Source: an uncultured bacterium (GTDB taxonomy: Bacteria; Planctomycetota; UBA1135; GCA-002686595). From it: a DNA stretch of 64,000 nucleotides. Below, piece after piece: positions 1 through 64,000 of this stretch; positions within the stretch are counted from its first letter, which is position 1; each line of letters starts with the position of its first letter. The stretch is from positions 62,001-126,000 of the forward strand of contig CALJGV010000006.1 in NCBI GenBank assembly GCA_938075305.1. The letters are read 5' to 3'. The notes beneath the pieces were generated by a model that saw only the letters and a list, made by a program, of their open reading frames with translations, was not told the DNA's origin and ran no database searches. Both the position numbers and the translations under genes were made by a program.

Positions 1-227
1 TCCTCGAAGCTCCTGGCGAAGAGGTTGTTGATGACCTCGATGACTCGCAGACCGCCGTGGTCCCGCTCTCGGGTGGAGAGGTCGGGCCGGGCGATGTCCT
101 TCTCCGTGGTGACCACGACCACCTCGTGCCCGGCGTCGGCGACGTGGGCCGCTGTGGCCGAGGCGAAGACCTCGACGCCGGCGGTGTGGCGCGGCGGGTA
201 GAGATGGGTGGCGAGTAGGACGCGCAT
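1..227 (-). CDS. Glycosyltransferase family 4-like protein, N-terminal fragment (runs off window)
   Basis: Minus-strand frame starting at ATG 227: MRVLLATHLYPPRHTAGVEVFASATAAHVADAGHEVVVVTTEKD..., typical GT4/GT-B N-terminus; not in the ORF track because it is truncated. Confidence 0.75.
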   Translation of the reverse strand, partial: MRVLLATHLYPPRHTAGVEVFASATAAHVADAGHEVVVVTTEKDIARPDLSTRERDHGGLRVIEVINNLFARSFE

Positions 228-325
228 GGTTCAGCGGGGCACTACCCCACCCTAGTCCCGCGACCTACGGAATGCCCGGGCGAGCACGAGGCGGGTGCCC
301 AGCCCGGCGAGCCCCGGAGCCGCCC

Positions 326-1426
326 TCACACCACCAACCAGCGGCAGAGCCCCCACCACGCGCGGAGCGCTCCATCGAGGAGCCGGAGCCCGAGGCCCCC
401 GGAGGAGGAGAGGTTGGGGCTGAGGGTCAGCGGGCCGCCCACGAGCAAGCCGCGGTCGCCGATCTTGCGGCTGCGCTGGATCTGACGGCGCCGCCGAAGC
501 GCCTCGGGGAGCCGGCTGAAGAACGCCTTCTTCCCACGCCACCAGGGCCCGAGGTTGCCCTGCTTCGCAGAGAAGAGGACCCAAGCGCCCTCGTAGACGA
601 GGAGCCCCGGTGCGCTCACCAGCAGCGTCCACCAGCGGTGACACTTGACCATGTACAGCCAGCGATTCCGCGAGTGGAAGAACACGCGGCGGCCGGGGTA
701 GTCGGTCCCCTCGCGGAAGCTGATGCCAGCCGTCCCCGCGTCGTGCAGCACCGCAGCCGAGTTCACCTTGAGGATCCGGTGCCCAGCCAGCCGCAACCGG
801 TGTGAGAGGTCCAGGTCCTCGAAGAGGATGAAGAATGACTCGTCGAACCCGCCGACCTCGATGGCCGCCTTCTTGTCCACCAGCAGGCAGAGTGAGATCG
901 CCACGTCGATGTCCTCGACCGGCGGCGACTCGAGGGCGCTGGCCTCCGCCCCGAAGTTGTGGAGGCTGATCAGCCCGGCGTAGTGGAAGTCTCCGCCGTC
1001 GTAGTGCACGCGGGTCGGGTCCGCCTTGAACAGGCTTCTGGGCTGAGCCATCACCGCCCCGTCCTCGGACGAGACCGCCTGCGCCAGATGTTCGAGGGTG
1101 TCCTCGGCCATGACCACGTCGTTGTCCACGAGGAGCACCCAGCGGTACTTCGCCGCGCGCATTCCGACGTTCCGGGCGGTACAGGCGCCGACGTTCTCCA
1201 CCATCCGGAGGATCTCGACGTCCCGGAAGTGGGTGTTCAGCAGGTTGAGGCTGCCGTCCGTGCTCGCGTTCTCCACGACGATGAGCTCCGCCACCGGCAA
1301 CGACTGCGCCTGGATCGAGCGGATGCACGCCTCGAGGTACGCCTCCCCCTGGTAGTTCACGACCACCGCGGAGATGGGCCCCAGCGGCGGGGCGGCTCCC
1401 TCGGAGCTGTGGTTGGGCTCGGCCAT
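326..1426 (-). CDS. Glycosyltransferase family 2
   Basis: ISAVVVNYQGEAYLEACIRSIQAQSLPVAELIVVENASTDGS...VLLVDNDVVM, GT-A fold with DxD-like motif. Confidence 0.9.
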   Translation of the reverse strand: MAEPNHSSEGAAPPLGPISAVVVNYQGEAYLEACIRSIQAQSLPVAELIVVENASTDGSLNLLNTHFRDVEILRMVENVGACTARNVGMRAAKYRWVLLVDNDVVMAEDTLEHLAQAVSSEDGAVMAQPRSLFKADPTRVHYDGGDFHYAGLISLHNFGAEASALESPPVEDIDVAISLCLLVDKKAAIEVGGFDESFFILFEDLDLSHRLRLAGHRILKVNSAAVLHDAGTAGISFREGTDYPGRRVFFHSRNRWLYMVKCHRWWTLLVSAPGLLVYEGAWVLFSAKQGNLGPWWRGKKAFFSRLPEALRRRRQIQRSRKIGDRGLLVGGPLTLSPNLSSSGGLGLRLLDGALRAWWGLCRWLVV

Positions 1427-1454
1427 GGTGCGGGCGGGAAGAGGGGTCGTCGAG

Positions 1455-2777
1455 CTACTGCAGCGGAAGCTCGAAGTCCGGCGCCCGGACGGGCTCGCGG
1501 CGCTTGAGGCAGTACGGCACGTTGTACAGCACGCTGAAGAGCGCGCGCGTCACGATCCACCATGCCCCGTCGGTTTCGCGCAGGGACTTGCCCACACCGA
1601 TGGTGCCCACGGCGTCGGTGACCTCGCCGGTCTCCTCCGCCTTGCGGCCACGGAGCAACACCTTGGTCAGGACGAGGAAAGGCATGCGCGCTAGATCCTT
1701 CGCCGGGGCGTACTTGAGCATCCCGAGCCAGGCGTTGCGCGCGTGATAGAAGAGGCTCCGCTTGCCCATCTGCAGGCCGAAGGGCGTCCGGTGGAACGTC
1801 TCCGCGCCGGGATACTGGAGCACTCGATAGCCCAGGTTGAGCAGCCTGCACGTCAGGTCCCGCTCGTTGCCGTAGATGAACAGCCGCTCGTCGTATCCCC
1901 CGGCCTTGTCGATGGCTTCCTTGCGGGCGAGGCTCGCGCAGCCCCGGAAGGTGCTCATGTAGCGCTCTCGGTTGAGCGCCTCGGCGTCGCGGAAGCTGTC
2001 GGGCATACCTGGCTCCACGACCTTGGTGGAGACCACCGCAGTGGTCTCGGGCTCCTGGGCCATCCGGGCGAGCGACCTCTCGAGCCACCAGGGCGTGAGC
2101 ACCACGTCGTCGTCGAGGATCGCGATGTACTCGGTGAGCGCCGTGGAGAAGCCCACGTTGAAGGTCTCGCACGCCCCGTAGGCGCTGTTTGGCATGACCA
2201 CCAGCCGTACCTCGGGGAACTCGTCCCGGATCATCTGGGCCGTGCCGTCGGTCGAGTGGTTGTCCACCACGACCACGTCGTCGAAGGGGCGCGTCTGCGC
2301 GCGGATCCCGAGCAGGTTGGCCCGCACGTCCTCGCGCTTGTTCCAGGCGGAGATGACCGCGGTCACGGTCCGGGGGTCCTCGCCGGCGCGGGCGCGGGCG
2401 GCCGCGCGCTCGACGCCGAAGGCCTCCGCTGCGGGGAGCGGAGCCGCCCCCCCCACGGAGACCTGCAGGTCATGGAGGCTGCACGCGGCGATGGCAGCCG
2501 CCACAAGCGCGCGCTGGTCATCGTCACCGTCCGCGCCTGAGGGGAGCGCCGCCGCCTCCAGGGAGTGCTCGTCGATCAACTCCCCGAGCTGCTCGATCAG
2601 CCCGTGGGAGCGACCGATCGCCCCGACCTCGAAGCCCAGCTCACCCTCGGCGTCCCCGGCGATCGTGACACGCTGGACCACATCCCCGCCCAGATCGTCG
2701 GGGAAGCCAGCGGTCGGCGCCGCCCGGACGAGCAGGGTCCGCAGGGACGCGAACGCGGTGTTGGGTTGATCGATCAA
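1455..2777 (-). CDS. Glycosyltransferase family 2 with N-terminal extension
   Basis: VTAVISAWNKREDVRANLLGIRAQTRPFDDVVVVDNHSTDGTAQMI...IAILDDDVVLTPWW. Confidence 0.9.
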   Translation of the reverse strand: MIDQPNTAFASLRTLLVRAAPTAGFPDDLGGDVVQRVTIAGDAEGELGFEVGAIGRSHGLIEQLGELIDEHSLEAAALPSGADGDDDQRALVAAAIAACSLHDLQVSVGGAAPLPAAEAFGVERAAARARAGEDPRTVTAVISAWNKREDVRANLLGIRAQTRPFDDVVVVDNHSTDGTAQMIRDEFPEVRLVVMPNSAYGACETFNVGFSTALTEYIAILDDDVVLTPWWLERSLARMAQEPETTAVVSTKVVEPGMPDSFRDAEALNRERYMSTFRGCASLARKEAIDKAGGYDERLFIYGNERDLTCRLLNLGYRVLQYPGAETFHRTPFGLQMGKRSLFYHARNAWLGMLKYAPAKDLARMPFLVLTKVLLRGRKAEETGEVTDAVGTIGVGKSLRETDGAWWIVTRALFSVLYNVPYCLKRREPVRAPDFELPLQ

Positions 2778-2822
2778 GGGGAGGGTGGGGATGGGGGCCG
2801 AAGAATAACCCCCGAACCGGGG

Positions 2823-3704
2823 TCAGGCGGCCGAGCTGCGAGGGCAATCCTGTCGCCGTTTGGCGCGGGAGAGCACCCGCGCGAGGCGGTCCAGGGGGCC
2901 CGATACAGCCGGGGCCGGGAGGGCAGCGGGCAGGACCGCGTCCCGGGCGGCCACCAGCGCGCGGATCCAGTCTCGGCTGGTGGCGGAGGCGCTCACGGTG
3001 AAACAGTGGGGTTGGCTCGCGAGATCGACGCCCCCCGGGGCGATCAGGGTCCGTCCCAGCTGCCTGCAGACCTCGGCGATGACGCCGTCTTCTGCGAGCT
3101 CGATGTCGGTGAGCACCACCGTGGCGTGCTGCTCGACGAGGCCCTGAAGTCGATCGGCGGACCCCGCGTCCTGGGCGTCCGGGCCGAGCAGTGAGCAACC
3201 GAGGGCCAGCTCCCCGACGGCCTGCTCGAGGGGCGAGGGCAGCTGCTCCCCCAGCACCAGGACACCGGAGCCACAGGGCGCCTCCAGGGCCGGTGAGAGC
3301 TCCGGTGCCGCCGGGGCGATCAGGTCGGTCCGCGACGCCTCCAGGAGTCCCGCGCTCCCGAGGCGAACCAGGTGTGAACGGGTGGACAGGATCACCCCGT
3401 CCGCGCGCTCCAGGAGAGCCCCGAGGCCCGCAGCGGGCTGGTGGCCGCCGGGGGATGCATGGACGCGCAAGATGAGCGGTCCGTCGCAGGCGTCGATGGC
3501 CTCGCCCTCGTACCCACCGTGGTCCGGATCGGCGCCGTCGTCCAGCACGTCCACCAGGGTCAGCTGCGCCTCGCCCGGCGGGGCGCAGCGGAACCCCCTG
3601 GCCTCCAGCCCTGCGCGGGTGGCTTCGCGGATGAGGGAGATGGCGGGGGGACGGCCGCCGGAGGGAGCGCTGGCGCGCGACAGGTCCACGAATGAGAGCT
3701 TCAC
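2823..3704 (-). CDS. Hypothetical protein, possible divergent GT-B-like
   Basis: ORF with GTG start, co-directional with the upstream glycosyltransferases; Rossmann-like alternation but no clear motif. Confidence 0.55.
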   Translation of the reverse strand: MKLSFVDLSRASAPSGGRPPAISLIREATRAGLEARGFRCAPPGEAQLTLVDVLDDGADPDHGGYEGEAIDACDGPLILRVHASPGGHQPAAGLGALLERADGVILSTRSHLVRLGSAGLLEASRTDLIAPAAPELSPALEAPCGSGVLVLGEQLPSPLEQAVGELALGCSLLGPDAQDAGSADRLQGLVEQHATVVLTDIELAEDGVIAEVCRQLGRTLIAPGGVDLASQPHCFTVSASATSRDWIRALVAARDAVLPAALPAPAVSGPLDRLARVLSRAKRRQDCPRSSAA

Positions 3705-3825
3705 AGGGAGCCAATCGACCGTCGGAGCCCCCCGTGTTCAGCCCAATAGCCCCTCGGAGCACAGTTCCGCGCGCGCTCTCGTCCCGGGACGGCGCGCCGC
3801 CGCCCCCGCCGTGGACCCGCGGGCC

Positions 3826-4299
3826 CTAGCGCTCCCCTGACCCGAGCAGCGACTGCACGCGCTGCATGATCGTCTTGGCCGTCGCCAGGTCGTCCGGGGC
3901 CGCCTGCCAATCCGCATAGGAGGGGTCGAGGGATCGGTAGGACTCGTTGGTGTCCTTCTCGACCCGGATCGTCACGTCGAAGGCCTCCAGGGGTTCCGCC
4001 GAAGCCGCGTCCTTGGAGGGCACGTAGCTGGCGAGGACCCGGGTCCGGAACCCCTTGCCCTTGTACGGCGCGAGGTCGAGCTTCCAGCCGCTGATGATCT
4101 CACGCTCACCGGGGTCCGCGCCGCCCCCCACCGGGTAGTCGCTCATGTCCACCGCGATCCGCAGCGCCTGCCACAGCTCGAATTCGGTGCGCGCCGAGAT
4201 CGTCCGCTCCGCAGGGAACTCCTTGTTGACGGAGATGCAGGCGACGAAGCCGGGCGTGGTCAAGAGAAGGAGAGCCGAGAGGAGCGAGGGGATCTTCAT
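3826..4299 (-). CDS. Putative lipoprotein or secreted protein, unknown function
   Basis: MKIPSLLSALLLLTTPGFVACISVNKEF... signal peptide with lipobox-like VAC; start overlaps the der stop (ATGA); the tracked ORF 3826..4740 is over-extended. Confidence 0.7.
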   Translation of the reverse strand: MKIPSLLSALLLLTTPGFVACISVNKEFPAERTISARTEFELWQALRIAVDMSDYPVGGGADPGEREIISGWKLDLAPYKGKGFRTRVLASYVPSKDAASAEPLEAFDVTIRVEKDTNESYRSLDPSYADWQAAPDDLATAKTIMQRVQSLLGSGER

Positions 4300-5735
4300 T
4301 CTTGCGCGGCCTCTTCCGAGAGCGTCTTGGGGTCCTTGAGCACGATGCGCAAGGGCACCTCGTGGAACGGCAGCTCCTCCCGGAGCCGGTTGGTGAGGTA
4401 GCGTAGCCAGTCCTTCCCGATGTGCCGCTTGTCGTTGACGAATAGCACGAACGTGGGCGGCGACACCTCGGCCTGGGTGGCGTACTTCACCCGGGCCCGA
4501 TAGCCCTTGGAGCTCGGCTGGCGCGCCTCCAGCGCCCGCTCCAGCACCTGGTTGAGGTCTCCGGTGCTGACCCGCTGCTGCCCCTGCTCGAACAGGTCGC
4601 GGGCCACGTCGATCAGGTCGTCGGCCCGCAGCCCCTCCTTGGCGGACAGGAAGACGATGGGCGCGAAGCCGAGGCCGGGGACCTGGGCGTCGAGGTACTC
4701 CCGGAACGACTCCGGGGTCTGCCCCTCCACGAGGTCCCACTTGTTCGCGGCCAGGATCGTCGGCTTGTACCGGTCGATCGCGTAGCGGGCGAGGTTCTTC
4801 TCGATGGACGACAGCTTGCGCGTCACGTCGAAGAGCAGGATCACCACGTCGGCTCGCCGGATGGTCTTCAGGCTGCGGGCGTCGGAGTAGAACTCGATGG
4901 CGTCCTCGAGCTTGGAGCGCTTTCGAATGCCGGCGGTGTCGATGACCGTGAACGTCTCACCGTCACGCTCGAAGACGACGTCGACCGCGTCGCGCGTCGT
5001 GCCCTCGATCTCCGAGACGATCATCCGCTCTTCCCCGGCGAGGTAGTTCACCAGGGTGGACTTGCCCGCGTTCCGGCGCCCGACCACGGCGATCTTCATC
5101 AGCGGGGTCTGGGAGGGCTTCTCCTCCGGCGCCCCGGGAAGGTGATCGGCCATGCACTGGCGCAGGTCCCCGATGCCCTCACCGTTCTGCGCGCTGATGA
5201 CGATGGGCTCGCCGCCGACCCCGAGGGCATGGAAGGACTCGGCCTCCCACTCGAAGCCGCCGCCCTCCGCCTTGTTGATCACGAGCTGCACAGGCACGTC
5301 AGCGCCGCGCAGGAGCTTGGCCACCTGCTTGTCCGGCGGCGTGAGTCCGTCCCGGACATCGACGATGAACAGCACGAGGTCGGCTCCCTTCAGCGCCGTG
5401 TCCACCTGCGCCTCCACGTGGGGCCCGAGGTCGTCGCGGTCCACGATGCCCAGCCCGCCGGTGTCGATCACCTCGACCCAGCGCTCACCGTCCCGCGTGC
5501 TCAGGCGCGCGGGGACCGCGATCCGATCCCGCGTCACCCCGGCGGTGGGCTCCACGATCGCCACCCGGCTCCCGCAGAGCCGGTTCAAGAGGGTCGACTT
5601 GCCGACGTTGGGGCGCCCCACGAGGGCGACCCGCGGCAGGGGCACGGAGGGCCGGGCGGGGCCAGGCTGAGCCTCGGGCTGGGGAGCGCCCGACTCGGGG
5701 TCCGCAGGGGGGTCGACTTCGATGTGATCGTTCAT
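4296..5735 (-). CDS. der: Ribosome biogenesis GTPase Der (EngA)
   Basis: Two tandem G domains: GRPNVGKSTLLNRL...DTGG...NKAE and GRRNAGKSTLVNYL...DTAGIRKRSK...NKWD, plus C-terminal KH-like domain. Confidence 0.97.
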   Translation of the reverse strand: MNDHIEVDPPADPESGAPQPEAQPGPARPSVPLPRVALVGRPNVGKSTLLNRLCGSRVAIVEPTAGVTRDRIAVPARLSTRDGERWVEVIDTGGLGIVDRDDLGPHVEAQVDTALKGADLVLFIVDVRDGLTPPDKQVAKLLRGADVPVQLVINKAEGGGFEWEAESFHALGVGGEPIVISAQNGEGIGDLRQCMADHLPGAPEEKPSQTPLMKIAVVGRRNAGKSTLVNYLAGEERMIVSEIEGTTRDAVDVVFERDGETFTVIDTAGIRKRSKLEDAIEFYSDARSLKTIRRADVVILLFDVTRKLSSIEKNLARYAIDRYKPTILAANKWDLVEGQTPESFREYLDAQVPGLGFAPIVFLSAKEGLRADDLIDVARDLFEQGQQRVSTGDLNQVLERALEARQPSSKGYRARVKYATQAEVSPPTFVLFVNDKRHIGKDWLRYLTNRLREELPFHEVPLRIVLKDPKTLSEEAAQE

Positions 5736-5756
5736 GGGTCCAATCGGGCGTGGCCC

Positions 5757-6575
5757 TCAGGCTATCCCCATGGCCCGATGGACCTGGGGGAGGACGCGGA
5801 TGTCGAGGTCCAGCTCACGGGCATGCTCGACGACCTCCACGAGGTGGTCGAAGGAAGGCGCCGCGCACTCGCCAACCGGGGTGACGGGGGCGATGAAGAC
5901 GGGGAGGGTCGAAGCCCTCCGCGCGACGTCCTCGAAGAGCTCGTCGTAGTCACGGGGGTCCCGGTCCGCGGTGACGACCACCTTGGCGCACGCGTCGCGA
6001 TCCTGGAGGAGGTCGAGGCAGCGCCGGCGCGCCATGCGCCAGTCCTCGGCGGTCACCGGCGCCGCCTCGTCGATGGGCGCGGGCTCTCCCTCGGCCGAGG
6101 TGAGCTCCACCGGGTCCCCCATGTCCGCGGGGAGCTTGAGGTCCAGGCTCACGTGGTCGACGCGCTCCACCACGCGGGCGAGGGCCTCGGGGTGTGCCCC
6201 CGCGGTCTCCAGGTGGAGGCGGCGCGGGGCGACCATGGAGCGGAGCCCGAGGATGAAGTCGGGCCACATCAGCGGTTCGCCGCCGGTGACGCTGACCGTC
6301 CTCGGCTCGCCGGGCTCCACGCCCGCGACCCAGAGGGCCGCCTGGAACGGCGAAGCCACGCGGGCCTCGCGGAGGGTCCCCTCGGGCGCCTCGATGCGCG
6401 CCTGCCCGTCCATGCGCGTGGCCCACGAGCCCGGCGTGTCGCACCAGCGGCACCGAAGCGGGCAGCCGGCCAGGCGCAAGAAGACCTGGGGCTGGCCAAC
6501 GTAGAGCCCTTCGCCCTGGAAGGAGGCGAAGACCTCCATCACGGGCGCGGCGGCATGTGCTGGCTTGGGACTCAT
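5757..6575 (-). CDS. queE: 7-carboxy-7-deazaguanine synthase-like radical SAM protein (QueE family)
   Basis: MEVFASFQGEGLYVGQPQVFLRLAGCPLRCRWCDTPGSW (CX3CX2C) ... VSVTGGEPLMWPDF; start set at ATG 6575. Confidence 0.85.
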   Translation of the reverse strand: MSPKPAHAAAPVMEVFASFQGEGLYVGQPQVFLRLAGCPLRCRWCDTPGSWATRMDGQARIEAPEGTLREARVASPFQAALWVAGVEPGEPRTVSVTGGEPLMWPDFILGLRSMVAPRRLHLETAGAHPEALARVVERVDHVSLDLKLPADMGDPVELTSAEGEPAPIDEAAPVTAEDWRMARRRCLDLLQDRDACAKVVVTADRDPRDYDELFEDVARRASTLPVFIAPVTPVGECAAPSFDHLVEVVEHARELDLDIRVLPQVHRAMGIA

Positions 6576-6732
6576 GGCGTGGGGAGGCTCGCGAGAGAGG
6601 GAGCAACGCGGGAAGCCGAGTCCCCCGCGAGGAGAATCGGCTTCGAAGTGCCCCCATGAACCGCGGGCGGGCCGCGGCGCGCGCCGGGGCGAGACGAGAT
6701 GAAGGGAGCCAGCGTCTCCGCCGGCAGGAGGA

Positions 6733-6927
6733 TCAGTCCTCCTTGTCCTTCTTCTTCTTGGTCGACTTGATCTTGAACTTGGTGCGGACCTTGGGGAGTC
6801 CGTACGCGGAGTCGTTGTCAGAGACACGACCCTCTTCCATCAGTTTGAGCAGGCGCTCTTTGCGAGTGAAGACGCTGCGCTCACCGATGAGGGTGTTGAC
6901 ACCGCGAAGGCTGGGGTGGATCGACAT
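6733..6927 (-). CDS. Small basic protein, TIGR04137-like (Planctomycetes/Verrucomicrobia/Chlamydiae)
   Basis: 64 aa MSIHPSLRGVNTLIGERSVFTRKERLLKLMEEGRVSDNDSAYGLPKVRTKFKIKSTKKKKDKED, recalled family consensus. Confidence 0.8.
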   Translation of the reverse strand: MSIHPSLRGVNTLIGERSVFTRKERLLKLMEEGRVSDNDSAYGLPKVRTKFKIKSTKKKKDKED

Positions 6928-7236
6928 GATTGAGTTCCTCAGGATCGAATGAGGGGCGAAGAAGGTACTCGAACAGGGGGACGAGCAACCACCTGTCCGG
7001 GCCAAAATCTGTGCCGACTCCCCCTCCAGGAGGACCCCAGGGGGCGGCTGGCCGCTGGGGTGTGGCGCGACCGCCCACCGACGCCGGGCGGAGCTCCGGC
7101 CGGCCGGAGGGCCCACGGCCCCCCAGGGCCCCTAGGGCTCCCAGCAGGGGCGGCGGCCCCGCCTGGGCGGCCGGGGGCTGGACGGGGCTGAACGGCCGGG
7201 CACCTCACCCGGGCGGGCGAGCGCGCCGGACCGGAC

Positions 7237-8166
7237 TCACTCGCTCTCGCGGTTGATGTTGACCACGTAGGCCGTGCGGAAGTCGGGGGTCTGACGCGGC
7301 CCCACGCGGAGATTCTGGAGCTGATCGCGCAGGTCGCCGAGCTCGTCGATGGATGCGGCGGCTCCCACGTGCAGGAAGATCCGCATCCCCCGGCTCAGGG
7401 GCTTGACGACCGGGAACCCGAGCTCCATCAGCAGGTCATAGGTGTCCCAGGCGAGGGCCTCGTTCGCGGGGCTCCGGCTGTAGTTGATCGCCAGCACCGT
7501 GAAGCGCATCGAGGGGTCCCAAAAGGCCCGATCGAACGCCGTGTCCGGATCCGGGTGAGCGGCCTCGGCCGAGGCCCCTTCCTCAGGGCCCGTGCCGTCG
7601 CCGTCGCCCCCCGCGGCGGGCACGCCGTCCGGAGCGGTCGCCACCCCGCCGGCCACCGCCTGGCGCGATGTGCCCGACCGGCCAGGGAGGCTGAAGCTGG
7701 CGGCCTCGAGCCGGTCCCCGTCGGAGGACTCTGCGCCGGTCGTGGTCACCAGCCCGAAGCCATGCTCCTCGAACTGACGCCCGAGCAAGAAGGCTCCGAC
7801 CAGGAGCAAGACCTGGAGCGCAGCGAACCCGTAGGAGCTGAACGGCAAGGTCAGACGCGCTCCTTCGGCGCCCGCCTTGGCCTTCTTGGCCTTCTTGGCC
7901 TTCTTCGCCGCAGCACGCTTGGCCTCGGCCGTCTCTTGCTTGGCACCGCGGGACGCCTCGTCCACGGGGACGATGGCCGGCCCGTCGTGCACGCTCAAGG
8001 CGGGCGCAGGCACCGGGAGGTCCACGGGTGAAGGGGGGGGCCCCGAGCTCGATTCCGGTGCTCCGGAGGCCCCTTGGTTTCTGGAAAGCGCGGCGTCTTG
8101 GCGCTCCTGGGATGCCCTCGCGGAATCCTGGAACGCCTCGAGCATGGTGACCTTACGGCGCGTCAT
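7237..8166 (-). CDS. Single-pass membrane protein with Lys/Ala-rich cytoplasmic segment and C-terminal SPOR-like extracytoplasmic domain
   Basis: Cytoplasmic N-terminus, AAKKAKKAKKAKAG, TM YGFAALQVLLLVGAFLLG, C-terminal FTVLAINYSRSPANEALAWDTYDLLMELGFPVVKPLSRGMRIFLHVG. Confidence 0.65.
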   Translation of the reverse strand: MTRRKVTMLEAFQDSARASQERQDAALSRNQGASGAPESSSGPPPSPVDLPVPAPALSVHDGPAIVPVDEASRGAKQETAEAKRAAAKKAKKAKKAKAGAEGARLTLPFSSYGFAALQVLLLVGAFLLGRQFEEHGFGLVTTTGAESSDGDRLEAASFSLPGRSGTSRQAVAGGVATAPDGVPAAGGDGDGTGPEEGASAEAAHPDPDTAFDRAFWDPSMRFTVLAINYSRSPANEALAWDTYDLLMELGFPVVKPLSRGMRIFLHVGAAASIDELGDLRDQLQNLRVGPRQTPDFRTAYVVNINRESE

Positions 8167-8395
8167 GGTGTGCCCTTGATGGTGCGGCCCGTCACCGGCC
8201 CCCGGATCGGGGTGCAGCGTGCGGAACGGTTGCGGTGATGGGGCGAGGCCGCCTGTGCGGGGACGGCCACCCCCAGGGGAAAGCTAAGGATCCGGAGCCC
8301 CCGGTTCAAGCTCTGCCTCTGGACCCCTGATGAAGCCAGGAAGTCGTGTTCTTGGCCCCGGCAAGCGGCCCAAGGGGAACCCCTCGCCCGGAGCC

Positions 8396-9976
8396 TCAGC
8401 TGCCCTCGCGGAGGGTCCGCAGCAGCGCGTTGGCGACCTCCCGCAGCTTCGCCTCGTCGGCCCTCGCCGGGCGCCGCAGGTACTGGTCCAGGGTGGCGAT
8501 GGCGTCCTCCTTCTGCCCGCTCTCCCCCTGACACCGGGCGAGCATGAGCGCCACCTCGAGCCCGAGGGGTTCACCGTCGAGCTCGGAGTTCCGGAGCGCA
8601 CGCTCCAGCGCGGGGACGGCCTCGGCGAAGCGGCCCGCGTGGAAGCGCAGCTCCCCCAGCAGGTGGTGAGCCATCGCGTCCTCGGGGTCCACGAGCGTTG
8701 CCTGCTCGGCGAAGACCAGGGCCCCCTCGAGGTCTTGCTTCCCCATGGCCTCCACGGCTCGCTGGATGTAGACGGCGCCCGACAGCTCGGCCAGCCCGGG
8801 GACCTGGGGGTCCGTATCACGGGCGGCAGCTGCCAGCTGCCCCGCCGCCTGGGTGTCCCCGTCGGTGAGCGCCGCGGCCGCCGACTCGAGGAACCAGCCC
8901 GAGATCGTGTATCGGCCGCGCTCCCCCTCGCCGAGCAGGCCGACGGCCTCGGCGACCTGGAGGCGCAGGCTGGGGGTCTCTCCGGCAACGGCGGCGAGCA
9001 CCGCGGCGTCGAAGGCCCCGCGGGCCTCCGACTCGAAGAAGGTCTTGGCCATCCCCTGCTCGACCTCCGCGCAGCGGAGCTCGCGGGCCCGCAGGTAGTA
9101 CTTGCGAGCCGCAGCGCGGTCGCCAGCCACCTGGGCCTTGACGCCTGCTGACCAGCTCATGCGAGCGACGAGATCGCCCAAGGGCTCCCCATCCTTGAGG
9201 AGTTGCTCGAGCAGGGCGATGCCCCCGGAGAAGTCACGGTTCTCCGCGATGATGATCTCCGCGTAGGTGCGGCGCGCGTCCGGGTCGGTCGGATCGAACT
9301 CGAGGGAGCGCTGGATTCGCTCGAGCGCGAGCTGGCCCTGGTCCTCGGCCATGGCCCGCTGGGCGGCCAGCAGGTTGGCCTGCCCGAGCGGCCGGCCCAT
9401 GAACGGGAGCTCGGGGTCCGCGCGCAGCGCGGATTCCAGGAGCCCGAGCCCGATCTTCCCGCCCCCCACCGTGGTGATGGCGAGGATCCCCTGGGCACGC
9501 TGCAGTTCGGGGGTCAGGGCGCCGGCGGCCTCCATGCCCCGAGCGATCTCCTCCCGCGCCGAGTCGTGCAGCCCGATGGCTGCGTACAGCTCCGCCGCCG
9601 TGGCGTACGGCCTGGGATCGGCGGGGTTCATGGCCCGCGACGCCTCGATCTCCTGGAGCCAGGCGCCCCGATCCCCCTGGATGACCACCAGGCGGGCGCG
9701 GAGCAGCGGGCCCTCAAGGCCCAGCTCGGGTTGAATCGCGTCGAGCATGGGCGCCGCGAGGTCGGTCCGGCCCTCATCGAGCCAACGGCGGAGCTGGACC
9801 ACCTCGGCGCGACCGTCCCGCCGGAGCTTGGAGGAGGCCGCGGAGAGCGCGCCCCCGTCCCCGTCCGCGGGGCTGGATTCGGAGCCGCCGCAGCCCGCGA
9901 GGAGGGCGACGAGCGCCGCCGCCGTGAGGCGGGGGCAGGCGAGGTGCAGCAGCGAGCGTTGGGGGGAGTCGGACAT
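8396..9976 (-). CDS. TPR-repeat lipoprotein
   Basis: Lipobox LVALLAGCGGS; multiple TPR-like helical pairs (e.g. DPEDAMAHHLLGELRFHAGRFAEAVPALERAL). Confidence 0.8.
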   Translation of the reverse strand: MSDSPQRSLLHLACPRLTAAALVALLAGCGGSESSPADGDGGALSAASSKLRRDGRAEVVQLRRWLDEGRTDLAAPMLDAIQPELGLEGPLLRARLVVIQGDRGAWLQEIEASRAMNPADPRPYATAAELYAAIGLHDSAREEIARGMEAAGALTPELQRAQGILAITTVGGGKIGLGLLESALRADPELPFMGRPLGQANLLAAQRAMAEDQGQLALERIQRSLEFDPTDPDARRTYAEIIIAENRDFSGGIALLEQLLKDGEPLGDLVARMSWSAGVKAQVAGDRAAARKYYLRARELRCAEVEQGMAKTFFESEARGAFDAAVLAAVAGETPSLRLQVAEAVGLLGEGERGRYTISGWFLESAAAALTDGDTQAAGQLAAAARDTDPQVPGLAELSGAVYIQRAVEAMGKQDLEGALVFAEQATLVDPEDAMAHHLLGELRFHAGRFAEAVPALERALRNSELDGEPLGLEVALMLARCQGESGQKEDAIATLDQYLRRPARADEAKLREVANALLRTLREGS

Positions 9977-10053
9977 GGATTCGGGGGAGGTGGGCAGAAG
10001 TGTAGGCCGTCGTCGACGTGGGGTGGGTGCTCCGCTTCGGCTACCATGCGCCC

Positions 10054-11421
10054 ATGGACACGCCGCGCGGAGGCTCGAACCACAGCGACACCCCTGGATC
10101 CGTGCGCTTCGTCACCTTCGGGTGTAAGGCGAACCAGTACGACACCCAGGTCCTGCGCGAGGCCCTCGGGCGCAGGGGGCTGAAGGAGACCGGTCCCGGC
10201 GCGGACCTCGTGGTGGTGAACACCTGCACGGTCACGGCCGAGGCCGGTCGCAAGGCGCGCCAGCTGATCCGGCGGATCGGCCGGGAGACCCCTGCCGCCC
10301 GGGTCGCGGTGACCGGCTGCCTCGCAGAATCGGAGCCGGAGATCCTGCGCGAGATCCCCAACGTGGAGTGGGTCCTGGGGAACGGTGAGGCCAAGCGCCC
10401 GGTCAACTTCCTGCGCCAGATCGGCCAGGAGGTGGACCCCGAGGAGCTCGGGATTCCGGCCGGAATCACCGAATTCGCGGGCCACAGGCGCGCTTTCCTC
10501 AAGATTCAGGATGGCTGCGACAAGCGCTGCGCCTTCTGCATCATCCCCCACGTCCGGGGCCGAAGCACCAGCCGCCCGGCCGAGGAGCTGGCCTCCGAGG
10601 TCCAGCGCCTCGTGGCGTCCGGGCACGTCGAGATCGTGCTCTGCGGCATCCATATCGGCCACTGGGGCCTCGACATCGGGTCCAGCTTCTCGGCCCTGCT
10701 GCGCCGCCTGGTGGAGGTCGAAGGGGTGGGCCCCCACGGGCGTCCGGTGGAGTGGCGCCTGCGCGTCTCGTCGATCGAAGCCACCGAGGTCGACGACGAC
10801 ATGGTGGCCCTCATGGCGGACCGCCCCGATCGGATCGCGCCGCACCTCCACATGCCCATGCAGTCCGGGGCCGACCCCGTCCTGAAGGCCATGAACCGCT
10901 GGTACACGGTCGCCGAGTACCTGCAGGCCTGCCACCGGATCCGGGCCCGGCTGGATCGGCCCGCGTTCACCGCGGACATCCTGGTGGGCTTCCCGGGGGA
11001 GACCGACGCCGACTTCGAGCGCACCCTCGCCACCGCCGAGGAGGCCGGGTTCACCAAGGTCCACGTCTTCCCCTTCTCGGCACGGCCAGGGACTCCGGCC
11101 GCCGAGATGGGCTCCCGGGTGCCTCCGGAGATCTCAAGGGAGCGCCGCGCGGCCCTCTCTGAGGCCGCCAGCGGCTGGGAGGAGGCCTTCCGACGGGACC
11201 TCCACGGGGCCCGGGATCGCATCGTCCTGGAGGGTTTCGTGGGTCTCTCGGGCCGCTATCAGCGGGTGAGCATCGACCCGGATCGCATCGAGGGGGTCCC
11301 CCCCGACGCCATCGATGTGGTCCTGGAGTGCGCCACGGAGACCACCTCCGACGGGCGTGAGATCTCCCGACTCCGGGGTCGACCGGTGCACCCGGAGCGG
11401 CCGGCGGAGGTCTCACTGTGA
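10054..11421 (+). CDS. mtaB: tRNA (N6-threonylcarbamoyladenosine(37)-C2)-methylthiotransferase MtaB
   Basis: VRFVTFGCKANQYDTQVLREAL...NTCTVTAEAGRKARQLIRR...GCLAESEP...KIQDGCDKRCAFCIIPHVRG (radical SAM CX3CX2C). Confidence 0.93.
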   Translation: MDTPRGGSNHSDTPGSVRFVTFGCKANQYDTQVLREALGRRGLKETGPGADLVVVNTCTVTAEAGRKARQLIRRIGRETPAARVAVTGCLAESEPEILREIPNVEWVLGNGEAKRPVNFLRQIGQEVDPEELGIPAGITEFAGHRRAFLKIQDGCDKRCAFCIIPHVRGRSTSRPAEELASEVQRLVASGHVEIVLCGIHIGHWGLDIGSSFSALLRRLVEVEGVGPHGRPVEWRLRVSSIEATEVDDDMVALMADRPDRIAPHLHMPMQSGADPVLKAMNRWYTVAEYLQACHRIRARLDRPAFTADILVGFPGETDADFERTLATAEEAGFTKVHVFPFSARPGTPAAEMGSRVPPEISRERRAALSEAASGWEEAFRRDLHGARDRIVLEGFVGLSGRYQRVSIDPDRIEGVPPDAIDVVLECATETTSDGREISRLRGRPVHPERPAEVSL

Positions 11422-12356
11422 GTCACCCGTCCCCCCAGGAAGGGTCTTCAGGTGCCCCGGAGGACGAGGTCGCCAGCCTCAGCCTGGCCCTCCAGCACAC
11501 CCTGGCGCGCCGCGCTGCCCTCGGGCAACGGCGGTTGGCTCGCGTGGACCGCCCCGCGCCGGCCCCGGCCGGACGGCCCGGTCCATCGGCTCCCCCTGCG
11601 GCCGGTCCCACGCCACTCCCGGGGGCTGCACCAGCGCCCGTCCAGGGCACCCCTGCGCCCACGGCCCGGCCCGCTCGCTCCACGCCGGGGACGGCGGCGC
11701 CCCCGGCCGCGGCGGTCCGCCCCGTCCCCGCGGGGCATCCCGTCCCCGCGGGCGTGAGCCCGGAACGCCTCGCGGTACAGGCGAAGGGAGCCTCCTCCCT
11801 CGAGGAGCTGCGAGCCTGCGTGGCCGAATGCACCGCCTGCGCGCTCGCAGCAACCCGGACCCAGACGGTATTCGGAGACGGTGGAGGCGCGCGTCGAATC
11901 CTCTTCGTTGGGGAGGGGCCCGGGGAGCAGGAGGACCGTCAGGGGGTCCCCTTCGTGGGCCGCGCAGGGGCCCTGCTGGACGACATCATCACCAAGGGCA
12001 TGGGGCTCCGCCGGGAAGAGGTCTACATCGCCAACGTCGTCAAGTGCCGCCCGCCGGAGAATCGCGACCCCCTCCCCGAGGAAAAAGCCCTGTGCACCGC
12101 ATGGCTGGATCGACAGATCGAGCTGCTCGACCCCACGGTCATCATCCCCCTCGGACGCCACGCTGCGGGGCATATCCTGGGCGTGGATGCCCCCCTGGGG
12201 CGCCTGAGGGGCAAGGTGCACGACCACCGTGGCCGCAAAGTCGTCCCCACCTACCACCCCGCCTACCTGCTCCGTTCTCCCCACGAGAAGCGCAAGACCT
12301 GGGAGGACATCCAGCTCGCCATGGAGGTGGCCGGACTCCCCCGCCGTGGCGCATGA
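11418..12356 (+). CDS. Uracil-DNA glycosylase, family 4 (Fe-S), with Pro/Ala-rich N-terminal extension
   Basis: CVAECTACALAATRTQTVFGDGGGARRILFVGEGPGEQEDRQGVPFVGRAGALLDDI...NVVKCRPPENRDP...YHPAYLLR. Confidence 0.92.
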   Translation: MSHPSPQEGSSGAPEDEVASLSLALQHTLARRAALGQRRLARVDRPAPAPAGRPGPSAPPAAGPTPLPGAAPAPVQGTPAPTARPARSTPGTAAPPAAAVRPVPAGHPVPAGVSPERLAVQAKGASSLEELRACVAECTACALAATRTQTVFGDGGGARRILFVGEGPGEQEDRQGVPFVGRAGALLDDIITKGMGLRREEVYIANVVKCRPPENRDPLPEEKALCTAWLDRQIELLDPTVIIPLGRHAAGHILGVDAPLGRLRGKVHDHRGRKVVPTYHPAYLLRSPHEKRKTWEDIQLAMEVAGLPRRGA

Positions 12357-12540
12357 GGCGACCGCCCGCGTCGGAATGACGAGGCGCTGCGGGCAGCGGG
12401 CGCAGAACGGGAGAAGGCCGGCCCCGGCTCGGTAACCTCGTCGGCACTCTCCGATATCGGACCCGTGTCATCTGAGATGTTGGTGCCCGTTGACCCTTCT
12501 GCGCGGGAACCGTACTCTCCGAAGCCCAACAGAGGCGCTC

Positions 12541-12576
12541 CATCGGGCTCCGCCGCTTCAGCGGGGGCTCCCGATG
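12541..12576. repeat. Imperfect inverted repeat / hairpin downstream of the UDG gene
   Basis: CATCGGGCTCCGCCGCTTCAGCGGGGGCTCCCGATG; outer 7 bp and inner 4-5 bp arms pair. Confidence 0.45.
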
Positions 12577-12822
12577 CTGGATGTCGACGCGGTCCTGACC
12601 GGCCCGTAGTCTCCAGCAACGGACGCGAGATCCCCCCAACAACCCGTTCTTAGAACCGCCCCGCGTCCCGTTCCACGGCCCAGATGCGACCATCTTGTCG
12701 CCCTGGGCACGCATCCCCCCCAGCGTTCGCTCCTGTCCCCCACTCACCGGCTGTGTCGGTGACGACCTGGGGCGGACGACCGTCATCTCCCCCCGACGAC
12801 CCACACGCGTCTGACTCGATCC

Positions 12823-15456
12823 ATGCGGACAAGTCTTTCCTACCTTCCGTTCCTGATCGCGGCATCCGTCGCATGCCAAGGCACTGACCCCAGCATCTCC
12901 ACCGATGCGGTCGCGGACACCGCGACCTCGGAGTCCAGTGACCTCTTCACGTCCAACGTCGCCTCTGCGGGCGAGGACGCCGACTTCGCGCTGGCCACCA
13001 ACGTGGTCGCCCAGGAAGGCGACGACGGTGACGACGGCGCCGACGAGAGCATCAACACCGCTCTGCTGCGGATGCAGAAGAGCAAGGTGCTCTCCCAGCA
13101 GTTCGCCGCCCGCGCGGACGAGGCGCTGAGCCGGTCGGATCTCCAGGGGGCGCTCGTGCTCTACTCCGAGGCGGTCCAGATGGACCCGGCGAACCAGGCG
13201 GCCCGCGAGGGGTTCCGCAAGGTCGAGGCCATGATGGGCGACCCGCTCGCCCAGGGCGCCGAGGGCTTCGCCTCCGAGGCAGACCGCTACCTGGTCAAGC
13301 AGACGATGACCCGCGCCCGCGCTGAGGAGTGGGACGCCAAAGGTGAGGCCGCCATGCGCGCCGGCGACTACGACCGCGCGATCGAGAGCTTCCGTCAGGC
13401 GGAGACGATCCTCCGCATCGACCCGCTCATCGCGACCAACTCCCTCGACGAGCGGCTCGTGAGCAACAAGCTCAAGGAGGCCATGCTCCTCCGCGACGAG
13501 GCCGCGCAACTGGAGATCGCGCAGCAGCGCTCCGCCGCCGCCGAGGAGGCCGCCCGCAAGCAGGACGCCGAGCGCGACCGGGTGCGCAACAAGCTCAGCA
13601 GCTACTACGAGCGCGCCAACTCCGCCTTCATGGCAGAGAACTACGACGAGGCCGCGAAGTTCGCCCAGCTCATCCTCGTGGCCGACCCCGGCAGCGAGGC
13701 CGCCCAGGAGCTCCTCGAGACCTCGCGCGCCGCCGGGCACGCCAAAGTCGACGAGCGCCAGCGCCGTGACTACCGCGAGGAGTGGCTCCGCACGTTCGAC
13801 GACCTGCGGACCATGGACCTCCCCCAGACGCAGCCCCTGGTCTTCGACCTGGACCGCTGGAAGGAAGTCAGCACCCGCCGCTCCTTCTCCAGCATTCAGA
13901 TCGAGTCTGCGGACGACCCCGAGCGCGCCGCCGTGCTCGAGCGCCTCGACCAGACCGTGGTCCCGGCTCGCTTCGGCGACGAGGACGGCCCCGCTGCGCT
14001 CTCCAGCGTCGCGAACTTCCTCCAGGCCCAGAGCGGCGTCAACTTCCAGATCAGCTCGCTGGTCTACGACGAGATCGGTGAGGACGAGGTCGCGGTCGAC
14101 CTCGACGTCTCCGAGCGCAGCGTCACCCAGATCCTCGACATGATCGCTCTGCTCACCGAGGGCATGAGCTGGAAGATCGAGGACGGCGTGGTCCTGTTCG
14201 TCACCGACGGCGAGATGACCGGCGGTCAGGTCAGCGCGACCTACTCGGTGGCCGACCTCGTGACGCCGATCCCGGACTATCCGGGGCCCGACATCAACAT
14301 CTCCCCCTCCGACGGCCTCCCCATCCCGGACGAGGACCTCCCGGAGCGTGAGGCCAACGTGATCGGCACCGGCGAGCTCGAGGAGCTGATCATGAACAAC
14401 ATCGCCCCGGCGAGCTGGGGCGACGATCCGGCCAACTCGATCCGCGTCACGGAGAAGGGAACCCTCGTGGTCAGCCAGACCCCCGAGGTCCAGGGCAAGA
14501 TCAAGGAGCTCCTCGACGACCTCCGCGAGTCCACGGGCATCCTGGTCGATATCCAGGCGCGCTTCATGCGCGTTGAGGACAGCTTCCTCGAGGACATCGG
14601 CGTCGACTTCCGCGGCCTCGGCCTCCCGGGCCCCGGCCCGAACGGCGTCGAGTTCAACGACTTCGGCGACGGCTCGTCCGAGTTCGGCGACGTCATCGGT
14701 CGCACCAGTGACGTCGGCGCCTACTTCGACGACGGCCCCGACGGCAGCTACCGCGGCCGGGTCGAGGACCTGTACGACTCCCAGCTTGGCTCGGACAACT
14801 TCCAGGCCTCCGGCGGGCTCTCGTTCCAGTGGGCGTTCCTCAACGACCTCCAGCTGGAGCTCATCCTGCGCGCGGTCAGCAAGAGCGAGCGCAAGGAGAC
14901 AGTGGTCGCCCCGCGGCTGCTCGTGAACAACGGCGCCCGCGCCAACATCTCGGTGCTCAACCAGGTCGCTTACGTCTCTGACTTCGACGTCCAGATCGCC
15001 CAGGCCGCGTCCATCGCGGACCCGATCATCAACGTCATCCAGGACGGCGTGGTGCTCGACGTGCGACCGGTGGTCTCCGCTGACCGCCGCTTCATCACCC
15101 TCGAGCTGCGCCCGACCATCGCCAAGCTGAAGCGTCCGATCGAGGACAAGCCGACCACCCTCGGCACCCAGAACTCGGTCACCATCCAGCTGCCCGAGGT
15201 CTCCATCGAGCGAGTCCGGACCTCCATCCCGATCATGGATGGCGGCACGGTCCTCCTCGGCGGCCTGAAGGAGTCCCGCAAGCAGGACAAGCGCTCCGGC
15301 GTCCCGTTCCTCAACAAGATTCCGCTGCTGAACTTCCTGTTCGAGCGGAAGGGCAACTACACCGCCAACCGCAAGCTCCTGATCCTGCTCAAGGGCGTCA
15401 TCGTCATCCCGAAGGAAGACGCCCCCAGCGACGCCGAGCTCGGCCGCGACTTCTGA
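12823..15456 (+). CDS. Lipoprotein secretin-domain protein (T2SS/T3SS secretin superfamily) with N-terminal TPR/coiled-coil region
   Basis: Lipobox-like ASVAC; TPR-like region; STN/N0-like SVTQILDMIALLTEGMSWKIEDGVVLFVT; C-terminal MDGGTVLLGGLKESRKQDKRSGVPFLNKIPLLNFLFERKG...LLILLKGVIV. Confidence 0.88.
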   Translation: MRTSLSYLPFLIAASVACQGTDPSISTDAVADTATSESSDLFTSNVASAGEDADFALATNVVAQEGDDGDDGADESINTALLRMQKSKVLSQQFAARADEALSRSDLQGALVLYSEAVQMDPANQAAREGFRKVEAMMGDPLAQGAEGFASEADRYLVKQTMTRARAEEWDAKGEAAMRAGDYDRAIESFRQAETILRIDPLIATNSLDERLVSNKLKEAMLLRDEAAQLEIAQQRSAAAEEAARKQDAERDRVRNKLSSYYERANSAFMAENYDEAAKFAQLILVADPGSEAAQELLETSRAAGHAKVDERQRRDYREEWLRTFDDLRTMDLPQTQPLVFDLDRWKEVSTRRSFSSIQIESADDPERAAVLERLDQTVVPARFGDEDGPAALSSVANFLQAQSGVNFQISSLVYDEIGEDEVAVDLDVSERSVTQILDMIALLTEGMSWKIEDGVVLFVTDGEMTGGQVSATYSVADLVTPIPDYPGPDINISPSDGLPIPDEDLPEREANVIGTGELEELIMNNIAPASWGDDPANSIRVTEKGTLVVSQTPEVQGKIKELLDDLRESTGILVDIQARFMRVEDSFLEDIGVDFRGLGLPGPGPNGVEFNDFGDGSSEFGDVIGRTSDVGAYFDDGPDGSYRGRVEDLYDSQLGSDNFQASGGLSFQWAFLNDLQLELILRAVSKSERKETVVAPRLLVNNGARANISVLNQVAYVSDFDVQIAQAASIADPIINVIQDGVVLDVRPVVSADRRFITLELRPTIAKLKRPIEDKPTTLGTQNSVTIQLPEVSIERVRTSIPIMDGGTVLLGGLKESRKQDKRSGVPFLNKIPLLNFLFERKGNYTANRKLLILLKGVIVIPKEDAPSDAELGRDF

Positions 15457-15490
15457 TCCCTGGCCCTCCCCGAGGGGGCCAAGGACGCAG

Positions 15491-15531
15491 CCGCCGCGCG
15501 GCCCGCCTCAGCGGGCCGCGCGGCGGTTTCC
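15491..15531 (+). terminator. Rho-independent terminator after secretin 1
   Basis: Perfect 16-bp stem CCGCCGCGCGGCCCGC-CTCA-GCGGGCCGCGCGGCGG followed by TTTCCTTGTT. Confidence 0.85.
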
Positions 15532-15756
15532 TTGTTGGACGAGATCGGGCACGCAAGGGGCGCTCACCCGTTCACAGGGACGCCGGCTTGCCGTATCCTC
15601 TGCCGCCCGCTTCCTGGTCCCCAGGAGCGTCCGAGCCCGCATCCCGGATTCCTCGGCGCGCCCCCGGTCACCTCTCACATTCAGCGGACTAAGACCCGGT
15701 CGAAGCCCCACGCCGGCCTCCCCCCCAGCGAGGCCCCGCGAACGCGACGAACGAAC

Positions 15757-18744
15757 ATGACCATTTCATTCAGCGCCAGCCCCATCCTCCGCCAACTCCT
15801 CCTCCTCACCGCCGCGATCGGCCTCACCGTCCCGGCCGCAGCGCAGTCGAGCTCGGAGAAGGCCGTCGAGGCGGAGATCGACTTCGCGCGCGGACTCGCG
15901 AAGGAGTGGGCTTTCGTCGACATGGCCGAGTCGGTGCTCGACATCGTCGCGGAGAAGGGCGTCTCGGGTCGCATGGAGTCCGAGCTCGAGCTCGTCCGCT
16001 GCGACGTCTACTACATCGGCGCGAAGGCCTCGACCGATCCCACGCGGCGCAACGACCTCTTCGAGCAGGCCATGTCCGCGTACGAGGACTACGTGACCGC
16101 CAACATGGGGGCGGACAACCGCATCGACGCCCAGCGCACGATGGTCGAGCTCGCCAGCTTCTACGCTCGCAGCCTCGACATCTCCCTCGAGGAAGCTGTC
16201 GGTGAGGAGGCCGAGGCCCTCCGCGAGCGCAAGATCGCCGTGCTGGAGAAGTCCGTGAGGCTCTGCGAGGAGCTCATCGAGGAGATCGACGCCACCGACC
16301 CCATGACGCCCGCCCTCAAGACGAAGCGGGACGTTCTGATGCTCGACAAGGCGGGGCTCTATGCGCGCATCAGCTCCGCGACGCCCGACGACGCCTTCTT
16401 CAGCGAGCAGGCCATCGAGACATACTCCGAGCTCATCTTCGACGTCGGTGAGGGCACGGAGATTGCCCTGCGCGCCAACGCCGGGATCGGCGACGTCTAC
16501 GCCAGCACCGGGTTCCCCGAGGAGGCCCGCGACTTCTACATCGGCGTCATCAACAGCGTGATCCCGATCGACCCCGACGAGCGCGAGGAGATGCTCGAGT
16601 GGTCCAGGCTGCCCCTGGACATCAAGCAGAAGCGCTTCCTCTACGTGGAGCTCGTGATCCCCGGCGTTCAGAGCACCTCGCGGGAGCTGGGTGAGCTCGA
16701 GGGCGCGATCACCGCCGGCCTCTTCTTCTACAACCTGTACCGCCAGGAGGGCTTCTCGCTCTCCGTCCTCGGGAACTCCGCCATGCTCGAGTTCGCCAGC
16801 ACCCTCGTGGACGCCGGCGGCTTCATCGGCGGCGACCTGGGTGAGGGCAGCGCCCGCTGGTTCGCCACGGAGGCAGAGATGCGGGAAGAGGTGAAGTCCC
16901 GCCGACAGCAGCGCGACAGCATCTCCTTCGCCCTCGACCTCGCCAAGCAGATCGCGAGCGACAACCCCGGGACGGAGGCCGCCCGCGAGGGCGGCGAGCT
17001 CATCGCCTCCATCAACGAGCGCCCGGGCATCGAGATCCCCCCTGCCCAGCTCCTCCAGGCCGCGGACGCCAAGCGCGCCGGCGAGAACTACGAGGAGGCC
17101 CTGGCCGGGTACCGCGAGTTGCTCACTCGCCTCGACGCCCTGGACCCCGCCGACCGGGTCGAGTTCGGCGCCAAGGTCTACAACGGCATGGGCCTCACCC
17201 TGCGCCGCCAGGACCGTCAGCTCGAGGCCGCCATGGCCTTCCGCGAGGCGCTCCTCAACTGGCGCGATGACAACCTCAATCGCTCCAATGCCCGCGGCTA
17301 CCAGAACACCATCAAGGCCTGGGCCCGCACCCTGGGTATCGACAAGCAGGATGACGTGGCCGCGCTCATCCGTGAAGCGGAGAACTTCGTCATCGCCTTC
17401 GACGAGGAGGGCTCTGCCGACGAGATCATCTTCAACCGCGGCGAGAAGCGCCGCAGTGACCGCGACTGGGCAGGCGCTATCGAGGAGTACGAGCAGATCA
17501 AGCCGGAGGACGGGTTCTACGAGCTCGCCCAGATTCAGATTGGCCTGTGCAAGCTCTCGAACAAGGACCTCCGGGGCGCCCGCGGCGCCTTCGACGACTA
17601 CCTGACCGGTCGCGCCAAGGACCCCGAGTTCACCCCCACGAGCCCGCTCGAGGAGGCGCGCCGCAGCCAGGCACTCTCCCGCGCTGAGTTCTACCGCGCG
17701 TACATCGACCACGTGATCGCCAACGGGCGCTACAAGAAGTCCGACGGGGCCGATGACAGCGGCTTCGCCATGGTCATCGAGGAGCTCCGCAACTACGGCA
17801 GCACCTACGGCAACGCCGGGAAGTTCGTGATCCGCGCCCAGTCCATGCTGGCGGACTCGTACGCCAAGACCGGCGACGCCGCGTCGGCGGCCGCCATCGT
17901 GGCCGAGATGGTCGCGTCCAGCCCGGACGCACCGGAGACCGCGAGCGCGTCGATCGACCTCTACCTCGCACTCAATGCGCGACGCGATCGGCTCGAAGCG
18001 GCCGGATCTCCGGATCCCAACGCCTACCGGAAGGTGACGAGCGAGATGGCGAAGGCCCTCGAGGTCGCCAACGGCATCACCCCCAGCCCCGAGTTCAAGA
18101 ACCTCCGGGCCGAGAGCAAGCTCTGGCTCGAGCTCCAGGAGTGGGCGAAGGCCAAGGCTCCCCTCGAGCGCATGGCCTCGCGCTTCAAGGGCGACGCGAA
18201 GTACGGCAAGACCGTCACGAACCAGGTCACCCCGGACCTCGCCGAGTGCCTGGTCGAGCTCGGGGAGATGGAGGCCGCGAAGAACCTCCTGGCTCCCCTC
18301 ATCGTCGGCGACGACGCCCCGCTCAAGTCGCGACGCCCCACGCTGCTGCTCAGCCGAGCCATGCTCGGCTCCGTCAACGGCGGCGGCAGCGAGCGGGTCA
18401 CCGCCACGCGCGGCGCGGGTGGAACGGAGGAGGAATTCCAGTTCATCACCGGCCGACTGAACACCTTCGCCCAGTCCGGTGACAAGTGGTTCGCCTGCGA
18501 CTGGTACGAGGCCAAGTTCATGTCGATCTACGCCTACTACGTCTGGGGCCTCCAGGACGACCGCAAGGCCGCCAGCGCGACGCGGATCATGGACGAGGTG
18601 GTCGTGACCCTCGAGAACGACCTGCAATTCACCATCGTGGAGGAGAACTGCTCCGGGGAAGAGACTGAGCCCGCGCTGCGCGCGCGCCTCGGCAGCGGGG
18701 TGCTCTCCGCCCACTACCGCTGGCTCTACGAGCAGACCCGCTGA
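15757..18744 (+). CDS. Large secreted TPR-repeat protein (about 995 aa)
   Basis: Signal peptide MTISFSASPILRQLLLLTAAIGLTVPAAAQ; many TPR-like helical pairs; tracked ORF is extended upstream to 15532. Confidence 0.85.
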   Translation: MTISFSASPILRQLLLLTAAIGLTVPAAAQSSSEKAVEAEIDFARGLAKEWAFVDMAESVLDIVAEKGVSGRMESELELVRCDVYYIGAKASTDPTRRNDLFEQAMSAYEDYVTANMGADNRIDAQRTMVELASFYARSLDISLEEAVGEEAEALRERKIAVLEKSVRLCEELIEEIDATDPMTPALKTKRDVLMLDKAGLYARISSATPDDAFFSEQAIETYSELIFDVGEGTEIALRANAGIGDVYASTGFPEEARDFYIGVINSVIPIDPDEREEMLEWSRLPLDIKQKRFLYVELVIPGVQSTSRELGELEGAITAGLFFYNLYRQEGFSLSVLGNSAMLEFASTLVDAGGFIGGDLGEGSARWFATEAEMREEVKSRRQQRDSISFALDLAKQIASDNPGTEAAREGGELIASINERPGIEIPPAQLLQAADAKRAGENYEEALAGYRELLTRLDALDPADRVEFGAKVYNGMGLTLRRQDRQLEAAMAFREALLNWRDDNLNRSNARGYQNTIKAWARTLGIDKQDDVAALIREAENFVIAFDEEGSADEIIFNRGEKRRSDRDWAGAIEEYEQIKPEDGFYELAQIQIGLCKLSNKDLRGARGAFDDYLTGRAKDPEFTPTSPLEEARRSQALSRAEFYRAYIDHVIANGRYKKSDGADDSGFAMVIEELRNYGSTYGNAGKFVIRAQSMLADSYAKTGDAASAAAIVAEMVASSPDAPETASASIDLYLALNARRDRLEAAGSPDPNAYRKVTSEMAKALEVANGITPSPEFKNLRAESKLWLELQEWAKAKAPLERMASRFKGDAKYGKTVTNQVTPDLAECLVELGEMEAAKNLLAPLIVGDDAPLKSRRPTLLLSRAMLGSVNGGGSERVTATRGAGGTEEEFQFITGRLNTFAQSGDKWFACDWYEAKFMSIYAYYVWGLQDDRKAASATRIMDEVVVTLENDLQFTIVEENCSGEETEPALRARLGSGVLSAHYRWLYEQTR

Positions 18745-18813
18745 TCGCCCACGCCTCCCCCTCCCCGCCCCACGCTCCCCACGTCCGCGACGCCCGATCT
18801 CCCCGAGACTGTG

Positions 18814-19980
18814 ATGAAGATCGCCACCCTCACCTCCCTCGCCCGTACTGCCCGCCACCTCGCCCCCGCCGCCCTCGCGGCAGTCGCGATGCTCTCGGCC
18901 CCCGCTGACGCGGCCCCCCAGGCCAAGCCGGACCAGGTCTTCCGGATCAACCCGCGGACCAACAAGGCCAGCACGGTCACGGGCACCGTCACCGAGGACG
19001 GCCTCGAGAACGTCAAGGTGACCCGCCGCGACGGACGGGAGATCTCGATCGACTCGGCCGAGGTGATCCAGATCGCCTGGGGCAGCGGCTCAACGGCCTT
19101 CAGCGACGGCGGCACGTACGCCGGCCGCGGCGCGTGGGAAGAGGCCGTGAAGAGCTACCAGGAGGCCGCCGGCGACGGTGCCGTTCGCGAGCCCCTGCGC
19201 GCCGAGGCCCGCCGGAGGGCAGCCACCTCGCTCATGGCGCTGGCCGCCAGCGACATGACCCGCTTCGGAGATGTCGCCGGCGAGTGCGATCGGTTCATGA
19301 CCGACTTCCCGTCCGCGCGAAGAGTCCCGGAGGTGCTGGCGCTCAAGTCGCGGGCCCAGTGGCTGAACGGTGACGCCGCCGCCGCCCGGGATGGGTATCG
19401 CTCGATCTACGACGCCGGCAACGGCGGCGCAGAGGGCTACTCCCCCATCACCACCGCCGACGCCGCCATGCACGCCGCCTACGCGGCCATCAGCGCCGGC
19501 GACAACGTCGGGGCCCGTGAGCTCTTCGACCTCGCCGCCGCGGCCTACGGGGCCATCGAGAGCGAAAACGCGTCGGTCATGGCCGCTGCGGCCGCTGGAA
19601 CGGAGGTCGCCAGCATGGGCGAGGCCATCACCAAGGCCGCCTCCGGGGACGCCAAGAGCGTTCGCCGCACCTTCGAGTCCGCCTCCAAGAGCAGCGAAAC
19701 CTCGGCCGGAATGGCCGCAGCGCACCTCGGCCTGGGGCACGCCTGGCTCGCCGAGGGCGACTTCCGCAAGGCCCAGTTCGAGTTCGCCTGGGTCGCTGGC
19801 CTCGATCACACGTCCGCCGATCGCCGCGCTGAGGCCCTGGTCGGGCTCGCTGAGGCGGGCCTCGCCGCCGGTGAAGCCGGGGACGCGAATGCCGCCAAGA
19901 CGGCCCTCCGGCAGGTCGCGTCTCAGTACGGCGCCACGCCCTCTGCACGCAAGGCGGCGCAACTTCTCGAATCGTTGTAA
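18814..19980 (+). CDS. Secreted TPR-repeat protein with N-terminal beta-rich domain
   Basis: Signal peptide MKIATLTSLARTARHLAPAALAAVAMLSAPADAAPQ; then VTEDGLENVKVTRRDGREISIDSAEVIQIAWG; TPR-like repeats. Confidence 0.8.
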   Translation: MKIATLTSLARTARHLAPAALAAVAMLSAPADAAPQAKPDQVFRINPRTNKASTVTGTVTEDGLENVKVTRRDGREISIDSAEVIQIAWGSGSTAFSDGGTYAGRGAWEEAVKSYQEAAGDGAVREPLRAEARRRAATSLMALAASDMTRFGDVAGECDRFMTDFPSARRVPEVLALKSRAQWLNGDAAAARDGYRSIYDAGNGGAEGYSPITTADAAMHAAYAAISAGDNVGARELFDLAAAAYGAIESENASVMAAAAAGTEVASMGEAITKAASGDAKSVRRTFESASKSSETSAGMAAAHLGLGHAWLAEGDFRKAQFEFAWVAGLDHTSADRRAEALVGLAEAGLAAGEAGDANAAKTALRQVASQYGATPSARKAAQLLESL

Positions 19981-20100
19981 AACATCACGGTTGCCGACGG
20001 CCCAGCGAGCGGTACGTTCTCTGTCCGGAAAACGGCCCTGCGGCCAGCATCCACCCTAGCCCTCGGGCTCCGTATGCCTCTCGGCGAGCGGTTCCCGTCT

Positions 20101-20179
20101 GGTCGGGATTCGATCCCCCCGACCAACCCAACCCAATCCAATTCATCCCCTCACCGCCCTGGTGACCATTCGGGTCACC
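20101..20179 (+). promoter_or_regulatory. Two consecutive hairpins in the TPR-exbB intergenic leader
   Basis: GGTCGGG(20101-20107)/CCCGACC(20118-20124) and GGTGACC-ATTCG-GGTCACC (20161-20179). Confidence 0.4.
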
Positions 20180-20270
20180 TCCCGGGTCCGGTGAGCCCAC
20201 GGTCCCTCGGCTCCTCCCCCTCCGATCCACGGAGGTCCGGTCAGAGCCCGATACGCCCCCAGCCATCCCA

Positions 20271-20978
20271 ATGAACGCGAACTCCCTCCTCGCTCGACTG
20301 GCACCTGCAGCTGCCGCTGGCCTCGTCTTCCTGTCGACGGCGACCCCGGCCATGGCCCAGAACACCACCGCCGGCGACGTCTTCAAGAATGCTGGCCCCG
20401 TCGGCTGGTGCATCATGGTCCTCTCGATCGTCGCCCTCGCGGTGATCATCGAGAACATGACCTCCCTGAAGCGCGACAAGCTCGCCCCGCCGGAGCTCAT
20501 CGACGAGATCGAGGTCCTCTTCAACGACGAGAAGTTCCAGGAGGCCATGGACCTCTGCGAGGAGGAGGAGACCTACTTCACCCGCGTCTGCGGCGCCGGC
20601 ATCTCCAAGATCGGCCACCCCTACGAGGTCGTGGAGAAGTCCCTCGAGGAGATGGGCGACGAGGAGTCGATCAAGCTCCACCAGAAGATCGGCTGGCTCT
20701 CCCTCATCGCCAACGTCGCCCCGATGATGGGTCTGCTCGGCACCGTGATGGGAATGGTCACGGCGTTCAACGAGATCGCCCGCTCGCAGGGTCAGGCCAA
20801 CCCGGCCGACCTCGCCGCCGGTATCTCCCAGGCGCTCCTGACCACCATGCTCGGCCTGATCGTCGCCATCCCGGTGACGGCTTCCTTCGCCTTCCTGCGC
20901 AACCGCCTCATCAAGACGATCATCGAGACCGGTGCAATCGTCGAGGACCTCTTTGAGCGCTTCCGTCCGCAGTCCTGA
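20271..20978 (+). CDS. exbB: MotA/TolQ/ExbB proton channel family protein
   Basis: GWLSLIANVAPMMGLLGTVMGMVTAFNEIA...GISQALLTTMLGLIVAIPVTASFAFLRNRL, hallmark ExbB/TolQ TM segments; N-terminal signal peptide. Confidence 0.95.
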   Translation: MNANSLLARLAPAAAAGLVFLSTATPAMAQNTTAGDVFKNAGPVGWCIMVLSIVALAVIIENMTSLKRDKLAPPELIDEIEVLFNDEKFQEAMDLCEEEETYFTRVCGAGISKIGHPYEVVEKSLEEMGDEESIKLHQKIGWLSLIANVAPMMGLLGTVMGMVTAFNEIARSQGQANPADLAAGISQALLTTMLGLIVAIPVTASFAFLRNRLIKTIIETGAIVEDLFERFRPQS

Positions 20979-21125
20979 GCGGACGCCGGCGACGGCGGTG
21001 CCCCTGGGGCATCAGCCGTCCGCTGGCTGGCGAGGCCGGTCACTTCCGGCCCCCGCCCCTCACCAATCGGAGAGTTGCCCCCGGACGGCAAGACGCCGCC
21101 CCCCCCGCGCCCACGGAGACTGCAC

Positions 21126-21635
21126 ATGAACCTGGCAAAGCACGACGCAGAGACGGATATGGAGATGGACATGACGCCGATGATCGACGTCGTCTTCCTC
21201 CTCATCATCTTCTTCATGATCATCACGGACATGACTCAGCAGGACCTGGAGGACGTTGACCTCCCGGTGGCCGAGCACGCCCAGCCGGACAAGCCGGACC
21301 CCAAGGAGTGGCGGCCGATCATCAACGTCCCCCACGACGGGGACATGATCATCAAGAAGAAGACCTACTTCGATCCCGACGTGAACACCGGTCCGGACAA
21401 GTGGAACGACCTTGACGTCTGGCTGAAGTCGGCGGCCAACCGGATGAAGAAGGAGCCGATCGCTCCGGGTAGCTCCAAGATGATCCCGGACGAGCCCGTC
21501 CTCATCCGCGCCGACCAGTCCACGCCCTTCAAGTACGTGCAGTACATCATGGAGCGCTGCGGCCAGGAAGGAACGCAGATCTGGAAGCTGCAGCTCGCCG
21601 TCTCCACACCCGATACCAACGAGGCCGGCAACTGA
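21126..21635 (+). CDS. exbD: ExbD/TolR family biopolymer transport protein (paralog 1)
   Basis: EMDMTPMIDVVFLLIIFFMIITDM (TM with conserved Asp), periplasmic domain. Confidence 0.93.
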   Translation: MNLAKHDAETDMEMDMTPMIDVVFLLIIFFMIITDMTQQDLEDVDLPVAEHAQPDKPDPKEWRPIINVPHDGDMIIKKKTYFDPDVNTGPDKWNDLDVWLKSAANRMKKEPIAPGSSKMIPDEPVLIRADQSTPFKYVQYIMERCGQEGTQIWKLQLAVSTPDTNEAGN

Positions 21636-21698
21636 TCGGCGGGGCGAGCCTGCTCGCCCCCCTGTCCGCCACGCCCACCACAAGGGAGTCCAAAAGAC

Positions 21699-22235
21699 AT
21701 GGCCAAGAAGAAAGGAAGCGCCCTCAGCGAGATCACCAACGAGAAGTGCGAGCTGCAGATGACGCCGATGATCGACGTCACGTTCCTGCTGCTCATCTTC
21801 TTCATGTGCACGCTGAAGTTCAAAGTCCTCGAGGGCAAGCTCGGCGCGTACCTGCCCAAGGACGTCGGCGTCAACACGAGCCAGGCCGAGCCTGTCGAGA
21901 AGGTGGACATCCGCCTCGACGTGCTGCGCCCGGGCAACAAGATGCGCGAGACCCGGGATGGCCTCGTGCCCTACACCGATGAGGACGTGAAGGCGAACCG
22001 CCGCTTCGTCTACGACAACACCCGCCAGATCCGCTACACGGTGGGCACGAAGCGCACCACCAAGCTGGAGGAGGTCGTGAAGTCGCTCAAGGCGTTCATC
22101 AAGGCGGATCCCGAGAAGAAGGCCACCATTGACCCCAGGACGGACGTCACGAACCTGGACGTGGTCCTGGTCCTCGACGCGGCGATGGACGCTGGCTACA
22201 CGGACATCACCTTCAAGGGCTCCTTCGAGCGCTGA
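21699..22235 (+). CDS. exbD: ExbD/TolR family biopolymer transport protein (paralog 2)
   Basis: CELQMTPMIDVTFLLLIFFMCTLKFKVLEGKLGAYLPKD. Confidence 0.93.
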   Translation: MAKKKGSALSEITNEKCELQMTPMIDVTFLLLIFFMCTLKFKVLEGKLGAYLPKDVGVNTSQAEPVEKVDIRLDVLRPGNKMRETRDGLVPYTDEDVKANRRFVYDNTRQIRYTVGTKRTTKLEEVVKSLKAFIKADPEKKATIDPRTDVTNLDVVLVLDAAMDAGYTDITFKGSFER

Positions 22236-22262
22236 TCCTCTCGGATCTCCGCCCCCACACCG

Positions 22263-22298
22263 CAGCGCCCCCGGACGACCCGTCGTCCGGGGGCGCTG
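22263..22298 (+). terminator. Stem-loop terminator after exbD2
   Basis: Perfect inverted repeat CAGCGCCCCCGGACGA-CCCG-TCGTCCGGGGGCGCTG; weak T-tract. Confidence 0.7.
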
Positions 22299-22562
22299 CT
22301 CGTTCCAGCCGTACGGAAGTCCCACCGTCCGGCCCCACCCATGGCCCAGGGAAGCGGCTCGGGGCCGGGAGCCCTCCAGGCCGGAGCTGCGCGGGTCGGG
22401 GCGCCCCCTGATCTCTGCCGCGCCCCTTGGCGCCACCCAGAGCAGCCCGTCCGGTGACCGGAGGCTCCATGGTGCCGGAAGTGAATGGGCCCTCGAGGTG
22501 AACGGAGCCCTGAGCACGAATGGCGCCCGCTCCAGGGGTGGGCTGCGCAGCGAGGCTCCGGT

Positions 22563-22609
22563 CCCAGCCCTCTGGCCCAGCCCTCTGGCCCAGCCCCCTG
22601 GCCCAGCCC
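22563..22609. repeat. Short tandem repeat, 13-bp unit (TCTGGCCCAGCCC), 3 copies plus a partial copy
   Basis: cccagccc tctggcccagccc tctggcccagccc cctggcccagccc. Confidence 0.85.
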
Positions 22610-22743
22610 AGTTCGCCAGTCCGTTGCCCTATTCGTCGCTCCTTCGCCGGAGGAGTGCCTGGCGAGAGACCCATGACCGTCACAGCCCCCTTCAGAGCTC
22701 AGCTCGCCCGTGCAGATCATGGGGCTGATTCGCCTCAGGGCCT

Positions 22744-22772
22744 TTGACGGTCCACGACCCCTTCCTTACTCT
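22744..22772 (+). promoter_or_regulatory. Candidate sigma70-like promoter upstream of secretin 2
   Basis: TTGACG-17 bp-TACTCT; visual match only. Confidence 0.3.
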
Positions 22773-23048
22773 TTTGGACCCGTTCCTTCCTCCCATCGGG
22801 CGCAGCACGCGCTCGCCAGGATGAGCGTTCGGCTACGGCAGCTCCCCAGCTTCCGTTGATCGCGACTCAGGGACCCGATCCTCCCCGGAGGTCCCCCTGG
22901 TAGCGTGTCCATCCCCCCACAAAGCTCGTCGGCCGCGAACCGTCTAAACCTCGGTAGCCGGTCGATTTTCTACCGGTAGCTGCCAAGGTCTCGACACCTT
23001 CAAGCTCCCTCCCCCCACCTCCTTGCATTCGACGTGAGTCTTCCCCGC

Positions 23049-25685
23049 ATGAGGATCACCGGCCCCGCCCTCAACGTGTCCTTCCTGCTCATCACCGGCA
23101 GCGCCTCCATGGCTCTTCTGGGATGTGCATCGACCTCTTCTGAGGCTCCCCAGGACGCTGAAGTCAGCACGACCAGCGAAGGTCGCCGCGCCACCATCGA
23201 CCCCTCTACGATCGAGCGCGCCGGCGGCCTTACCGCTGCGCAGGACGATCAAGCCGGGGCGGACGCCGAGCTCCTGACGCTGCGCGAGCAGAAGAACAGG
23301 CTCCTCTTCGACGCCGCCATGGCACGCGCTGCCGACATGAAGCAGCAGCTGATGCTCGAGGAGGCGCTGGCCCAGGTGGACCGCGCCCTCGCGATCAACA
23401 GCGAGAGCCTCGAGGCGAAGCAGATGCGCGCCGAGCTGGCCGCGCTCCTCGACCGTCCCGACGGCGTGAACGCCATCGGCGACGCCGAGGCCTCGCGCTT
23501 CGCCCTCAAGCTCGAGCAGCTCAAGGTCACGGTCCGTCAGGACCTCAGTGACGCCCGCAAGATGAAGCAGCGCGGCGATTACGCCGGCGCCGTGGCTGAG
23601 CTCCGGCTCGCCCAGACCAAGATCGAGGTCGGCGGCTACGACATCGACTGGGAAGGGACGGACGTCGAGGTCCGCGACCTGCTGGCCCAGACCGAGCAGG
23701 AGCGCGCCCTCGCCGAGAGGAACGCGAAGGACCTCTCCCGCCGCGAGGCCTTCGAGCTCCTCAAGCAGAAGGAGACCGCCGAGGCCGACCGCCAGCAGGC
23801 GCAGATCGACCTGATCGTCGCCGAGGCCGCCACCGCCTTCGAGGAGGGTCGCTACCGCGACGCCGAGGAGTCGGCCCGCCTCGCGCTCTCCAAGCAGCCC
23901 AAGAACGACCAGGCCGAGGAGATCCGCACCGCGGCCTTCCGCGCCGACCGTCAGCAGGTCCAGGCCGACTACATCGTCAAGAAGTCGGAGCAGTTCAAGA
24001 AGTACCGTGAAGAGCTCGAGGAGATGCGGATCGCCCGCAACGAGATCATCACGCTCCCCGACGCCGACGAGTGGCGCCGCAAGTCGATCCTGCGGACCAA
24101 GCGCGTCTACAACCCCTCGAAGAAGATCTCCCCCATCGAGGCGGAGCTTCGCGCGGCCCTCGCCTCCAGCAAGGTAACGCTGCCGAGCATCGAGGACGAG
24201 GAGAGCCTCAAGGTCGTGATGGGCTACGTGGCCGACTTCACGAGCCTGCCCATCATCGTGGACCAGGCCGCCGAGGACCTCGTGTCCGACGAGGGCATCG
24301 TCTACAACTTCAACTTCCAGAACGAGCTGACGGCCGAGCAGGCCATCAACCGGATCGTCGCCGCCTCCGGCGAAGACATCCGCTGGACCATCATGTTCGA
24401 CGCGGTGCTCATCACGAGCGCCGAGAAGGCCGTCGGCGCCCCCGAGCCCGTCGTCCACGACGTCTCGGACCTGATCTTCGCGCTGACCGACTTCCAGGGT
24501 CCTCGCATCGACCGGATCCGACTGATCGACCAGCTCGAGGACGACGACGGCGGTGGCCCCTTCGGCGCCATCGGTGAGGCCCCGCGGATCATCGAGCTGG
24601 AGAACCTCCAGACCCTGATCACCGACACGGTCGCCCCGGACTCCTGGGAAGTGGAAGGCGTCGGCATCGAGGTCGGTGAGACCAACCTGCTGGTCACCCA
24701 GACCCCCGAGGTCCAGATGCAGATCGTCGAGTTCCTGAACGACCTCCGTCGCTTCAACTCGTCGCTCGTCACCATCGAGTCCAAGTTCCTCGAGGTCACC
24801 GACAACTTCATCCAGGAGATCGGCAACGACTTCCGGGGCCTCGACAACCGGGTGCTTGAGGACGTCACGAACGGCCTCGAGGACCAGGCCTCCCTTGGCC
24901 TCGACAACGGCGGGACCGGCACCGACGGCACAAACGCCGCCGGCGCGCCCAGCGCGGGTCTCTTCTTCGATGACGGCCTGGACGGCGCCTTCAGCGCGAC
25001 CACCCAGAACTTCTTCGAGACCGCCCTCGGAAGTAGCCTCAGCACCATCGGGGGCCTCAGCTTCCAGATGACCTTCTTCGACGACGCCGAGGTCTCCTCG
25101 ATCCTGCGCGCCGTCGAGAAGAGCGAGAAGAGCCAGATCGTCAACAGCCAGATGCTCAGCGTCCAGGACTCCCAGCGCGCCTACGTGGCGGTGCTGAACC
25201 AGCGCGCTTACATCCAGGACTTCGACGTCGAGGTCGCCCAGTTCCAGGCGGTCGCCGACCCGGTGGTCAACGTGCTCAATGAAGGCGTCGTCCTCGACGT
25301 GCGCCCCACGATCCTCGAGAACCGCCAGTGGCTGCGCCTCGAGATCCAGCCCACCGTGGCCAAGGTCGTCGCGCTCCGGAACTTCTCGACCACCCTCGGC
25401 GGCAACACCGCCCCGGTCGAGTTCCAGCTCCCCGAGCTCGAGGTCCAAAGCGTCAACACGAGCGCCTTCCTTCCGGACGGCGGCTCGCTGCTCCTGGGCG
25501 GGCTCTCACGGATCCGCAACATCGAGCGTCGGGCGGAAGTCCCGTGGATCGGGCAAATTCCCGTCCTCGGCTTCCTCTTCAAGAGCGAAGGCTTCAACGA
25601 CGAGCGCAGCTCGCTCATGGTGCTCGTGAAGGCGACGATCACGAACATCCGCGAGTCGGTCGAGTCGAAGCTGGAGTCCCAGTGA
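23049..25685 (+). CDS. Lipoprotein secretin-domain protein, paralog of 12823..15456
   Basis: Lipobox SMALLGCAS; shared DxVAPxSW...VTQTPEVQ.QI..FL.DLR motif block; C-terminal DGGSLLLGGLSRIRNIERRAEVPWIGQIPVLGFLFKSEG...LMVLVKATI. Confidence 0.88.
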   Translation: MRITGPALNVSFLLITGSASMALLGCASTSSEAPQDAEVSTTSEGRRATIDPSTIERAGGLTAAQDDQAGADAELLTLREQKNRLLFDAAMARAADMKQQLMLEEALAQVDRALAINSESLEAKQMRAELAALLDRPDGVNAIGDAEASRFALKLEQLKVTVRQDLSDARKMKQRGDYAGAVAELRLAQTKIEVGGYDIDWEGTDVEVRDLLAQTEQERALAERNAKDLSRREAFELLKQKETAEADRQQAQIDLIVAEAATAFEEGRYRDAEESARLALSKQPKNDQAEEIRTAAFRADRQQVQADYIVKKSEQFKKYREELEEMRIARNEIITLPDADEWRRKSILRTKRVYNPSKKISPIEAELRAALASSKVTLPSIEDEESLKVVMGYVADFTSLPIIVDQAAEDLVSDEGIVYNFNFQNELTAEQAINRIVAASGEDIRWTIMFDAVLITSAEKAVGAPEPVVHDVSDLIFALTDFQGPRIDRIRLIDQLEDDDGGGPFGAIGEAPRIIELENLQTLITDTVAPDSWEVEGVGIEVGETNLLVTQTPEVQMQIVEFLNDLRRFNSSLVTIESKFLEVTDNFIQEIGNDFRGLDNRVLEDVTNGLEDQASLGLDNGGTGTDGTNAAGAPSAGLFFDDGLDGAFSATTQNFFETALGSSLSTIGGLSFQMTFFDDAEVSSILRAVEKSEKSQIVNSQMLSVQDSQRAYVAVLNQRAYIQDFDVEVAQFQAVADPVVNVLNEGVVLDVRPTILENRQWLRLEIQPTVAKVVALRNFSTTLGGNTAPVEFQLPELEVQSVNTSAFLPDGGSLLLGGLSRIRNIERRAEVPWIGQIPVLGFLFKSEGFNDERSSLMVLVKATITNIRESVESKLESQ

Positions 25686-25724
25686 TCAGGAGCGGGCCCC
25701 GGCGGCCCGCACCCTGAGCGCCCA

Positions 25725-25774
25725 AGAGAGCCCGGCGTTCCCCATCACAGGGGGACGCCGGGCTCTCTCCTTGT
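25725..25774 (+). terminator. Rho-independent-like terminator after secretin 2
   Basis: AGAGAGCCCGGCGTTCCCC-atcaca-GGGGGACGCCGGGCTCTCT then CCTTG. Confidence 0.75.
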
Positions 25775-25911
25775 GCCACCACGGCCCCTTGGGGGGGGCC
25801 TGGGCCAGGGTTCTCTCAAATGGGCGCGAGTCGCCGCGCCAGCGTTCCGATGGAAGAGGGATCGACCTGTGTGCACAATAGGCTGCACCCGAGTCCGCTA
25901 CCCGCGATCCC

Positions 25912-26634
25912 ATGAAGGCCGTCCTCTTCGACATCGACGACACCCTGTTCTCCACCACGGAGTTCGCTCGAAACGCGCGCGCGCGTGCCGTGGACGCCAT
26001 GATCGAGACGGGACTCGACGCGACTCACGAGGAGATCGCCGCCGAGTTGCAGGAGGTCGTGCGCGAGTTCGGCTCCAACTACAACCAGCACTACAACAAG
26101 CTGATCCAGCGCCTCCCCCCCCATCAGAAGCGTGACGTGAACCCGGCCCTGATCGTGGCGGCCGGCATGGCGGCGTACCACGACACCAAGTTCAAGGGCC
26201 TGCGCGCCTTCGACGACGTGGAGCCATTCCTGAAGGCCCTCTCGAACGCCAAGATCCGGACCGGGATCATCACCCACGGGTGGACCACCAAGCAGTCCGA
26301 GAAGCTCATCCGCCTCGGCCTCGTGCCGCTCCTCGGACCGCGGAACGTCTTCATCTCGGACCAGGTCGGGATCAGCAAGCCCAACGTGAAGCTCTACCAG
26401 CACGCGCTTCGAGAGATGGGCCTGCTTCCCGGCGAGGTCCTCTACGTGGGCGACAACCTCGCCCATGACATCGTGCCACCCGTGAGCATCGGGATGCACA
26501 CCGCCTGGATCCGGCGGGCTGCCCGCGAGGGTCAGGACGTCGAGGCCGCGAACCCCGAGTTCATCGTGGACGACTTCCGCGAGCTCGCCGCGATCCTCAG
26601 GGAGCGCTTCCAGGTCCCCCTCGGGGAGTTCTAG
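25912..26634 (+). CDS. HAD superfamily (subfamily IA) hydrolase, TIGR02253-like
   Basis: MKAVLFDIDDTLFST...TGIITHGWTTKQSEKLIRLGL...GISKPNVKLYQHAL...VLYVGDNLAHDI. Confidence 0.9.
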   Translation: MKAVLFDIDDTLFSTTEFARNARARAVDAMIETGLDATHEEIAAELQEVVREFGSNYNQHYNKLIQRLPPHQKRDVNPALIVAAGMAAYHDTKFKGLRAFDDVEPFLKALSNAKIRTGIITHGWTTKQSEKLIRLGLVPLLGPRNVFISDQVGISKPNVKLYQHALREMGLLPGEVLYVGDNLAHDIVPPVSIGMHTAWIRRAAREGQDVEAANPEFIVDDFRELAAILRERFQVPLGEF

Positions 26635-26659
26635 GCGAGGACGCGGAGAGCCCTCCGCC

Positions 26660-27487
26660 TCACGGCCGCGCCGTGGTCGGGCTCTGGCAGCCCTCGAGCA
26701 AGCGGAGGCGGTGGTGTGCGGACCCGTCGGTGAACCCCGCTCGCGGCGAGAGGTCGGCGATGACCAACCCGGCACGCTCTCGCTCGCCTGCAGCCTCCAC
26801 TCCCCCATCCGGTCGCACCACGAAGGGCGCGAAGGCGCTGCGCGCCTTCGAGGTGTTGCTGCCGACCACCCAGAGGTGATTGCAGACCGCGTGGGCACGT
26901 GCGGTGGCCGGGATGACCTCCATGAGCCCCTTCCCCTCGCGCTCCCACGCCTCCGCGTCGTACGCCCCGTCGTACCAGCCATGGAGGATCACGTCGGCGC
27001 CGAGGCGCGCGTACTCACGGTACACCTCCGGGTAGCGCCACTCATGACAGATGGCGACCCCACAGCGATAGCCGTCCACCTCGAACAGGAACGGCGACGA
27101 GCCAGGTTCGAAGTGCGCCAGCTCGGAGCGAGCCAACAGGCGCTTGTCGTAGCGCCCTTGGACGCTCCCATCCGGGGCCAGCACGAGCGCGGAGTTGCGG
27201 GGGCGGTCAGGGTCACCCGAGCGCGCGATCGTCCCCAGGACCACCCAGAGACCCGCCGACGCAGCCGCCTCACGAACGCGCTCGGTAGCCCGGTCGAGCG
27301 CCTCCCAGTCGAACGTCAGGAGGTCTGGGAACTCCGCGGGCGTGTACCCCGAGAGAGCGGCCTCGGGGAACACGACGAGCCGTACTCCCCCGGCTCGAGC
27401 CGCATCCAAGAGCGAGCACACCTCGTCCGCGTTGGCGGCCGGATCGCTCCCCACCGGAAACCCCGCGGCTCCGACTCGGAGGTTCAT
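26660..27487 (-). CDS. Carbon-nitrogen hydrolase (nitrilase superfamily)
   Basis: Glu-Lys-Cys triad context: VVFPEAALSGY, YDKRLLARSE, GVAICHEWRYPEVYREYARLGADVIL. Confidence 0.9.
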   Translation of the reverse strand: MNLRVGAAGFPVGSDPAANADEVCSLLDAARAGGVRLVVFPEAALSGYTPAEFPDLLTFDWEALDRATERVREAAASAGLWVVLGTIARSGDPDRPRNSALVLAPDGSVQGRYDKRLLARSELAHFEPGSSPFLFEVDGYRCGVAICHEWRYPEVYREYARLGADVILHGWYDGAYDAEAWEREGKGLMEVIPATARAHAVCNHLWVVGSNTSKARSAFAPFVVRPDGGVEAAGERERAGLVIADLSPRAGFTDGSAHHRLRLLEGCQSPTTARP

Positions 27488-27506
27488 CGCCTGTACGCGG
27501 CCTCCA

Positions 27507-28023
27507 TCAGCCGTCGTAGAAGCATGGCTCGTTCAGCCCGATGAGCTGTCGCTGCCGCAGCGTCCGCGCCCGCTGCAGCGCCGCCGGGCCGGCGGCGCTG
27601 GAGCACTCGCTTGGGAGAAGCCGAGGTGCGATCGGCGGGGTTGCGCCAGGACGTGTTCGCGATGATGTGGCAGTCCTCCCCCAGGAGGGGCTCTACCGAT
27701 TCGAGGATCCTCGGGTTCCCGACGGCCCTCTGGACGAGCGAACTCCGGTTGAACATCTCGGAGCGGGGCGGATCGGGCGCGCCATCCCTCCCGTCCGACG
27801 GATACTCACGGAAGACCCGGTCGACGTCCTCCCGGATCAAAGCCGCCTCGTGCGGCGCGAAGCCCCCCCTTAGGAGGACGTGCCCGTCCCTCTCCCGGTC
27901 ATGTGTTGGGGCCGCCGCGGCATCCTCTCGGTGTCGGTTGTCGTGGAGGGGCTTGTGCAGCATGGGCGCCCCGAGGCAGGCCGGGGCCTTCGCGAAGGTA
28001 TGGCTCCGCAACCACCGAAGCAA
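27507..28023 (-). pseudogene. Truncated, frameshifted phytanoyl-CoA dioxygenase (PhyH)-like gene
   Basis: N-terminal part RDGHVLLRGGFAPHEAALIREDVDRVF...GNPRILESVEPLLGEDCHIIANTSWRNPAD, then no catalytic core; the adjacent reading frame carries a typical C-terminal tail ALQRARTLRQRQLIGLNEPCFYDG* with stop at 27507-27509. Confidence 0.6.
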
Positions 28024-28137
28024 GGATCGGCAGCTGCGCCCCCCGACCGGGATGGGGCCGGCTCGCCATCGGGGCCGTGACCCCGCCCGTGCACCGAGCC
28101 CCCCCTTGGGGGCCAGCCTGGTTCGTCGAACCGAGCC

Positions 28138-28368
28138 TCAGGCGCCGCCACCGGCGCCCCCCGAAGCCTCGCCTCGGCCGCCATCCCCGGCCTGAAGCCG
28201 TGCCTCCAATTCCTGGAGCTTGGCCTCCAGCTCCTTCACTCGCAGCCCGTCTCCAGGCTGGGGCTCCGCCACCCTCCTGGCGGCGCCCTTGGCTGGCATG
28301 GCCGTGACGAGGACGAGCTGGATCAGGCCGAACGCGAGCAGCCCGGCGAGGAATGCGACGGCTTCCAT
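28138..28368 (-). CDS. Small single-TM protein, end of the oxidase operon
   Basis: 76 aa MEAVAFLAGLLAFGLIQLVLVTAM...VKELEAKLQELEARLQ, TM plus coiled coil. Confidence 0.55.
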   Translation of the reverse strand: MEAVAFLAGLLAFGLIQLVLVTAMPAKGAARRVAEPQPGDGLRVKELEAKLQELEARLQAGDGGRGEASGGAGGGA

Positions 28369-28477
28369 GGCGCGGGCGCTCCATGACGTACGCGCCCAGA
28401 TCGGGGAGGCTGGCGAGCCTCGGGACAGAGCGTCCCGTGCTGAGGAGCGGCGAACAGCCGCTCGGCCCCCGGCCTCG

Positions 28478-29158
28478 CTACATGCCGAAGAGGAGCGCGA
28501 GGACCGCCACCCACATGACCGTGAGGAACCGCCAGTACTGGTACAGCATCTGGAGCGAGCCGGACTGAGGGCCGCGCCCGCCGGTCGAGCGCGCGAGGAC
28601 GATGCTGTTCGCCACCACGCCGCCGAGGACGTGCGCCGCGTGGGCCACGGTGAGCATCAGGAAGAGGAATCCCTCCATGCGCAGGGTCCCGTCGCCATCG
28701 GGGTCCCCTTGGGCGATGAGGGGGAACCAGCTGAAGCTCTGCACCACCACGTAGATGGAGGCAGTGATGAGCGTCAAGCGAGTCAACCTGAAGGCCCGCG
28801 GCTGATCGCCCTCTTGACGGAAGGCCCGGGCAGCAGCGACATCGGCGATGACCAGCAGGACCGTGGCCGCGGCGAGCCGCATCACCTCGCCGCTGTCGAC
28901 TGCACCCTGCCACTCATCCCGGGACCGCCACCAGATGATCCCGTAGGCGGCGAAGGTCGCGCCAAAGATCATGGTCAGGGAGGCCAGGAACAGCTTCATC
29001 CCGAAGCCCAGCACCTCGGACTCGGACGCGGGCGCCTCGGCGGGCGCCACGCCGCGCGCTCCAGCACCGGCGTATCCACCCTCGGGCAGGTCGCCGGACA
29101 CCTCAAGGCGGGCACAGCGATCGATTGGACTTAAGGGGCCTGGGGTGGAGTAGCTCAT
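28478..29158 (-). CDS. Heme-copper oxidase subunit III-like protein (second copy)
   Basis: Multi-TM: FGMKLFLASLTMIFGATFAAYGIIWW...EGFLFLMLTVAHAAHVLGGVVANSIVL...QYWRFLTVMWVAVLALLF. Confidence 0.85.
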   Translation of the reverse strand: MSYSTPGPLSPIDRCARLEVSGDLPEGGYAGAGARGVAPAEAPASESEVLGFGMKLFLASLTMIFGATFAAYGIIWWRSRDEWQGAVDSGEVMRLAAATVLLVIADVAAARAFRQEGDQPRAFRLTRLTLITASIYVVVQSFSWFPLIAQGDPDGDGTLRMEGFLFLMLTVAHAAHVLGGVVANSIVLARSTGGRGPQSGSLQMLYQYWRFLTVMWVAVLALLFGM

Positions 29159-29404
29159 GGGTCGTGGGTGGAATCTAGACCATCTTCGCCCGCGGATAGA
29201 CCCCTGATGCCGCCCTGAGGCCGATTACCGCACGGGAGGACGACGGGGCCGTCCCAGGCGGATAACAACCGACGACAGGCCGGTGGGCCGGCCGCGGACT
29301 AAGGCCAATGGAGGCGACCCCGCCCCCTCCCCCGGGGGAAGGCAGCGGGGCCGCGCCGGAGTCACGTGGCGGACCGTCATGGGACGGAGCCCGACTGACC
29401 GAGG

Positions 29405-29785
29405 TCACTGCCCCAGGTCGATCGCGATCTCCTGCTGCTCCTTCTCGTTGATGTCGACCTGGTACTGGCCGCGGTCGATCCAGACGAAGCTGATGAACAG
29501 GAAGACGAACAGGAAGGAGCCGTAGATCAGGAGCGAGTGGAAGCTCTTGTCGAACCCCAGGTGCATGAAGATCAGCATCACCAGGGTCGCCTTGATGGTC
29601 GCGATGCCCATGGCGACCGGGAGGTCGAACGCGCCGAGGTGGAAGGTGGAGGCGGTGACGGTGAAGATCGTCAGGCCCATCAGGGCCAACCAGGTTCCGA
29701 TCAGGAGCCAGAGCGGGAGGACGTGGTGGTCGCCGTGGTCATGACCCTCGGCGTGGTCGTGTTCCGTGGAGGCTGCAGCAGTCAT
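29405..29785 (-). CDS. ctaF: Cytochrome c oxidase subunit IV (caa3-type small subunit), His-rich N-terminus
   Basis: MTAAASTEHDHAEGHDHGDHHVLPLWLLIGTWLALMGLTIFTV...GIATIKATLVMLIFMHLGFDKSFH. Confidence 0.85.
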   Translation of the reverse strand: MTAAASTEHDHAEGHDHGDHHVLPLWLLIGTWLALMGLTIFTVTASTFHLGAFDLPVAMGIATIKATLVMLIFMHLGFDKSFHSLLIYGSFLFVFLFISFVWIDRGQYQVDINEKEQQEIAIDLGQ

Positions 29786-29841
29786 GGGAGTCTTGTGGCT
29801 TGCGGGGCGTCGCTGGTGAAGGGGAGGTCAGCCGCGCGGGC

Positions 29842-30705
29842 TCAGTTGATCAGGTAGAGCAGCGGGAACAGGTAGATCCAGATCAGGTCGACCAGGTGCC
29901 AGTAGAGGGCCGCGAAGTCGATCGGACCGTAGTAGGTCGGCGTGAAGTGCCCGCGGATGGCCCGGGTCAGGAGCCAACCCAGGACGAGGATCCCGATGAG
30001 CACGTGGATGCCGTGGAGGCCGGTCATGCAGAAGTAGATGCCGAAGAAGATCTTCAGCTTCCGCTTCGTGGCCTCCGGGACGTTCGGATCGTTCCAGGGG
30101 GCGAGTTCTTCGTGCCCGTGTCCATCGTCACCGTGGGCCTCCTGCTCAGCGAGCTCGGCCTCGGCCGTATCCCCGCGAGAGAAGGCGACGCCCGGCTCCG
30201 TCTCCTCGGCGCTCTCCTCCTCTTCGGGGGAGGTGAAGGCGACGGTGTTCGCGTTGCCCTTGCTCTCGTCGCCGTAGGCCCCCTCCTTGGCCTCGTACTT
30301 GTCCCCGGGGAAGAGCCCCAGGTGGAACTTGTGGGAGTACTCGAGGTACTTGATCCCCATGAACCCGAACGCGCACAGGATCGTGATCGAGAGGTTCACG
30401 ATCAGCCCGGTCTTCTGTCCGAGCTGGGCGTTCCTAACGGCCCAGGCGGCCGTGAGGCTGGAGAAGATGAGCACCCCGGTGTTGATGGCGCCCATCTGCG
30501 TATCCAGCGCGTTGGACGCGAAGGTGAAGACCTCCGGGTGCATCGCGCGATAGATGACGTAGGCGCAGAAGAGACCGCTGAAGAACAGGATCTCCGTCAC
30601 CAGGAAGGCCCAGATCCCCAGCTTGCCGGAGTCAAACTGGTGGTCTTCGTCCTCGAAGTGGTGGGCGAGGAAGGGCTTGTCGCCGTGTCCGTGAGCGTCA
30701 GACAT
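29842..30705 (-). CDS. ctaE: Cytochrome c oxidase subunit III with acidic/His-rich loop insertion
   Basis: LGIWAFLVTEILFFSGLFCAYVIYRAMHPE...MTGLHGIHVLIGILVLGWLL...YYGPIDFAALYWHLVDLIWIYLFPLLYLI. Confidence 0.95.
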   Translation of the reverse strand: MSDAHGHGDKPFLAHHFEDEDHQFDSGKLGIWAFLVTEILFFSGLFCAYVIYRAMHPEVFTFASNALDTQMGAINTGVLIFSSLTAAWAVRNAQLGQKTGLIVNLSITILCAFGFMGIKYLEYSHKFHLGLFPGDKYEAKEGAYGDESKGNANTVAFTSPEEEESAEETEPGVAFSRGDTAEAELAEQEAHGDDGHGHEELAPWNDPNVPEATKRKLKIFFGIYFCMTGLHGIHVLIGILVLGWLLTRAIRGHFTPTYYGPIDFAALYWHLVDLIWIYLFPLLYLIN

Positions 30706-30842
30706 TGGGGAGCGTCGTTCCAGCGGCCGTTGAAGGGATCAGTGAGGCCGCGGTTCGAGGGGGAGCCCCGGGGACCGGGGCGGGGAAGGGTTTGAAGGAG
30801 TCCGAGAGCCGGCCGAAAGCCGACCCCCGGGCTGTGATTGGA

Positions 30843-32546
<1,704 letters not shown>

Positions 32547-32715
32547 CAGTCACCGGAGGATGCCGGTGTGCTGGGTGTGTCTTGGTTGGTTCGTCGCGTG
32601 GTCTTCCCCGATCGGGGAGGTTTGCCGGGCAGGTCCCGCGCGCCTGGCGTCCGCGCTGTCCCGCGGGATGGAGAGAGGAGCCCCCCGCCCCGCGGCGCTG
32701 TCTCAGTCACTCGGG

Positions 32716-34200
32716 TCAGTCCTTGCGGGCCACCCCTTCGAGGGACTTGATGAACTCGATCATCCCGTTGATCTGCTCCACCGGGAGCATCGGGCTGTAG
32801 ATGGTCATCTGCTTGCCGTAGCTGACCCCGTTCGCGTCCACGACCACCTGGCTGTAGGGATCACGGATCGACTGGTTGATGTATTGCTCGTCCGCCACAG
32901 CGGAGGTCCCGTCATCAAACTGGCGCTCGAGGCCCCAGAGCCCGGCGAAGGTCGGGCCGGTGCCCTTGGTGCCGTCGATGGAGTGGCACGACTTGCAGCC
33001 GCGCCGGTTGTAGGTCAGCTCGCCGATCTCGAGGAGCGGCTTCATCTCGCCGTTCTCGTTGACCATCCAGTTCCCCGCCTTGGTCAGCCACGCCTCGTAG
33101 TCCTCGCGCGGCTCGACGACGAGCTTCGCGTACATGTTGCTGTGGTCCTTGCCGCAGTACTCGGTGCAGTAGACGCGGTAGGTCCCCGGCTCTCCGGAGT
33201 TGAACCAGATCTTCGTGTACCGGTTCGGCAGCACGTCGGACTTGCTGCGGTACGCCGGCAGGTGGAACGAGTGGAGCGTGTCCGTGGAGGTCATCACCAT
33301 CTCGATCGGCGTGTTCGCCGGCACGTGGAACTCCTGGGGGCTCTCCACGCCGCTGGGGTACTGGAAGTTCCAGCCCCACCGGTACGCCGTGGCGTTGACC
33401 TTCATGCTGTCGGGCGGCGGCGTCCGGAGGTCGAGGAAGGTCACGTAGCCGCCCCAGAACATGATCGCGCACAGGATCGTGGGGATGATGCTCCAGGTGA
33501 TCTCGAGGGGCGTGTTGTGGGTGATCGTCTGATCCGCACGGACGCCCGGGCGGCGACGGTACTTCACGCAAAACAGCACCATCAGCCCGCCGATGATGGC
33601 GGCGAAGATGTAGTTGATCCACATGATGAAGTTGAACATCCGGTCCACGTCCTTCGCCGTCTCGGACGCGGCCTCGGCCATCCAGAAGGAGCCGTTGTCC
33701 ACCTCGGGGGCGAAGGGCATCATGTGGGAGCTGTCGGGGGTGATCACCGGCACGCGGCCTGCGTCCGCGTTGGAGGTCACCCGGAGCTCCTTGCCGTTGC
33801 GGTTGATGATCACCACGTTCGGGTCGGTGGAAGGGATGGCGACGTAGCCCTGGTGGGCCTTGTCGATATCCCCCGGAGCCACACCTGCACCGATCCAGGA
33901 GCGCTCCTCGTCGGTGAACTGCCGCGGCGCGTCGCTCCCCTCGTTGAAGGCCGCGATCACGGCGTCCACATCGAGGTCATCGACCACGCGAATCGTCGCC
34001 GGAGCGGCAGGTGCGGAGTCCTCGGCTGCGGCGGATTCGGCTGCGGCGGATTCTGCTGCGGCGGATTCTGCCGCGGCGGATTCTGCCGCGGCGGATTCTG
34101 CCGCCGTGGGTGCCGCCGGAGCCGCGTCGTCCTGGGCGAGCCCAGCGCTGGCGCCCGCGAGTCCGAGGAGGGTGGTGAGTAGGAAGGCTTGAAACTTCAT
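32716..34200 (-). CDS. ctaC: Cytochrome c oxidase subunit II with fused cytochrome c domain (caa3-type)
   Basis: Two TM helices, CuA motif YCTEYCGKDHSNMYAKLVV, C-terminal heme motif CKSCH; start corrected to ATG 34200. Confidence 0.95.
   Translation of the reverse strand: MKFQAFLLTTLLGLAGASAGLAQDDAAPAAPTAAESAAAESAAAESAAAESAAAESAAAEDSAPAAPATIRVVDDLDVDAVIAAFNEGSDAPRQFTDEERSWIGAGVAPGDIDKAHQGYVAIPSTDPNVVIINRNGKELRVTSNADAGRVPVITPDSSHMMPFAPEVDNGSFWMAEAASETAKDVDRMFNFIMWINYIFAAIIGGLMVLFCVKYRRRPGVRADQTITHNTPLEITWSIIPTILCAIMFWGGYVTFLDLRTPPPDSMKVNATAYRWGWNFQYPSGVESPQEFHVPANTPIEMVMTSTDTLHSFHLPAYRSKSDVLPNRYTKIWFNSGEPGTYRVYCTEYCGKDHSNMYAKLVVEPREDYEAWLTKAGNWMVNENGEMKPLLEIGELTYNRRGCKSCHSIDGTKGTGPTFAGLWGLERQFDDGTSAVADEQYINQSIRDPYSQVVVDANGVSYGKQMTIYSPMLPVEQINGMIEFIKSLEGVARKD
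34024..34098. repeat. In-frame minisatellite: 5 x 15 bp encoding (ESAAA)5 in the ctaC N-terminal linker
   Basis: Repeated (ggattc)tgc(c/t)gcggc units; protein TAAESAAAESAAAESAAAESAAAESAAAED. Confidence 0.9.
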
Positions 34201-34210
34201 GGTCCTGGTT

Positions 34211-35140
34211 TCAGTTGCTCGGGTCTCCGCCCGCCGCGCCGGCCGCGGGGGCCCCTGTGGGCCCCTGCTGCGCTTCGCCGCGCCGTAGGAAGAAGACACC
34301 GCCCGCGACGGACATCGCCGTCAGTGCAGCCGCGATCTTGAGAAGCATGATCGCGTCGGTCGTGTACTGACCCGTGGTCGAGTCAAAGATGAGGCAGTTG
34401 AGGAACGCGTTCTCGAAGAGCGTCCCGATCTTCCCCTCGCCGGCCTCGAGGAGCGCCGTGCGGAGGGTCTCGGGCGGCACGAACGTGCCGTCGAGGTAGC
34501 GGGTGATCTGTCCGCTCGGCGAGCAGAGGATCGTCGCGGCCTGGTGGGCATACTCGCCCTGGGACTCGACCCAGCGGTAGCTGAAGCCCGCCGCCGTGGC
34601 GACCCGGTCGATCTCGAGCTTCTCCCCCACGAGGTAGGACCACCCGCCGGCCGGGTCGGGCCGCGTGATGTCCTGCTTGTCGGAAACGAAGACGTAGTCG
34701 CTGAGGTACCGCGCCTCCGACCCCGCCGCCTTCTCGGGCGTGTCGCGGGGGTCGATGCTCACGGTGAGGACTCGGTAGTCCTCGCCAAGATTCAGGTCGA
34801 TGGCCGCCATCGCCTCCGTCAACTTCGACAGCTGCATGCTGCAGAGCTGCGGGCAGTCGACGTAGTTGAGGGTCAGGATGGTGGGCCGCTCGCTGTCGAA
34901 GTAGTCGCCGAGGGAGACCTCGTCGCCGCCTGCGCCCAGGAAGGTCGCATTCAGGGGGAGCATCGCCTCAAGGTGCTGCTCGATCCCGACGCCGTCCAGG
35001 AGATCGTCGGCCGTCACCGCGCCCAGGGGCTTGGCCAGCCCCTCGCCTGAGACATCCTGCCCCATGGCCACCACGCCGAGCGCCGCGGTGGCGGCGAGCA
35101 GCGTCAGGGGGCGCAGCGCGCCCATCTGTTGGAGGTTCAT
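34211..35140 (-). CDS. SCO1/SenC family copper chaperone with C-terminal TM
   Basis: ILTLNYVDCPQLCSMQLSKLTEAM (CX3C), VSIDPRDTP, SQGEYAHQAATILCSPSGQITRYLDG; start assumed at MNLQQMG (several in-frame starts available). Confidence 0.85.
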   Translation of the reverse strand: MNLQQMGALRPLTLLAATAALGVVAMGQDVSGEGLAKPLGAVTADDLLDGVGIEQHLEAMLPLNATFLGAGGDEVSLGDYFDSERPTILTLNYVDCPQLCSMQLSKLTEAMAAIDLNLGEDYRVLTVSIDPRDTPEKAAGSEARYLSDYVFVSDKQDITRPDPAGGWSYLVGEKLEIDRVATAAGFSYRWVESQGEYAHQAATILCSPSGQITRYLDGTFVPPETLRTALLEAGEGKIGTLFENAFLNCLIFDSTTGQYTTDAIMLLKIAAALTAMSVAGGVFFLRRGEAQQGPTGAPAAGAAGGDPSN

Positions 35141-35193
35141 GGGAAACATGTAGTTGCTACCTGTCAGGCTTCGATGCCGGAGCACCGAGGACT

Positions 35194-35544
35194 TCAGCGA
35201 TTCGCGTCCTCGATCACCTTTTTCATCCCCTCCGAGACAGGGATGCTCACGGTGCCGCGCGTCACATTGCCCTGCCCGTCGTCGAGGTCGGGGTGCTTGA
35301 AGAAGCCATCCACCACCATGGCGTCGATGGCCTGCTGGGCCTCGAGGTCGGTGATGCGCGCGTCAGCCTCCTGCTGGAGGCGCTCCTCACGCTGCTCCAG
35401 GGTGAAGTAGTAGACGGCGGTGAGGAGGATCACCGAGACGGCGATGAGGATCGTGGCGACCCCGCCGAGCCACGCGATGAAGCCGACGTTGACGACGTCC
35501 TCTTCGATCTCGCGCTCACTGGTCTGTGCGTGCTCGTTGGCCAT
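35194..35544 (-). CDS. Small single-TM protein between actF and the SCO gene; candidate accessory subunit
   Basis: 116 aa, TM FIAWLGGVATILIAVSVILLTAVYYF; conserved position within the act-cta gene set. Confidence 0.6.
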   Translation of the reverse strand: MANEHAQTSEREIEEDVVNVGFIAWLGGVATILIAVSVILLTAVYYFTLEQREERLQQEADARITDLEAQQAIDAMVVDGFFKHPDLDDGQGNVTRGTVSIPVSEGMKKVIEDANR

Positions 35545-35576
35545 GGAACTGGATGTGTCCTGGGGAAGGAGGGGGC

Positions 35577-36827
35577 TCAGATGTTCTGGAAGGCCATGGA
35601 CTCGGGCAGGCGCGGGTCGCCGATGGCGAGCGCGGGCTTCCCGTCGATGCGCTTGAGGACGGCGAAGGCGAACAGGCCGCCGACGCCGATCATGGCGGTG
35701 AGGTCCATCAGGCTGAACTGCGGGCCCGTGGTGGCGGGGTCCCCGCCGGGGACGCCGTTGACCATCTCAGGCATCACGTTCCAGTACAGGTCCACGAAGT
35801 GGAAGACCAGGCAGTACACCGCCCAGGCGGCGAGCACCGAGCGGTTGCGCTTCACGTGGCGAGACATGAGCCCCAGGAGCGGGATGGCGAAGTGCCCCAC
35901 GAGGAGCAGGAGCGCGAAGCCGTTCCAGTCACCCCAGACCCGGTAATTGAACCAGTAGGTCTCCTCGGGGATGTCGGCGTACCAGTACAGCATGAACTGG
36001 CTGAAGGCCACGTAGCTCCAGAACACCGTGAAGGCGAACATGAGCTTGCCGATGTCGTGGTAGTGCTCGGAGGTGACGACGCCCTTGAGCTGGCCACGCT
36101 TCTCGAGCCACATGGTCAGCAGGGCGAGGGTCGCGAGGGAGGACCAGAAGGCGCCGGCGAACATGTAGACGCCGTACATCGTGCTGAACCACTCCGCGTT
36201 GAGCGACATCATGAAGTCGAACATCGCGAAGGTCAGGGTCAGGCCGAAGGCGATCATGCAGATGCCGCTGCGCCCCTGCATCTTCAGGGTGCGCGACTTG
36301 TCCTGGTCCACGTCCTGGGCCAGGGACTGGCCGCTGAAGAAGCGCGCGACGCCGATCCACACCGCGAAGTAGGCGATGACGCGGATCAGGAAGAACTTCG
36401 CGTTCAGATACCCCGCCTTGTGCTGGATGAGCTCGTGGGCCACCACGAAGTCGTGGTCGGCCCAGTCGTAGATCCACGGCTCGCCGGCGAGAACCGGGGC
36501 CACCAGGACCAGGAGGACCAGGAGCCCGAGGATCGGGAAGGCCGCCGTCATGGCCTCCGCCACCCGGCGCACCACCACGGACCACCCCGCGCTCGTCACG
36601 TGCTGGAGCAGCGTGAAGAACAGGGCGCCGAGGCTGATCGACAGGAAGAAGACGATGGCCACGAGCATGGAGTGCCCGAAGTGGCGCATCTCGTCACCCG
36701 CCGACGTCCCGAGGGCTGCGGTCGCGGCGAGGCCGGCGACGCCGATGCCAAGGCCGATCATGGCGGGCTTCGACAGGCCGGTCACCGTCACTTGGTCGGT
36801 GGTGGGAATTTCGATGGGTCCGTGCAT
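35577..36827 (-). CDS. actF: Alternative complex III membrane subunit ActF
   Basis: Polytopic, FSQFMLYWYADIPEETYWFNYRVWGDWNGFALLLLVGHFAIPLLGLMSRHVKRN, ActF/PsrC-like family features. Confidence 0.88.
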   Translation of the reverse strand: MHGPIEIPTTDQVTVTGLSKPAMIGLGIGVAGLAATAALGTSAGDEMRHFGHSMLVAIVFFLSISLGALFFTLLQHVTSAGWSVVVRRVAEAMTAAFPILGLLVLLVLVAPVLAGEPWIYDWADHDFVVAHELIQHKAGYLNAKFFLIRVIAYFAVWIGVARFFSGQSLAQDVDQDKSRTLKMQGRSGICMIAFGLTLTFAMFDFMMSLNAEWFSTMYGVYMFAGAFWSSLATLALLTMWLEKRGQLKGVVTSEHYHDIGKLMFAFTVFWSYVAFSQFMLYWYADIPEETYWFNYRVWGDWNGFALLLLVGHFAIPLLGLMSRHVKRNRSVLAAWAVYCLVFHFVDLYWNVMPEMVNGVPGGDPATTGPQFSLMDLTAMIGVGGLFAFAVLKRIDGKPALAIGDPRLPESMAFQNI

Positions 36828-36904
36828 GGAGCTGCGAGTGGTCGCTGTCTCGAGGGCGCGGGAGGGCCGTTAGAGGGTCAGGAAAGGGGCGGGGAACGGA
36901 GGGA

Positions 36905-38263
36905 TCAGCGAGCCTCGCCAGCGGGCTCAGTGCCGCTGGCGGGGGCGTCGACGCTGGCCTCCGAGAGCCGCACGTCTTTGATGGTCGGAACGGGCTCGAA
37001 GTCGACGCCCGCGGGGAGATCCGCCGGAGCCTTCGGAAGAGCCTGGGACGCCTGGATGGCGCGGACGAAGGCCACGATGGCCCAGCGATCCTTGGGGGTG
37101 ATCTGGGATCCGTACCCCTTCATGGAGCTGATGCCGTGGCTGGCGATGTGGAAGAGCTCGCCGTTGGTGTACGCCTTGGCCGAGTCGGACTGGAGCGCCT
37201 TGGGCGACACCCACCCCCACTGCTCGGCATCGATGGCCTTGGCGCGTAGCGCCACCGCCCCGAGTCCGTTGCCCTGGGCACCGTGGCAGACGCCGCAGTA
37301 GATGCCGTAGCGCTCGCGGCCACGCTCGAGCAGCGCTTCGTCCACGACCACCGCGGTCGGGAACGACTGGAGCCACTCGAACTTCTCTCCACCCATGGAG
37401 CCAGCCTCGTAGGTGGCGCGGGGCGGGACCGACGAGCCCTGGGCGACGCCGAAGTAGAGCTCGAAGTCGTCGCGCAGCTCGCCGCGCGGGATCGTGCCCT
37501 CCACGGGAAGGCGCATGGAGCGCCCGTCCTCGAAGCCCTCCCACCCGGTCTGGGTCTTGCGCTTGCGCTGGAAGTCCATGTCCGGCCACACGTGATAGCG
37601 CGGCTTCTCGGACGTGGCGAAGCGCCCCTTGACGGCGAGCGAGAGCGGGATGAACGTCGCGCAGGTGACCAGGGCCATGACCGCGTGGAACCACAGCGGC
37701 AGGGCGGCCCTCGAGGTGTCGACGGGGCAGTCCTCCATCTCGGAGGTGTTCGCACCCAGGATCGCGCGCACGCGGTCGGCGTCGAAGTTCGGGTCCTTCG
37801 CCTCCACGCAGATGGCGAAGCGGTCCGCGGTGACCCGGCGGAACTTCGGCAGCTTGTGGAGCGGGTTCGACAGGTGCGGGAGCTTGTTGAGCCCCAGCAT
37901 CGCGAAGAACGCCGTGTACGCCGAGAAGAGGATGACCACCTCGAAGGTGACCGGGATGTTCGCGGGCAGGCTCCAGTTGGGCTTGCCGCTGATGAGGAAG
38001 ACGTAGTCGTACGCGTTCGTGTACCACTGCAGCAGCAGGCCGCAGGCCATCCCCGTCAGGCCCATGCCGAGCACGATCCAGGGCAGGATCGTCGGCTTGG
38101 TCCCCATCGCCTCATCAATCCCGTGGACCGGGAAAGGCGTGTAGGTGTCCCACTTCTTGTACCCAGCGTCGCGGACCTTGCGGGCCGCGGACATCACGCT
38201 ATCGACATCGTCGAAGTAGGCGACGACCCCGTGGATCTCGTCGTTCTTCTTCTGGTCTGACAT
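36905..38263 (-). CDS. Fusion of alternative complex III ActD (DUF3341-like) and ActE (monoheme cytochrome c)
   Basis: N-terminal VVAYFDDVDSVMSAARKVRDAGYKKWDTYTPFPVHGIDEAMG...two TM; C-terminal RGRERYGIYCGVCHGAQGNGLG heme-binding domain in one uninterrupted 452-aa ORF. Confidence 0.88.
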   Translation of the reverse strand: MSDQKKNDEIHGVVAYFDDVDSVMSAARKVRDAGYKKWDTYTPFPVHGIDEAMGTKPTILPWIVLGMGLTGMACGLLLQWYTNAYDYVFLISGKPNWSLPANIPVTFEVVILFSAYTAFFAMLGLNKLPHLSNPLHKLPKFRRVTADRFAICVEAKDPNFDADRVRAILGANTSEMEDCPVDTSRAALPLWFHAVMALVTCATFIPLSLAVKGRFATSEKPRYHVWPDMDFQRKRKTQTGWEGFEDGRSMRLPVEGTIPRGELRDDFELYFGVAQGSSVPPRATYEAGSMGGEKFEWLQSFPTAVVVDEALLERGRERYGIYCGVCHGAQGNGLGAVALRAKAIDAEQWGWVSPKALQSDSAKAYTNGELFHIASHGISSMKGYGSQITPKDRWAIVAFVRAIQASQALPKAPADLPAGVDFEPVPTIKDVRLSEASVDAPASGTEPAGEAR

Positions 38264-38293
38264 CTGTTTCAGCTCCGTTGAGTCGTTGACGGC

Positions 38294-39755
<1,462 letters not shown>

Positions 39756-39769
<14 letters not shown>

Positions 39770-42700
39770 GGCTGGTTGCCTCCTCACCGTTGTGGCTGTC
39801 GCCGTGGTCGTCGTGGCCGTGGCCGTCGTGGCCGTGGCCATGCCCGCCCTGGCCGTAGGTCGCGGGGTCGTAGTCCTCGCGGCCCTGCACGCCCTGGGGC
39901 ATGGCCTCCGCGAGGCCCTCGTTCGGGTTCGAGATGCGCGCGAGGTACTGGGTACGCGGGCGGATGTTGAGCTCCGCCAGCATCGAGTAGTCCCGGCCCA
40001 GGGCCTGCTTCTTCGAGACCTTCGACTCGGGGTCGGTCAGGTCGCCGAAGTTGATGGCGCCCGAGGCGCACGCCGCCTGGCAGGCCGTGATGACCTCACC
40101 GTCGCGGATCTTGCGGTCCTCGTTGCGCGCGGTGATGCGCGCCTCGGAGATCCGCTGCATGCAGTAGGTGCACTTCTCCATGACGCCCCGGCTGCGGACC
40201 GTGACGTTCGGGTTCTGCGCCAGCTGGAGCCGCTTGTGCTCCGGCTTGTCCATGTACTTCGTGTAGTGGAAGTAGTTGAAGCGCCGCACCTTCACCGGGC
40301 AGTTGTTACCGCAGTAGCGGGTGCCGATGCAGCGGTTGTAGACCATGTCGTTGGTCCCTTCCTCGCCGTGCACCGTGGCCGCGACCGGGCAGACCTGCTC
40401 GCAGGGCGCGTTCTCGCACTGCAGGCAGTTGATGGGCTGGGTGACCGCATCCACGGTCGAGGCCTCATCAGCGTCGCCCTGGAAGTAGAGGTCGATGCGC
40501 ATCCAGTGCATCTCACGGCCGCGCTTGACCTGCTCCTTGCCGACGATCGGGATGTTGTTCTCCGACTGGCACGCCACGACGCAGGCGTTGCAGCCGTTGC
40601 ACGTCGAGAGGTCGATGGTCATCCCCCACTGGTGGGTGCCGTCGTAGACCTTCTGGTTGAACAGCGAGGTGAGCTTCGGCACGTGATAGACGTGCTCGGT
40701 GAAGTTCGGGTCCTCCTTCCACTGCTCCTCGGTGCCCTCCATGGCCAGCTTGTGGAGGCGCTCGCGGCGCCCCTTCATGCCGATGGCGTCGATCAGGTGG
40801 TGCTCCTGGGTGGTGGCGAACGTGTAGTCGCCGGACCCCTTGGCGATGGAGGCGCCGGTGGCGATCCCCATCCCGTCGGTCCCGCGCAGCGCGTAGGCGT
40901 CGAAGCCCGCCGCGCTCACCTCGGCCTTGTCGGAGCCGGCCACCAGGCCAGCGGCGCGACGGCCATAGCCCAGGGAGATCGCGAGGCTGTCCTCGGCCTG
41001 CCCGACGGCCACAAAGGCCGCGGCCTCCAGGGTCCGCCCGTTGAGGGTGACCTTGACCATATCTCCGGTCGTCACCCCCATGCCGTCGGCGGTCTTCTTC
41101 CCGATCATGACCGCGTTGTCCCAGGTCATCTTCGTGGTGAAGTCCGGGAGCTCCTGCAGCCAGCCGTTGTTGGCGAAGCGGCCGTCGAACACCTTCGGGC
41201 AGGGGAAGAAGGTGATCTCCGTCCCGTCGCCGCCCTCGGCGATCGCGGGGAGGGAGCCGACCGTGAGGTCGAGCGCCGCCATCCGCGTGCCGTCCACGAC
41301 GCCATCGTGGATGGCCTGGCGGAAGCGAGCCTCGCCGTTGCCGGCCAGCCCCATGGCGTCGAAGGTCGCGCGCACCTCGGCGCGGGCGTCGCCCTCGCGG
41401 CCGAGCAGCGCGGCGCACACCTCGATGGCGCTCATGCCGCCGGCGATCGGCTTGATCAGCGGCTGGGCGATGTGGGCCGAGCCGTCCCAGGAGCGCGCGT
41501 CGCCCCAGGACTCGAGCCAGTGCGCGGCCGGCATGTGCCAGTCGGACATGGCCGCGGTCTCGTCACGGTAGAGCCCGTGGTGGAAGACCGTCACGTTCTC
41601 GGCGGCGCCGGAGAAGTCCAGGTCCGCCGGGGCGTCGTAGGCGGGGTTACCGCCGAGGACCAGCAGCGACTTGACCTCGCCCGAGCGCATCCCGGCGACC
41701 AGGGCGGCGAGCCCCGCGTCGGTGGCGCCAGCGGCGGGCTCGTCGGTGTAGGACACCGTGGTGCCCACCGCGCCCATGGCGGCGTTCACCGCGTGGGCGT
41801 GGGCGTGGACCTCGGCCGGCTGGTTGACGCCGGGGATGATCACGCAGCGCCCCTTGGAGCCCTTCATGTCGTCGGCCACCGCCTTGACGAAGGCCGCGAC
41901 CTTCTCGTTCTTGCCGAGGGCCGCGGCGCGGGCGCCAGGGGTGCCCATGCCGAGCCCGGCCTCGATCAGCTGCAGGATCGCGCCGGCGTCCGAGCTCTTC
42001 ACCGGCAGGCGGTGGTCGGAGACCACGCCCGTGGTGGAGAAGCGGCTCTCGATGGCGTAGAGGCGGGACATGTCCCCGAGCTCCGGCTCACGGCGGACTG
42101 CGAAGTCCGCGGACATCCGGACGGAGTCGGGGTGGCCGTTGAGGAAGTCCCCGTCGAGGCTGACCACGACGTCCGCCTTGGAGAGGTCGTAGTGGGTTCG
42201 GACCGGCTTACCAAAGGCCATCTGGGCCCCCGCGAGCTCGCTGTCCCGGCCGACCGGCGACCACCAGACCCAATCCGCACCGCTGGAGGCGAGGTCGCCG
42301 CCGAGCCGCGCGAGGGTCGGCGAGCTGTGGGTCGAGGCGAGCACCGCCATGCCGCCAGCGGCGGCGGCCTCCTTCATGGCCGCGATGGCGTCGCCGTAAG
42401 AGGCCCCGTCGTAGAGGCCCTGCTCGGTGCGCTTGAGGACACCCTGGCTGCGGTCGGGGTCGTAGAACCCGAGGACCTCCGCCTGGCTGTAGACGTCCGT
42501 TCCCTGGCCCACCAGCGTGTTCGGCTCGACCTTGACCGGCCGCCCGTCGTAGCTGGTGACCGTCACCGGGCGCGCGGCGCCGGCGAGGTCGAGGACCGAG
42601 GCGTAGTACTTGGGCTTCCCGGGGATCGTCTCCTCGGGGCGCACCGCGTACGGAAGGATCTCCTCTCGCTCCCAGCGGCAGCTCGAGGCGCCCGCGAGGG

Positions 42701-42917
42701 CGGCCGAGGCTCCCAGGATCTGGAAGAAGCGGCGCCGATCGACTTCGTTCAGTTGATCGAAGTCATCGGTCGGGAACTCACGGCCGACGAAGTTCGCGAC
42801 GTCCTGAACGGAGTCGGAATCGGCTGCGGCACGGTCGAGGGACCCATCGAACTCTCGAAGTGACTGCCAGACTGCAGGCTTCGACTCGGCGTTCGGATCG
42901 TCGAGGATGTCGCTCAT
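39756..42917 (-). CDS. actB: Alternative complex III ActB: molybdopterin-oxidoreductase-like plus Fe-S domain protein
   Basis: [24 protein letters not shown] signal; ferredoxin motifs [60 protein letters not shown]...ACQAAC. Confidence 0.96.
39759..39854. repeat. His/Gly/Asp-rich low-complexity tail of ActB
   Basis: [32 protein letters not shown]; degenerate (g)tggccgtg repeats. Confidence 0.85.
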
Positions 42918-43055
42918 CTTGGCGCGCTCAGCTGATGTGCCTCGCGCGAGGATGTTGGGGTTGGCGCCCCGTTCGGGGCGAGTGCCGGAAATGGCGGTGT
43001 GGGACGGGAAGAGACGAGCTCCGGCCTCAGGAGGCCACGGAGCAGAGGTCGCGAA

Positions 43056-43706
43056 TCAGCGGTGGCAGGTGCTGCAGGTCTCGCGGGGGTGAATCTCTTC
43101 CGGCGTGTAGAAGAGGGTCGAGGGGTCAACGCCTTCGGCCGGGGGCTCCCAGCCGAGGTTGGTGACCTGATCGAGGGGCCGCAGGTGCGGCTCCGGGTTG
43201 CGGTGGCACTCGAGGCACCACCCCATGGACAGGGGCTCCTGCTGGCTGACGACCTCCATCTGGTCCACGCGACCGTGGCAGGAGACGCAGGACACGCCGC
43301 GGCGCACGTGGGCCGAGTGGTTGAAGTAGGCGTAGTCGGCGATGTCGTGCACGCGAATCCACTCGACCGGGTCACCCGACTTCCACGACTCCCGGAGCGC
43401 GGCGAGCTTGGGGCTGTCGGGGCGGATGTTCGTGTGACAGTTCATGCAGGTCGCCGTCGGCGGGATCGCGGCGTGGGCCGCGTCCTCCACCGTGTTGTGG
43501 CAATACCGGCAGTCGATGCCGAGCTCCCCTGCGTGCAGGGCGTGGCTGTAAGGAATCGGTTGCTCCGGCGCGTAGCCGACCGCGAGGGTCTTCGGAGAGA
43601 AGCCGATCCACACAAACACGATCGCGTAGAGCGCCCCGCCGAGGGCACCCGCCGGGATCAGGAGCTTGAAGTGGTTGGTCCAGCGCGGGAAGTGGAAGGT
43701 CGTCAT
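43056..43706 (-). CDS. actA: Alternative complex III pentaheme cytochrome c subunit ActA
   Basis: Five CXXCH motifs (CRYCH, CMNCH, CVSCH, CLECH, CSTCH) after one N-terminal TM; start corrected to ATG 43706. Confidence 0.93.
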
Positions 43707-44158
43707 GGTGCGCAAGCGCAGTCTGCCGAGGACGTTGGACGGGGGGAGCCGTCGGCCGGTCGCGACAGGATGAGGGGTGGCGGTTGTGCGCACGGGAGCA
43801 GCCCGCGCGCTGGGCTGAGACGCAGCCACCTCCACGCCGTGGCGGGAGGAGAACGCTGTTCAGTCGCGAACAGAATAGTGACCTTGGACCCCATCTGGAA
43901 TCTCCGAACGCCTCGCAATCGAAGGAAACTACAGGCGGGAACAACGGTCGCGCGGCGGCCGATCGCATCCACATTCCCCGGGGGAGCGCGCCAGTTGAGA
44001 ACGAGTCGCAAGAAGACTGCGATGAAGCGTCGCGCCCCCCCCGGCAGCGGGCCTAGCCCTCGCCCCCAACGCAGATCCCCCGCGGCGAGCCGGAGCAGCC
44101 CCGCGAAGCCAGGCGCCCCGCCCCGCGTGGGCGAGCGCCAGGGCACCAAGAAGACGAT

Positions 44159-44190
44159 CGGGGCGCGGAGTTCGTGAACTCCGCGCCCCG
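44159..44190 (-). terminator. Terminator for the regB-regA transcript
   Basis: Perfect inverted repeat CGGGGCGCGGAGTTC-GT-GAACTCCGCGCCCCG; on the minus strand followed by ATCGTCTTCTT. Confidence 0.8.
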
Positions 44191-44252
44191 ACCTGATTTG
44201 CGCTGGGATGGACTGGCGGCCCACCACCCCACGGCTGGGCCTCAGGCCCAGA

Positions 44253-44852
44253 TCAGGACTTGCCGCGCTCCTGGGGAGCGTTCCGCTGGAGCTTGCGCTG
44301 CAGGGAGCGACGGTGGATTCCAAGGCGCCGTGCGGACTCGGAGATGTTGCCGCCGCAGTCGGAGAGGACCCGCTGGATGTGCTCCCACTCCATGCGCGCC
44401 AGGGACGGAGCACGGTAGGAGGAGGTGACGGCCGGGCCGTCGGCGGTGTCCCCACGCTCGTACTTCTCAAAGGCGGCGACCACGTCGTCCGCGTCCGCTG
44501 GCTTGGGAATGAAGTTGACCGCTCCGAGTCGGACGGCCTCCACGGCCGTGGCGATGGCGCCATAGCCGGTGAGGATGATGGCGCGGGTGCCGCCGTCAAT
44601 CCCATTCAACGCCTTCAGGACCTCGAGGCCGCCCTTCCCGGGCATGCGGAGGTCGAGGACGGCGTACTCGGGGGAGTCGGACGTGGCGAGCGCGACGGCC
44701 TGGTCGAAACCGTCCGCGGTACGAACCTCGAAGCCGCGCTCACGGAGCGCGCGGGCGAGACGCTCGCGGAAAATCTCATCGTCGTCCACGATGAGCATGG
44801 ACCTCGCGTCCACGTTGAGAGCCGATGCAGGGTCCATAGAGAGTTCAGTCAT
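44253..44852 (-). CDS. regA: Response regulator RegA/PrrA/ActR family
   Basis: Receiver LIVDDDEIF...AVLDLRMPGKGGLEVL...ILTGYG; C-terminal Fis HTH GGNISESARRLGIHRRSLQRKLQR. Confidence 0.9.
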   Translation of the reverse strand: MTELSMDPASALNVDARSMLIVDDDEIFRERLARALRERGFEVRTADGFDQAVALATSDSPEYAVLDLRMPGKGGLEVLKALNGIDGGTRAIILTGYGAIATAVEAVRLGAVNFIPKPADADDVVAAFEKYERGDTADGPAVTSSYRAPSLARMEWEHIQRVLSDCGGNISESARRLGIHRRSLQRKLQRNAPQERGKS

Positions 44853-45007
44853 GATCACAGGTGGCCTCCTTGCCACGCGGCGATTCGCACCACGCGGGCG
44901 AGAGGATCAATGGATTCCGTAGTTCCAGCATAGGCCTCCGTGGCATTTCGCGTCAGACGATGCGCCGCAGTGCGACAAGCTGCCCCACCTGCGCGAGGAA
45001 ATGTCGC

Positions 45008-46537
45008 TCAGCGCATCCCGCTGTGGGTCGTCACCGTCAGGTCGCCCGACTTCGCGAGCGGCAGGACCAGGCCGACCACCGTGCCGAGCCCCGGCGCGGA
45101 GTGGATCTCGATGTTGCCGCCGAGGTCCTCCACGAAGGAGCTCGCGAGGTAGAGCCCGAGCCCCATGCCACTGCCGACGTCCTTGGTGGTGAAGAAGGGC
45201 TCCAGCGCGCGCTCCGCCTCCTCCGCGGTCATGCCCGACCCGCGGTCCCCCACCGTGACGATGAGCGCGGACTCCTCCCGCACGACCCGCAGGCGCACGG
45301 TGGCGTCAGGGGGCGACGCGTCGATGCCGTTCTGCACAATGGCACGAATGGCCGTGGCGAGGCCCTCCCGCGGCAGCTCCAGGGCTGCGCCATCGGCGAC
45401 CTCCATCACGTCGACCTCCACGCGCTCCGCGGCAGCCATCTCCCCGACGATGGTCTCGGCCAGGTCGCGGGCGCTCATGTTCGTCAAGGCCTCGCCCACC
45501 CGATCCCCGGCCGTGGCCGACATCCGGTTGAGGATCCGGCGGCAGCGGGCGACCTCGTCGCGGATGAGCCGCGCGTCCGCCGTCACGGCGTCGCCGACCG
45601 CGGACTCCTGCTCCAGCGCCAGCTCGAGCTCCTTGGCCACCAGCGCGATGGTCGAGAGGGGTGTGCCGAGCTCGTGGGCCGCGCCGGCCGCGAGGGTGCC
45701 GAGGGCCTCGAGGTGCCGCTGGCGCTCGCGGCGACCGCGCTCCGACTCCAGCTGCTGGGCCCGGGTGGCGAGGGTGGACACCACGCGGTTCACGAACAGC
45801 ACCGTCAGGAGAGAGGTGAGGGAGAGCGCGACCACCGTGCCCCACGCCCGTAGGGCGGGGTTGGCGTCCAGCGCGGGCACCGGCATGGCGTACTCCATGA
45901 TCATGATCATGGCGAGGCCCAGCGCCCCGACCGCCACCAGCGAGTGGCGCAGGGGCAGGAGCACGGAGCCGAGGGCGACGTGCACCAGGAGGAAGCCGCA
46001 GAACGGATTGGTGGCTCCGCCCGTGAGGGAGAGCAGCGTCGCGAGCAGCCCGATGTCCAGCAGGGTCACGCCCAGCTTGACGAGCTGCAGCCTGCGATCG
46101 GTGAACTCATTGGGCCCCTCCCCCGCGTCCGACTCCCGCATTTGCAGCTCGTTCTGCTGGAACAGGAGCAGCCCCGCGTTGGTGCCGAATTCCACGAGGA
46201 GGATCGTGAAGAGCGCCGGCAGCGGGATCTCGACATCGAGGCTGTACCGCACGACGAGGATGGTGATCAGCTGCCCCGCGATGGCCGCCCACCGCAGGTG
46301 AATCAGCCAGTGCAAGTTGACCTCGCTCAGTCGGCGGTCCGCCACGGTGGACGGCCCCTTGAGGACCGACCAGCGCACCATGCCCATCAGGCCGTGGAAC
46401 CAGTTCGGGGCCCCACGCAGGGGGTACTCGTCCACGCGCTGGACGGCCGGCTCGGCGCTGGACGCCCCGCTGGAGGCCCCGCTAGAGGCCTCGGGGGCGC
46501 CCTTGGCGGGAGGGTCAGGGGTGGACGGCTCGGGCAT
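45008..46537 (-). CDS. regB: Redox-sensing histidine kinase RegB/PrrB family
   Basis: Multi-TM sensor with GGATNPF (GGXXNPF quinone motif), H-box AAGAAHELGTPLSTIALVAKELE, RCRRILNRM redox-Cys context, ATPase DRGSGM...GMGLGLYLA. Confidence 0.9.
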   Translation of the reverse strand: MPEPSTPDPPAKGAPEASSGASSGASSAEPAVQRVDEYPLRGAPNWFHGLMGMVRWSVLKGPSTVADRRLSEVNLHWLIHLRWAAIAGQLITILVVRYSLDVEIPLPALFTILLVEFGTNAGLLLFQQNELQMRESDAGEGPNEFTDRRLQLVKLGVTLLDIGLLATLLSLTGGATNPFCGFLLVHVALGSVLLPLRHSLVAVGALGLAMIMIMEYAMPVPALDANPALRAWGTVVALSLTSLLTVLFVNRVVSTLATRAQQLESERGRRERQRHLEALGTLAAGAAHELGTPLSTIALVAKELELALEQESAVGDAVTADARLIRDEVARCRRILNRMSATAGDRVGEALTNMSARDLAETIVGEMAAAERVEVDVMEVADGAALELPREGLATAIRAIVQNGIDASPPDATVRLRVVREESALIVTVGDRGSGMTAEEAERALEPFFTTKDVGSGMGLGLYLASSFVEDLGGNIEIHSAPGLGTVVGLVLPLAKSGDLTVTTHSGMR

Positions 46538-46686
46538 CACCCACAGCTTCGTCGGGCCACGGCCTGAGGGCGAGCCTGCGTCGAGATTCTCGCCCAGGTC
46601 GCGTCCCGGCACGGGGCGCTGGCCCGGCACGGCAGCCCCCGGGCGAGGCCACCTCCCCCGCGGGGGCCGTCAGGGGAGGACCCCGG

Positions 46687-47729
46687 TCAGGAGTAGGGCT
46701 CAGTGAGATGGCACGCCGCAAGGTGGCCGCCCTCGCCCACCTGCCGGGTCTCGGGGTAGGCCGTGTCGCAGCGCCCCGCCTCGGCGACCGGACAGCGGGT
46801 GTGGAAGAAGCAGCCCGAGGGCGGGGAGATAGGCGAGGGCACATCGCCCGTCAGGGGGATGCGCTCTCGACGCTCCGAGCGGTCCGCGCGCGGGATCGCG
46901 GAGAGGAGCGCGCGGGTGTAGGGGTGCTGGGGGTTGTCGAAGACCTGGTCCACGGTCCCGATCTCCACGATCCGCCCCAGGTACATCACCGCCACCCGGT
47001 CGGAGATGTAGCGGACGACCGAGAGGTCGTGCGCGATGAAGATGTAGGAGAGGTCGAACTCCCCCTGCAGGTCCTTGAGCAGGTTGATCACCTGCGCCTG
47101 GATGGAGACGTCCAGGGCGCTGACCGCCTCGTCGCAGACGATGAGCTTGGGACGCAGCGCGAGGGCGCGCGCGATCCCGACGCGCTGGCGCTGGCCGCCG
47201 GAGAACTCGTGCGGGAAGCGGTTGGCCACGTCCGGGCGCAGGCCGACCTTCTTGAGGAGCTCGGCCACCTGGTCCTGGAGTTCGGAGCCCGAGGCGAGCC
47301 CGTGCACCTGCAGCGCCTCCCCGACGGCGTTGCCGACGGTGATGCGCGGGTTCAGGGAGGCGTAGGGGTCCTGGAAGATGATCTGCAGGTCGCGCCGGAA
47401 CGAGCGCATCTCCGCCTTGCCCAGCTTGAAGAGGTCCACCTCGGTGGCGGCGTCCGGGCGATAGATCGCCTCGCCCGCCGTGGGCTCGATGAGCCGCAGC
47501 GTCGAGCGGCCGGCGGTGGTCTTGCCGCACCCCGACTCCCCCACCAGGGAGAGCGTCTCGCCGCGGCCCACCGTGAAGTCCAGGCCGTCCACGGCCTTCA
47601 CGTCCCCCACGTGGCGCTGGAGCACGCCGCGCCGGATGGGGAAGTGCTTCTTCAGTCCGCGGACCTCGAGCAGGTGGTCGGTCGCCGCCTGGGCGCCGCT
47701 CCCCTCGTTCGTTGCGCTGGTCATGGTCA

Positions 47730-47730
<1 letters not shown>
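46687..47730 (-). CDS. oppF: Oligopeptide/dipeptide ABC transporter ATPase, OppF-type (Opp system 1)
   Basis: Walker [48 protein letters not shown]-terminal Opp Cys-motif GCFFHTRCP; start overlaps the oppD stop. Confidence 0.93.
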
Positions 47731-48736
<1,006 letters not shown>

Positions 48737-48737
<1 letters not shown>

Positions 48738-50599
48738 CAGACCTTCATCTTGGGGTCCATGGCGTCGCGGATCGCGTCGCCGACGAGGTTGTAGCAGGTG
48801 ACCGTGACGAAGATCGCCACGCCCGGGAACATCTGGATCCACCAGTTCTCGGGGTTGCGCGACTCGTTGACGATGGCGCCCCAGGAGGCGTCGGGCTCGC
48901 GGATACCGAAGCCGAGGAACGAGACCGCGGACTCGGTGAGGATGCCCGCCGCCACCGAGAACGCGGCCGCCACGAGAACCGGCGACATGGCGTTCGGCAG
49001 GACGTGCTTGAAGATCGTCCGCCGCGAGCTGAAGCCCAGGGCCTGGGAGGCCACCACGAACTCCTGCTCGCGCAGCCGCAGGAACTCACCGCGCACCAGG
49101 CGCGCCACGCCCGTCCAGCGGACGATGGCGATGACCAGCACGATGGCGAACATGGGCGGGACCGTCTCGGGGTCGGTGAACGCCAGCGCCAGGAGGATCA
49201 GGAAGAACGCGGGGATCGACTGCAGGATCTCGATGCCACGCATGATTCCGATGTCCACCCAGCCGCCGAAGTAACCCGCGATGGAGCCGATGATGACCCC
49301 GATGATCGTCAGGAGCGCGGCGGACAGGATGCCCACGGAGAGGCTGACGCGCCCGCCCCAGATCATCCGGCTGAGCACGTCGCGGCCGCTCTCGTCGGTC
49401 CCCAGGGGGTGACGGCTCGCGGCATTGAGCTCGGGCTCTCCGACTCGCACCTGGATCGCCACCTCGGCGGGGGCGATCCCTCCGGCCAGCTCCTCACCCA
49501 CGAGGTCCAGCGGCAGCCCGGTCTCGGAGTCGCGAGCGCTGCCCTCTGTCCAGGTCGGCGGCCGGAACTTCTCGTCGGCGTGCAGCTCGTCGTAGCCGAA
49601 GGGAACCATCGGCCACACGAGAGCTCCCTGGGCGGCCTCGGGGTCGGCCGCGAGGTCCGCGGTCGTCTTGCCCTTGGCGAGCAGCACCACGTTGCCATCG
49701 GTGATGCCCTGCTTGTGCGTCGCGAAGTCGAACTCCGCCGTCGGCCCGAAGGAGCTGCGCCAGAGGACGCTCGAGAGGACCGCGAGGCCGAAGCACGCCG
49801 CCAGCTTGAGGCGCCGCGCCCTGCGGATCCGCTCGCGGTCCCCGCCGAGGAGCAGGCCATTCCAGAGCCGGTTCCACAGGGGCCAGGAGGCCCAAAGAAG
49901 CCAGAGCACCATCAGGACCACCTCCCAGGCGGCGATGGACTCCAGGAGCGGCCGCTCGGTGCGGCTGATCAGCGGCACGCCGCCGGCGTCGGGCTTGGCC
50001 GGGTCGAGGGCCTTGAGGTCCCTCCGCAGGGCGCGAGCCACCGTCTTGGCCTCGCCGAACTCGGCGACGGCGCCTTCACCATCGCCGGCGTCGAGCAGGT
50101 CGGCGCCCCTGGAGAAGTGCTCCTGGAAGGCCGTGAGCGGCTCCGCAGCCTCGGGGGGCAACATCGAGCGCATGGTCGCCAGCCGCAGCGTCGCGGCCTC
50201 GAACTCGACCCTCGCCGCGGCGGCCCGGGTGGTGGGAGCGCCCGCCGCCGCGTCCGCCTGGGAGGCGGCGAACTCCGCGTCCGACTGCTGGGCCAGCCGG
50301 TTGGCGGTGGTGGCCATGGGGCGCAGGATCCGAAGTGCGCTGCCGTAGCTCTTCAGGTCCACCGACTCGACCTTGAAGGGGCGATCGTTGGCGATCACGG
50401 GCGCGAAGATCGCGACCCCGTAGAGCAGGGTCAGGATCGCCACCCCCACCTTGAACAGGGTGCGCTTGCCCAGCTGCTCGAACACGAGGTCCCAGTAGTC
50501 CTTCGAGTACTCCGACGCGAAGCCGGACTCATCCAGCTTCATGTCGTTGAAGCTCGGCTTGCGCTTGGGCGCGCCGTCGTTGCTGACTTCTTCGACCAT
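48737..50599 (-). CDS. oppC: ABC transporter permease, OppC-type with about 320-aa insertion (Opp system 1)
   Basis: C-terminal core HPLGTDESGRDVLSRMIWGGRVSLSVG...EQEFVVASQALGFSSRRTIFKHVLPN (EAA loop); long insert between TM1 and core. Confidence 0.92.
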
Positions 50600-52119
50600 C
50601 AGTGGAGGCGGATCCGAGGATCCACGAGGGAGTAGGCGATGTCGGACAGCAGGATGCCGAACTGGGTCATGACCCCGACGAAGATGGTGGTCGCCATCAC
50701 GATCGAGAAGTCGCGCCGCAAGAGGCCCTCGTACGCGTACTTGCCCATGCCCGGGATATCGAAGATGAACTCCACGATGACCGAGCCGCCGATCAGGATC
50801 GGCAGGATCGACGCCAGGAGAGTTAGCACCGGGATCATCGAGTTACGAAGCGCGTGGCGGTACACGACGCGGTCATCGCTGAGGCCCTTGGCCTTGGCGG
50901 TGCGGATGTAGTCCTGCCGGATCACGTCGAGCATCCCGGCCCGCATCTGACGCGAGAGGTAGGCGAGGCTGCCATACGTCAGGGTCAGCACCGGGAGGAT
51001 GCAGTGCAGCACCGTGTCCCAAGCGTAGGCAAGAGTGTTCGAGGGGTCCGCGTCCTTGTCATGCAGCCCGAGGATCGGGAGCAGGTCGGTGCCGGTCTTG
51101 CCGAAGATCAGCACCAGCATGAGCCCCGCCCAGAAGGTCGGGATGGAGTAGAGGACGAACAGGACGATGGTCAGGCCGCCATCGAGCGCGGTGCCCTGCC
51201 GCCGTACGCTCGCGATGCCGAGGGGCAGGGCGATGATGTAGGAGAGCAGGACCGCGACGAGGCTCAGGGGGACGGTCACCTTGAGGCGCTTGAGGATCTC
51301 CTCCCGTACGGACTGGCCCGACTGCATCTCCTCGCCCAGGTCGAAGGCGAGCAACCCCCCGTAGGGATGCTCACCCGAGTTTGTCGTGCGGTCGCCGCCA
51401 CCTTCCGTGTAGTACCACGCGAACCAGCGGCGCACCTCGTGCCGGGCGCCGTCCCGCTCGGTGAGTTCGGGGGACAGCTCCGGGGTCTCCCCCGTCACCG
51501 CCGCGAGGCACGCCGAGACCCGCTGGATGGCGGGCTGCTGCGTGGGGCCGGCCAGCCGCTGCTCGAAGAGCCCCTGGAAGATGCGGGCGAGGGCCTTGTC
51601 CTGCTGCCCGCTGGACTCCGCCGCGAACTGCACCAGGGCTGCGCTGGCCGCCTCCGCCTGGCCGTCTCCGCCGCCCGCGAGCGTCGGGTCCACCAGCGCC
51701 TTCACCAGCCTGTCCAGGGTGGCGCGCTCCTCGGGGGAGGTCTCGTAGAGGTGCTCGATGGGCGTGGGCCGGCCCTCGGCCACGGTGCGCCCCTCCACCC
51801 CAGGAACCTCGCGGTCCTCGGTCACCCGCTCGGTCCGCGGCGAGCTGAACCAGGGGTGTCCATCGGCGCTCAGGTTCAGGGGCCCCACGTAGTCCAGGAA
51901 CTGGATCGCGATGCTGCGGTCGAGGCCGTGCTCGCGCCGGAACTTGTCGATCTGCGACTCGTTGTCGCTCGCGGCGCCCAGGTCCGCATCGCTCTGGCTG
52001 CCCACGGCGATGAGCGCGGGGTCGCCCGGGGCGATGTGGTAGAGCGAGAAGATCACCAGCGTGACCCCGATCGTCGTCGGGATCATCAGCAGGAGTCTGC
52101 GCAGGATATAGGCGAGCAC
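50599..52119 (-). CDS. oppB: ABC transporter permease, OppB-type with about 165-aa insertion (Opp system 1)
   Basis: MLAYILRRLLLMIPTTIGVTLVIFSLYHIAPGDP...RQMRAGMLDVIRQDYIRTAKAKGLSDDRVVYRHALRNSMIPVLT. Confidence 0.93.
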   Translation of the reverse strand: MLAYILRRLLLMIPTTIGVTLVIFSLYHIAPGDPALIAVGSQSDADLGAASDNESQIDKFRREHGLDRSIAIQFLDYVGPLNLSADGHPWFSSPRTERVTEDREVPGVEGRTVAEGRPTPIEHLYETSPEERATLDRLVKALVDPTLAGGGDGQAEAASAALVQFAAESSGQQDKALARIFQGLFEQRLAGPTQQPAIQRVSACLAAVTGETPELSPELTERDGARHEVRRWFAWYYTEGGGDRTTNSGEHPYGGLLAFDLGEEMQSGQSVREEILKRLKVTVPLSLVAVLLSYIIALPLGIASVRRQGTALDGGLTIVLFVLYSIPTFWAGLMLVLIFGKTGTDLLPILGLHDKDADPSNTLAYAWDTVLHCILPVLTLTYGSLAYLSRQMRAGMLDVIRQDYIRTAKAKGLSDDRVVYRHALRNSMIPVLTLLASILPILIGGSVIVEFIFDIPGMGKYAYEGLLRRDFSIVMATTIFVGVMTQFGILLSDIAYSLVDPRIRLH

Positions 52120-52180
52120 GTTGGGGAAGGGACTCGGTGAGGGTCGGGGCGCCTTGTGGGCGGGTCATCAGACAACAGGG

Positions 52181-52217
52181 GCGGCCCGCTGTCGAGTCAG
52201 ACTCCACAGCGGGCCGC
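52181..52217 (-). promoter_or_regulatory. Intercistronic stem-loop between oppA1 and oppB1
   Basis: GCGGCCCGCTGT...ACAGCGGGCCGC 12-bp perfect arms; T5 lies on the plus-strand side, so as a minus-strand transcript this looks like a stabilising or attenuating hairpin. Confidence 0.6.
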
Positions 52218-52267
52218 CGCTTTTTGGCTCCGTCCAGCCTGGGGATACCCGGTGCCGGACCCGTCCC

Positions 52268-54355
52268 TCACTCCTCGAGGCTCTTGCGCGTCCCCTTGAC
52301 CGACGGGTCCACGAAGTACCAGTCCCGGATCACGTAGCCAGGGTCGATCGCCGAGTGGCGGATGCCGCGGACCTTGAGCGAGGCGCCGAACTTGCGAGGC
52401 ACGTTGTACATGAACATGTACGGCTGGATGTCCTCGTAGATGTAGCGGTGAAACTCTCGCCACAGCCCCATGCGGGCCTCCCGGTCGATCTCGGCCTGGA
52501 TGCCCTCGATCATGGCGTCGACCTTGGGGTCCATGACGCCGGAGTTGTTGGAGGACTTCTTGTCCCGCGCCCCCCACTTGGAGTGCCACAGCTGCTCGGG
52601 GTCCGACTCCAGGGGCGGGACCCAGGCCAGGTTGCACGCGTCGAACTCCCGCGACTTGATGCGCTCGAGGAAGGTTGCCCACTCCAGGGAGGCCAGATTG
52701 ATCTTGATCCCGAGGTCCTCGACCGCCGACTGCAGGGCGATCCCGAAGAGCTTGGAGGCGTCGTTGCCGCTGGGGTAGAGGAACTCGATCTCGAGCTCCA
52801 CGCCGTCCTTGTCCGCGATGCCGTTGCCGTCCCGGTCGTACCAGCCGGCCTCCTCGAGCAGGTCGAGGGCGCCGTCGGGGTCGAACGGCAGCGCCGGCAT
52901 ATCCCTGGGGTACCCCTCGCTCTGGTACGGGACGGGGCCGGTGATCTGGCGCGCGAGCCCGTTGTATTGGGTCGCGAGGTAGGTCTGGAAGTCGAAGGCC
53001 ATGGCGATGGCCTTGCGCACAGCGATGTCCTTGACCTGCGGCCGGTAGAGGTTCCAACCCGTGTAGCCGTAGGCGCCCAGGTAGAAGAAGCCCTTGTAGA
53101 AGTCCTCGCTGAACGACTCGCTGGTGGCCCGGCCGTTGAAGTAGTCCTCGGACTTCACGCGCTCGAAGAAGTCCACCTCTCCGTTGAGCAGCGCGTTCAT
53201 GGCCGCCTCATCGTTGTCGATGTAGCGCCAGCGGATGGTGTCGAAGTAGCCCGGGCGCTTGGCCGCGTCGAAGTACGCCGGCTTGCCGTCCGCGCCGACG
53301 AAGCGCTCGGCCTCCACGTACTGCTGGGTCCACTCGGTCACCTGGTACGGGCCGAGGCCCACCCACAGCTTGTTGTGCGGGTTCTTGTTCAGGTGCTCGG
53401 CCTGCTTGCTGAGCGACGCGCCCGCGTCGTGGTCGGGGCACTGCTCGTCCAACAGGTTGTAGATGTGGGAGGGCAGCAGCGTCAGCGACGTACCGATGGA
53501 CTCCAGCGCGTAGGCGTACTGCTTCTCGTAGAAGAAGCGCACGGTCAGCGCGTCCACGACCTCGCAGGCCGAGATCTTCTCGAACTGGAAGCGCTTCTCG
53601 TCGCAGTTGACCTCGGGGTTCCGGTAGATGGACCACGAGTAGTACACGTCGTCCGCGTCGAGGACCTGGTCCCCGAACTTCGCCGACTGCTCGGCCGAAT
53701 AGACGAGGGACGGCTGCCAGCGCACGCCCTCGCGCAGCGAGACCGTGAAGACGGTGCCACGCTCCACGCGCTCCACGGCGCCCTTCGGCACCTGGACGGG
53801 GCCGGCGATCGACGAGCCCTTGGACATGGGCGAGATGGTCCAGTTCGCGCCCGCGTCGGTGATCGAGCCGTACACCGCGCGCACCTCGCGCAGGCCCGTC
53901 TCCCCCTCACCGCGGCGGACCACCTGGGCGGCGATCTCGCCCTCGACGGCGGGGGCGTCGGGCTTCAGGACCACCAGGTCCTCCTCGACCCAGGACGCGG
54001 CCGCGTCGGGGACGTACTCGTGGGACCACCAGTCCTGGAGGAGGAGGGTCTCGTGCGTCTCGTAGAGGAACCGGCGGGTGACCGCCGAGTTCTCGATCGG
54101 GTAGCACATGTTCTCCGGCAGGGAGGGCACGTGGACGATGGCCCGGCCGCCGTAGAGCGGCGCCTTGCCGTCGCCCTTGTCCGGGTGGAACTGGTCCACC
54201 ACCGCCTCGTCAGCGTCGTCCGCCTCGTCAGCGTCGTCCCCGCCCGCGGCGTGGGCGACAGGGCTCGCGGCGAGGGCCGCCACGAGGCCGAGGGCCAAGG
54301 TCGTGCGCCAGCGGCGCGCGGAGAAGAACGTGGACTCGAGCATGATTTCAAGCAT
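52268..54355 (-). CDS. oppA: Extracellular solute-binding protein, family 5 (OppA-like, Opp system 1)
   Basis: Signal peptide ALGLVAALAASPVAHA; GWNLYRPQVKDIAVRKAIAMAFD...GAARDKKSSNNSGVMDPKVDAMIEG-type SBP_bac_5 features. Confidence 0.9.
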   Translation of the reverse strand: MLEIMLESTFFSARRWRTTLALGLVAALAASPVAHAAGGDDADEADDADEAVVDQFHPDKGDGKAPLYGGRAIVHVPSLPENMCYPIENSAVTRRFLYETHETLLLQDWWSHEYVPDAAASWVEEDLVVLKPDAPAVEGEIAAQVVRRGEGETGLREVRAVYGSITDAGANWTISPMSKGSSIAGPVQVPKGAVERVERGTVFTVSLREGVRWQPSLVYSAEQSAKFGDQVLDADDVYYSWSIYRNPEVNCDEKRFQFEKISACEVVDALTVRFFYEKQYAYALESIGTSLTLLPSHIYNLLDEQCPDHDAGASLSKQAEHLNKNPHNKLWVGLGPYQVTEWTQQYVEAERFVGADGKPAYFDAAKRPGYFDTIRWRYIDNDEAAMNALLNGEVDFFERVKSEDYFNGRATSESFSEDFYKGFFYLGAYGYTGWNLYRPQVKDIAVRKAIAMAFDFQTYLATQYNGLARQITGPVPYQSEGYPRDMPALPFDPDGALDLLEEAGWYDRDGNGIADKDGVELEIEFLYPSGNDASKLFGIALQSAVEDLGIKINLASLEWATFLERIKSREFDACNLAWVPPLESDPEQLWHSKWGARDKKSSNNSGVMDPKVDAMIEGIQAEIDREARMGLWREFHRYIYEDIQPYMFMYNVPRKFGASLKVRGIRHSAIDPGYVIRDWYFVDPSVKGTRKSLEE

Positions 54356-54534
54356 GGGGCGTTCGGGAACTCGCGGATGGGTCGCCACCTTTGCAGGTGC
54401 ACGGGTGGCCACTTACCTTAGTCCCAAGACGGCCCGTGGCGACAGGCCACCTTCCCGATCCAGCCGAGGTCCGGCCCTTTGCTGCTCTGCCGGCCGGGCG
54501 GCCCGCTCCCCGCCCGGCCCCGCACCCTCGAACC

Positions 54535-55701
54535 ATGCCCCACCACCATGCCTTCGCGGGGTCCCTCGCCGCGGCCCTCGTCGCCCTGTGTTGCTCCGCT
54601 GATCCGGAAGCTGCGGCCCAGGAACAAACGATCGCGCCGCCTGCGCTGGCGGCCGACCACGCCCAGGCGGACCCGGCGATCAAGGACGCCCTCGCTGGGG
54701 TCTTCGAGGGCGCCCTTGTCCCGGGCGCCGTGGCAGCCATCGCCCGGGCCGAGGGTGATACGCAGGTCGCCGCCTGGGGCCTTCGCAAGGCCGGCGGCGA
54801 AGCCCCCATGCTGCCCGGCGATCCGGTCCACGTGGGCTCGGACACGAAGGCCATGACGGCCGTGCTCGCGGCGCGACAGGTGGACGCCGGTCACCTCCGC
54901 TGGGACTCGACCCTTGAGGAGGTCCTGCCCGCCCTCGCGGCCAAGGTGCACGAGGGCTACCGCGAGGCCACCCTCACCCAGTTTCTCCGCCACACGAGCG
55001 GCGCGCCGGCGAACGCGCCCAACTGGAGGGCCTTCCAGGGCCTGCCGCTACGCGAACGCCGCCTCGAGATCGCCGCCGCGTCCCTGGGGGAGCCCCCGGC
55101 CGCGGCGCCAGGCACAGGCTTCCTCTACTCCAACCTGGGCTACATGGTCGCGGGAGCGATGATCGAGGCCGTCCGTGACGCCACCTGGGAGGAGCTGATC
55201 GCCACCGACGTCTTCGACCCCCTGGGCATCGAGGGGGCCGGCTTCGGGGTCCCAGGGACACCCGGTGAGGAGGACGCGCCCTGGGGCCACACGGTCCGGC
55301 GGGGTGAGGCGCGCCCGGTCCAGATCGACAACGACCCGGCCCTCGGGCCGGCCGGGACCGTGCACCTGCCCGTCACCGACTGGGCGCGCTTCGTGCTCCA
55401 GTTCACCGACGCCGCCCCCAAGGCCGAGGACCCCGACGCCCCGTTCCTCTCCCCTGCCTCGCGGGCCAAGCTCGTCGAGGTCGGCCTGGACGACTACGCC
55501 TGCGGTTGGATGGTCACGGAGCGTGGGTGGGCCGAGGGGACGGCCCTGACCCACAGCGGATCGAACACCACCTGGTTCGCCACGGTCTGGGTCGCGCCCG
55601 GAACCAACCGGGCCTACCTCGTGGCAGCCAACGCCGCCGGTCCCGGTGTCCCGGGCCTCGTGGACGGCGCCATCGGGTCCCTGATCGCGCTGGACAAGTA
55701 G
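54535..55701 (+). CDS. Serine hydrolase, class C beta-lactamase-related
   Basis: SXXK-like GSDTKAMTAVLAARQVD, YXN SNLGYMVAGAMIE, signal peptide. Confidence 0.85.
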   Translation: MPHHHAFAGSLAAALVALCCSADPEAAAQEQTIAPPALAADHAQADPAIKDALAGVFEGALVPGAVAAIARAEGDTQVAAWGLRKAGGEAPMLPGDPVHVGSDTKAMTAVLAARQVDAGHLRWDSTLEEVLPALAAKVHEGYREATLTQFLRHTSGAPANAPNWRAFQGLPLRERRLEIAAASLGEPPAAAPGTGFLYSNLGYMVAGAMIEAVRDATWEELIATDVFDPLGIEGAGFGVPGTPGEEDAPWGHTVRRGEARPVQIDNDPALGPAGTVHLPVTDWARFVLQFTDAAPKAEDPDAPFLSPASRAKLVEVGLDDYACGWMVTERGWAEGTALTHSGSNTTWFATVWVAPGTNRAYLVAANAAGPGVPGLVDGAIGSLIALDK

Positions 55702-55769
55702 GGCGCCACGGACCGGCTCGACGCCGCTGACCAGCCTTCACCTGGCCAGCAGGAGCACACCGGCGCCGG

Positions 55770-56414
55770 CTATGACTCGCTGTAGAACGGGTCGGGAGTG
55801 GAGGGATCACGGAGCTTGGCCGCGGCTCCCGCGCCGGTGAGCGGGAGCCCCGTGGGGTCGATCAGCCCCAGCTGAACCAGCAGGTTCGCCTGGTCCCAGT
55901 GGATGTGTTCGAACTCGACCTTCCCGTCCTTGAAGCCGACGATGACCACGAACACCACCTCGGCGAACTTCCCCGTGGGCTCGACGCCCGGGAGGATGTG
56001 GTCCATCTCGATCGTGTGCGTGAAGGAGATGACCATCTCGGTGACGAGGTGCTTGTCGGAGGCGGTCTCCGAGATGGTCTCGAACTGCACGTCCTCCGGG
56101 AAGAACTGTCCGATCAGGCGGTTCGCATAGAACTGCCGCACGCCGGCCGGTCCCTGGCCGCCGATCATCGTGGGGATGTTCACGATGTGCGGGTTCGGCG
56201 TCATGGTCGCCATGGTCTTGTCCAGGTCCCCCGCCAGCTCCGCCTCCATGTGCTCGGCGAAGATCGCGTCCAGCGAACCGGGCGCGGGCTGCTCCTGCGC
56301 GCCGTCTCCGGACGGTGCCTCACCGGCCCCGGGGGCCTGGCAACCGCTCGACATGCTCACCGCGCCCGCCGCCGCAGCAAGCGAGGTCGCCTTCATGAAG
56401 TCTCGACGTTCCAT
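55770..56414 (-). CDS. SnoaL-like/NTF2-fold protein with Tat/lipoprotein-like signal
   Basis: MERRDFMKATSLAAAAGAVSMSSGCQAPG; HMEAELAGDLDKTMATMTPNPHIVNIPT...FKDGKVEFEHIHWDQANLLVQLGL. Confidence 0.75.
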   Translation of the reverse strand: MERRDFMKATSLAAAAGAVSMSSGCQAPGAGEAPSGDGAQEQPAPGSLDAIFAEHMEAELAGDLDKTMATMTPNPHIVNIPTMIGGQGPAGVRQFYANRLIGQFFPEDVQFETISETASDKHLVTEMVISFTHTIEMDHILPGVEPTGKFAEVVFVVIVGFKDGKVEFEHIHWDQANLLVQLGLIDPTGLPLTGAGAAAKLRDPSTPDPFYSES

Positions 56415-56644
56415 GGATCAAGGGTCCAGCATCGACCCCGGCCCGGCCACAAACATCGGCCGCGATTCCCTTGTGGATCGATCGAGGGGTGCCCCAGGCC
56501 CCAGGGACTCCCCCTCACGCCTCGTGGATCGCCGGCCCACGCGGCTCCCGCGCGCCCTCCCCCTGGAGCCCGATCGCCCGGCGCCGGGCGCGATGCCCTA
56601 GACTGCCCCCGGCGCGGCCCCCTCCCCGTCGCCACACCGCTCCC

Positions 56645-58438
56645 ATGGCCTTCCAACGCATCGCCCGCCAGGTGACCCCCGTCGCCCTCCTGGCGAGCCT
56701 CCTCGGGGGGGCGATCTACGCCACCCGCGGGGCCCGCCTCGAGCCCGCCGACTTCGTCTTCAACAACGGCACCGAGGTCCAGACCCTGGACCCGGCCACC
56801 GTCACGGGCGTCCCCGAGGGCCGGGCCATCCGGATGCTCTTCGAGGGACTGCTTGTGTCTCATCCCGAGACACTGGCGCCCCTCCCAGGGGTCGCAGAGC
56901 GGTGGGAGGTGTCCGAGGACGGCCTCGAGTACACGTTCCACCTGCGCCAGGACGCCCTCTGGTCCAACGGCGACCCGGTCACCGCCGCGGACTTCATGTG
57001 GTCCTTCGAGCGCTTCCTCGACCCCCAGACCGCGGCCGAGTACGCCTACATGCTGTGGTATGTGGAGGGCGCGGAGGCCTTCACCACGGAGGTCGAGGAC
57101 GGCAAGGCGGTGCACGGGTTCGACACCGTCGGGATCACCGCACCCGACGAGTACACGATCCGCTTCCGGCTCAAGGCGCCGACGCCCTTCTTCCTGGAGC
57201 TCATGGCGTTCTACCCGATGTTCCCGGTGAACCGGCGCAACATCGAGGAGGCAAAGGAGCGCTTCCCGGACCGCTGGCAGCAGCAGTGGCTGCGCCCCGA
57301 GAACATCGTCTGCAACGGTCCCTACGTGGTGGAGTTCCGCCGCGTGAACGACCGCATCCGCTTCGCCAAGAACCCCAGGTACTGGGACGCGGACAACGTC
57401 GCCTTCGAGACCGTGGACGCCCTGGCCGTGGAGTCGTACACGACGGCGCTCAACCTCTACCTCACGGGGGAGTGCCACTGGATCGACGTGCCCCCGGCCA
57501 ACGTCATCCAGGAGCTGATGCCCCGGGAGGACTTCAACCCCATCCCCTACTTGGGCACCTACTTCTACCGGGTCAACGTCACCAAGCCGCCCCTGGACGA
57601 CCCGCTCGTGCGGCGCGCGCTCTCCCTGACCATCCCGCGCAAGGACATCTGCGAGAAGGTCACCAAGGCCGGCCAGGTCCCCGCCTACGCCCTCGTGCCC
57701 CCCGGCCTCGCGGGGTACACCAACGCGGACATGCCCCACGGGGCGAGCTACGAGGAGGACGTTGCCGAGGCCAAGCGGCTCATGCAGGAGGCGGGCTACG
57801 GCGCCGGCGGCAAGACCTTCCCCACCATCGAGATCCACTACAACACCGCCGACGCGCACATGCAGATCGCGCTCGTCATCGCGGACGCGTGGTCCAAGTA
57901 CCTGGGCATCAACGCGAAGCTCCTCAACCAGGAGTGGAAGGTGTACCTCGACACCCAGTCCAACGTCGGCTACGACGTCTCCCGCTCCGCGTGGATCGGC
58001 GACTACGCGGACCCCAACAACTTCGTGGATCTCTTCGTCACCGGGGGCGAGAACAACAAGACCGGCTGGGGTAACGAGGACTACGACCGGCTGGTACGCG
58101 ATGCCGCCGCCGAGCTGGACCCGGCCAGGCGCATGGCCATGCTCCAGGAGGCCGAGGCCATCCTGGTCGACGAGCTGCCGGTGCTGCCCATCTACAACTA
58201 CGTGACGCAGACCACCTTCAGCCCGCGCCTCGGCGGCTACTTCCCGAACGTCAAGGACGAGCACTTCCCGAAGTTCTGGTACTGGATGGACGAGGAGGAG
58301 TTGGCGGCCAAGCGCGCGGGCCACGGAGATCGTGACGACATGCAGCCCGTGGAGGCCTGGGGCCCCGAGGAGGGGCTCTACCCGCCTGCGCACCCCAAGG
58401 GCCGCGCCCGGACCTCGAGCGAAGAGGGAGGGGACTGA
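56645..58438 (+). CDS. oppA: Oligopeptide-binding protein, SBP family 5 (OppA-like, Opp system 2)
   Basis: NNGTEVQTLDPATVTGVPEGRAIRMLFEGLLVSHPETLAPLPGVAERWEVSEDGLEYTFHLR; start corrected to ATG 56645. Confidence 0.93.
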   Translation: MAFQRIARQVTPVALLASLLGGAIYATRGARLEPADFVFNNGTEVQTLDPATVTGVPEGRAIRMLFEGLLVSHPETLAPLPGVAERWEVSEDGLEYTFHLRQDALWSNGDPVTAADFMWSFERFLDPQTAAEYAYMLWYVEGAEAFTTEVEDGKAVHGFDTVGITAPDEYTIRFRLKAPTPFFLELMAFYPMFPVNRRNIEEAKERFPDRWQQQWLRPENIVCNGPYVVEFRRVNDRIRFAKNPRYWDADNVAFETVDALAVESYTTALNLYLTGECHWIDVPPANVIQELMPREDFNPIPYLGTYFYRVNVTKPPLDDPLVRRALSLTIPRKDICEKVTKAGQVPAYALVPPGLAGYTNADMPHGASYEEDVAEAKRLMQEAGYGAGGKTFPTIEIHYNTADAHMQIALVIADAWSKYLGINAKLLNQEWKVYLDTQSNVGYDVSRSAWIGDYADPNNFVDLFVTGGENNKTGWGNEDYDRLVRDAAAELDPARRMAMLQEAEAILVDELPVLPIYNYVTQTTFSPRLGGYFPNVKDEHFPKFWYWMDEEELAAKRAGHGDRDDMQPVEAWGPEEGLYPPAHPKGRARTSSEEGGD

Positions 58439-58441
58439 GCC

Positions 58442-59473
58442 GTGCTGCGCTTCCTCGCCCGCCGCTTCCTGTGGTTCGTCATCACCGTCTCCACGGTGAT
58501 GACCGTGTCCTTCTTCCTCATGCACTCGGTGAAGGGCGGCCCCTTCGACGGGGAGCGCAAGCTGGACCCCGTCATCGAGGCCAACATCAAGGCCCGCTAC
58601 CACCTGGACTGGCCGCTGTGGCGTCAGTACCTGCAGTACGTCGGTCCGTTCAATCTGGACGACCAGCGCGCCCTCGCCGCCTTCGACGAGGAGGGCGGGT
58701 TCGCGCTGTGGCGGTCCGAGGGCGCTGACGGTCAGCCCACCCGCGCTTTCGGCGGCGTGCTCACCGGGGACTTCGGCCCCTCCTTCCGCTACAAGGACTT
58801 CACCGTCAACGACATCCTCGAGGAGAGCCTCCCCATCTCCGCCCTGCTCGGGGTGCTGTCCATGATGTTCGCCATCGCCCTGGGGGTCTCGGCGGGCATC
58901 GCCTCGGCCCTGCGGCCAGGCTCGGGGATCGACCTGACCTTGCGCATCGCGGCCACCGGCGGCATCGCGCTCCCGAACTTCGTGATCGCGAGCTTCCTGG
59001 TCATCCTGCTGGTGTTCCTGATCCCGCTGTTGCCGGTGGCCGGCTGGGGCACGATCCAGCACATGATCCTTCCCGGCTTCTGCCTGGGGCTGGTCTTCGC
59101 CGCCTACATCGCGCGCCTCACCCGCACGGGCATGCTGGAGACCCTGAGCGCGGACTACATCCGGACGGCCCACGCCAAGGGGCTCGCGCCCCGCACGGTG
59201 GTCATGCGCCACGCCCTGAAGGGGGGCCTGCTGCCCGTGGTCTCCTACCTGGGCCCGGCCACCGCCGGGATCCTCACGGGCAGCCTTGTGATCGAGAAGA
59301 TCTTCTTCATCCCCGGCACGGGCTCCCACTTCATCAACGCCGCCACGAACCGCGACTACACGCTCGCGATGGGCGTGACGATCCTCTTCACGGTGCTCGT
59401 CTACACCCTCAACACGGTGGTCGACATGGCGTACACGCTGCTCGACCCGCGGATCACCCTGGAGGACGAGTGA
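58442..59473 (+). CDS. oppB: ABC transporter permease OppB (Opp system 2)
   Basis: RTGMLETLSADYIRTAHAKGLAPRTVVMRHALKGGLLPVVSYLGP. Confidence 0.94.
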   Translation: MLRFLARRFLWFVITVSTVMTVSFFLMHSVKGGPFDGERKLDPVIEANIKARYHLDWPLWRQYLQYVGPFNLDDQRALAAFDEEGGFALWRSEGADGQPTRAFGGVLTGDFGPSFRYKDFTVNDILEESLPISALLGVLSMMFAIALGVSAGIASALRPGSGIDLTLRIAATGGIALPNFVIASFLVILLVFLIPLLPVAGWGTIQHMILPGFCLGLVFAAYIARLTRTGMLETLSADYIRTAHAKGLAPRTVVMRHALKGGLLPVVSYLGPATAGILTGSLVIEKIFFIPGTGSHFINAATNRDYTLAMGVTILFTVLVYTLNTVVDMAYTLLDPRITLEDE

Positions 59474-59474
59474 G

Positions 59475-61271
59475 ATGAGCGACGCCCATCGAGACTCACG
59501 CTGGTCCATCGACGAGGCCGAGCTCGCGCGGCTCACGAAGGAGGCGCGCCAATTCAAGGGTGAGAGCCTGTGGTCCGACGCCTGGCGCAGGCTCCGGCGC
59601 AACCGCGCGGCCTTCCTCGCGCTGCTCTTCCTCGCGGCCTTCGGGGGGGTGTCCCTGCTCGCGCCCTTCCTGCCCATCCCCTCCCCCAAGGCCATCTCCC
59701 TGCGCGACGAGCCCGGGACGCCGGAGTGGCTCTGGAGCGTGCCCGCCGCCCCCACGAAGGCACCCGACCGCGGCGCGGCCACCACGCGCTCGACCCGCAA
59801 CCTGTGGAACGACGGGTGGCGCCACCGCTCCACGGTGATCCTCGCCGCCGACGACGAGGGCGCCGCCGAGGAGGCCCGCGCCCTGGTCGAGGAGACCAGC
59901 GGCCGGGGCGCCATCCTCGAGACCTACCCCGCCGAGAAGGGCGACGGCCTGGAGGTCTACGCCTCGGTCCCCATGCTCGAGGGCGACGCCCCCGAGGTGG
60001 ACTACCGCGCCACCGGCTTCGGCGGCACCGCCACCTGCTGGGAGGTCTTCACCGACGGCGCGGACGAGCCGGTCGGCGCGGTCCACTCCCTCCGCCTCCA
60101 GGGCGGCGACGGTACGGCCTTCGACGCCGCCCAGGTCTCCGGCTGGTCGGTGGAGGCCCGCGGCCGCTCCGTCCGCCTCTTCCTCAGCCGCGCGGAGGCC
60201 CGACCTGGCCTCGGGGACTGGGTAGTCGCCTACCGCCTCGCCGCCGAGCCGGGCTCGCTCCCCACGGCGGTGCTGCTGGACGGGACGCTCCTCACCGGCT
60301 CGGCCGCGGTCGCCTGGGAGGGCACCCCCCGCGGCGCCCAGACCGTGGACGCCGAGCTGCTCGAGGGCATCGAGGCCATGGACCTCGGCCGGCAGGTGGC
60401 CGCCTCCCTCGCGGCCTCCCCGATCGAGGGCGTCACCTACCTCGAGACCCGCCACGAGGACGGGTACTGGGAGTTCAAGGGGCTCGTCGGCGCCATGGAC
60501 CGGGCCCTGCGTCGGGCCCGCATCGCCACCTTCGGCCTCTGGCAGACGGGCAACTGGATGGGCACCGACGGCCAAGGCCGCGACCTGCTGGCCCGCATCG
60601 TCTGGGGCAGCCGGACCTCGATCATCGTCGGGCTCATCGCGTCCCTGTGCTCGCTCCTGATCGGCGTCCTGTACGGCGCCTTCTCGGGCTACATGGGCGG
60701 GCGCATCGACAACCTGATGATGCGCATCGTCGACGTGCTCTACTCGATCCCGTTCATCTTCGTGGTCATCTTCCTGATCACGGTGGTCAACGAGTACCGC
60801 ACGGAGCTCGAGGACCAGTTCGGCATCGACCGCGAGAAGATCTTCTTCCTCGTGATCGGCGCCATCTACTGGCTGACCATGGCGCGCGTGGTGCGCGGCC
60901 AGGTGCTGAGCCTCAAGAACACCGAGTTCATCGAGGCGGCGCGGGTCATCGGCGCCTCGACCACGCGCATCCTGCTCTCCCACGTGGTCCCCAACGTCCT
61001 CTCCATCGTGATCGTCTACCTGACCCTGACGATCCCCGCCGTGATGCTCTTCGAGGCCTTCCTGTCGTTCCTTGGTCTCGGCATCGAGCCGCCCAAGGTG
61101 AGCTGGGGCCTGCTCGCCGTGGACGGGACCCAGGCCATCAACCCGATCAAGATCTACTGGTGGCTCGTGGTCTTCCCCGCAGGCGCCATGGGCTCCACGC
61201 TGCTCGCCCTCAACATCCTCGGGGACGGGCTCCGGGACGCCCTCGACCCCAAGCTGCGGGGGAAGAACTGA
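59475..61271 (+). CDS. oppC: ABC transporter permease OppC with about 290-aa insertion (Opp system 2)
   Basis: Core MGTDGQGRDLLARIVWGSRTSIIVGLIAS...NTEFIEAARVIGASTTRILLSHVVPNVLS; long insert after TM1. Confidence 0.93.
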   Translation: MSDAHRDSRWSIDEAELARLTKEARQFKGESLWSDAWRRLRRNRAAFLALLFLAAFGGVSLLAPFLPIPSPKAISLRDEPGTPEWLWSVPAAPTKAPDRGAATTRSTRNLWNDGWRHRSTVILAADDEGAAEEARALVEETSGRGAILETYPAEKGDGLEVYASVPMLEGDAPEVDYRATGFGGTATCWEVFTDGADEPVGAVHSLRLQGGDGTAFDAAQVSGWSVEARGRSVRLFLSRAEARPGLGDWVVAYRLAAEPGSLPTAVLLDGTLLTGSAAVAWEGTPRGAQTVDAELLEGIEAMDLGRQVAASLAASPIEGVTYLETRHEDGYWEFKGLVGAMDRALRRARIATFGLWQTGNWMGTDGQGRDLLARIVWGSRTSIIVGLIASLCSLLIGVLYGAFSGYMGGRIDNLMMRIVDVLYSIPFIFVVIFLITVVNEYRTELEDQFGIDREKIFFLVIGAIYWLTMARVVRGQVLSLKNTEFIEAARVIGASTTRILLSHVVPNVLSIVIVYLTLTIPAVMLFEAFLSFLGLGIEPPKVSWGLLAVDGTQAINPIKIYWWLVVFPAGAMGSTLLALNILGDGLRDALDPKLRGKN

Positions 61272-62266
61272 TGCCGATCCTCGACGTCCAGAATCTCCGG
61301 GTGCGCTTCGAGACCCACCACGGCGTGGTCCGCGCGGTGGACGGCGTCTCGTTCTCCCTCGAAGAGGGCGAGACCCTAGGCCTGGTGGGCGAGTCAGGCT
61401 CCGGCAAGTCGGTCACCAACCTCGCCCTCATGGGGCTCATTCCGAGCCCCCCGGGGGTCGTCGAGGCGGACGCCATGAGGTTCGAGGACCGCGACCTGCT
61501 GGCCCTCAGCGACGAGGAGTTGCGGAGCGTGCGCGGCAACGAGATCTCGATGATCTTCCAGGACCCCATGACCTCCCTGAACCCCCTGCTCACCGTGGGC
61601 CGCCAGCTCACCGAGGTCCTCGAGGTCCACGAGCGCGTCTCGCGCCGCGAGGCCCGCAGGCGCGCGGCGGCAGGGCTCGCGGACGTGGGGATCCCCGAGC
61701 CGGAGCGACGCCTGGACCAGTACCCCCACGAGCTCTCCGGGGGCATGCGCCAGCGCGTCATGATCGCCATGGGGCTGCTGTGCCGCCCCAAGATCCTCCT
61801 GGCGGACGAGCCCACCACCGCGCTCGACGTGACGATCCAGGCCCAGATCCTCGAGCTCATGCAGAAGCTCCAGCGCGAGTACGGCACCGCCATCATCCTC
61901 GTGACCCACGACCTCGGAGTCGTGGCGGGAATGAGCGACCGGGTCAACGTGATGTACGCGGGGCGGCTCGCCGAGACCGCGGGCGCCGTGGAGCTCTTCG
62001 ATGACCCGCGCCACCCCTACACCCGCGGGCTGCTCGGCAGCGTCCCGCGGCTGAGCGGTGATACCGACGCGGACCTGGACTCCATCAAGGGCTCACCGCC
62101 GGACCTGGCAGACCTCCCGGCGGGCTGCGCCTTCCGGCCCCGCTGCACGTTCGAGACCGAGCGCTGCGCCGCGGAGCCGCCGCCCCTGTTCGACCTCGGC
62201 GGCGGGCGCAGTTCGGCCTGCCTCGAGCGCGACGCCCTCGGCCAGCCCGAGGGAGGTGCGCGATGA
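61271..62266 (+). CDS. oppD: ABC transporter ATPase OppD (Opp system 2)
   Basis: GESGSGKSVTNLALMG, LSGGMRQRVMIAMGLLCRPKILLADEPTTALDVT, GCAFRPRCTFETERC; coordinates corrected from the over-extended ORF 59570..62266. Confidence 0.94.
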   Translation: MPILDVQNLRVRFETHHGVVRAVDGVSFSLEEGETLGLVGESGSGKSVTNLALMGLIPSPPGVVEADAMRFEDRDLLALSDEELRSVRGNEISMIFQDPMTSLNPLLTVGRQLTEVLEVHERVSRREARRRAAAGLADVGIPEPERRLDQYPHELSGGMRQRVMIAMGLLCRPKILLADEPTTALDVTIQAQILELMQKLQREYGTAIILVTHDLGVVAGMSDRVNVMYAGRLAETAGAVELFDDPRHPYTRGLLGSVPRLSGDTDADLDSIKGSPPDLADLPAGCAFRPRCTFETERCAAEPPPLFDLGGGRSSACLERDALGQPEGGAR

Positions 62267-63243
62267 GCGCCCCGCTGCTCGAGGTCCATGACCTCCACAA
62301 GCACTTCGAGGTCGGCTCCCCTGGCTTCTTCGGTGGCCAGCAGGAGATCCTTCGCGCCGTGGACGGCGTCTCGTTCGAGCTGGGTCGGGGCGAGACCCTC
62401 GGGCTCGTCGGCGAGTCAGGCTGCGGCAAGAGCACCTGCGCCCGCACCCTGGTCGGCCTCTACCCGCCGACCTCAGGTCGAGTGCTGTACGAGGGCGAGG
62501 AGATCAGCAGCCTCTCCCACCGGGATCGCGCGCCGTTCCGCCGCAAGATCCAGATGATCTTCCAGGACCCCTACGCGTCCCTGGATCCGCGGCAGACCGT
62601 GTCGTCCATCCTCACCGAGCCCCTTCGCATCCATCGCCTCGCCCGTCCCCGCGAGCGGCGGCTGCGGGCCATGCAGCTCCTGGACGCCGTGGGCCTCAAC
62701 CCGAGACACATCCACCGCTTCCCCCACGAGTTCTCCGGAGGCCAGCGCCAGCGCATCGGGATCGCCCGGGCCCTGGCTCTCGAGCCCGACCTGATCATCT
62801 GCGACGAGCCGGTCAGCGCCCTGGACGTCTCCATCCAGGCCCAGGTCGTCAACCTCCTCGGGGAGCTGCAGGAGCGCTTCAACCTCGCCTACCTCTTCAT
62901 TGCCCACGACCTCGCCGTGGTCCGCCACATCTGCGATCGGGTCGCGGTGATGTACCTGGGCAAGGTGGTCGAGATCGCCGAGCGCGACGCCCTGTTCGAC
63001 GACCCGCGCCACCCCTACACGCGCGCGCTGCTCTCCGCCGTACCGCACCCCGACCCGAGGATCGAACGCGGCCGGGAGCGGATCGTGCTCGAGGGAGACG
63101 TGCCCTCACCCCTCGACCCGCCGACGGGCTGTCGGTTCCATCCGCGCTGCGTCGAACGGGGCAAGGTGACCGGGGATCTGTGTGCCTCCGTGGAGCCCAC
63201 GCTCGGATCGAGGAGCGCGTGCCACCTGGAGCCGGACGTATGA
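62263..63243 (+). CDS. oppF: ABC transporter ATPase OppF (Opp system 2)
   Basis: [71 protein letters not shown]. Confidence 0.94.
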   Translation: MSAPLLEVHDLHKHFEVGSPGFFGGQQEILRAVDGVSFELGRGETLGLVGESGCGKSTCARTLVGLYPPTSGRVLYEGEEISSLSHRDRAPFRRKIQMIFQDPYASLDPRQTVSSILTEPLRIHRLARPRERRLRAMQLLDAVGLNPRHIHRFPHEFSGGQRQRIGIARALALEPDLIICDEPVSALDVSIQAQVVNLLGELQERFNLAYLFIAHDLAVVRHICDRVAVMYLGKVVEIAERDALFDDPRHPYTRALLSAVPHPDPRIERGRERIVLEGDVPSPLDPPTGCRFHPRCVERGKVTGDLCASVEPTLGSRSACHLEPDV

Positions 63244-63308
63244 ACGACGTGTTGCTTCTGTAACGAGCAAGCCGCGATCCAACGCCAGGGCCCCCCCGGC
63301 GGCCCCGG

Positions 63309-63453
63309 GCGATGCAAGTCGTCGCAGCCACCCAGGGGCGAGCCCCGGTTTCTTTGCCCGCGCGGTTACCTCCCGTGACCCAGGCACTATTGGGTTCAGG
63401 AAAGGCAGGTGAGCCTGGGAAGGTTCACCGAAAGAGCAGTAAGGAGCTCTGAT
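63309..63453 (+). ncRNA. Candidate structured RNA (hairpin array; small RNA or structured 3' UTR)
   Basis: Consecutive hairpins: GCGATG/CGTCGC (63309-63325), GGGG-CGAG-CCCC (about 63332-63347), GACCCA/TGGGTT (63377-63396), GGTGAGCCT-GGGA-AGGTTCACC (63408-63429), AGAGC/GCTCT (63433-63450), then a terminator. Confidence 0.4.
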
Positions 63454-63495
63454 GCGGGGCCGATCGTCTGTTGACGGTCGGTCCCGCGCTTTTTG
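63454..63495 (+). terminator. Rho-independent terminator
   Basis: GCGGGGCCGATCG-tctgttga-CGGTCGGTCCCGC (G-U wobble pairs) followed by GCTTTTTG. Confidence 0.85.
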
Positions 63496-63561
63496 CCCCA
63501 GCCCCGTCTCGGGCAGCGTGGTTCCCTCGCGCGCTCGGTCACCGCCGCCGCGCCGAAGGTC

Positions 63562-64000
63562 TCAAGACGCGAGGCTTCCGATCAGGCGGAGCGCACGAGG
63601 GGAGACCTCGAGTTGGACCTCGCGCGCCGCGTCCATCCGGTCACCGTCAAGTTGCCAGGTGAGCGGCGGCCCCCCTGAGGTCGATGCGATGCGCGCCCTC
63701 GCTCCGGAAGTGTCCGTCGCGAGCCGGCTCGAAATGGGACGCTGCAGCTGCGCGAGGGCAAGCACCGCGGCCCCGACCAGCGGGTTCGCACGCTCGCGCA
63801 CGTGGACATCGAGGCGGCCATCGTCGGGGCGCGCCCCCGGCGAGAGCCACATGGACTTGCCATAGGTGCGCGTGTTGGAGGCGATGGCGGACACCGCCCG
63901 TGAGGCGCGCACCTCTCCACCGATGGCCACCTCGAACCGCGGCGGCGCGAGCCGCAGGAGCTCCCGCAAGCCGCACCAGCCGTACAGGGTGTTGGCAGAC
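63562..64000 (-). CDS. Diacylglycerol kinase/YegS-like lipid kinase, C-terminal part (runs off window)
   Basis: SANTLYGWCGLRELLRLAPPRFEVAIGGE...IASNTRTYGKSMWLSPGARPDDGRLDVHV...QLDGDR, YegS/DagK C-terminal lobe. Confidence 0.8.
   Translation of the reverse strand, partial: SANTLYGWCGLRELLRLAPPRFEVAIGGEVRASRAVSAIASNTRTYGKSMWLSPGARPDDGRLDVHVRERANPLVGAAVLALAQLQRPISSRLATDTSGARARIASTSGGPPLTWQLDGDRMDAAREVQLEVSPRALRLIGSLAS

Follow-up and report, generated by a model that had tools for sequence, protein, structure and literature searches.

Known secretin systems are powered by cytoplasmic ATPases. The Myxococcus Agl/Glt gliding motor (AglRQS) combines a single TolQ-like protein with two that are TolR-like, has TPR partners and is not known to use secretins. 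PVC bacteria encode an uncharacterised TPR-TolQ-TolR-TolR-vWA module with a vWA force transducer that carries an SHLS-like His helix (PMC12204202). The outer membrane of Akkermansia contains an abundant PilQ, Amuc_1098, a protein of 907 aa with N-terminal TPR and a C-terminal secretin domain (PMC4960237). In Campylobacterota flagella, PilMNO/PilQ-derived parts and large TPR proteins organise 5:2 ion motors (PMC11870540).

The window analysed here, a stretch of 64,000 nucleotides from an uncultured planctomycete, contains a block of seven genes that can be compared with each of these systems. Like the PVC vWA module, the block encodes a homologous, TPR-adjacent ExbB and two unlike ExbD proteins, but in place of the vWA transducer it has the two secretins and a long solenoid of TPR type. 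With Akkermansia Amuc_1098-1102 the first secretin, SEC1, shares an N-terminal TPR region and a C-terminal secretin core, and in many families a PilM/N-like partner is encoded upstream of it; however, the block combines a pair of secretins that are paralogues with a linked ExbB/ExbD motor, and the window locus lacks the Amuc_1099-1102 partners. The motor family and its conserved proton-path residues are those of Tol-Pal and TonB-ExbB-ExbD, whereas TolA or TonB, TolB and Pal are missing at the locus, the predicted outer-membrane partner is a secretin and there are two ExbD genes. The Campylobacterota scaffold drives a flagellum, works with MotAB rather than ExbBD and has no secretin ring, and is an analogy only.

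In the open papers that we searched (most subscription papers fell outside the search), no description of a secretin-TPR-ExbB-ExbD block was found. Both halves of the block are of known kinds, and it is their combination that is undescribed in those papers. We lean towards reading the locus as a proton-motive-force-driven trans-envelope machine ending in outer-membrane secretin rings. A secretin wired to a proton motor would, if true, be a new way to power outer-membrane traffic or movement and would connect two large machine families.

Organization of the locus

The block occupies window positions 12823-25685, with all seven genes on the + strand in the order SEC1-TPRL-TPRS-ExbB-ExbD1-ExbD2-SEC2. 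A first-pass annotation of this DNA had claimed such a co-oriented order of seven genes, and gene calls and Pfam matches bear it out. The features of the locus are:

11418-12356, +: upstream neighbour, uracil-DNA glycosylase (UDG) family (PF03167, 124 bits)
12823-15456, +: SEC1, an 877-aa lipoprotein secretin (PF00263, 95 bits; model domains; secretin fold matches in the PDB; found in 61/61 relatives)
15489-15528, +: terminator-like hairpin with an 18-bp stem directly 3' of SEC1 (from the sequence)
15757-18744, +: TPRL, a 995-aa secreted TPR-like solenoid (signal peptide; AlphaFold2 model; generic TPR fold matches)
18811-19980, +: TPRS, a 389-aa secreted TPR protein with a YbgF/CpoB-like C-terminal part (TIGR02795; kept in synteny)
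20271-20978, +: ExbB/TolQ-family proton channel, 235 aa (PF01618, 97 bits; invariant Thr sites)
21126-21635, +: ExbD1/TolR-family protein, about 169 aa (PF02472, 73 bits; invariant transmembrane Asp)
21699-22235, +: ExbD2/TolR-family protein, 178 aa (PF02472, 57 bits; invariant transmembrane Asp)
22236-23033, +: 798-bp gap, the site of a sulfatase-family gene of ~540-800 aa in many other families
23034-25685, +: SEC2, an 883-aa lipoprotein secretin and SEC1 paralogue (PF00263, 88 bits; SEC2 clade support 1.0)
25912-26634, +: downstream neighbour, HAD-family hydrolase (PF00702, 73 bits)

The Pfam Secretin cut-off is 27.5 bits. TPRL starts at 15757, its reading frame being open from 15532, and the most likely start of ExbD1 is the ATG at 21126. 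The UDG gene serves as a position marker and is not thought to be a machine component; the HAD-family gene probably has a housekeeping role.

The window locus encodes no TolA, TolB or Pal (Pfam), no TonB or TonB-dependent receptor and no vWA protein (family scan and gene reading). It also has no assembly ATPase, PilC/GspF platform or pilins, and none adjoin the block in the related loci that we read; those that the genome encodes are parts of other loci. The earlier claim that the secretins have no T2SS, T3SS or T4P partners is correct for the window locus, but many other families have such partners at their homologous locus, as described below. Rfam gave no matches to RNA elements in the window.

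Both TPR proteins begin with a signal peptide as judged by reading their sequences. TPRL scores 29.3 bits with Pfam TPR_12, just below the cut-off of 30.1, and AlphaFold2 models it as an all-helical solenoid over its entire length (mean pLDDT 88), for which a fold search returned generic TPR matches. The 18th of these is a chain of the Campylobacter flagellar scaffold, with a low TM-score, which by itself is no evidence that TPRL is a relative of that scaffold, and we set the idea aside. TPRS has no Pfam match and is recognized by the NCBIfam model TIGR02795, a YbgF/CpoB-like TPR (E 4e-8).

Conservation of the block

SEC1 is present in all 61 relatives, from genus to order level. The order UDG-SEC1-TPRL-TPRS-ExbB-ExbD1-ExbD2-SEC2-HAD is found in most of the 20 relatives read, and a scan of public genome records gave 195 matches, with the same UDG-to-HAD order in most of the 80 best loci. 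These best 80 of the 195 matches are all from Planctomycetota or unnamed bacteria and include Planctomycetes bacterium Poly30, Pla86 and Pla163, which we take to be Saltatorellus-clade strains. This clade has a striking cell biology. Nearly all genomes of the order to which the window belongs have the block, the complete genomes of the three cultured strains included, which makes it testable. UDG precedes SEC1, or a PilMN-PilO-FN3-SEC1 set, in many families, and the HAD gene is downstream of SEC2 in most loci.

A scan of the phylum with a single SEC1 protein as query gave SEC1-type matches at 1e-30 in 220 of 294 genomes; the weakest of these matches may be other secretins. SEC1 and ExbB lie at most 12 kb apart (median 6.3 kb) in 52 of the 62 phylum genomes with both SEC1 and a best ExbB listed; in the other 10 they are on different contigs, and in none are they far apart on one contig. 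By chance alone, the two would be expected within 12 kb with a probability of about 0.5% per genome. We read the synteny itself in some 19 families, with genes called by a GC-bias method that fails for AT-rich genomes (L053, L145). The first-pass annotation had named a cluster unique to this genome as the outcome that would undo its proposal; the synteny is instead conserved phylum-wide. No relative was found in viral contigs, and a viral origin was rejected.

The ExbB and ExbD proteins

ExbB residues T158 and T191/T192 are invariant in 14 sequences and align with TolQ pore regions. The transmembrane Asp, which in ExbD1 lies in the motif MTPMID, is invariant in all 27 ExbD1 and ExbD2 sequences. 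As aligned, the proton-carrying residues of Tol and Ton motors are invariant in the ExbB and ExbD of the block. Some families have additional ExbD-like copies, or proteins with an ExbD domain, downstream of ExbD2 (L226, 6072-7781; L166 and L168 of G272), suggesting that the dimer partner of the motor was duplicated repeatedly.

In G301 and G299, which have no such secretins, homologues of ExbB (210-216 bits), ExbD1 and ExbD2 adjoin a vWA protein with a His in its membrane helix. These loci fit the PVC module (PMC12204202). A TPR protein also adjoins the motor in G301, one of the two loci read, though it resembles TPRS only marginally (10.6 bits). The block shows motor modules swapping outer-membrane partners.

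Secretins and motors elsewhere in the genome

The predicted structure of SEC1, of moderate confidence (mean pLDDT 65), consists of a TPR-like helical region (72-330), N0-like and N1-like domains (~379-592) and a secretin core (~669-861). SEC2 has a clear lipobox (LLGC); that of SEC1 (SVAC) is less canonical, and its Cys is invariant in the alignment. SEC2 shares with SEC1 the N-terminal TPR domain that is also found in Amuc_1098. Despite the PF00263 matches and the N0/N1-like domains, both proteins score far below the cut-offs of the GspD, PilQ and T4P models, and SEC1 gives 94 bits against the Amuc_1098 family model, the cut-off of which is 750 bits.

The source genome (4.42 Mb, about 90% complete) encodes six secretins in total. 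The other four are found in a GspD-E-F-G-H-I-J-type locus on C14, with PilM-N-O-Q at C6 217 kb, in a Tad locus on C24 and with a GspK-like gene at C10 122 kb, their neighbours being assigned by gene order and sequence reading and only in part by Pfam. In a tree rooted, arbitrarily, on the Tad secretin, SEC1 and SEC2 group together with a support of 0.978 to the exclusion of the other four secretins of the genome (PilQ, GspD, Tad and C10), and SEC2 forms a single clade with a support of 1.0 (36 sequences, many families). The tree identifies SEC1 and SEC2 as ancient paralogues. We rejected the possibility that they are the secretins of the genome's T2SS or T4P, as those loci have secretins of their own that branch apart. 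The first-pass annotation had asked whether a T2SS or T4P locus elsewhere lacks its secretin; the GspD-E-F-G-H-I-J, PilMNOQ and Tad loci each have one.

The motor family is further represented by an ExbB-ExbB-ExbD-TonB-like set on C17 and by a flagellar MotA on C32. The C17 set (L065) adjoins a large receptor-like protein, the TonB and the receptor both being read by eye. TolB_N was found in none of 28 good relatives, and TolB is essentially absent. Because the T2SS, pilus, Tad, TonB and flagellar sets have their own secretins or motors, TolB is essentially absent, and SEC1 and SEC2 group apart from the other four secretins with SEC2 as one clade, the SEC1-SEC2-motor block is an additional system and its secretin pair is old.

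The main and serious rival to a proton-driven secretin machine is a Tol-like envelope-stabilising role. The motor and TPR proteins would replace Tol-Pal in holding the outer membrane in at division or contact sites, and the secretin rings would be anchors, not channels. It is to be taken seriously because of the near absence of TolB in relatives and the near universality of the block in the order, which suits a housekeeping function. Apart from the TonB pair and the flagellar MotA, no other motor of the Tol/Ton family was found in the genome, and TPRS resembles YbgF/CpoB. We nevertheless consider such a role rather unlikely, as TolA, TolB and Pal are not at the locus, two full-length secretin cores have been kept deep in the phylum, suggesting channels, and the same motor without these secretins has a vWA transducer instead.

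PilMNO-like genes at the locus in other families

In about a dozen families PilM/N-, PilO- or FN3-like genes are found after UDG and directly upstream of SEC1. Because these genes precede SEC1, and given the 257 bits that the SEC1-linked PilM/N-like protein scores against the Amuc_1101 family and the 94 bits of SEC1 with Amuc_1098, the secretin half appears to descend from a PilMNOQ-type complex. The window's order has apparently lost these inner-membrane alignment genes from the locus, and the missing PilM/N-PilO-FN3 set counts against the machine reading. Many families also have a sulfatase-family gene between ExbD2 and SEC2 that is not in the window locus.

Three other PilM-like proteins in the source genome match the SEC1-linked PilMN weakly. 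We considered whether PilMN-PilO and the sulfatase had moved to C32, which encodes a PilM (587 aa), a PilO-like protein (178 aa) and a sulfatase (516 aa), and rejected it. The C32 PilM is present in 59 of 61 relatives. Since C32-type PilM coexists with SEC1-linked PilMN in other families and the C32 sulfatase is not a conserved neighbour, this PilM is a separate old paralogue and not a relocated partner. A sigma-factor-linked PilM-PilO-like pair was read on C32 (L198, G000:C32:161000-178000, at 8023-10353), and the C32 PilM-like protein, which is widespread in the phylum, makes a third type of PilM in addition to that of the T4P. One family (G289; L161, 3522-4583) has a duplicated FN3-like protein adjoining SEC1.

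On C10, genes for an FHA protein, PilM-like and PilO-like proteins, a 904-aa TPR protein and G/H/K-like pseudopilins are found with no adjacent secretin in the part read (L197, G000:C10:1-17000, at 5034-17000). In two families (G083, G262) a similar pseudopilin cassette, which includes a PilM, is found in divergent orientation at a distance of about 5-13 kb from the SEC block. The C10-type cassette may be a functional partner of the block.

These loci bear on a pilus-type explanation, by which SEC1 (and SEC2) would be PilQ rings of an Akkermansia-type T4P-like machine with its PilMNO and pilins encoded elsewhere, ExbB/ExbD assembling or positioning the rings. The PilMN-PilO-FN3-SEC1 order in many families, the similarities to Amuc_1098 and Amuc_1101, the presence of ATPases, pilins and PilM-like genes at other sites of the genome and the pseudopilin cassette near the block in two families are all in keeping with it. 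It is decidedly unlikely, however, given that PilMNOQ is encoded separately in the genome and includes a secretin (L064), that none of the loci read showed pilins or ATPases next to the block, and that SEC1 and SEC2 score well under the cut-offs of the T4P models and are separate from PilQ of this genome in the tree.

Linkage of the secretins to the motor

Hairpins with stems of at least 10 bp are found 3' of SEC1 in 33 of the 58 SEC1 genes examined and are mostly missing where SEC2 adjoins SEC1. The terminator-like hairpin suggests that SEC1 can be transcribed separately from the motor genes, a point that we count against a secretin-motor machine. We also count against it that the second secretin does not adjoin the block in some families (f28). 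In favour of the machine, G014, in which the block is split, has kept both parts: SEC1 and SEC2 share a contig, and TPRL-TPRS-ExbB-ExbD1-ExbD2 are together on a second. ExbB is on another contig than SEC1-SEC2 in G011, G027, G031, G043 and G047, where ExbB alone was seen, and no matching ExbB was found for the split block of G034.

Such splits, the hairpin between SEC1 and the remaining genes, and the UDG and HAD housekeeping neighbours, whose conserved order means that some of the synteny here is not functional, would suit two modules kept together merely by inherited gene order with no common machine, but this is very improbable given that six of the seven split genomes checked have retained the motor and that the SEC1-TPRL-TPRS-motor order persists across very distant families. 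The crateriform structures of Planctomycetia (PMC5394234) are not supported as the product of the block, Planctomycetia-looking genomes (f30) being without SEC1 matches.

In the proton-driven secretin machine that we propose, an ExbB pentamer would surround two ExbD chains, perhaps an ExbD1/ExbD2 pair, and the proton gradient would move the ExbD periplasmic domains. TPRS and TPRL may relay this motion across the periplasm to the N-terminal TPR domains of SEC1 and SEC2, a force path that is a guess because no TonB/TolA-like linker is encoded at the locus. The relayed motion would open, brace or actuate the secretin rings, and a large substrate or fibre would pass. The long TPR protein and the secretin would then replace the vWA transducer that the same motor has in other PVC bacteria.

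The first-pass annotation had put forward an undescribed ExbBD-secretin-TPR system. The conserved coupling of the genes and their separateness from the T2SS, T4P, Tad and TonB sets support it in part; it needs amending for the pilus parts and the sulfatase-family protein that many families have at the locus, and for a motor half with homology to a PVC module that had already been noted with a vWA transducer. It is plausible, at a little short of even chances, that the block represents a new machine class in many deep-branching Planctomycetota lineages, with ExbB/ExbD directly actuating secretins through TPR linkers and a PilMNOQ-type complex joined to the PVC motor module.

Other genes in the window

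By gene reading, window positions 29405-42917 on the - strand contain cytochrome c oxidase-like subunit genes followed by an alternative-complex-III-like set. Two nearby oligopeptide-type ABC transporter-like gene sets on opposite strands were likewise read at 46687-63243.
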